Source of the DNA: a virus
Direction: 5' to 3' (one strand)
DNA length: 29,115 bases
Virus record (IMG/VR): IMGVR_UViG_3300025889_000681
Coordinates: 1 to 29,115 of that record
Below are positions 1 through 29,115 of this stretch, piece after piece. Made by a program: the position numbers and the translations under genes. The notes below the pieces were generated by a model. It saw nothing but the letters and a program-made list of their open reading frames with translations. It was not told the DNA's origin and ran no database searches. Each line of letters opens with the position of its first letter. Positions within the stretch are counted from its first letter, which is position 1.

Positions 1-135
1 GACGCACAGTTTAACCGAGATGCAGCGCTGCGGGTGTTCAAGCAGCTACGCAAAGCTGGCTACAACCTGATCGAGGGAACGCACGTTGAAGTGAACGTGA
101 CGAAGTTGGAGTGGTTGAGCCATGGCAACGTATGA
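1..135 (+). CDS. 3' end of an unidentified phage gene (partial)
   Basis: Frame 1 is open from the window edge to a TGA at 133-135 and encodes about 44 residues. The gene starts upstream of the window, so this is only the C-terminus. The visible peptide is mixed polar/hydrophobic and contains a helix-like stretch (ALRVFKQLRKAGYNL) followed by a short strand-like stretch (HVEVNVTKLEWL), which is plausible for a small folded protein. The downstream gene's ATG at 122 overlaps it, in keeping with the compact packing seen across this arm. No family is recognised. Codon usage and the lack of any other open frame in these bases support it being coding. Confidence 0.5.
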   Translation, partial: DAQFNRDAALRVFKQLRKAGYNLIEGTHVEVNVTKLEWLSHGNV

Positions 136-331
136 GGAACCGCTGCCCAAGTGGCTGGAGGCAGAGTGGAAAGCAGAGCAAGCAAAGCATGGAGAGATGA
201 ATGAATCTGATAGTTTTGACAGTCATGGCGAGCACGAGCGGCACGCCGGATCTCGGCTACGTCGGGCTGTATCGGGACATGGATCAATGCAAGGAGATGC
301 AGGGGATCTACATCAAGCACCTCGATCCTGA
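122..331 (+). CDS. Possible short early protein, 69 aa, uncertain
   Basis: This frame starts with ATG at 122, 14 bases inside the preceding frame. It begins with a convincing acidic, tryptophan-containing helix-like peptide (residues 1-28, MATYEEPLPKWLEAEWKAEQ onward). From about residue 30 the composition turns to Ser/His/Arg/Gly-rich and looks like an out-of-frame reading, exactly where the next gene (start 201) begins in the +1 frame. It may be a genuine short gene whose tail overlaps its neighbour by 131 bases. It may also be the true N-terminus of the next protein joined through a frameshift or sequencing indel near 197-205. No family is recognised. Confidence 0.4.
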   Translation: MATYEEPLPKWLEAEWKAEQAKHGEMNESDSFDSHGEHERHAGSRLRRAVSGHGSMQGDAGDLHQAPRS

Positions 332-455
332 CGCGATCATGGTCTGTGACCCCGTGACCAAGAAGCAACCCGTGCTGATTCCGCCGCCGAGGCCAGAGGG
401 CCTGCGTGTAGCGCGTCAGCCTGTGCTGATCCCGCCGCCGAGGCCGAGCAAATGA
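201..455 (+). CDS. Small protein with signal-like N-terminus and duplicated proline-rich tail
   Basis: An 84-residue protein. The N-terminus is hydrophobic (MNLIVLTVMAS), resembling a very short signal or membrane-inserting segment, though it lacks the usual positive charge. The middle part holds two cysteines (in DQCKEM and MVCDPV) that could form a disulphide if the protein is exported. The C-terminus is a tandem duplication of a ten-residue proline-rich element (QPVLIPPPRP) with a 17-residue period. A purine-rich GGAGAG at 190-195 precedes the ATG. An internal ATG at 225 is an alternative start. Its stop overlaps the next start by four bases. Small exported phage proteins of this general look are common, but no named family is recognised and no function is proposed. 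Confidence 0.65.
   Translation: MNLIVLTVMASTSGTPDLGYVGLYRDMDQCKEMQGIYIKHLDPDAIMVCDPVTKKQPVLIPPPRPEGLRVARQPVLIPPPRPSK
366..445 (+). repeat. Direct repeat inside the 84-aa gene
   Basis: Two 29-base copies at 366-394 and 417-445, offset by 51 bases (17 codons), differ at three bases. All three fall in third codon positions and are silent, so the encoded element QPVLIPPPRP is conserved while the DNA has begun to drift. Confidence 0.85.
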
Positions 456-679
456 CAAGACAAGATGAAGAATATGTCAAGCAGTGCGAGCATATGCGAG
501 CTGAGCTAGCGCGCTATGGCTCTCTGAACGGGCAGTATCGACAGCTAGCCAGCCGTCAGGCGGCTGAGTTGTCTGGCATCAAGGCTGCTGTTGAGCGTGT
601 CATGGAAGACCTGAGGCAGGCACGCCTCTACGAGTATTCTGACAGGCTGCGCGATGCGCTGAAGGGAGAAAGCAAATGA
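452..679 (+). CDS. Hypothetical small helical protein, 75 aa
   Basis: The ATG at 452 overlaps the previous stop by four bases (ATGA), the typical translational-coupling arrangement in this arm. The protein is charged and almost certainly all-helical: heptad-like spacing of Leu/Ala/Met runs through residues 10-70 (for example MRAELARY and VERVMEDLRQARL). There is no cysteine and no membrane segment. It resembles the short coiled-coil early proteins found in many phages, and no specific family is recognised. It sits in a chain of four small coupled genes (452-1224), which suggests one polycistronic early message. Confidence 0.75.
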   Translation: MTRQDEEYVKQCEHMRAELARYGSLNGQYRQLASRQAAELSGIKAAVERVMEDLRQARLYEYSDRLRDALKGESK

Positions 680-756
680 CCGAGGCGCAAGTAGAGCGGG
701 CCGTGATCGAGGCGTTCAAAGCGGTCTTTCGGAAGATGCGGGAGGGGAAGCTGTGA
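676..756 (+). CDS. Tiny translationally coupled ORF, 26 aa
   Basis: The ATG at 676 overlaps the preceding stop (ATGA) and the frame ends with TGA at 754-756, where the next gene begins with an overlapping GTGA. The peptide (MTEAQVERAVIEAFKAVF, then RKMREGKL) is an amphipathic basic helix. Without it there would be an otherwise unexplained gap of about 75 bases in a region where every other junction is coupled; that is the main reason to call it. GGAGGGG at 741-747 lies inside it and serves the next gene. Function unknown. Confidence 0.6.
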   Translation: MTEAQVERAVIEAFKAVFRKMREGKL

Positions 757-1016
757 GCGACAAGCACGCACAGATGCGAGAGATGGCGCGCGGCCTGATC
801 CGTGACAGCGTGATCGAGGACGCCATCGCGCAGAGGATCGCGCAAATCATCGAGTTCATCCACGAAGATCGCATCAAGCCGCTGGAGGCCAAGCTGGCGA
901 AGGCGGAAGACTTTGTTCGTCGCGTGATACGCTATGCGGGCAACAACGGTGATGATTTTCTTGCCGACAAGGGGCGAGAAGCTCTCTTGGAATTGAGAGG
1001 AGAGAACGATGAGTGA
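753..1016 (+). CDS. Hypothetical helical protein, 87 aa, GTG start
   Basis: It begins with GTG at 753, four bases into the stop of the preceding small gene. The strong purine-rich GGAGGGG at 741-747 lies 5 bases upstream, which supports GTG as the real start. The protein is charged and helical (MARGLIRDSVIEDAIAQRIA, then a segment around KPLEAKLAKAEDFVRRV) with no cysteines or membrane segments. It ends eight bases inside the next gene. Its position among coupled early genes suggests an accessory or host-takeover role, but nothing in the sequence identifies one. Confidence 0.75.
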   Translation: MSDKHAQMREMARGLIRDSVIEDAIAQRIAQIIEFIHEDRIKPLEAKLAKAEDFVRRVIRYAGNNGDDFLADKGREALLELRGENDE

Positions 1017-1224
1017 AGACCTCAAGCGCGAGATACAAGAACTGCGGCAGCAAGCCACGTTCTGGCAGGAGCGCGCCGAATACTGGCGTGATTTGTGGAG
1101 CAGGGCCGCGAACCGGCTGCTGCAAGTGGACCCGGAGTTGTCCGGGCCGATGACGACCAAGGCGGAGGAGATCAGGAAGATCACGCAGGCGTTGAAGAAC
1201 CCAGACCCGTGGAAGGATGTGTGA
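1009..1224 (+). CDS. Hypothetical coiled-coil protein, 71 aa
   Basis: The ATG at 1009 lies eight bases inside the previous gene, preceded by GGAGAGAAC at 998-1006, a close match to the ribosome binding site used repeatedly in this arm. The N-terminal 45 residues are strongly heptad-patterned and rich in Trp/Arg/Glu (LKREIQELRQQATFWQERAE), indicating a coiled coil. The C-terminal part contains a short conserved-looking Met-Thr-Thr-Lys-Ala-Glu-Glu helix. The stop overlaps the next ATG by one base. No family is recognised. Confidence 0.75.
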   Translation: MSEDLKREIQELRQQATFWQERAEYWRDLWSRAANRLLQVDPELSGPMTTKAEEIRKITQALKNPDPWKDV

Positions 1225-1451
1225 TGGCAGAGGGCCACTACCTGACAGAAGACAGCGACCCCCGCATCTGCATCATGATGGACCAACATATCTTCGACGC
1301 CATCAACGCCCATGCGAACAGATGTCGGGAACCCTTCTCGAATGTAGCCCGTGAACTACTGCGGTGCGCTGTCGAGGACGGGAAGCTGGACGAATACTAC
1401 CCAAAAACAAGAAGGAGGAGAAACCAATGGTACCGAAACATGTACACATGA
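1224..1451 (+). CDS. Ribbon-helix-helix-like DNA-binding protein, 75 aa
   Basis: A start at 1224 shares a base with the preceding TGA, as in other junctions here. A longer in-frame extension to 1095 is rejected because it only mirrors the previous gene. Residues 14-52 fit a ribbon-helix-helix (Arc/CopG-like) fold: a short beta strand (RICIMMD), a first helix (HIFDAINAHANRC), a turn, and a second helix (FSNVARELLRCAVEDG). The basic C-terminus (KTRRRRNQWYRNMYT) could add non-specific DNA contact, but it also overlaps the next gene's binding site and start. Such proteins normally act as dimeric repressors; here it could regulate early phage genes. The fold is inferred from pattern only. Confidence 0.6.
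   Translation: MAEGHYLTEDSDPRICIMMDQHIFDAINAHANRCREPFSNVARELLRCAVEDGKLDEYYPKTRRRRNQWYRNMYT
1412..1420 (+). promoter_or_regulatory. Strong Shine-Dalgarno for the glycosyltransferase
   Basis: AAGGAGGAG lies 6 bases before ATG 1427 and decides that start over the in-frame upstream ATG at 1364, whose preceding sequence has no comparable site. It lies within the end of the preceding gene. Confidence 0.7.
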
Positions 1452-2182
1452 CATGGCCGACGAAGGAAATAGTTAACAGTCAAGCCACTCTCGTTAACCT
1501 TGGCCTGCGCCGAATGATCGACCTGAACCCAGACTGGACAGTGACGATCTACGAAGATGCAGAGATCGACGACTACCTAGAGTTCTACGTTCGCCGCAAA
1601 GTCTGGGATGTGATCCGCAACGATCACATCGTGACCAAGACAGACCTGTGGCGGCTCCTCAAGCTGTGCGAAGAGGGTGGAGTTTACTGCGACATAGATC
1701 GCATCTGCGACACGCCGCTCGATGTTGCCATTCCAGAGGGCGTGGACTGGGCGCTTCCGACCTGCCTCGACCACGACTTCAGTCAGGACTTCATGGCGAC
1801 GGCACCCGGCAACCCTGCCTTTGAACTGGCAGTATCTCTCTACATCGACCGCCGCTTGAGCGGGCAGAAAAGTACTTACTATCTCGGGCCACAGACCTAC
1901 ATGCACGCGGTAACAAGGACGCTCACTGGACAGATCATCGACTCAGGCTGCGGGCATTGGGTCATGGGCAAACTGCGCGAACATATCAGGACGATACCTT
2001 TTATGGCGACATACCGCGAACAGCCCCCTTACGAAACAATTCTGCACAGAGGCGAAGTAGACCAATCCCTAAGGTCTTACGCAAAATACGACCTACCAGT
2101 GGGCGTCAACACAATGCACGAGCAGGCAAAACGCGACCTCTATAAAGAGTTCGGAATGAAACATTGGACGGGGGAGTGGTGA
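1427..2182 (+). CDS. DXD-motif glycosyltransferase (Gly_transf_sug/OCH1-like)
   Basis: A 251-residue protein. The N-terminus (VPKHVHMTWPTKE) resembles the 'IPK.IHqtW' opening of the sugar-binding DXD glycosyltransferase family. The central block has the family hallmark: KTDLWRLLKLCEEGGVYCDI, with Asp89 and Asp91 forming the DXD that binds metal and nucleotide-sugar. The length suits a minimal catalytic domain. There is no signal peptide or membrane segment, so it is expected in the cytoplasm. The stop overlaps the start of a nucleotidyltransferase, suggesting the two act on the same sugar pathway. Possible targets are a host surface glycan, a phage protein or modified phage DNA; the sequence does not say which. 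Family assignment is fairly secure, substrate unknown. Confidence 0.8.
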   Translation: MVPKHVHMTWPTKEIVNSQATLVNLGLRRMIDLNPDWTVTIYEDAEIDDYLEFYVRRKVWDVIRNDHIVTKTDLWRLLKLCEEGGVYCDIDRICDTPLDVAIPEGVDWALPTCLDHDFSQDFMATAPGNPAFELAVSLYIDRRLSGQKSTYYLGPQTYMHAVTRTLTGQIIDSGCGHWVMGKLREHIRTIPFMATYREQPPYETILHRGEVDQSLRSYAKYDLPVGVNTMHEQAKRDLYKEFGMKHWTGEW

Positions 2183-2622
2183 TGTACGTCACGTTAGTTA
2201 CGGGCGGCTTTGATCCGCTGCACGTTGGGCATCTGGACTACCTCAACTCGGCAGCTACGCTCGGGGACAGGCTGATTGTTGGGCTGAACTCGGATGAGTG
2301 GCTGATCCGCAAGAAGGGCGCCGCCTTCATGCCACGCAAGGACCGAGCCAACATCATCCGCGCCCTGCGCGTCGTGGACACAGTCCTATTCTTCAACGAC
2401 GCCGACGACACTGCTTGTCATGCCATTGAGCGTGCGCTGCGGATGTGGCCCGGTGCGCATGTCATCTTCGCCAATGGAGGCGATAGGGGTATTGAGAACA
2501 CGCCGGAAGGTGAAATGTTCGGGGATCATCCGCGCGTGTCGTTTGCGTTCGATGTGGGCGGAAGCAAGGTAGAGAGCAGCAGCAAGTTGTTGGAAAGGTG
2601 GGTGAGCAAATGCAAATCGTAG
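2182..2622 (+). CDS. Cytidylyltransferase-like nucleotidyltransferase (HldE-C/TagD type)
   Basis: A 146-residue protein starting at ATG 2182, which shares one base with the previous stop. The N-terminus TLVTGGFDPLHVGHLDYL has the HxGH nucleotidyltransferase signature (His14-His17) preceded by the G-x-FD-x-xH element. A central LIVGLNSDEWL and a C-terminal KVESSSKLLERW match the conserved 'v.vnsD.w' and 'vSST.ll..w' blocks of the family. Members transfer CMP or AMP from a nucleoside triphosphate to a sugar or alcohol phosphate (ADP-heptose synthase C-domain, glycerol-3-phosphate cytidylyltransferase). Length is typical of a stand-alone domain. It probably supplies an activated substrate to the neighbouring glycosyltransferase. 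Whether the nucleotide is CTP or ATP cannot be told. Confidence 0.8.
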   Translation: MYVTLVTGGFDPLHVGHLDYLNSAATLGDRLIVGLNSDEWLIRKKGAAFMPRKDRANIIRALRVVDTVLFFNDADDTACHAIERALRMWPGAHVIFANGGDRGIENTPEGEMFGDHPRVSFAFDVGGSKVESSSKLLERWVSKCKS

Positions 2623-3035
2623 TTCCGGCCTACAATGTGAAAGCGGATCAGGCGACGCGGTATGAGGCACAGATCGCCGCGATCATGCACATGCACCGAG
2701 ACAAGGAACTCAACCGGTTCAAGAACGATAAACTGCCACACGCAGCCCCGAAAGCGGGGGCCCACGCAGCTGCGCCGAAACTACCGGAGGGGGAGAAGAA
2801 GCTGACGGGGAGCGCACGCGGGCGAGAGAACAACGCTACGGACGAACTTGTCCTTAGGGTGCTGGCTAACAGGGAGATGTCTATCTCCGAAATTGCCGAT
2901 GCGGTTAACTTTTCGCGGCAACTCGTGCGGCATGTCGTGGACCGACTGCTGTCTCGAAAGGAGATCGCGCGGAGGAACACCCATGATAGAGTGACCCTGT
3001 TCTACAAGATAGGAGAACAGGTCCATGTCGAATGA
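2610..3035 (+). CDS. Winged-helix-turn-helix protein, 141 aa
   Basis: ATG 2610 is preferred, 13 bases inside the previous gene, with AAGGTGGG upstream; an in-frame GTG at 2598 would add four residues. Residues 1-70 are a variable N-terminal region with an Ala/Pro/Lys-rich linker. Residues about 80-138 read as a winged helix of the MarR/ArsR-like general type: LVLRVLANREMSISEIADAV, then NFSRQLVRHVVDRLLSRKEI and a two-strand wing ending in VTLFYKIGEQ. A DNA-binding role, probably in controlling early transcription, is inferred from the fold pattern. It overlaps the next gene by 11 bases. Confidence 0.6.
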   Translation: MQIVVPAYNVKADQATRYEAQIAAIMHMHRDKELNRFKNDKLPHAAPKAGAHAAAPKLPEGEKKLTGSARGRENNATDELVLRVLANREMSISEIADAVNFSRQLVRHVVDRLLSRKEIARRNTHDRVTLFYKIGEQVHVE

Positions 3036-3240
3036 CCCGGCATATAAGCCGCTGACAGAAGAGGTGGTCCTAACTATACTTGCCGCGATGCCTCGGTCGT
3101 TGACGCCGGGCGACATGGCTAAGCTGTTTGCGCAGTTTCTGCACTCCTACAACATGATCGAGGAGACTCCGGTGATCTTTGCAGTGACGATCCATGTGCT
3201 GAACCACACAAGCGACATCCCCGACAACACCATACACTGA
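3025..3240 (+). CDS. Hypothetical small protein, 71 aa
   Basis: ATG 3025 follows AGGAGAAC at 3011-3018, one of the clearest examples of the recurrent ribosome binding site. The protein is compact and probably alpha-helical (EEVVLTILAAMPRSL, then GDMAKLFAQFLHSYN) with a moderately hydrophobic C-terminal half but no true membrane segment. No motif or family is recognised. It lies between two proteins with helix-turn-helix-like segments, and the short gap of seven bases to the next start argues for the same transcript. Confidence 0.75.
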   Translation: MSNDPAYKPLTEEVVLTILAAMPRSLTPGDMAKLFAQFLHSYNMIEETPVIFAVTIHVLNHTSDIPDNTIH

Positions 3241-3247
3241 GGGAAAC

Positions 3248-3706
3248 ATGACCGAGAACGACCGCATAGTGTGGGACTACCTGCTCAAGAACCGGCAGGC
3301 CAGCGCCGTGAAGGTAGCAGAGGCCACGGGGGTGTCCCTAACCGAAGTAGAATCAATCATCGCGCGCATAGGGTCGCCGAACTGGAGGGAAGAAGTGAGC
3401 AAACCACAGCAACAAGCAAGGCTGCGTATTCTGGCCCGCGCCGCAGAGGTGACGGGGGGAGAACGCCAAGACTCCTACGGCCCCGTGAAGCAGAACCTCC
3501 AGCGCATCGCCGACTTGTGGACAGCCTATCTGGACCGAGAAACAGTCATCACAGCAGAAGACGCGGCTTGGATGATGGTTCTGCTGAAGATGGCTCGCTC
3601 GGACGCGAGCGGCTACCACGAGGACAATTATATCGACGCTGCGGCATACGCCGGGATAGCGGGGGAGTGCCGGGAGAGCGCCCATGCCGATAGCCAGAGA
3701 GGTTAA
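3248..3706 (+). CDS. HTH plus DUF6378-like phage protein, 152 aa
   Basis: Residues 1-45 look like a helix-turn-helix (RIVWDYLLKNRQASAVKVAE, then TGVSLTEVESIIARIG). Residues about 57-140 match the pattern of the DUF6378-type domain common in tailed phages: 'A..vTGGERQDSYGP', then 'WTAYL', then DAAWMMVLLKMARSDASGYH, followed by EDNYIDAAAYAGIAGE. That domain is small, helical and of unknown biochemical role, often encoded near replication genes. The fusion with an HTH is the unusual part. The start at 3248 follows GAGGGAAAC. The end overlaps the next gene by 23 bases. Confidence 0.65.
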   Translation: MTENDRIVWDYLLKNRQASAVKVAEATGVSLTEVESIIARIGSPNWREEVSKPQQQARLRILARAAEVTGGERQDSYGPVKQNLQRIADLWTAYLDRETVITAEDAAWMMVLLKMARSDASGYHEDNYIDAAAYAGIAGECRESAHADSQRG

Positions 3707-3914
3707 AGAAGTGTTAGGCACCCTGCCTAACACCTTCCATGTCGTGAAGAAGCGCGACCACTACTTCCTGTACGACGGCACCACGCGAGTTGCATGTGTC
3801 GGGAATAACGCGTCTTCTGCGCGGGGCTACCAAACCAAGATGACGCTGCACAGCATACAAAAATATTTGGAGAACAAAGGGGAACGACATGAAGGTGGTA
3901 ACGCTCGACTTTGA
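3684..3914 (+). CDS. Small basic protein, possibly HicA-like fold, 76 aa
   Basis: The ATG at 3684 lies inside the previous gene and the frame ends 26 bases inside the DNA polymerase gene. The central part (FHVVKKRDHYFLYDGTTRVA, followed by a helix around QTKMTLHSIQKYLE) has the alternation expected of a small beta-sheet/helix fold resembling the dsRBD-like HicA family, including a 'K.R.HY' element where HicA toxins carry the catalytic 'GSHh'. The key Gly-Ser-His is not present as such, so toxin activity is not claimed. A 9-bp-stem hairpin (3711-3733) lies within the first third of the gene. Confidence 0.5.
   Translation: MPIAREVKEVLGTLPNTFHVVKKRDHYFLYDGTTRVACVGNNASSARGYQTKMTLHSIQKYLENKGERHEGGNARL
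3711..3733 (+). other. Perfect inverted repeat, 9-bp stem and 5-base loop
   Basis: GTGTTAGGC at 3711-3719 pairs with GCCTAACAC at 3725-3733 around the loop ACCCT. It starts five bases after the stop of the preceding gene and within the next gene. There is no T-run, so it is not a standard terminator. It could protect a 3' end, be an RNase processing site, attenuate translation or act as an operator. It shares the GTTAGG arm with the hairpin at 7074-7091. Confidence 0.6.
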
Positions 3915-5724
3915 AACCTACTATAGCAAGGATTACTCGCTATCTAAAATCACTACCGAAGAGTATGTGCGCGACCCGCGCTTCCAGATCATCGGCGTCG
4001 GGGTGAAGGTAGACGACGCACAGACAGAATGGTTCAGCGGGACGCACCGAGCGATCAAAGACTACCTTGAGAAGTTCGACCTGCCGAACAATGCGGTGCT
4101 CGCTCACAACATGATGTTCGACGGGGCTATCCTGTCTTGGCGGTTGGGCATCAAGCCCAAGGTCTACTTCGACACACTCTGCATGGCGCGAGCGGTCCAC
4201 GGCGTGGAGAAGAGCGCCAGCTTGAAAGCCCTCGCCGAAAGCTACGGGGTGGGGGAGAAGGGCACCGAAGTACTGAACGCCCTAGGTAAGCGCCGTGCAG
4301 ACTTCACGGCAGAAGAACTCTCAGCCTACGGGCACTACTGCGTCAATGACGTAGACCTGACTTACGACATCTTCACGAGGATGCTGGCGAGCGGGTTCCC
4401 GAAGAAGGAACTCAAGTTGATCGACGTGACGCTGCGGATGTTCACCGACCCGCTGTTGGAACTCGACCGCCCGCACTTGGAGCAGCACCTCGACGCCACC
4501 GTGAAGATGAAAGAGCAGCTGCTGGTGGACGCAGGGGTAGCGGACAAAGCAGACCTCATGTCCAACCCCAAGTTCGCGCTCATGTTGAACATGCTGGATG
4601 TTACTCCACCTGTGAAGATCAGCCCAACGACCGGCAAGGAGACCTTTGCGTTTGCCAAGAACGACGAGGATTTCAAGGCGTTAGCCGAGCATGAGGATGT
4701 GCGTGTTCAGACGCTGGTCGCCGCGCGGCTGGGCAACAAGTCCACGTTAGAGGAGACCCGAACGCAGCGGTTCATCGACATCGCCGACCGGGGCAAGCTG
4801 CCCGTCCCTGTGCGTTACTATGCCGCGCACACCGGGCGCTGGGGAGGTGATGACAAGATCAACCTCCAGAACTTACCATCTAGAGGACCGAACGCGAAGC
4901 AGCTGAAGAAGGCGATCATTGCACCGGACGGATACTCTATCGTCGAGGCAGACTCCGCGCAGATTGAAGCCCGCGTGCTGGCGTGGCTGGCAGAACAGAA
5001 CGATGTTGTCGCGGCGTTCGCGCAGGGCAAGGACGTTTATAAGAAGATGGCGTCTGCCATCTACGGCGTACCGGAAGAGGCGGTAACCAAGGAGCAGCGG
5101 TTCGTCGGCAAGACCACGGTGCTCGGTGCGGGCTACGGCATGGGCGGAGAGAAGTTCAAAGCCGCGCTCAAGACGCAGGGCGTAGACCTGCCCGTGTACG
5201 AGACCAAGCGCATCATCGGGATCTACCGGCAGACTAACTACGCCATCAGCAACCTGTGGAAACAGTGTGGGGCCATGCTGCGCTACCTCGTGCGCGGCGA
5301 TGCGCTGGCGTTTGGGCGTCCCGGCGTTCTGCAGGCGGTGCCGGATGCACCGGGTATATTGCTGCCGTCCGGGTTGATCCTGCGCTACGATGACCTGCAA
5401 GAGACCGCCAACGAGAAAGGCGGGGTGGAATACTCCTACCAGACCCGGCAGGGGCGCACTCGTATATACGGCGGCAAAGTCGTAGAGAACGTGTGCCAAG
5501 CGGTTGCACGCTGTATCATCGGAGAGCAGATGTTACAGATTGCAAAGAGATACAAAGTTGTGCTAACAGTTCATGACTCTATCGTGTGCTGCGTACCAGA
5601 CGACGAAGCCCCTGCGGCGAAGGAGTATGTAGAGCAGTGCATGCGCTGGGTGCCTGACTGGGCCGATGGTCTGCCGGTCAACTGTGAGGCCGGGATCGGT
5701 AAGAACTACGGAGAAACGGAATGA
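3889..5724 (+). CDS. Family A DNA polymerase with 3'-5' exonuclease
   Basis: A 611-residue replicative polymerase. The exonuclease domain is at residues 1 to about 185: Exo I (TLDFET, Asp7 and Glu9), Exo II (LAHNMMFD) and Exo III (YGHYCVNDVD). The polymerase domain covers about residues 270-611: motif A (VEADSAQIEARVLAW, Asp355), motif B/O-helix (RFVGKTTVLGAGYGMG, Lys408) and motif C (VLTVHDSIV, His562-Asp563-Ser564). There is no 5'-3' exonuclease, as usual in phages. Two points are unusual. The O-helix residue equivalent to Klenow Phe762 is Leu412, and motif C has Ser where Glu is typical. The start at 3889 follows AAGGGGAAC at 3877-3885. The stop overlaps the next start by four bases. It works with the primase-helicase, SSB-like protein and SNF2 helicase encoded downstream. 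Confidence 0.95.
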   Translation: MKVVTLDFETYYSKDYSLSKITTEEYVRDPRFQIIGVGVKVDDAQTEWFSGTHRAIKDYLEKFDLPNNAVLAHNMMFDGAILSWRLGIKPKVYFDTLCMARAVHGVEKSASLKALAESYGVGEKGTEVLNALGKRRADFTAEELSAYGHYCVNDVDLTYDIFTRMLASGFPKKELKLIDVTLRMFTDPLLELDRPHLEQHLDATVKMKEQLLVDAGVADKADLMSNPKFALMLNMLDVTPPVKISPTTGKETFAFAKNDEDFKALAEHEDVRVQTLVAARLGNKSTLEETRTQRFIDIADRGKLPVPVRYYAAHTGRWGGDDKINLQNLPSRGPNAKQLKKAIIAPDGYSIVEADSAQIEARVLAWLAEQNDVVAAFAQGKDVYKKMASAIYGVPEEAVTKEQRFVGKTTVLGAGYGMGGEKFKAALKTQGVDLPVYETKRIIGIYRQTNYAISNLWKQCGAMLRYLVRGDALAFGRPGVLQAVPDAPGILLPSGLILRYDDLQETANEKGGVEYSYQTRQGRTRIYGGKVVENVCQAVARCIIGEQMLQIAKRYKVVLTVHDSIVCCVPDDEAPAAKEYVEQCMRWVPDWADGLPVNCEAGIGKNYGETE

Positions 5725-6125
5725 GACGGTCCATCTACCTCACGAACGACTTATCTCACACGGTGAGTTTGCTTCATTGCCCACTCTGCGGCGGCTACAA
5801 CCTGCACCAACGCAATGTAGCGGTGTATACAGGCCTGTGCCCTGATTATAACCACGCTCTTGAGCAGGAAATCATTGTGTTTGAGAACGGGACGGTGGAG
5901 GGTACGTTTGTTAAACGCGAATATCTCCGAAACCCATCTTCTCGCCGAGATGGTATTCGCATAAGCATGATGTGCGAACATTGCTCGGGGGACCCCGCAA
6001 ACCCCGAGGATGCCGTTCCCGACCTGCTAATCTACCAACACAAAGGTAGTACCCATATCGAGTGGGATAGCAATAACTTAATACCTAACGCTAGCTTTTG
6101 TCTCGAGGCTAAGGACGGTTTGTGA
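5721..6125 (+). CDS. Zinc-ribbon-like phage protein, 134 aa
   Basis: The ATG overlaps the polymerase stop (ATGA). Two CxxC pairs, Cys20/Cys23 (HCPLCGG) and Cys85/Cys88 (MCEHCSG), are placed as in a zinc ribbon whose two knuckles are separated by a beta-rich insert. The C-terminal half has a characteristic LLIYQHKGSTHIEW segment that I have seen in small phage and bacterial proteins of unknown function. No catalytic motif is visible. Position right after the polymerase suggests a replication accessory or a nucleic-acid-binding role, but this is context only. The local codon choice looks a little more AT-rich than in its neighbours. Confidence 0.65.
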   Translation: MRRSIYLTNDLSHTVSLLHCPLCGGYNLHQRNVAVYTGLCPDYNHALEQEIIVFENGTVEGTFVKREYLRNPSSRRDGIRISMMCEHCSGDPANPEDAVPDLLIYQHKGSTHIEWDSNNLIPNASFCLEAKDGL

Positions 6126-6126
6126 C

Positions 6127-6798
6127 ATGAGCAAAGCGGGGGCTTGGTCCTTCAGTCGCATCAAAGCATTCGAGAACTGCCCTAAGCAGTTCTACCATGT
6201 GAACGTGTTGCGGCAGTACCCCGTCGCTGAGACGGAGGCCATGCGCTACGGCACCGAGTTCCACAAAGCCTGCGAGGAGTTCATACGGGACGACGTGCCC
6301 GTGCCCCCACAGTTCGCGTTCATGGCCGACGCGCTTGCTACACTGAAAGCGCTGCCGGGGGAGAAGTACTGCGAGTTGAAGCTGGGGTTGAACGCCGACC
6401 TCGTGCCGGTGGACTTCTCTACCAAGAGCGTGTGGTTTCGAGGCATCGTCGACCTGCTCATCATCGACGGCGACGCTGCACGGATCATAGACTACAAGAC
6501 CGGGAAGAGCGCCAAATACGCCGACGCAGGGCAGCTGCAACTGATGGCGCTGGCGGTGTTCAAGCACTTCCCGCAAGTGAAGAAGGTGAAGGCAGGGCTG
6601 CTGTTTGTGATCGCCAACACCTTTGTGAAGCAGGAGTTCGACGTCAAGGATGAGGCTGTTCTGTGGAGTCCGTGGATCAAGAAATACGCGGCGTTAGAGA
6701 AGGCGCATGAGACTGGCGTGTGGAATCCTCGCCCGTCTGGGCTTTGTAAGAGGCACTGCCCTGTGGTAGAATGTGAGCACAACGGCCTCAACAGGTAG
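6127..6798 (+). CDS. PD-(D/E)XK nuclease with four-cysteine signature (Cas4/RecB-like)
   Basis: A 223-residue protein. The first motif has RYGTEFHKACEEF (the conserved His of the RecB nuclease family). The catalytic core is FRGIVDLLI (Asp109) and RIIDYKTGK (Asp122, Lys124), followed by the QLQLMAL helix. Cys18 (ENCPKQFY) together with Cys207, Cys211 and Cys216 near the C-terminus match the arrangement that holds a 4Fe-4S cluster in AddB and Cas4-type enzymes, one Cys N-terminal and three C-terminal. The role is probably processing of DNA ends or recombination intermediates in phage replication. The start follows one base after the previous stop. It is not a CRISPR gene here: no array or other cas gene is present. 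Confidence 0.85.
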   Translation: MSKAGAWSFSRIKAFENCPKQFYHVNVLRQYPVAETEAMRYGTEFHKACEEFIRDDVPVPPQFAFMADALATLKALPGEKYCELKLGLNADLVPVDFSTKSVWFRGIVDLLIIDGDAARIIDYKTGKSAKYADAGQLQLMALAVFKHFPQVKKVKAGLLFVIANTFVKQEFDVKDEAVLWSPWIKKYAALEKAHETGVWNPRPSGLCKRHCPVVECEHNGLNR

Positions 6799-6802
6799 TC
6801 CA

Positions 6803-7078
6803 ATGGCGTACAAGAACCCCGAGCGTGATCGCCCTTACAAGCGTGAGTACCAGCTGCAGCAGGCTCGGGGAGAGCACGAAGACCGGATGGAACGGCAGCG
6901 TGCAAGGAACGAGTTCGACAAGAAGAACGGAAAGAGCGCCCGCAAGGGCAAAGACCTAGCGCACAAGAAGCCTCTTGCTCGTGGCGGGAGCAACGGGGAC
7001 GGTGTTCGCTTGGAGAGTCCATCGAAGAACCGCGCGGCTGGCGGTGCTATGAGCAAGCCGACCAAAAGAAAGCGTTAG
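6803..7078 (+). CDS. Small basic HNH-like protein, 91 aa
   Basis: ATG 6803 is chosen; an in-frame upstream ATG at 6773 lies within the nuclease gene. The protein is very basic. Residues about 1-50 form a charged helix (NPERDRPYKREYQLQQARGE). Residues 57-84 (DLAHKKPLARGGSNGDGVRL, then SPSKNRAAGG) match the core of small phage HNH/His-Me-finger proteins, where the usual motif is '.DHkkPl.kGGsn...Nl....sNR'. His in AHKK and Asn in SKNR are retained; the first His and the middle Asn of a full HNH are less clear, so the nuclease may be degenerate or only DNA-binding. Its stop codon lies inside a perfect hairpin (7074-7091). Confidence 0.55.
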   Translation: MAYKNPERDRPYKREYQLQQARGEHEDRMERQRARNEFDKKNGKSARKGKDLAHKKPLARGGSNGDGVRLESPSKNRAAGGAMSKPTKRKR

Positions 7079-7091
7079 GGACAACCCTAAC
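7074..7091 (+). other. Perfect inverted repeat, 7-bp stem and ACAA loop
   Basis: GTTAGGG at 7074-7080 pairs with CCCTAAC at 7085-7091 around ACAA. The preceding gene's TAG stop (7076-7078) is in the left arm and the SNF2 ribosome binding site (7096-7102) starts four bases after the right arm. There is no T-run. The position fits control of translation of the helicase, mRNA processing, or a protein binding site. Confidence 0.6.
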
Positions 7092-7095
7092 AACT

Positions 7096-7102
7096 GGAGA
7101 AC
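7096..7102 (+). promoter_or_regulatory. Ribosome binding site GGAGAAC of the SNF2 gene
   Basis: GGAGAAC three bases before ATG 7106. The same GGAGAAC stands before starts at 3025 (3012-3018), 8691 (8681-8687) and 9325 (9314-9320), and GGGGAAC stands before 3889. It is the recurrent translation signal of this arm. Confidence 0.7.
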
Positions 7103-7105
7103 GAC

Positions 7106-8641
7106 ATGCAGATTGTAGACAATCTTGCGCTCCTGCTTAGGCTGCGCAACCCAAAACAAGTCACCACAATAATCCCCAAGAGTAAGCAGCTAGAAACCAA
7201 CGAGGTTGCTGTCTACTGGGGTGTCAACGAAGCGCAGACCCTGCGCGCGATGAACATCAAGGCCCCCTCTCCTATCGAGGGGCGCTACGATTGGCCGGGC
7301 AAGTTCAAGCCCATGTCGCACCAGCGCACGACGTCATCCTTCCTGACGCTCAACAAGCGCGCGTTCTGTTTCAACGAGCAGGGCACGGGCAAGACTGCCT
7401 CGGCTATCTGGGCAGCAGACTTCCTGATGAAGCAGAAAGTCATCAAGCGCGCGCTGGTGATCTGCCCCATCTCTATTATGGACAGCGCATGGCGGGCGGA
7501 CTTGTTCAGCTTCGCGATGCACCGAACCGTCAACGTCGCGCATGGTAGTGCCGAGAAGCGCAAGAAGATCATCGCACAGCGGCCCGACTTCCTCATCATC
7601 AACTACGACGGCGTGGAAATCGTGCGGGACGAGATCGAGGCTGCAGGATACGACCTCATCATCGTGGACGAGGCGACGCACTACAAGAACGCACAAAGCA
7701 AGCGGTGGAAGGTGCTGAACTCTCTGGTTAAACCAGACACTTGGCTGTGGATGATGACGGGCACACCGGCAGCGCAGGGGCCAGAAGATGCCTACGGCCT
7801 AGCCAAGCTGGTGAACCCGACAGCGGTGCCGCGCTTCTTTGGGTCGTGGCGCGACATGGTGATGTACAAGGTCACCCAATTCAAATGGAAACCGAAAGAC
7901 ACAGCTACTGACCTAGTACACCGCGCACTGCAGCCCGCCATTCGCTTCACCAAGGACGAGTGCCTAGACCTGCCAGACATGCTCTACGTCAAACGCGCTG
8001 TGGCACTGACCAAGCAGCAAGAGCAGTACTACATGAAACTCAAGCAGCAGATGGTCATGGAAGTGGCGGGCGAGCCAGTCACCGCTGTGAACGCTGCGGT
8101 GAACATGAACAAACTGCTACAGATCAGCGCAGGGGCGGTCTACACCGATGACGGCGAGGCGGTAGAGTTCGACATCAAGAACCGCTACGACGTGCTGAAA
8201 GAGGTCATCGACGAGAGCAGCCAGAAGGTGCTCGTGTTTGTTCCGTTCAAGCATGTCATCGACGTGCTCACCAACAAGCTGAAAGCAGACGGCATAACGA
8301 CAGAAGTCATCCGGGGCGATGTAAGCGCCGGTGCGCGTACGGACATCTTCCACCGGTTCCAAACAACCCCAGACCCGAAGGTGCTGGTCATCCAGCCGCA
8401 GGCGGCGGCGCATGGCGTGACACTCACCGCAGCAAACACGGTCGTCTGGTGGGCACCGACACCATCGCTGGAGACCTACGCGCAGGCCAACGCGCGCGTG
8501 CACCGCACGGGGCAGAAGCACAAATGCACTGTGGTGCAGCTGCAGGGGTCAGGCGTAGAGCGGCGCGTATACTCGCTGCTTGATGACAAAATTGACGTCC
8601 ACACAAAACTTATCGAGCTTTACGCTAATATGCTTGACTAG
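7106..8641 (+). CDS. SNF2-family DNA helicase/translocase
   Basis: A 511-residue superfamily 2 ATPase. Residues about 60-270 form RecA-like domain 1, with motif I EQGTGKTASA (Lys96), motif Ia ALVICPISIMDSAW, motif II LIIVDEATHYKN (Asp188-Glu189) and motif III WMMTGTPA. Residues about 330-500 form domain 2, with motif IV VLVFVPFKHV, motif V AAAHGVTLTAANTVVWW and motif VI QANARVHRTGQ with its arginine finger. The DEATH box and the 'ARvhRtGQ' signature are SNF2-like rather than DEAD-box. There is no nuclease or chromatin-reader domain; the length is that of a minimal engine. Phage proteins of this type are thought to remodel replication forks or clear proteins from DNA. It starts 15 bases after a hairpin. 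Confidence 0.9.
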   Translation: MQIVDNLALLLRLRNPKQVTTIIPKSKQLETNEVAVYWGVNEAQTLRAMNIKAPSPIEGRYDWPGKFKPMSHQRTTSSFLTLNKRAFCFNEQGTGKTASAIWAADFLMKQKVIKRALVICPISIMDSAWRADLFSFAMHRTVNVAHGSAEKRKKIIAQRPDFLIINYDGVEIVRDEIEAAGYDLIIVDEATHYKNAQSKRWKVLNSLVKPDTWLWMMTGTPAAQGPEDAYGLAKLVNPTAVPRFFGSWRDMVMYKVTQFKWKPKDTATDLVHRALQPAIRFTKDECLDLPDMLYVKRAVALTKQQEQYYMKLKQQMVMEVAGEPVTAVNAAVNMNKLLQISAGAVYTDDGEAVEFDIKNRYDVLKEVIDESSQKVLVFVPFKHVIDVLTNKLKADGITTEVIRGDVSAGARTDIFHRFQTTPDPKVLVIQPQAAAHGVTLTAANTVVWWAPTPSLETYAQANARVHRTGQKHKCTVVQLQGSGVERRVYSLLDDKIDVHTKLIELYANMLD

Positions 8642-8648
8642 CTAACCA

Positions 8649-8667
8649 GATGCGAATATACCGCATC
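8649..8667 (+). other. Inverted repeat in the gap before the 140-aa gene
   Basis: GATGCG at 8649-8654 pairs with CGCATC at 8662-8667 around an AT-rich seven-base loop (AATATAC). It lies in one of the few real intergenic gaps of the arm (8642-8690). A TATACC within it could act as a -10 element, but no convincing -35 is seen, so operator, promoter or RNA-structure roles stay open. Confidence 0.4.
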
Positions 8668-8690
8668 AAATAACAAGAGAGGAGAACAGT

Positions 8691-9113
8691 ATGACCACTG
8701 ATGCGCCCGATGTGGCGGAGCATGAACCCGTGCCGGTAGAGAAGCTGACGCGGATCTTCATCAAGATCAGGGACAGGCGGACCGCGCTCAAGGAAGAGTT
8801 TGAGGCGGAAGACACCAAGCTGCAAGCGCAGCAAGAGGCCATCAAGAGCGAACTGCTGGAGTACTGTAAGACGCATGGTGTGGAGAGCGTGCGAACGGAA
8901 TCGGGCGTCTTCTACCGCACCGTCAAGACGCGGTACTGGACAAACGATTGGGAGTCGATGCACCAATTCGTCCTCGACCACCAAGTGCCTGAGTTCTTCG
9001 AGAAGCGGCTCAACCAGACCGCCGTGCGGCAGTTCATCGAAGACAATCCCGACCTGCATCCTCCGGGTCTCAACGCAAACTCGGAGTATGTGATAACCAT
9101 AAGGAAGAAGTGA
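8691..9113 (+). CDS. Coiled-coil phage protein upstream of the SSB-like gene, 140 aa
   Basis: ATG 8691 follows GGAGAAC by three bases. Residues 15-60 form a charged coiled coil (KLTRIFIKIRDRRTALKEEF, continuing to about CKTHG). The following part (VESVRTESGVFYRTVKTRYW, then a helical C-terminal region ending NSEYVITIRKK) looks like a compact alpha/beta domain. The layout, a coiled coil followed by a 'G..s.kT..G......' segment, loosely recalls the Gp157/Gam-like phage proteins that bind DNA ends or inhibit nucleases, but the match is by shape only. The position between the helicase and the putative SSB suggests a replication or recombination accessory. Confidence 0.55.
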   Translation: MTTDAPDVAEHEPVPVEKLTRIFIKIRDRRTALKEEFEAEDTKLQAQQEAIKSELLEYCKTHGVESVRTESGVFYRTVKTRYWTNDWESMHQFVLDHQVPEFFEKRLNQTAVRQFIEDNPDLHPPGLNANSEYVITIRKK

Positions 9114-9313
9114 TGACTCCCCTTGTAACCATCGAAGACCTCGCCAAACATCTCAACGTGTCCGTGTCCACAGCGCGGTCATGGGTGCGGCAAGGGCACA
9201 TCCCGAAAGACTCCTACATCAAGATCGGTAACACTTACCGGTTTGAACTGGACAAAGTAGTGGCTGGCCTAACCACAGCCCCTAAGCAACTTGAGCTCGA
9301 CCTAGACAACTGA
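9113..9313 (+). CDS. Excisionase/MerR-like helix-turn-helix protein, 66 aa
   Basis: The protein is essentially one HTH_17-type domain: LVTIEDLAKHLNVSVSTARS (helix-turn-helix, residues 4-23), then WVRQGHIPKDSYIKIGNTYR, the typical wing in which 'W...G.iP...y...g..yRf' follows the recognition helix. ATG 9113 is preferred over GTG 9110 because GGAAG at 9103-9107 then has normal spacing; it overlaps the preceding stop by one base. Such proteins bend DNA as excisionases or act as small regulators. No integrase is seen in this window, so a transcriptional or replication role is as likely as excision. Confidence 0.7.
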   Translation: MTPLVTIEDLAKHLNVSVSTARSWVRQGHIPKDSYIKIGNTYRFELDKVVAGLTTAPKQLELDLDN

Positions 9314-9324
9314 GGAGAACTACC

Positions 9325-10233
9325 ATGGGTGAAATGACCCTCTTTGGCGGCAACAACCCGCTTGTGAACAGCGACCTCTTCAAGGCGCTGAAGGACATGA
9401 ACAAGACCCTCTCCGGTGGCGGCGGGGGCGGCGGCAAGCGTATCTCCCTCAAGGGACGGCGCTTCCGTATGATCGTCAACGGCGAGCAAGTGTCTGTATC
9501 CAAGGAAGACAGCATGAACATCGTCGTGGTCAACGCTGCCAAGGTGTCGCGCACCTACTACGAGGGCACCTACGACCCGAACAATCCGACAGCGCCGACC
9601 TGCTGGTCTACGGATACGCGCACTCCTGCGCCGGAAGTACCGGCGGAGCAGCGCAAGGCCGCGTCCTGTGCATCCTGCCCGATGAACATCAAGGGGTCTG
9701 GGCAGGGCGAGAGCCGTGCGTGCCGCTTCAACCAGCGTCTGGCTATCACGTTAGAGGGCAAGCCTAACGAGGTGTATCAACTGCAACTGCCCGCGACGTC
9801 TATCTTTGGCGAAGCCAAGGGCGACAAGATGGGTATGCAGGCGTACGCCAAGTTCATCGACGCGCACGATACTCCGATGATCGCGGTGCTGACGCAGATG
9901 TACTTCGACGAGGATGCTGAGCAGCCGAAGCTGTTCTTCAAGCCGGTGCGTGCGCTGACTGAGGCGGAGTTCCACGCCGCTGTGGAAGCCAAGGACTCGC
10001 CCGAGGCGCTTTCCGCCATCACGCTGACTGTGGCGCAGACGGACGGCGTGCAGAAGAAGACTTCTGCTGGTGGCACCGAGTCCTACAACCCGAAGAAGGA
10101 CGCCATCAAGATCGTCGATGCGGACGAGGACGAGGAAGTGGAAGCACCAAAGAAGGTCGCTACCACCAAGGAAGCCAAGCCCGCGCCGAAGGCAAGCCTC
10201 AACACGCTTGTTTCTGAGTGGGACGACGAGTAA
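9325..10233 (+). CDS. Putative single-stranded-DNA-binding protein with zinc-type cysteines and acidic tail
   Basis: A 302-residue protein. The N-terminal region carries a run of seven glycines (about residues 31-37) before a beta-rich domain (KRISLKGRRFRMIVNGEQVS). Cys93, Cys115, Cys118 and Cys133 form a possible zinc site (CWST, CASC, ACRF). The C-terminal 65 residues are a low-complexity Lys/Ala/Pro/Glu linker ending in EWDDE, the kind of acidic tip by which phage SSBs such as T7 gp2.5 and T4 gp32 recruit partners; gp32 also contains zinc. The location between the helicase and the primase-helicase fits an SSB. There is no detectable sequence signature of an OB fold by eye, so the function is inferred. 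It is followed by a strong terminator. Confidence 0.6.
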   Translation: MGEMTLFGGNNPLVNSDLFKALKDMNKTLSGGGGGGGKRISLKGRRFRMIVNGEQVSVSKEDSMNIVVVNAAKVSRTYYEGTYDPNNPTAPTCWSTDTRTPAPEVPAEQRKAASCASCPMNIKGSGQGESRACRFNQRLAITLEGKPNEVYQLQLPATSIFGEAKGDKMGMQAYAKFIDAHDTPMIAVLTQMYFDEDAEQPKLFFKPVRALTEAEFHAAVEAKDSPEALSAITLTVAQTDGVQKKTSAGGTESYNPKKDAIKIVDADEDEEVEAPKKVATTKEAKPAPKASLNTLVSEWDDE

Positions 10234-10248
10234 CGTCGGCTTCTCCCT

Positions 10249-10290
10249 GCGGCGGGGCACAAGAAAAATCAGCCCCGCCGCTACCCTTTT
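10249..10290 (+). terminator. Rho-independent terminator after the SSB-like gene
   Basis: A perfect 10-bp GC stem, GCGGCGGGGC (10249-10258) with GCCCCGCCGC (10272-10281), encloses a 13-base A-rich loop and is followed by TACCCTTTT. It lies between the putative SSB and the primase-helicase, so it would lower transcription of the latter relative to the abundant SSB. Confidence 0.8.
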
Positions 10291-10308
10291 CTCAATGAGT
10301 GGCGGCTC

Positions 10309-13161
10309 ATGGACACATCTACTTTCCTACAGGGAGTACTCGGCACAGAGGGTCACTACTGTGTCTGGGCGCTCAAAGAGCAGCGTATGGTGCAGAAGTT
10401 CTACGGCACCATAGACGAGTTAGAGCATGCAGCTAACAACCTAAACGAGAACGGCTTCGACACCTACTACGCACTCGCTACTTTCGACGAGGCGGGGTCA
10501 CGCGAAGCCGATAACGTCAGGCAGCTGCGTGCGTTCTTCATGGACTTGGACTGCGGCGTGCACCTCAAGAAGGGCACACCAAAAGACTTTCCAGATCAGT
10601 CTACGGCCATCGCGCAGCTGCGTGCGTTCTGCAAGACGGCAAACCTGCCGCGCCCTACGATGGTCAACTCTGGCTACGGCGTGCATGTCTACTGGCCGCT
10701 GACCGAGCCGGTGTCCTTGGTGGAGTGGCTTCCCGTCGCCGAGCGGCTCAAGGCACTGGCGAACTTCCACGGGTTCAAGGCCGACAAGAACGTCACCGCC
10801 GATGCTGCCCGCGTACTGCGCGTGCCGGGTACGAGCAACCACAAGGGCGACACGCCTGCGCCTGTCACGGTGCTGGGGATATCCGATCACGAGCCCGTGT
10901 CATTCGAAACATTCGCAGCGCGCGTCAACGCCGCTGACCTCCCTACAAAACCAGTTTCTACGAACAAGTTTACGCCCCGCCCTGCGCACAGCGCGATGAT
11001 GGACGCGCTGATCGGCAAGCGTGAAGCACGCTTCAAGACGATCCTCGAAAAGACCGCCGAGGGTAAAGGCTGCGCACAGCTGGCGTACATCATCCAAGAA
11101 CAAGCCACGATGGAAGAGCCCATGTGGCGCGCGGGGCTGTCGATTGCGGCGTTCTGTTCGGACGGCGCTAAGGCTGCGCGGATCATGTCCGAGGGCTACC
11201 CCGAGTATGACTCGGAGGAGATGCAGTACAAGCTGAGCCGCATCAAAGGGCCGTATCTCTGCACGCGGTTCGACGAGTACAACCCCGGCGTCTGCGTCAG
11301 CTGCCCGCACTGGAACAAGATTAAGTCGCCCATCGTCCTAGGGCACCAGTACAGGGAGGCCACCGAGGAAGAGAACACGGTGGTCGTACCGAGCGCAGAA
11401 CCAGACAAGCCCGCGCAGGTCTACCAGATACCCCCATACCCGAAGCCTTACTTCCGTGGCGCGGGAGGCGGTGTGTTCCTACGGCAAACGGACGAGGATG
11501 GCGAAGTCATTGAACGCTGCATCCATGTCCACGATCTCTATGTCGTGAAGCGGATCATAGACCCAGAGACAGGCGACTCGATGCTGTTTCGGCTGCATCT
11601 GCCAAGAGACGGGGTTCGGGAGTTCGTCATCCCTAACCATGTCGGGACATCGAAGGACAAGTTCCGCGAGGCGATATCGTCTGCAGGTATATACGCACTA
11701 GGAAACGAAGTGGATGCACTGATGAGATACACACAAGCATGGGTGAATGAGTTGCAGCACACTACCACTGCGGAACTAGCACACCGGCAATTCGGTTGGA
11801 TCGACGACAAACTCTCTGGGTTCGTGCTGGGCAGCAAGGTGCTTTACGCCGACCGCAGCGAGTACAACGCCCCTGCGGCAAATACGCGCGCCACCATAGG
11901 CGCGTTCAGTAGTAAAGGGACACTTGACGACTGGAAGCGAACCATCGCTTTCTACGACCGCCCCGGCTTCGAGCTACATCAGTTCGTCGTCTGCGCTGGG
12001 TTCGGAAGCGCCCTAATCCAGTTCACGCCCGTGCACGGGTCGCTCATCCACCTGTGGAGCAAGGACTCTGGGTTCGGCAAGACACACGCGCTCTACTCGG
12101 CGATGTCCATATGGGGGAACCCAGAGCAGCTGATGCTCAAGCACGACGACACCTACGTCTCCAAAATGAACCGTGCAGAAGTCTACAGAAGCGTGCCGGT
12201 CTGCATGGACGAGATCACCAACATCAAGCCTACCGATGCGTCAGAACTTATCTACCAAGCCACCAGCGGGCAGCAGCGCAACCGCATGTCGAGCGGCTCC
12301 AACAATGAGCGGTATCGTGGCGATCCTTGGAAGCTGCTCTTCATAACCACGGGCAACACGAGCCTCATCGACAAGGTCAGCCTAGCCAAGGCCATGCCCC
12401 GCGCAGAGGCGCAGCGCGTCATCGAGATGGAAGCAACGAGGCTCTTCCACGGCGCGGTGGACAAAGAACTCACAGACAAGTTCAGTCTCGACATTCTGAA
12501 CAACTACGGCACCGCAGGAGAAGTGTTCATCCAGTTCGTGCTGAACAACGTAGAAGCAGTGCGCGAACTAGTGCGGCAGTGCCAGAAGAACATCGACGTG
12601 CGTGCGCAACTCAGTTCTGACAACCGGTTCTGGTCTGCTGTGTGCGCCGCTACGATAGCCGCAGCGAGCATCTGCAAGCAGCTTGGGCTGCTCACCTACG
12701 ACGTCAAGAACCTCACCGACTACACGATCAACACGATCATCCGCACAAACCAAGCAGCGGCGGGCGCGTTGAAGCTGTCGGCGGCTGACCTCGTGACCCA
12801 GTATGTCTACGAGAACTGGGGCAAGGTACTGCAGATCAAGTCTACGATTGACCGGCGCGGGAAGAACAACAACGGCATCGACGAACTTGTGGTGCCGGAT
12901 CACCAGCCGCGTGTAGATATCGTGGGCCGCTACGAGACAGACCTTAAACAGCTGTACCTCGTTATTAAACCTTTCCGCGTTTGGCTTGCAGAACAGCAGA
13001 TCAACTTTGCCTCGGTGTACGAAGAGCTACGCACCACCCTGCAGGCCAACAAGTTGAAGATGCGGATAACCAAAGGCACCCACATGAACCTGCCCGCTAC
13101 CGATGTAGTGATGGCGAAGATAGCGTTGGAAGACCCCACCGATGCCGGTGCATCTACTTGA
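10309..13161 (+). CDS. Primase-polymerase/helicase fusion (AEP primase + DUF927-like ATPase)
   Basis: A 950-residue replication protein. Residues about 1-200 form an archaeo-eukaryotic-type primase: the DxD pair in FFMDLDCG (Asp79, Asp81), the SGYGVHVYW motif (His126) and the third acidic residue in TADAARVLRVPGTSNHK (Asp165). Cys318, Cys329 and Cys332 (LCTRF and CVSCPHW) look like a zinc-binding linker. Residues about 500-800 form a P-loop ATPase resembling DUF927: Walker A KDSGFGKTHAL (Lys591), Walker B VPVCMDEITNI (Asp634-Glu635) and a sensor strand LLFITTGNTSL. One polypeptide thus supplies primer synthesis and fork unwinding. The ATG at 10309 is 19 bases past the terminator's T-run, with GAGTGG as a weak ribosome site. 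The end overlaps the next gene by 20 bases. Confidence 0.85.
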   Translation: MDTSTFLQGVLGTEGHYCVWALKEQRMVQKFYGTIDELEHAANNLNENGFDTYYALATFDEAGSREADNVRQLRAFFMDLDCGVHLKKGTPKDFPDQSTAIAQLRAFCKTANLPRPTMVNSGYGVHVYWPLTEPVSLVEWLPVAERLKALANFHGFKADKNVTADAARVLRVPGTSNHKGDTPAPVTVLGISDHEPVSFETFAARVNAADLPTKPVSTNKFTPRPAHSAMMDALIGKREARFKTILEKTAEGKGCAQLAYIIQEQATMEEPMWRAGLSIAAFCSDGAKAARIMSEGYPEYDSEEMQYKLSRIKGPYLCTRFDEYNPGVCVSCPHWNKIKSPIVLGHQYREATEEENTVVVPSAEPDKPAQVYQIPPYPKPYFRGAGGGVFLRQTDEDGEVIERCIHVHDLYVVKRIIDPETGDSMLFRLHLPRDGVREFVIPNHVGTSKDKFREAISSAGIYALGNEVDALMRYTQAWVNELQHTTTAELAHRQFGWIDDKLSGFVLGSKVLYADRSEYNAPAANTRATIGAFSSKGTLDDWKRTIAFYDRPGFELHQFVVCAGFGSALIQFTPVHGSLIHLWSKDSGFGKTHALYSAMSIWGNPEQLMLKHDDTYVSKMNRAEVYRSVPVCMDEITNIKPTDASELIYQATSGQQRNRMSSGSNNERYRGDPWKLLFITTGNTSLIDKVSLAKAMPRAEAQRVIEMEATRLFHGAVDKELTDKFSLDILNNYGTAGEVFIQFVLNNVEAVRELVRQCQKNIDVRAQLSSDNRFWSAVCAATIAAASICKQLGLLTYDVKNLTDYTINTIIRTNQAAAGALKLSAADLVTQYVYENWGKVLQIKSTIDRRGKNNNGIDELVVPDHQPRVDIVGRYETDLKQLYLVIKPFRVWLAEQQINFASVYEELRTTLQANKLKMRITKGTHMNLPATDVVMAKIALEDPTDAGAST

Positions 13162-13363
13162 CGACATCTGCCCCGACGGAGTGCGCATCGTCGTGCCGTG
13201 GAAAGATATCCATCCGGGCATGTCGGTGTTCATCCCGTGCATCAACTCGGTGCTGGCTAAACGGCAGATCGCAGAGATTGCCGAACGGCACCAGATGAAG
13301 CTCAAATGCTTCGTCCGGGTAGAAAACAACAATTTGGGCTTACGCGTATGGAGAACCGCATGA
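13142..13363 (+). CDS. Hypothetical small phage protein, 73 aa
   Basis: It begins 20 bases inside the primase-helicase gene in another frame and ends at TGA 13361-13363. The segment KDIHPGMSVFIPCIN is a pattern I associate with small phage proteins encoded next to replication genes ('...GmSffvPc...'), followed by a basic helix (AEIAERHQMKLKCFVRVE) and a C-terminal beta strand (LGLRVWRTA). It would be a compact nucleic-acid- or protein-binding domain. Function unknown. It is the last plus-strand gene before the convergent junction. Confidence 0.7.
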   Translation: MPVHLLDDICPDGVRIVVPWKDIHPGMSVFIPCINSVLAKRQIAEIAERHQMKLKCFVRVENNNLGLRVWRTA

Positions 13364-13423
13364 TATAGTGCGCCTGACAGTGCGAGAGCGCCGCCTGCTC
13401 GTCTCCTGTCGTTCTCCTCACTG

Positions 13424-13451
13424 GACCCCCGCCTCGGCGGGGGTCTTTTTT
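13424..13451 (+). terminator. Rho-independent terminator at the convergent junction
   Basis: GACCCCCGC (13424-13432) pairs with GCGGGGGTC (13437-13445) around a CTCG tetraloop and is followed by six T residues. It ends the plus-strand arm. Its T-run overlaps the stop codon (TTA on this strand, 13450-13452) of the giant minus-strand gene. Read on the minus strand the stem lacks a following T-run, so minus-strand termination there would be weaker. The rest of the gap (13364-13423) shows no gene. Confidence 0.85.
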
Positions 13452-16400
13452 ATTGGAACAGCTGGAATCCCCGGTCGTACATATCCTCTAGGTCGTTTAG
13501 GGCGTCCCTAACTCCGGGGGCCAAAGACACGCCGCTGGACATTTCTTTTGTCGTCCGCAGGTGCGACTTCAGCGAGCGCTCAAGGTAGTCGCGGTCTATG
13601 ACGGAGTTGGGGAACCGTTCACGCATGCTTTCGTTGAACGCTTGGATGTCCTCCAGCACTGCACGCGCTTCCTCGACATCACCGACACGCAGAGCGAGGT
13701 AGTACCGCTTGCTAAGCTGCTGGCGCTTGGCCGCGACGTTCTTGTCGATACGGACCTTCATCTGGTTCAAGTCTTGCTGAAGGCTGACCTCGTTAGGCCG
13801 GAAGCCTAAAGCCTGCCCGAGAAGATCAGATGCACCAAGATCACCCGTGATGATGTCGCCGCGCCGCGTCTCCACGCTGCTGTTGTCGTGCGCAAACCGA
13901 AGGGACTTCATGGCATTGCGGATCGCAGCGGGCATTGTGTTCTCTAGGCCGCGCACCATGTCGCCTTCCCCGCCGGTCATGGCGCGATACATCTCGGCGA
14001 CACCGGTACCAAACTGCGACATCGTGGACCAAGCAGGGCCACCGAGGGCTGCAACGATGCTCTCCTCCGCGCTCGGGTCTGTGTTGTACCGATTGTCGCG
14101 GATGAGTAGCCCGGTCAGGCCGATACGCGAGGAGATGTCGAGCCCGGTGGCCTCAGTCAGCATGCCCTTGTAGATACCTTCGCCGAGGTAGCGGCGTGCG
14201 ATCATATCGGCGTTTTCTTCGTCGTCGCCGAGGAACGCGTCCATCACCGTGCTGAAGATGCCATAGAGCGGCACACCAGACACACCGGCAAGCAGGCCGA
14301 CAGACATCTGGATACCAACCAGCTGCTTGAAGGCGGCGTTACGCAGCGCGACACGCTCCGGGTCTCCACCGGGGAACATGTTGTTGACGAGTTGCCGGGC
14401 CAGTTTGGCCTGAAGATAGGCGATAGTCAGGCCGTAGTTCTTGAACATCAACGCAACGCGCCCGATGCCCTTCTGCGCCAGACGCGGCGCAGTGACGAGT
14501 GTAGAGCCACCGTTAGTCTCGGTCGCTTGGTAGATCGCACGCTCAGCCGCGAGTGCTTGTTTCTGCTCAGGCGACAGCCCCTGCTCTCTCGGACCCGGAC
14601 GCTGGTTGAGACGCGCAAGCTCCAGTTTGTAGGCCGCAACGAGCGTCACCTGCCGGTTGAACCGCTCGACGTTGTGGAACATGGCACCGCTGGCAGCGTT
14701 CACTTTGTCCAGCGTGGTGCGTGCGCGGCCTACATCCTCGACCCCGATGCTGTCGTAGAAGACAGACCGGTTAAGCTGCCCGTTCTTTGACGCAAGCTCC
14801 ACGAGGGGCCTAAGCTGCTCCAACTCTGCGCGCATGTTCTGCGGCACATTGTCGCGCAGCACGAAGTTACCCGCTGCATCGAGCGTGAAGTAGTTGTCGA
14901 TGGACGGCATCGACCGCACGGTCGTCGTGTTCTGCCCCATGTACTCTGTGGGGAGCCGAAGCTCCTGCGAGAACCCACTGTTAGTATAGAGCTTGAACGC
15001 ATCTGCCATAGCCGTAGCAGTGGCCCGTAAGCCGTATTTCCCGGCTAGATACGGGTAGGCAACCGTAGGCAGAGACGAGAGGTTAACAGCCGCAGACGAT
15101 ACGTTACCCCCGATGGTGAAGGTAAACGCAAACTTGTTTGCAGCTTGAAAGGCTCTGTTCCATGCGTCCGCAGGCGGGTTAACCGCAAACTCGGCGCGGT
15201 CGAGCAGTTCCGCGATAACCGCCAGCTTGTTCTCGTCCGCAGACTTTTTAGCCTGCTCGCGGATGTCGTTTGCAGCGCGGCGGATACTAGCGGAGTACTT
15301 GAACCGCGTAGCCTGCCGCCCGAGGCTGTACGCCTTCTGCTTGAACGCGCCGTAGGCATCGCGGTCAAAGCCCGCAGTGTTGTTGCGTTTCTGCAGCGAT
15401 TTGGCGAAAGACGTCTCGGGCAGCGCCTCGATGAACAGCCGAGTGATGTCCCGCTGGATAGAGTCAATCGTTTGCTGCTGGGCACCGGCAGCTGTCATAC
15501 GCTCGCGAAGGATTTTCAGCGTGTCTGCGACGAACATGGAGTCCGGTGCACGGCTGTAATCCACGAAATCCATGGCGTTGTAGGCCGTATAGTTTACCGC
15601 ACCCGTGCTTGTCTTCACCACGTTAGGGTCAGCGGCTAACTCGGAGATCATGCGCGTCCGGGCGTTTGGCGACTCGAACGCCATCTTGACCCGTTCTGTC
15701 GTGTTAGTTTTGGGGTCGAACGCATCGAACTCCAACCAGAAATCGCCTTTACGCGTGAGCGGGAAGTACGGCTCGATCTGGTTGAAATCGAAAAACTTGG
15801 ATGTGATTTTGGCCTTCAGCTCTTTTGCAGCGGTGGTCTCGCTGCCCAGAGCGTCGTCGATCCGCCCGAAGAGTGCGTCCTTTAGCCGCATGTATTGCTG
15901 GCGGTAGGTCTCCCGCATGAGGTTGTAGATACCCTGACCGGGCGCGGCGAGCGCCGCCCAGTCTTTCTGCATGTCCCGATAGACCTTCATCTTGTCCGAG
16001 TTCTTGCCGTATTTGTCTTCGGCTTGCTTGAGCGTCAGGCTCGGGTCAACCTGATTGACCGTGCTCGTGTAGATGACGTTGTCCAGTGTACCTTTGAGCG
16101 ACGGGTTCTTCTTCAGCCACTCGGTCATCACCTTGAGAACAGCGTCCACTTCGCCGTCAGATTGGATCGAGGCAGAGTCGCCCTCGCGGATGACCCGCTC
16201 CAGTGTATCGACACCTTTGATGCCGTAGTGTTCGGCGATGTCCCTAACGGGCTGCATACCCATGAAGCCGAGGATGATGCGCTTGCCCGTGCTGGACGCA
16301 CCGGCCAAGACCTGCGATGCGGAGTCGCCAAAGTCCCGTGCAAACTCCTTTGTGGCTTTCGGGAACGCGCCGTCGATCTCGGCGATAGTATTGAGGACCG

Positions 16401-19400
16401 CAGACACCCCCGACGGGGTATTGAGCCGGTAGAGCATACCGCCAGTCCGCGCCTCGGGCACCGGGGCCATGATGGCCCGCGTGTAGAAGTCCACCGCGTC
16501 GAGCGCGCTGCTCAGCGGCTTCTGCGGCATCCCGAGTATACGGCGTACGAAGTTGGCAATCGTGTTGCCGAGCTTGTCGAGGACCGAGTACCGCCGCCCC
16601 TTGGGATGCAGCATGCCGAGTTCGCTCTGGAACTTGGGGTTTGTCATGGCCTCGGCGATAAACTCGTCGAGGCTGCGCGCCGCGTTGATGTCCTTCAGGA
16701 GCGGGCGTGCTTCGTCGAAGATTTTCTTCAGCTGCTGTGCGTAGGGGTTGTTAGGATCACGCACCTGCGCGGCGGTAGCCGCGTGCAGCATCTCGTGCAG
16801 CAGCGTGGTCGGCGTGAGTCCCGTGTCGGCGTCCAGATAGATCGTGTTAGTGCTCATATCGAACGCGCCGTAGGTGCGAAGCTCGGGGTTTGTCCTCCCA
16901 AAAAACGCATCCAAGTCGCTGACAACCTCGACTGTTACACCTTCGGTAAACGCCGAAAGCTGTGCGGCAGTGCGAGCAATGCGCTTGTTTGCCGCGTAGA
17001 AGGCCAGCATACGCAGGGCAGTGCGCAGGTCTCCGTTCATGAGCGGCTTGGCTACTGCAGGATGCAGCGGGGCATCGAGGTCGGCGTACTCGTCGGCCAG
17101 CCGGGGTATCAGCCCTTTCTTCTTCCACTTGGCGAAGAGCGCGTCCACAGCGGCGCTGTCCTCCGCCGACTGCCGTGCCGTACGCGCAGCTTCGTCCGCC
17201 TGCCGCACAGCCTCGGGCACTTTCGGCTTTGCACGGACCTCGGCTTCTCTTTTGGCGGTACGCCGTTCCGCTTCCCGCGCTTCGCGGAATGCTTCAGACG
17301 ATAGCCTTTCGCGCGCGCCCTCGGTCTCTTGCTTGAACGCAAGCTCGGCCTCGCGGCGCACGGCGGCTTCTCCGCCTGTAACTCCTTCTTTTTCCACCTG
17401 TTTTGCTACATCGGTTTCACCCTGCACTTTCGGTGCACGGGCTTCAGCCGAGGATACGGAGTAACCCAACGATTTTTTCAACGCCCGCTGCGCTTGGGGC
17501 GACAGGTTCTTATTTACCCACGCCGCCGCTTTTTCCCCGCTGCTCGCGCTAAGACCCTCGAAGAACGCTTTCTCTGCGGGTGTAGCATCGCGGAACTCGG
17601 GCAACAGGCCGTCTGTTTCCTCGACGACAGTGTCTTCAGGCAGCAGGCCCTCTTCGTCGGCCTTAGTAAAGTCTCCGCCAGTAAGTTTGCTCGGTATCTT
17701 GTTTGCGCCTTTGCGCTTCTTGTTAACCTTGGCAATCGCGGCGTCCGCAGCAATCCAGTCAATCGCGTCGATGGGCCGCGCGAACCGCGAGAAATACCGC
17801 TTGGCAGCGCCAGCAGTCCCCCTATCGGTCTTGCTTTTGAGCAGCGCGATGATAGCCCGCTTGTCCGCACTTGTAGTGGGGTCGTCCACGACGAGATTGT
17901 CTGGCGTCGAGAAGTCCTTAGTAAGCTCGTCGATGTTGGGGGCGTCGGTTTCGGCCATCCACGCAGCGTGCATGGCGTTCAGTTCGGCTTGCGCCACTGC
18001 GTTTGCGGTGCTTTCGCCCTCTGCGATAGCCGCAGTTTCTTCTGCCGTAAACGTAGCAAACCGCGAAGGCGCTTCCGGCTCAGCCGGGGCGCTGGGTGCG
18101 GCGGGCGCGGGAGCCGGTTCAACGATGGCCTCATCCCCCGGACGGAAGAACGGGCGACTTGTTGCCTGCAACGTGGCTGGGTCAACGCGCACGCGCGCAC
18201 CGGGGATAAGTTGCCGCGTCAGCGGACGATCCGGGCCTTCAAACACAACCGGCTCAGGCGGTGCACGGAGATAGGCTTCGATGTTAGACCGCACCGGGGC
18301 AGACTTGGTCTTGCCGCCGAACTCACGCAGCGCGGCGTCAAACTCGGCTTTGGTCTTGATCTTGTCCGTGTTGGTACGCTGATAGACCGCCGTGCCCTTG
18401 GGCACACCCATGCTGACAAGACGCTCTAGCGCAGCGGCCTTATCAAACGGCGCGGGGGCAGGAGCCGGGGCGGGGGCAGGGGTAGGAGTGGGAGCAGGAG
18501 TGGGAGTAGCTTTACGAAACCCTATCGGTTCTAGTGCATACGCTAGCAGCTCTTCATCTGTTTTATTGGCTGCAAAGTCGGGGACGTAGTTTGACGTGCT
18601 ATCGTCTGTGATTATCGCAGCACTACCGTCTGGCGCGCGTACGACGCGGGCAGAAAAAGAACCTGCGTCTTCTGTGTCTACAGCGTATTGCTTAGACGTA
18701 ATACCCAGTTTTTTTGGCTTAGGAGCGACTTCAGGCGCGGCCTCGGGAGCAGCAGCGACTCCGGGCGCGGGAGCAGTGACCTCAGGCACAGCGGGCGCTT
18801 CAGGCGCAGGGACTTCAGGCGCGACGGGCTCTTCGGGCGGCGGCGCAACGACAGCGGCGGGAGCCTCTGCCTTCTTCTCTTTCTTGCCCTCCGCTGCTTT
18901 CGGCGCAGCTTCAGGTGCGGCAGCAGCCTCGGGTGCAGGTGCAGCCGGGAATATCATCTTACCCGAAGCGCGGTCGAACGAGACTAGCCCGAGAGACTCA
19001 AGCTGACGGACACGGTTCTGCAGTTCGGGGTACTTGATGCCGAGCGCCTGCGAAGCCTTACCGTACTCACCGCCTGTAGCGCGCAGTGCCTCTATAGTAG
19101 CAGGGATGTCGAACTCTTCAGAGACAACAGGGGCACCCACTGCAGGAGCGGGAGCAGGAATAGGAGTAGGGGCAGGTGCCCCAGCGGTGGGAGGGACCGC
19201 TGGGGCTGGACCAGCGGCGGGGGGAGGGACCGCTGGAACGGGTGGAGAAGGCGGAGCGGGGGGCGCAGCTTCAGGCGCAGCTTCTGCTTCAACTTCAGGC
19301 GCAGCCTCGGCTTCAACTTCAGGCGCAGCTTCTGCTTCCGGCGTTGTAGTGGGCGCAGCGGGCGTAGCAGCAGGGGGTGTAGTAGCGGGAGGAGTAGTAG

Positions 19401-20244
19401 CAGCTGCGCCGCGCTGACGCGGAAGGGCAAGGTCGAGAAGCGCCTGCACAAATGCGCCGACACCAGCGCCGTAGCCTAGTGACTCGCCAGTACCGGTGAA
19501 GATACCCAGCTCGGGGTTATATACCTTCTGCTCAATAAGGTTTTGCGCGAGGTTAGTCGCGGCTTCTTGCGCACCTTCGGTACCACCGGAAATAGAGGCA
19601 CGCTTGATTCGGTCGATGATCGCGCCCGTCGTCGGACGCCCAAGAGCCTTTATGACACCAAGGGTAAGAAGGTCTGCCGAGCCAACAGCGCCGCCCCCTA
19701 GTGTGGATATAAACCGCTCCCCTTCGGTAGCACCTGCCGCACGGGCGCGCTCAGAGGCTTCGCCTGCGCCCATACCAACGGCCAACATGCCAGCGGCCTT
19801 CGCGCCAATGCGCGGTAGTATGCTCGCACCGCCAAGCGCGCCGAAAGAACCGAGAGCCTCGCCAAACTTTCCAGCTACCGTATCTTCCAGACCGACATCG
19901 GCCTGCGGCTTCAACCCATACGCGGTGCCCCGGATAAACTCACGCGCAGTATCGTCTAAACCCGGCGCTAGCAACGAGGCTAACCCGAGCGCACCGGTCT
20001 CCAGCGCACCGACCGCACCGCGCGCGACGCCCTTGGGGAACTCGCCAAGGTAGTTGAGGATACCCTCACCTTCGTCTGTAAGCTGCCTACCGAACCGGGC
20101 TTCATACTCGCGGGCACGCCGGGTATCTTCTTGGTTGACAAAAGCGTCAATCTCCATCCGCTCGTCAACAGTAGGCTCGTCCCCGGCGATCCGTATCCTA
20201 TAGTTACGCCCCGTGTACGGACCCGGTACAGATATGGTACCCAT
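13450..20244 (-). CDS. Giant polyvalent-like virion/ejection protein with zincin motif, 2264 aa
   Basis: Residues 70-270 are Gly/Ala-rich amphipathic helices (GVARGAVGALETGALGLASL), as in membrane-active ejection proteins. Residues 280-370, 430-515 and 580-600 are Pro/Ala linkers separating small modules; one at 375-430 (IEALRATGGEYGKASQALGI onward) resembles a helix-turn-helix. Residues 1140-1220 hold a metallopeptidase signature TLLHEMLHAAT (His1150, Glu1151, His1154) with a downstream DEFIAEAM that could supply the third ligand. Residues about 1690-1990 resemble LPD38 of phage polyvalent proteins (ERFNRQVTLVAAYKLE, then GIGRVALMFKNYGL). The ATG at 20244 follows CGAGAGGC. It is probably packaged and injected with the DNA, where a protease and DNA-binding modules could act on the host. 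The zincin motif is seen directly; LPD38 and the injection role are inferred. Confidence 0.8.
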   Translation of the reverse strand: MGTISVPGPYTGRNYRIRIAGDEPTVDERMEIDAFVNQEDTRRAREYEARFGRQLTDEGEGILNYLGEFPKGVARGAVGALETGALGLASLLAPGLDDTAREFIRGTAYGLKPQADVGLEDTVAGKFGEALGSFGALGGASILPRIGAKAAGMLAVGMGAGEASERARAAGATEGERFISTLGGGAVGSADLLTLGVIKALGRPTTGAIIDRIKRASISGGTEGAQEAATNLAQNLIEQKVYNPELGIFTGTGESLGYGAGVGAFVQALLDLALPRQRGAAATTPPATTPPAATPAAPTTTPEAEAAPEVEAEAAPEVEAEAAPEAAPPAPPSPPVPAVPPPAAGPAPAVPPTAGAPAPTPIPAPAPAVGAPVVSEEFDIPATIEALRATGGEYGKASQALGIKYPELQNRVRQLESLGLVSFDRASGKMIFPAAPAPEAAAAPEAAPKAAEGKKEKKAEAPAAVVAPPPEEPVAPEVPAPEAPAVPEVTAPAPGVAAAPEAAPEVAPKPKKLGITSKQYAVDTEDAGSFSARVVRAPDGSAAIITDDSTSNYVPDFAANKTDEELLAYALEPIGFRKATPTPAPTPTPAPAPAPAPAPFDKAAALERLVSMGVPKGTAVYQRTNTDKIKTKAEFDAALREFGGKTKSAPVRSNIEAYLRAPPEPVVFEGPDRPLTRQLIPGARVRVDPATLQATSRPFFRPGDEAIVEPAPAPAAPSAPAEPEAPSRFATFTAEETAAIAEGESTANAVAQAELNAMHAAWMAETDAPNIDELTKDFSTPDNLVVDDPTTSADKRAIIALLKSKTDRGTAGAAKRYFSRFARPIDAIDWIAADAAIAKVNKKRKGANKIPSKLTGGDFTKADEEGLLPEDTVVEETDGLLPEFRDATPAEKAFFEGLSASSGEKAAAWVNKNLSPQAQRALKKSLGYSVSSAEARAPKVQGETDVAKQVEKEGVTGGEAAVRREAELAFKQETEGARERLSSEAFREAREAERRTAKREAEVRAKPKVPEAVRQADEAARTARQSAEDSAAVDALFAKWKKKGLIPRLADEYADLDAPLHPAVAKPLMNGDLRTALRMLAFYAANKRIARTAAQLSAFTEGVTVEVVSDLDAFFGRTNPELRTYGAFDMSTNTIYLDADTGLTPTTLLHEMLHAATAAQVRDPNNPYAQQLKKIFDEARPLLKDINAARSLDEFIAEAMTNPKFQSELGMLHPKGRRYSVLDKLGNTIANFVRRILGMPQKPLSSALDAVDFYTRAIMAPVPEARTGGMLYRLNTPSGVSAVLNTIAEIDGAFPKATKEFARDFGDSASQVLAGASSTGKRIILGFMGMQPVRDIAEHYGIKGVDTLERVIREGDSASIQSDGEVDAVLKVMTEWLKKNPSLKGTLDNVIYTSTVNQVDPSLTLKQAEDKYGKNSDKMKVYRDMQKDWAALAAPGQGIYNLMRETYRQQYMRLKDALFGRIDDALGSETTAAKELKAKITSKFFDFNQIEPYFPLTRKGDFWLEFDAFDPKTNTTERVKMAFESPNARTRMISELAADPNVVKTSTGAVNYTAYNAMDFVDYSRAPDSMFVADTLKILRERMTAAGAQQQTIDSIQRDITRLFIEALPETSFAKSLQKRNNTAGFDRDAYGAFKQKAYSLGRQATRFKYSASIRRAANDIREQAKKSADENKLAVIAELLDRAEFAVNPPADAWNRAFQAANKFAFTFTIGGNVSSAAVNLSSLPTVAYPYLAGKYGLRATATAMADAFKLYTNSGFSQELRLPTEYMGQNTTTVRSMPSIDNYFTLDAAGNFVLRDNVPQNMRAELEQLRPLVELASKNGQLNRSVFYDSIGVEDVGRARTTLDKVNAASGAMFHNVERFNRQVTLVAAYKLELARLNQRPGPREQGLSPEQKQALAAERAIYQATETNGGSTLVTAPRLAQKGIGRVALMFKNYGLTIAYLQAKLARQLVNNMFPGGDPERVALRNAAFKQLVGIQMSVGLLAGVSGVPLYGIFSTVMDAFLGDDEENADMIARRYLGEGIYKGMLTEATGLDISSRIGLTGLLIRDNRYNTDPSAEESIVAALGGPAWSTMSQFGTGVAEMYRAMTGGEGDMVRGLENTMPAAIRNAMKSLRFAHDNSSVETRRGDIITGDLGASDLLGQALGFRPNEVSLQQDLNQMKVRIDKNVAAKRQQLSKRYYLALRVGDVEEARAVLEDIQAFNESMRERFPNSVIDRDYLERSLKSHLRTTKEMSSGVSLAPGVRDALNDLEDMYDRGFQLFQ
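18451..18509 (-). repeat. Low-complexity Pro/Ala/Thr linker repeat
   Basis: G-rich six-base units (GGGGCA, GGAGCC, GGGGCG and variants), read on the minus strand, encode alternating Thr-Pro and Ala-Pro dipeptides (ATPTPAPTPTPAPAPAPAPA). This is a linker inside the giant gene. Short-unit repeats of this kind are prone to length change by slippage. Confidence 0.75.
19267..19338 (-). repeat. Three tandem 24-bp units in the giant gene
   Basis: Units at 19267-19290, 19291-19314 and 19315-19338 are near identical (three differing columns). They encode the eight-residue element EAEAAPEV on the minus strand, repeated with a final EAEAAPEA. They belong to the acidic Pro/Ala linker between the N-terminal region and the HTH-like module. 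Confidence 0.85.
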
Positions 20245-20256
20245 GTGCGCCTCTCG

Positions 20257-22404
20257 TTAGCTTGCGCGTGCAGCAGACGTAGCAAAGTCCTCGCCGCCAG
20301 TGTCACCACCGCCTACACCGTACAACTCACCCATAAGGCTGTTGATCTGCGCGGTCAGCGCTTCCCACTGCCCCAGCCTCTCGTCGGTGGGAGGATTACC
20401 CATCGGGTCTTCCAACCCTTTGCGAAGCTCTATAAGCGCAGTTAATTCTCCTGCTGCATCACTCCGCATCTGCCGCGCCAAAGTAGCCGCTTGATATGGT
20501 GTAAGACCCTTACCCTGCGCCGCCGCAGCCAGCTTAGCCCGGTTAAGCCGAGTGCTCTCCTGCAGTGCCAGCAGTTCCAGACGATCCTTGTCGTACTGCG
20601 CGCGGCCTTCTTGAAACTGCTTGAGGCCAGCTGCACCGGCTTCGCCGAGCGCACCGGCAAACGTCGGTTGACGCGACCCCATAAGTGCAAGGCCGGTCTG
20701 GGCCAGCGCCAGCCATTTGTCCTGCTCGGCACGCTTCTCGCGCTGCTGAAGAAGGTTGGCGATCTCGCTCTCGAAGGGGGACATGGCACCGACGAGCCCT
20801 GCGGGAGGAGCGCGCTTCGCGGGAGGAGCAGTGGGAGCACCGGAGGGAGTAACAGAGGGGCGAGGAGGGGGTATGGGCACGGAGTCGCGGGGAAGTAACA
20901 ACGCCTCAATGCCGCCTTCCGGCAACGCGATATTAGAGCCTTCGGTTGTTAACGGTTGTGGCAGTGGGGCTTCCGGGTGGATATACAACGGGTCGCGCGG
21001 ATACTGCCCTTCTTCCCCCGTATAGGTAGATACGACAGGGTCAAAGGCACTCGTGAAGGGCAGCATCTCGCGGCGAGCAGCTGCGGCCAGCGCTTCTTCT
21101 TCGCGCCTACGCCGCTCAGCCTCGGTTACGTCAAACATGGCAGCGGCGGCTTCTTGGCCGCGCGTTGTGTCACCGAGACCGGCAGCTAGGGGAAGATTTT
21201 GTGCGCCGGTAAGCGCACGCGGAACATCTTGAGGAGCAGCTGCAATAGCCGGGGGAGTGAGCGCAGCGAGTTGGGGCATAGTAGGCGCACGCATAACCGC
21301 CGGCGCTGCGCCCGGTGAAGGCATGAATGCGCTACCAACGTCGGTAAAAACGTCGGGTTGCATTCCTTGCACATCGAACAGAAACGCAGCTGCGCGACGA
21401 CGACGTTCGGCCTCTTGAGACGCGCCGACAGTGTTAGCACCAGCGCGCCCGCCACGAACATCTTCCGCCATCTGTGCGCGAGCTATCTCACGCTCCATCT
21501 CTGCAGGGAGTGCAGTAGGGTCTGGGAAAAGGAATCTATCATCGGCAGCAGCCCGACGACGGTTTTCGCCCTCTATAAAAGCATCAAGGGTGCTAGCACC
21601 AGCGCGCCCGCCACGAACGTCCTCTGCCATCTGCGCGCGAGCCATCTCGCGCTCCATCTCTGCGGGGAGCGCAGTGTATATGTCGCCGGTTCTGTATGAA
21701 GCAGATGGGATATCCGGCTTTTCAGCCGTAGTGCTACCCCCTACGGGCAAGGGGATAGGACCGGGCACAGCGGGTACATCGACACCACTACGGAACGCAC
21801 GGGGTCTACTTTGGTATACTTGCGCGAGTGTACGCCGCAACGGCTTAGCAGAAATGCCGGGCGCAGTAACCATCGCGCTCGGCGGCGCAAGAACGTCGAG
21901 CAGTTCAGGGTAGTTCTCAATCATGCGCTGCGCGTCTTCGACAGTAATGCCGAACATATTCGCAATCTGCATGATGCGCGGGTTGCTGGTGCGCGTACCC
22001 ACCCTAGCACTTGTGCTGCGCTCTACATTGCGCTGCGCCCGCTCAAGATCAGCAATACCGCCCCGCTGCATCTTCTGCACATACCCGCCAGATGCCATCT
22101 GCTGAACGGGGGCCTGCGGCATAGCGCCGGTGTTCTGTGCCATGTCAGTGTTGGGAGCCATGGCGCGGGAGATGCCTGCGATGCCCTCCTGCGGGACACC
22201 CGCTCCGGTCACAGCGTCTTGAGCGACAGTGGTCTGAGGTTGTCCCTGATTCTGGGCGTACGCCTTCTCCATCTCCCGACGACGGGTGATCTCGCTAAGG
22301 ACAAGGAACTGAGGAACCTGACCGGAAGGCATCTGCACCTCCCTGATCAGTTGCTCCATCGGCATGCCCTTGAGGGCGTCCTGAACCTCGATGACGTTCA
22401 TCAT
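20257..22404 (-). CDS. Virion-associated protein with internal duplication, 715 aa
   Basis: ATG 22404 shares a base with the upstream stop; GTG 22407 and ATG 22401 are alternatives. The N-terminus is helical (VQDALKGMPMEQLIREVQMP), followed by a Gln/Ala-rich segment and a SGGYVQKMQRGGIADLERAQ element related to one in the 358-residue protein. Residues about 240-350 contain two copies of a block including EMEREMARAQMAEDVRGGRA, 53 residues apart. The rest alternates Pro/Ala-rich linkers with short helices, ending in a coiled coil (about 540-700, e.g. FESEIANLLQQREKRAEQDK). No enzyme motif is seen. The place between other virion genes and its composition suggest an internal or ejection protein. 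It lies 12 bases before the giant gene and is probably co-transcribed. Confidence 0.65.
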   Translation of the reverse strand: MMNVIEVQDALKGMPMEQLIREVQMPSGQVPQFLVLSEITRRREMEKAYAQNQGQPQTTVAQDAVTGAGVPQEGIAGISRAMAPNTDMAQNTGAMPQAPVQQMASGGYVQKMQRGGIADLERAQRNVERSTSARVGTRTSNPRIMQIANMFGITVEDAQRMIENYPELLDVLAPPSAMVTAPGISAKPLRRTLAQVYQSRPRAFRSGVDVPAVPGPIPLPVGGSTTAEKPDIPSASYRTGDIYTALPAEMEREMARAQMAEDVRGGRAGASTLDAFIEGENRRRAAADDRFLFPDPTALPAEMEREIARAQMAEDVRGGRAGANTVGASQEAERRRRAAAFLFDVQGMQPDVFTDVGSAFMPSPGAAPAVMRAPTMPQLAALTPPAIAAAPQDVPRALTGAQNLPLAAGLGDTTRGQEAAAAMFDVTEAERRRREEEALAAAARREMLPFTSAFDPVVSTYTGEEGQYPRDPLYIHPEAPLPQPLTTEGSNIALPEGGIEALLLPRDSVPIPPPRPSVTPSGAPTAPPAKRAPPAGLVGAMSPFESEIANLLQQREKRAEQDKWLALAQTGLALMGSRQPTFAGALGEAGAAGLKQFQEGRAQYDKDRLELLALQESTRLNRAKLAAAAQGKGLTPYQAATLARQMRSDAAGELTALIELRKGLEDPMGNPPTDERLGQWEALTAQINSLMGELYGVGGGDTGGEDFATSAARAS
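21431..21675 (-). repeat. Direct duplication with 159-bp period
   Basis: Copies at 21431-21516 and 21590-21675 (86 bases each) differ at nine positions. All nine are transitions and eight are in third codon positions, giving only two amino-acid changes (Met/Ile, Ser/Asn). They encode the ALPAEMERE...RGGRAGA block of the 715-residue protein. Confidence 0.9.
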
Positions 22405-23717
22405 CACTGAAGACCCTTATAGAGACCGAGAAGCGAGATGCCTGTGCCGAGCGCCTGCTGCCCTGCACTGGGGGTGGGCTGATACGTTGTCGCAGTACCA
22501 GCAGGTGCGACCGGGAGACCACGAAGCATCGTAGAGACTTGCCCCAGTTGTTCCATGGGATACCCCTGTTGCCGCAGGAAGTCCTGATAGGCCACATCAA
22601 GCCCAGCCTGCCCGCGAGCCATCTCACCGAGACCTTGCGCTTCCAGAAGCTGCGCACCCTGAATATCAGCGGCGCGCTGGCGCTCACCCAAGCCAGCCAA
22701 ACCAGACGCTGTACTTGCCAACGCTTGATAACCGGCCAGCGCTTGGCCCGCGCCGAACTGACGGGACTGCTCGATAGCCGCTTGGCGGCGTGCCAGATCC
22801 TCATAGCGAGCGGCCTGAACGCGGGCAGCTTCAGCAGCCTCCGCATTGCCAGCACGGGCAAACTCAGCAGCCTGTGCCGATTCCCTGTTGGCGAGTTCAG
22901 TGTAGCGCGCCTGATCGACACGGGCCTGTTCAGCCGCTGCGGCCTGCTGAACCCTAGCCGCCTCTGCTGCGCGCTGCTGCTCCACCTGCATACGGGCAGC
23001 GCGATCAAGACCGAATTGCTGTGCCGCCTGCTCAAACGCAGCTTGAGAACCACGCGCTTGGATGTCGCCCATCTGGCGAGCAAGGGCCTCTTCTGCCAGC
23101 GCCTCCTGCACGGCCTGCCGCGAACCACCGAAAGCACCGGCCTGAACAGCCTGCGCGGCGCGCCCTGCACCCTGCCGCTCAAACTCTAGTTGAGCCTGAC
23201 GCTGCTGCTGCTCAACCGCAGACTGCATGTAGGGGGACATGTACTGCTGAACAGCGCCCCCGGTGAAGGTCTCTGGCTGCTGATACTGGAACTGCTGGAA
23301 CTGATAGTCAGGACGGAACCCATACTCAGAGAACTGGAAGGGGCCTCTGAAGTCATACTGCTGGAACTCCCCGAAGGGGGTGAACTCGCCAGTCCTATAT
23401 TGAGCCGCGCCTTCCAAACCAGTAATCGCACGACGGGTGGCACCCATCGCTTCATTCATACCGGCAATAGGCGTACCAGCAATCCCCCGGATCATCTCCT
23501 GAGACCCGCGGATATCCTGCGGGGTTTCAGCTAGGCGCTGCCCCTCGTAAGCCTGATACGGCTTGAGGCCTATCTGCTCCTGCCCTTCAGGGCCCTTGGT
23601 AATGTCGAAGATTTGCCCTTCAGTGGCTGACAAGAGCCGCTGGTAAGAAGGTTTAGCCCACTCAGGGACGTCCTGAATCTGCGTCTGCGTTGCCGACTGC
23701 CCGCCGCCCTTACCCAT
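22404..23717 (-). CDS. Gln/Ala-rich coiled-coil virion protein, 437 aa
   Basis: ATG 23717 lies eight bases inside the GNAT-like gene. The N-terminal 35 residues (GKGGGQSATQTQIQDVPEWA) are a flexible Gly/Gln segment. A Phe/Tyr/Gln-rich stretch (about residues 112-150, e.g. FGEFQQYDFRGPFQFSEYGF) follows. Residues 165-370 are a long Ala/Gln/Arg coiled coil (EQQQRQAQLEFERQGAGRAA and AEAARVQAARYEDLARRQAA). The C-terminus is Gly-rich and weakly hydrophobic. There is no enzyme motif. Long Ala/Gln helices are typical of podovirus internal core proteins that are ejected with DNA, so an internal virion protein is the best guess. The stop overlaps the next gene start. Confidence 0.6.
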   Translation of the reverse strand: MGKGGGQSATQTQIQDVPEWAKPSYQRLLSATEGQIFDITKGPEGQEQIGLKPYQAYEGQRLAETPQDIRGSQEMIRGIAGTPIAGMNEAMGATRRAITGLEGAAQYRTGEFTPFGEFQQYDFRGPFQFSEYGFRPDYQFQQFQYQQPETFTGGAVQQYMSPYMQSAVEQQQRQAQLEFERQGAGRAAQAVQAGAFGGSRQAVQEALAEEALARQMGDIQARGSQAAFEQAAQQFGLDRAARMQVEQQRAAEAARVQQAAAAEQARVDQARYTELANRESAQAAEFARAGNAEAAEAARVQAARYEDLARRQAAIEQSRQFGAGQALAGYQALASTASGLAGLGERQRAADIQGAQLLEAQGLGEMARGQAGLDVAYQDFLRQQGYPMEQLGQVSTMLRGLPVAPAGTATTYQPTPSAGQQALGTGISLLGLYKGLQ

Positions 23718-24138
23718 TTGTCAACTCCATCTTGTAGCAGACATACTCAGGCTTCCACCCGGTTCCCTTGAGAAGTCTACTCCAGCCCTCGCGGCCAGTG
23801 AACTCTATATGCGAGCATCCATTGTGGTCAGCGTGCTTACGCATCGCTTCGATGGTCTCGTGCATCCATGATGATATACCAGAACCACCGATCCAGTCCA
23901 ACACCATCGCTCTGCAACCGGGGTAGGATGTCACCCGCGTAGTATAATAGCCGACAGGCGTGTCTCCACGAAGCACCATCCACAGGACGCTGTTGCCAGA
24001 AACAATGTCTGCGTAGGTGTCCGAGATATTTGTTCTGCCGTTCGAGCGATCTACCGCAGGCTTGAGCCAGCGCGCTGCATCTGGCCACATCGCGTCTAGC
24101 ATATCGCGAGGTATAGCATAGACGCGGACATCCGACAT
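23710..24138 (-). CDS. GNAT-like acetyltransferase-fold protein, 142 aa
   Basis: The start follows directly on the stop of the upstream gene (TAAATG). The layout matches a GNAT fold: an N-terminal strand and helices (VYAIPRDMLDAMWPDAARWL), central strands (SVLWMVLRGDTPVGYYTTRV) and a C-terminal helix-strand region (SSWMHETIEAMRKHADHNGC, then a GWSRLLKGTGWKPEYVCYKM ending). The pyrophosphate-binding 'R/Q-x-x-G-x-G/A' loop is not canonical (IGGSGISSWM stands there), so catalysis is uncertain. GNAT-like proteins without clear activity occur in podovirus virion clusters, for example near internal core genes. A structural or assembly role is as likely as acetyl transfer. Confidence 0.55.
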   Translation of the reverse strand: MSDVRVYAIPRDMLDAMWPDAARWLKPAVDRSNGRTNISDTYADIVSGNSVLWMVLRGDTPVGYYTTRVTSYPGCRAMVLDWIGGSGISSWMHETIEAMRKHADHNGCSHIEFTGREGWSRLLKGTGWKPEYVCYKMELTNG

Positions 24139-25215
24139 TTACTGCATCACCATCTCACGCACCGCCTCTGGCGCGCGAGTGCCAGCCCTGTTCATGCGAT
24201 CCATGAAGCCATCACCAAACTCATCTTCGAGCGCATCCGTTGAGTCCTTGCGGACGACAAACTCTCCGTCACTCAGAAGGACATCCTGCTCGCCGTCGAT
24301 TGTGGCAGGCACCATATCGTCGGTCCCAGACCCGTCGCCCGGCCCACGGACTTCGCCATTTTCGCCATTAGCAAAGCGCGCAACAGTGTCATCGAACTCG
24401 CCTGACTGCACGCGGTCAACCAGATCACGCAGCGCGTCCTCTCCGTAAGTCTGAACGAAGGCGGCGAGGGCGATCTCAGGCTGAGGGTGCATGTTCTTGA
24501 TGGCGCGGATCGCATCGACGATCACTGTCTTCTCGTTGCCGCCGGTAGGTGCGGCCTCCGCCGCAGGGGCGGCGAGCAGGTTGGCAATACCGCCCTCTTG
24601 CATGCGAACTACGCCGTAGCCGGGGATCATTCTCTGCACCGTGCCGCCCATCGCATAGCCGGGCACAAAGTAGTTGAACTCAGGATCATATCCGGGACGA
24701 TACCCTACGGGTGGCGTGCCCGGCCTACGCGGATAGGGCGTGTAGCGAATGTCCAGCGGCTTTGACTTGGGAGGCCCTTCAGCCCTCTGCGGCGATGCGA
24801 GCGTCGAACCCATGGCAGAGCCAATGCCTGCGGCAGACGAACCAAACTGCAGTCCGCCTTGGAGTGTGGTTTGCAGAGGCGACAAGAACCCCGCAGAGGT
24901 AGTTCCCGGAGCTACTGCCGCAGCCTGTGCCGCCGTAGGGGGACCGTACATCCCTGTCGGCAAGCCTTTCATACCCATACTAGCAGCGCCAGCGCCACCG
25001 CCACCAAGTGCGCCACCCACAGCGCCAAGGGCTGTGCCGCCGAGGAACGAACCGAAGCCTGCCTTGATGCCTTCCCCTAGGTCGCCGGTTTCGGCGGTGC
25101 GCCCGAGGCCCGCGCCGATAGACGCAGCCATGAGCGGGTTAGCCCCGAGGAACGCGCCGAGAGCGCCAGTCTTTGCAAGACCTGCGCCCAAGAAGCTAAG
25201 AAGCATTGGCAGCAT
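24139..25215 (-). CDS. Gly/Ala-rich virion protein with GGIA element, 358 aa
   Basis: ATG 25215 follows GAGGAGCAG. Residues 1-85 are Gly/Ala/Leu-rich helices (MLSFLGAGLAKTGALGAFLG, numbered from the second Met region) resembling a membrane-inserting or self-assembling segment. Residues 140-220 are Pro/Tyr/Gly-rich with GGTVQRMIPGYGVVRMQEGG. Residues 225-358 form a globular C-terminus with a GPGDGSGTDDMVPATIDGEQ, then VLLSDGEFVVRKDS, a 'dG.sDsIpA.l..GE.V' type segment I associate with phage virion proteins. No catalytic motif. Probably an internal or tail-associated protein; the related element in the 715-residue protein suggests they work together. Confidence 0.6.
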   Translation of the reverse strand: MLPMLLSFLGAGLAKTGALGAFLGANPLMAASIGAGLGRTAETGDLGEGIKAGFGSFLGGTALGAVGGALGGGGAGAASMGMKGLPTGMYGPPTAAQAAAVAPGTTSAGFLSPLQTTLQGGLQFGSSAAGIGSAMGSTLASPQRAEGPPKSKPLDIRYTPYPRRPGTPPVGYRPGYDPEFNYFVPGYAMGGTVQRMIPGYGVVRMQEGGIANLLAAPAAEAAPTGGNEKTVIVDAIRAIKNMHPQPEIALAAFVQTYGEDALRDLVDRVQSGEFDDTVARFANGENGEVRGPGDGSGTDDMVPATIDGEQDVLLSDGEFVVRKDSTDALEDEFGDGFMDRMNRAGTRAPEAVREMVMQ

Positions 25216-25233
25216 ATATCTGCTCCTCGATCA

Positions 25234-25533
25234 CTACGTCGTGTTCACTGTTACCGAACCGACTGAGCCAGTACCAGATGACCCACGGACATGAGGCGTG
25301 TTTGTCTCACTTATTTTAACATACCCGCCATGGTTAAAGATAGCCCCCGGCTCCAGACCAACGTCGTCAGTCTGTAGTGCCGTGAAGACTGTGAAGGTGT
25401 TCCTGCCCTCTCCGGGGTTGCGTGCCTGATCTAGGTAGATCGAGAACGCACGGATCACCTCGTTGAAGTACCGCTGGTCGTACTCCTTGGGAGGGATCGG
25501 GAAGTATGGTGCCGGTACAAGCCTGTTTGACAT
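25234..25533 (-). CDS. Small conserved virion-associated protein, 99 aa
   Basis: The start shares one base with the stop of the 639-residue gene. The N-terminal half (FPIPPKEYDQRYFNEVIRAF) is a short proline-rich lead and a helix. The second half is beta-rich and Gly/Thr-rich (GLEPGAIFNHGGYVKISETN, then a VRGSSGTGSVGSVTVNTT tail). I associate this 'P..P..Y...Y.n.viRaf...' plus 'GvvkI' layout with a recurrent small gene in the virion clusters of marine and freshwater tailed phages. A trimeric or tail-tip role is possible; the sequence does not prove it. Confidence 0.65.
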   Translation of the reverse strand: MSNRLVPAPYFPIPPKEYDQRYFNEVIRAFSIYLDQARNPGEGRNTFTVFTALQTDDVGLEPGAIFNHGGYVKISETNTPHVRGSSGTGSVGSVTVNTT

Positions 25534-27452
25534 CAGCGCCTACCGTCTGGTCTGATATCAATCCTCGGTGATCCCAGTCTCCAGCCAATTCCTGTCGTCG
25601 AAGACTCGACGCGCAGCGCCATCGACCTGCCACGCAGGCGCACATAGACCTGATTGGTGAACTGCTCGACCGGCGTCGATGCAGTCTTTGTCACCGTCTC
25701 ATTGTCATCCTGAAGGTAGGCACCTCCGGGGAAGTTACGCGCCTTCATCGTGAACACTACCGATGGCGATGTGGCAGTTGAGTTCCTAAACGTGATGTCA
25801 GGGATCAGACGGCTGACAAAGCTGAAGTTGTTGCCATCAGCAATGTCGAACTGGCTCGACTCGATGTAGGCGTTGATGCCTGTCGCAGGCGACGTGCTGC
25901 CGTCGTCGAAACCATTCTCATGGTAGTAGAGATAGCCATCAAGGCCAGCAGCTATCGGGAAGCCAACGACACCACGATCAATCCAAGCACTGCGCGCCAT
26001 GGAGCCGTAGTACCAGACATTCTGCTCGTAGTTGTAGACGACGTACCTGTCGAGGTTGTCGCTGTTGGCAGAGGGATAGAACCACCAGATCTCTGCAAAT
26101 GACGTGTTGGTCGAGCAGTAGACTTTTTCGATCTGGTTGGTGTTGAAGTTCGAGAATACATAGTCCCTGACAGAGCATGGCAGCTTCTGCACAGAGCCAT
26201 TGTAAACATAGAACTCTGTCTGCCCCATCCAGAAGACGCTGTCGTCCACAGCTACAGCAGCGTTCGGCCCGACAATGGTGGTGCCCTCTGCGAGCATGTT
26301 TATACCGAAGGTGAACGGAGGCCCAAGATACTGCATCGCGTGGACGGATATGTCAGTGAATACAAGTATCTGCTGCCGCGTCTCGATGGCAGTGACGATA
26401 CTTGAACCAGAGCCGACAAGCAGATCGCCCGCCGTGTTTGTGGTTGTCGGCGTCCAGTCTGCCGCGTTCTCCTGATCGGAGAAGCGAATGAGCAGAGGAT
26501 CTTGCGTTGAACTGCCAAGAGGATTGCAGCCGAAGGCAATGACGTGCCTGTCAACGTCAGACACAATAATCTTCGCCGCGACAGTCGGAGGGTTGCTGGC
26601 ACCAGTGAGCGATGTCAGTGGCACTGCACGCTGATCCAACGGCGTCGGAGCAGAAGCGTCCCAGTAGTATATCCCGCCATTATACACGTTGATGATGAGG
26701 TCTTCGCCAAAGTTGTCATGTGACCAGACCCGGAGCGTATCCGTCAGAGCGCTAACAGGCGCAGCAGACCCCCAAGTGCCTCTACTCCACGCACCAGCGC
26801 CCCAACCGTTCCCGTAAACCGAAGTGTTGATGCCTGTGTTGATCTGGTAGGCACCCACAACGGCAGCGCCGCCATCACCTACATCAGACGAATCCGCCAC
26901 GACAGGTGTCGGCGTGTACTGTCCGTTGACCGTGATGTCAGCCACCGTGTCCACTGCACGAGCAACTATCGTGTAGGAGTTATCGTTTACGATGGTGGCG
27001 ATCTGGTACTCTTGGTTAAGCACTGCGGCTGTGATCTGCCCGCCAAGACTGACAGCACCACTGAACGTGACAAAGTCACCAGCCACCGCGCCATGTGCCG
27101 TGTCGGAAACTGTCAGGACAGAAGAGCCGTCAACGGCAGCGAATGTCACATCACCAGCGGCTGTCGTCGCCCTGATGGGCGTGATGTCGTAGTAGCCTTC
27201 GCCCTCTTCGATGTAGTACTTCAGGTTGGTGCCGAGACCCAGATAGTTATCTAGGTTGATCGTCCTCCACGCATGCAGAGCGCGGCACGTCCCCAAGAAG
27301 GACTTCAGTCCCAGCTTTACCCAACCGCCGATCTTTTCTGGAAAGCCTGCGCGAAAGCGCATCTTGTCCATGTCGAACCAGCCGCCCTCGTTGCTGTACG
27401 AGGTGGTTTCCTTGTTGATGCCCGGTTGGAACTGTAGCTTGGTTAGCGGCAT
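25533..27452 (-). CDS. Tail / DNA-stabilisation-type protein, 639 aa
   Basis: The N-terminus LQFQPGINKETTSYSNEGGW, followed by DMDKMRFRAGFPEKIGGWVK, matches the pattern '..pGi....t.y..eg.w...d.vRf..g...k.gGw' of phage tail accessory/stabilisation proteins (P22 gp10-like general type). The body is beta-rich with repeated strands and Ser/Thr/Asn-rich loops, as in a beta-propeller or beta-helix (VFWMGQTEFYVYNGSVQKLP; EIWWFYPSANSDNLDRYVVY). There is no coiled coil or membrane segment. It would sit at the head-tail or tail-tip region and seal packaged DNA. The ATG at 27452 has AGGGG upstream. It heads a run of coupled virion genes. Confidence 0.6.
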   Translation of the reverse strand: MPLTKLQFQPGINKETTSYSNEGGWFDMDKMRFRAGFPEKIGGWVKLGLKSFLGTCRALHAWRTINLDNYLGLGTNLKYYIEEGEGYYDITPIRATTAAGDVTFAAVDGSSVLTVSDTAHGAVAGDFVTFSGAVSLGGQITAAVLNQEYQIATIVNDNSYTIVARAVDTVADITVNGQYTPTPVVADSSDVGDGGAAVVGAYQINTGINTSVYGNGWGAGAWSRGTWGSAAPVSALTDTLRVWSHDNFGEDLIINVYNGGIYYWDASAPTPLDQRAVPLTSLTGASNPPTVAAKIIVSDVDRHVIAFGCNPLGSSTQDPLLIRFSDQENAADWTPTTTNTAGDLLVGSGSSIVTAIETRQQILVFTDISVHAMQYLGPPFTFGINMLAEGTTIVGPNAAVAVDDSVFWMGQTEFYVYNGSVQKLPCSVRDYVFSNFNTNQIEKVYCSTNTSFAEIWWFYPSANSDNLDRYVVYNYEQNVWYYGSMARSAWIDRGVVGFPIAAGLDGYLYYHENGFDDGSTSPATGINAYIESSQFDIADGNNFSFVSRLIPDITFRNSTATSPSVVFTMKARNFPGGAYLQDDNETVTKTASTPVEQFTNQVYVRLRGRSMALRVESSTTGIGWRLGSPRIDIRPDGRR

Positions 27453-27475
27453 GAGCAGACCCCTGATCCCGGCAT

Positions 27476-27481
27476 AGTATA
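27476..27481 (-). promoter_or_regulatory. Weak -10-like TATACT upstream of the tail gene
   Basis: TATACT on the minus strand lies 24 bases before ATG 27452, in the largest gap (27453-27500) of the minus-strand cluster. No good -35 hexamer is seen at 16-18 bases, so a promoter separating lysis from virion genes is only suggested. Confidence 0.25.
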
Positions 27482-27500
27482 CACCAAAGAACGCCGGATG

Positions 27501-28064
27501 CTACTGGCCCATTCCTTTTACAGCAGAGGCAATGCGGCCAACCCATGTGCGCTTGCTCGCCATCTCAAGGGCTGCGTGTAGCGTCTCCTCATTCCGCCGA
27601 AGCCATCCACGACCGAAGGTGTCGAACGTGCGGAGGCCGCGATAGAAAGCCTCGCGCGCATCAGCCATGTCCTGCACGATTTCTTTCGGGTCTTTCTTTT
27701 CGACAGCCGCCAAGGTCGCAGGCCCAATGCCGCCATCAGGCGTCACGCCAACGATCTTCTGTAGCGCCTTTGCCGCGCGGCCAGTGCCAGAGTTGACGGC
27801 CCAGTCGAACACGGCCCAGTCCACGCCACCGGGAAGGTCGTCGCCACGCACCTTGTCCCAGTACAGCTTCTTGTACAACGGCGCGACATCCTTCACCGTC
27901 AACTTCTTCATCGCGTCCGGTGCAGCAGGCTTGCCGATCCACTCTTCCCAGACCTTGCGGGTGACACCCAAGTTGGTTTCCCCACCGGGGTCTTTGGGGT
28001 GATTGACGTAGCCACCCTCGTGCTTGAGGAGCATTTCCAAGCAGTCGTCGAAGTTCTCTTTCAC
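27501..28064 (-). CDS. Endolysin, glycoside hydrolase family 108 with PG-binding domain
   Basis: A 187-residue muramidase. The N-terminal domain starts with LEMLLKHEGGYVNHPKDPGG (catalytic Glu16 in the EGGY motif) followed by ETNLGVT, the family hallmark. The C-terminal part (GGVDWAVFDWAVNSGTGRAA, then LQKIVGVTPDGGIGPATLAA) matches the peptidoglycan-binding domain usually joined to GH108. It hydrolyses the glycan backbone of peptidoglycan at the end of infection. No signal peptide is seen, so it needs a holin to reach the wall. The start overlaps the spanin stop by four bases, giving the order membrane proteins, spanin, endolysin. Length is typical. Confidence 0.9.
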   Translation of the reverse strand: MKENFDDCLEMLLKHEGGYVNHPKDPGGETNLGVTRKVWEEWIGKPAAPDAMKKLTVKDVAPLYKKLYWDKVRGDDLPGGVDWAVFDWAVNSGTGRAAKALQKIVGVTPDGGIGPATLAAVEKKDPKEIVQDMADAREAFYRGLRTFDTFGRGWLRRNEETLHAALEMASKRTWVGRIASAVKGMGQ

Positions 28065-28399
28065 TTCTTCCTCCTGAACAGTCCGATGAACCCGCGCAAC
28101 ATTTCTGGCGGGCTAGGTGCCATCCATCCGATCATAAACGCGATCCAGTACCAAATCGGGATGTCCGCAAAATTGTTGATCGTGACGGTTTCGACCGATG
28201 CGGCATCAACCTGCTTCGTCTCGGTGATGATATCGCGCCCAGCTTCAGTTCGTTCTTGATTGGCTACAACTTGCTGAGTGTTCTCTTTGCCAGCCTGAAC
28301 ATTCGCAGCCACATTCGGCCCGCCGCCACCCAACATCCCAAGAGGCAACGCGCCGCAGGCGGCAAGGAACAGGAACAGTAGGAGGAGATTAATCCTCAT
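28061..28399 (-). CDS. Putative unimolecular spanin (lipoprotein with C-terminal TM)
   Basis: A 112-residue protein from ATG 28399, which is 11 bases inside the upstream gene; a longer in-frame start is rejected because it would disrupt the signal peptide. The N-terminus (MRINLLLLFLFLAACGALPL) is a lipoprotein signal with lipobox LAAC and lipidated Cys15. The periplasmic part (residues 16-75) is polar and helix/strand mixed (NVQAGKENTQQVVANQERTE). The C-terminus has one membrane segment (PIWYWIAFMIGWMA) followed by a basic tail (FIGLFRRKK). An outer-membrane lipid anchor plus an inner-membrane segment in one chain is the definition of a u-spanin, which disrupts the outer membrane at lysis. 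It lies next to the endolysin as expected. Confidence 0.75.
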   Translation of the reverse strand: MRINLLLLFLFLAACGALPLGMLGGGGPNVAANVQAGKENTQQVVANQERTEAGRDIITETKQVDAASVETVTINNFADIPIWYWIAFMIGWMAPSPPEMLRGFIGLFRRKK

Positions 28400-28727
28400 G
28401 GCTTCTCTCGCGCGTGCGGACGTAGGCACTCGCCCCCATGAAGGCAGCGACCACCGCAGCCTGAGATGTATAGAACATCGTCATCAAGCCATTCAGCACC
28501 TCAACCCTGTCTGTCGGTAGAATCGGCAGAATCAGACCCAGCGTCAGCAAGACCATCGACCCCATGGCCACCCATGCCATCTGTCTCTGTTGGTCCTGCT
28601 GCTTGTCCCAGTTGTCGATGCGAAGCAGCTTCTCGTGCCGGTTGATCTCTGAGTTACTGACAGTGCCGTCGCCGTCTAGATCAGCTACGTCCAGCAGGCT
28701 GTTGGGTTCCAGTTTTTTGGGGGTCAT
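28389..28727 (-). CDS. EF-hand membrane protein, holin candidate, 112 aa
   Basis: ATG 28727 overlaps the upstream stop by four bases; the in-frame start at 28751 would lie inside the upstream gene. Residues about 16-27 (DLDGDGTVSNSE) form a complete canonical EF-hand calcium loop: Asp at 1, 3 and 5, Gly at 6, Val at 8, Glu at 12. A charged helix with a Gln-rich stretch follows (DNWDKQQDQQRQ), then two membrane segments (WVAMGSMVLLTLGLILPIL and LMTMFYTSQAAVVAAFMGAS). The basic/charged C-terminus (YVRTRERSHED) completes a class II holin-like layout. Its position before spanin and endolysin supports holin. The EF-hand is odd for a holin and might make it calcium-responsive. Confidence 0.65.
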   Translation of the reverse strand: MTPKKLEPNSLLDVADLDGDGTVSNSEINRHEKLLRIDNWDKQQDQQRQMAWVAMGSMVLLTLGLILPILPTDRVEVLNGLMTMFYTSQAAVVAAFMGASAYVRTRERSHED

Positions 28728-29113
28728 GAGTGGTTCTCCAGATACAGCCACAGCACAACGGTCATGAATGCCGTCACGCTCGTCAGCATGAGGAAGATGA
28801 GTAGGCCAGAGACCAACATCTCCTTGATCTCTGCCTTGCGGTGTTCGTGCGCCGCTCTGCGCTTACGAATCTCTGCCTCTGTTCTCAAGAACTCTTCCCA
28901 TCCGCTCTGGCCGTAGCTGAACTGGACGTAGGTGCGAAGCTCGTTGCGCTGTGCTTCGATCTTTTTCTTGGCAGCAAAGACCTCCATGGCCTCTGCCTGA
29001 GCGCTGCCGCTGAATGCCTTGTACCAAGGCGGGTCTTCCGCCTTCCTCTCGAAATACTCCAAGTCAGAAATGGCACTAGCCCATTCGGAGAGTTGACCTC
29101 CCATATCCTGCAA
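28724..29113 (-). CDS. Coiled-coil protein with one C-terminal membrane segment (5' end uncertain)
   Basis: The frame is open to the window edge. TTG at 29113 or ATG at 29104 could start it, or it may begin beyond the window. Residues about 10-95 are charged and helical (SEWASAISDLEYFERKAEDP; AEAMEVFAAKKKIEAQRNEL; RTEAEIRKRRAAHEHRKAEI), ending in one clear membrane segment (LVSGLLIFLMLTSVTAFMTVV) and a short tail WLYLENHS. This layout, cytoplasmic coiled coil plus a single C-terminal anchor, suggests a membrane-bound adaptor. Its coupling with the holin candidate (ATGA overlap) points to a lysis or lysis-timing role (holin or antiholin partner), not proven. Confidence 0.6.
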   Translation of the reverse strand: MQDMGGQLSEWASAISDLEYFERKAEDPPWYKAFSGSAQAEAMEVFAAKKKIEAQRNELRTYVQFSYGQSGWEEFLRTEAEIRKRRAAHEHRKAEIKEMLVSGLLIFLMLTSVTAFMTVVLWLYLENHS

Positions 29114-29115
29114 TT

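Follow-up and report, generated by a model that had tools for sequence, protein, structure and literature searches.

The polyvalent proteins of phages (Iyer et al. 2017, PMC5512222) are very large late-gene products in which an MPTase, LPD39 and linkers are found and relatives of which are injected or virion-borne. For these, autoprocessing has been proposed, at a point ahead of packaging, inside the head or following injection, with cleavage of host proteins as the alternative (PMC5512222). The virion RNA polymerase (vRNAP) of phage N4, gp50, is encoded at the end of the late genes, opposite the replication module, and its C1 domain (residues 2124-2375) contains HExxH and a downstream Glu. 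Other internal virion proteins of podophages, occupying the gp16 slot, are exemplified by those of f30-Xaj, PhiM1 (gp48) and Ab05 (core protein); the annotated ones are labelled transglycosylase or endolysin. A further group comprises the PLxRFG or DarB-like giants of LASTA, POI1126, H66, RHph_TM29 and Rollin, which possess PLxRFG, often LPD39 and usually an upstream HExxH.

The window analysed here, a complete IMG/VR record of 29115 bases that is most likely a genome fragment, encodes a protein with traits of all four groups. The gene is a single uninterrupted open reading frame of 2264 codons at 13450-20244 on the minus strand, the plus frame of this interval being full of stops. The preliminary description had placed and sized it correctly, albeit with an overestimate of its share of the window, which is 23% and not more than a quarter. 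The gene closes a minus-strand operon of late virion genes, and a replication module converges on it from the other side, an order that recurs in dozens of relatives and is also that of N4 gp50. The main features of the locus are as follows.

10309-13161, plus strand: DUF927 primase/helicase-like protein, convergent with the giant gene, an arrangement kept in relatives (profile matches)
13450-20244, minus strand: giant protein of 2264 amino acids, very probably of the internal-virion polyvalent type (reading frame and homologues)
20257-22407, minus strand: 716-amino acid protein directly upstream of the giant gene in the late operon, kept with it in close relatives (neighbourhood comparison)
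22404-23717, minus strand: 437-amino acid Gln/Ala-rich protein with a weak match to a DNA ejection protein family (phrog_4287, 5.1e-6; biased composition)
25533-27452, minus strand: virion structural protein of the giant gene's operon (phrog_3287, 3.5e-72)

Besides the virion structural gene and the weak ejection-protein match, the minus-strand block holds a GH108 endolysin, so that the giant gene lies, as is typical of polyvalent proteins, near late virion genes. The plus-strand module encodes a primase/helicase, an SNF2 helicase, a PD-(D/E)XK nuclease and a DNA polymerase A, and adjoins the giant gene in relatives too. Terminase, portal and capsid genes were not recognised within the window fragment; in a 62-kb relative (G003), terminase, portal, major capsid, tail fibre and the phrog_3287 gene are found on one strand, with the giant gene last. 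The P22-type portal model of Pfam matched none of nine relatives, but PHROG does find the portal of the 62-kb relative. Since no tape-measure or tail-tube genes were seen among the genes scanned, a podovirus type is likely, if not proven.

The giant protein is built of the following parts, given from the N-terminus to the C-terminus and all encoded on the minus strand.

19405-20244, minus strand: residues 1-280, Gly/Ala-rich hydrophobic N-terminal region, possibly a membrane-active segment
18025-19404, minus strand: residues about 281-740, low-complexity Pro/Ala/Glu linker region (composition)
18949-19122, minus strand: residues 375-432, possible winged-helix/HTH module (weak in the window, E 0.02)
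16459-17067, minus strand: residues 1060-1262, zincin metallopeptidase domain of the N4-vRNAP C1 type (alignment, AF2 model, structure and profile matches)
16783-16797, minus strand: HExxH motif, H1150 E1151 M L H1154 (100% in 71 sequences)
16663-16665, minus strand: E1194, predicted third zinc ligand, within EFxAE (100% in 71 sequences)
15808-16314, minus strand: residues 1311-1479, LPD39, PF18858 (Pfam, E 3.5e-16)
13516-15771, minus strand: residues 1492-2243, PLxRFG / tail-700 module NF032893 with the signature PYFPLTRKG (NCBIfam, E 8.8e-95)

The N-terminal 280 residues are of moderate hydrophobicity, and the N-terminus and a GxxE..QEA motif are common to the giant protein and its relatives. 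The Pro/Ala-rich linkers noted in the preliminary description are real, Pro and Ala together making up 55% of residues 301-400 and 45% of residues 401-500. For residues 375-432, only weak HTH matches were obtained in the window protein; near the equivalent position, the relatives L017 and L020 contain an FtsK_gamma winged helix (E 1.3e-8 in L020). A PDB search with the full-length single sequence returned no matches. A zincin, LPD39, PLxRFG and a possible HTH module are disparate domains, an LPD included, and Pfam, NCBIfam, the AF2 model and the profile matches together support the earlier assignment to the polyvalent-type proteins. The protein is thus a new addition to an already described class of phage polyvalent and internal virion proteins, of which it represents a minimal case, because it contains only one recognisable enzymatic domain; in contrast to the proteins of Iyer et al. 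(PMC5512222), LPD38, SNF2/methylase, ART and nuclease domains were not found in it. From N4 gp50 it differs in that it has no RNA polymerase domain and continues into LPD39 and PLxRFG instead of N4 C2, and from the gp16-slot proteins in that PLxRFG was not seen in the latter. The PLxRFG giants, in turn, are mostly of 2.8-5 kaa with extra domains, and the zincin of several belongs to another clade (HEAFHS).

The HExxH motif was found at residues 1150-1154 as first noted; the acidic DEFIAEAM described downstream of it is also present, starting at residue 1193, but the gap is 39 residues and not about 45. By composition, 0.0026 HExxH motifs would be expected in the giant protein. None of the 71 aligned sequences departs from H1150, E1151, H1154 or E1194, and the position of E1198 is Glu in 93% of them. 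As these sequences were picked by presence of the HExxH pattern, it is a survey of all relatives reaching the site that supports the invariance of H, E and H, while that of E1194 is independent of the selection. A single search of viral contigs, with the C-terminal alignment as query, had supplied the relatives (80 loci); in each one with a protein extending to the region, HExxH lies about 145-310 residues ahead of the start of the C-terminal match, and those without it are proteins truncated by the contig end, none that is long enough for the site lacking the motif. In an alignment of 65 sequences across zincin and LPD39 (26-70% identity to the window protein), the zincin part has 8 invariant columns only, the four residues among them.

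An AF2 model of residues 1036-1487 (pTM 0.52) reached a pLDDT of 85-95 across most of the zincin; LPD39 was in part of low confidence. In model positions, a helix (52-64) is followed by three strands (69-73, 91-94, 99-103), the HExxH helix (110-126) and the helix bearing the Glu (157-166). This corresponds to the zincin fold, with a sheet of three strands between one N-terminal and two C-terminal helices, HExxH in one helix and the Glu ligand in the next. The domain of the window phage would bind zinc and be catalytically active. The Pfam family MPTase-PolyVal (PF18818) was not matched even at E 10, and the domain is therefore filed under the N4-vRNAP zincin clade only.

Foldseek alone gave weak PDB matches for the zincin, so that its affiliation is carried by profile searches and VIA-align. 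The best VIA-align match of the model is the solved N4 vRNAP gp50, residues 2124-2366 (Z 9.0, 174 aligned, rmsd 3.7), followed by anthrax lethal factor (Z 5.7). By itself, a Z of 9 to gp50 would be modest; the sequence evidence is independent of the structure match. The virion RNA polymerase profile phrog_2206 matches the zincin with its positions 2026-2248 (E 3e-11), and hhalign of the zincin against the schitovirus vRNAP of Dinoroseobacter phage R7L gave 95.7%. Searches with hmmsearch yielded schitovirus vRNAPs, a crAss-like phage, Serratia phage Parlo, Rhizobium phage RHph_TM29 and an internal virion protein of Xanthomonas phage f30-Xaj, with an HExxHAAT-like signature in most matches; a reverse search with the f30-Xaj domain independently tied the f30-Xaj group to Parlo and a Vibrio vRNAP. 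Among the viral structure models of BFVD, the internal core protein of Pseudomonas phage Ab05 (3.7e-6) and internal protein D of Bordetella phage BB8 were found. The zincin profile (A3) also matches the solved internal virion protein 9sfn_G (2.8e-6) and, at a borderline E of 0.0069, the PhiM1 gp48 ejection protein 8vb2, HExxH and the downstream Glu being present in both profile alignments. The C1 domain of the N4-type virion RNA polymerases and the zincins of other podophage internal virion proteins are hence homologues of this zincin. The main value of the analysis lies in connecting such zincins, conserved but for the most part without annotation, between podophage ejection proteins that are unrelated to each other.

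In PhiM1 gp48, the stretch aligned to the zincin profile (residues 380-516 of 8vb2 chain A) contains HEAAH and, further downstream, EF; it carries an endolysin/exotransglycosidase-like description, residues 268-528 having been termed endolysin-like in the PhiM1 paper (PMC11440229). Zincin motifs of two clades, HELVHAAT and HEAFHSG, occur together in the Parlo protein, at about residues 1195 and 2557.

The C-terminal region had been compared to LPD38 in the preliminary description. This is incorrect, as PF18857 was unmatched in the window even at E 10, in a search that recovered Burkholderia phage JC1 as positive control at 8.1e-37; the region consists of LPD39 and PLxRFG. Of the two features on which the identity of the protein had been made to depend, a zincin fold around residue 1150 is thus predicted by the AF2 model and by structure and profile matches, but an LPD38 match is absent. 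LPD39 scores 59.9 bits against a curated cut-off of 27 and is present in 63 of the 65 family members. NF032893 scores 318.6 bits against a cut-off of 100, and the PLxR[FK]G motif is found within PYFPLTRKG. Fold comparison of the PLxRFG module with the PDB gave a best VIA Z of 5.7, on single long helices, and nothing below E 0.08 in Foldseek; no known fold was thus recognised, an absence that is not proof. The module does not correspond to N4 C2 (hhalign probability 0.2%) and, as the T7-like RNA polymerase family was likewise unmatched in Pfam, an identity of the protein as virion RNA polymerase was rejected.

A zincin upstream of PLxRFG is usual, not universal: HExx(x)H is found within 900 residues upstream of the module in 11 of 13 proteins compared, in the Vibrio phage douglas protein in the form HExxxH. 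The PLxRFG proteins of PBC5 and Atu_ph08, both long and lacking HExx(x)H around the module, represent natural loss or absence of the zincin. In Pseudomonas phage Rollin, a cultured relative, a 2184-amino acid PLxRFG protein (L107:14453-21007) is annotated 'oligopeptide ABC transporter OppA'; with an HEMGH motif and a PLxRFG profile match of 8.8e-65, this label is likely a misannotation.

That the giant protein is an internal virion protein of the ejection-type, polyvalent kind is very probable. The late-operon position and a GenBank note, according to which mass spectrometry had confirmed the PLxRFG homologue of phage H66 (22.8% identity across the C-terminal module) as a virion component, lend indirect support to the proposed delivery with the DNA. 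For JC1 gp69, a DarB-like giant of 4515 amino acids in a similar operon position, 51 unique virion peptides at 15.6% coverage have been reported (PMC9144972); since both PLxRFG and a zincin of the N4-vRNAP clade are absent from it, it was rejected as a homologue and serves as an analogy only. By such comparison, the protein of the window phage would be packaged and injected, and domain homology and operon position suggest that it would take the gp16 slot of an ejectosome.

Taken as a whole, the reading that we favour, and consider reasonably likely, is that of a podovirus-like internal virion protein with a processing zincin. The giant protein would be packed in the head and enter the cell by injection, either together with the DNA or ahead of it. 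Its hydrophobic N-terminal region and Pro/Ala linkers would allow threading through the tail and association with the envelope; behind them in the chain lie the folded zincin of the N4-vRNAP C1 clade and the LPD39 and PLxRFG modules. The zincin would most likely act after ejection, cutting either the giant protein itself or its ejectosome partners, by which the C-terminal modules might be freed or the channel might mature. This processing role, taken separately, is plausible but open to considerable doubt. A task tied to ejection is favoured, because all carriers combine a large internal virion protein with the zincin while the cargo varies. Self-cleavage is no general rule, given that N4 vRNAP, with its like zincin, is packaged unprocessed (PMC5512222) and that the structural study of gp50 saw no degradation (PMC12633501); the packaging of uncut N4 vRNAP points to a post-ejection or a non-catalytic role. 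Against the reading as a whole also speak the PBC5 and Atu_ph08 proteins, with no such motif around PLxRFG, the want of recognised terminase, portal and capsid genes in the window, a PLxRFG module matching neither a known structure nor N4 C2, and upstream genes in which profile searches met no counterparts from LASTA-type phages. Tentatively, an active zinc protease may be conceived as a general, overlooked part of the podophage ejection machinery that processes injected proteins inside the cell. Such a notion, if entertained, would cover N4-type vRNAPs, Autographiviridae-type gp16-slot proteins, crAss-like cargo and PLxRFG proteins, and the window protein might then be its minimal form, with the zincin as sole enzyme. 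With about 70 environmental relatives, four invariant active-site residues and one recognisable enzyme, the family is a clean system for studying the protease's job in DNA injection, and its kinship to the injected N4 RNA polymerase makes the job of the N4-type protease testable.

Among the other explanations, an injected zincin that cuts host defence, envelope or housekeeping proteins is unlikely. The invariant active site would suit such an effector, host-protein cleavage is among the options listed by Iyer et al. (PMC5512222), and the fold resembles that of lethal factor-type zincins, but the latter likeness shows no function, and neither a target in the host nor a link to defence was seen. 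The claim of a host-takeover or anti-defence effector in the preliminary description has no direct support, Pfam showing no methylase, helicase, ART, nuclease or other effector domain in the protein. The domain, moreover, recurs in the ejection proteins of podophages that are unrelated and differ widely in host and cargo, for which a shared ejection-linked step fits better than a host-specific target.

Quite unlikely is a cleavage during assembly, before packaging or in the head, with a fragment being packaged. Its precedent is DdrB of P1, which has a C-terminal metallopeptidase and is processed before packaging (PMC5512222), against which stands the full-length packaging of N4 vRNAP; the JC1 peptides do not settle processing at their coverage. 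Just as improbable is a non-catalytic, zinc-binding domain that scaffolds the ejection protein or regulates a neighbouring module. It would agree with N4 gp50, for which the consulted sections of the structural study report no protease activity and describe an autoinhibitory C-terminal domain (PMC12633501), but E1151, the catalytic base, is retained throughout the 71 sequences, of which 65 are 26-70% identical to the window protein, and this is more than scaffolding alone would require. A DarB-type antirestriction function, finally, is hardly credible, since phrog_10089 ('DarB-like antirestriction'), although matched at E 1.6e-50, aligns by positions 3942-4627 of 4647 only, that is by its last 686 positions or last 15%, and the DNA methylase/SNF2 helicase pair is absent from the giant protein (Pfam). 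The label is inherited from giant proteins having just the C-terminal module in common, and it is unfit for transfer to proteins that share this module alone.

Some minor observations concern the remainder of the window; Rfam and tRNA scans gave no matches. Profile searches were empty for the upstream genes as GNAT, head-closure or late structural counterparts of those of LASTA-type phages; the 142-amino acid protein encoded at 23710-24138 is GNAT-like by eye, with no match to Pfam or the phage GNAT profile. In the 716-amino acid protein (20257-22407), a stretch of about 25 residues, ALPAEMERE(M/I)ARAQMAEDVRGGRAGA, is repeated almost identically. The GH108 endolysin, encoded at 27501-28064, includes a peptidoglycan-binding domain. 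At 1364-2622, neighbouring genes encode a glycosyltransferase (PF04488) and a cytidylyltransferase-like protein (PF01467), possibly for sugar decoration.
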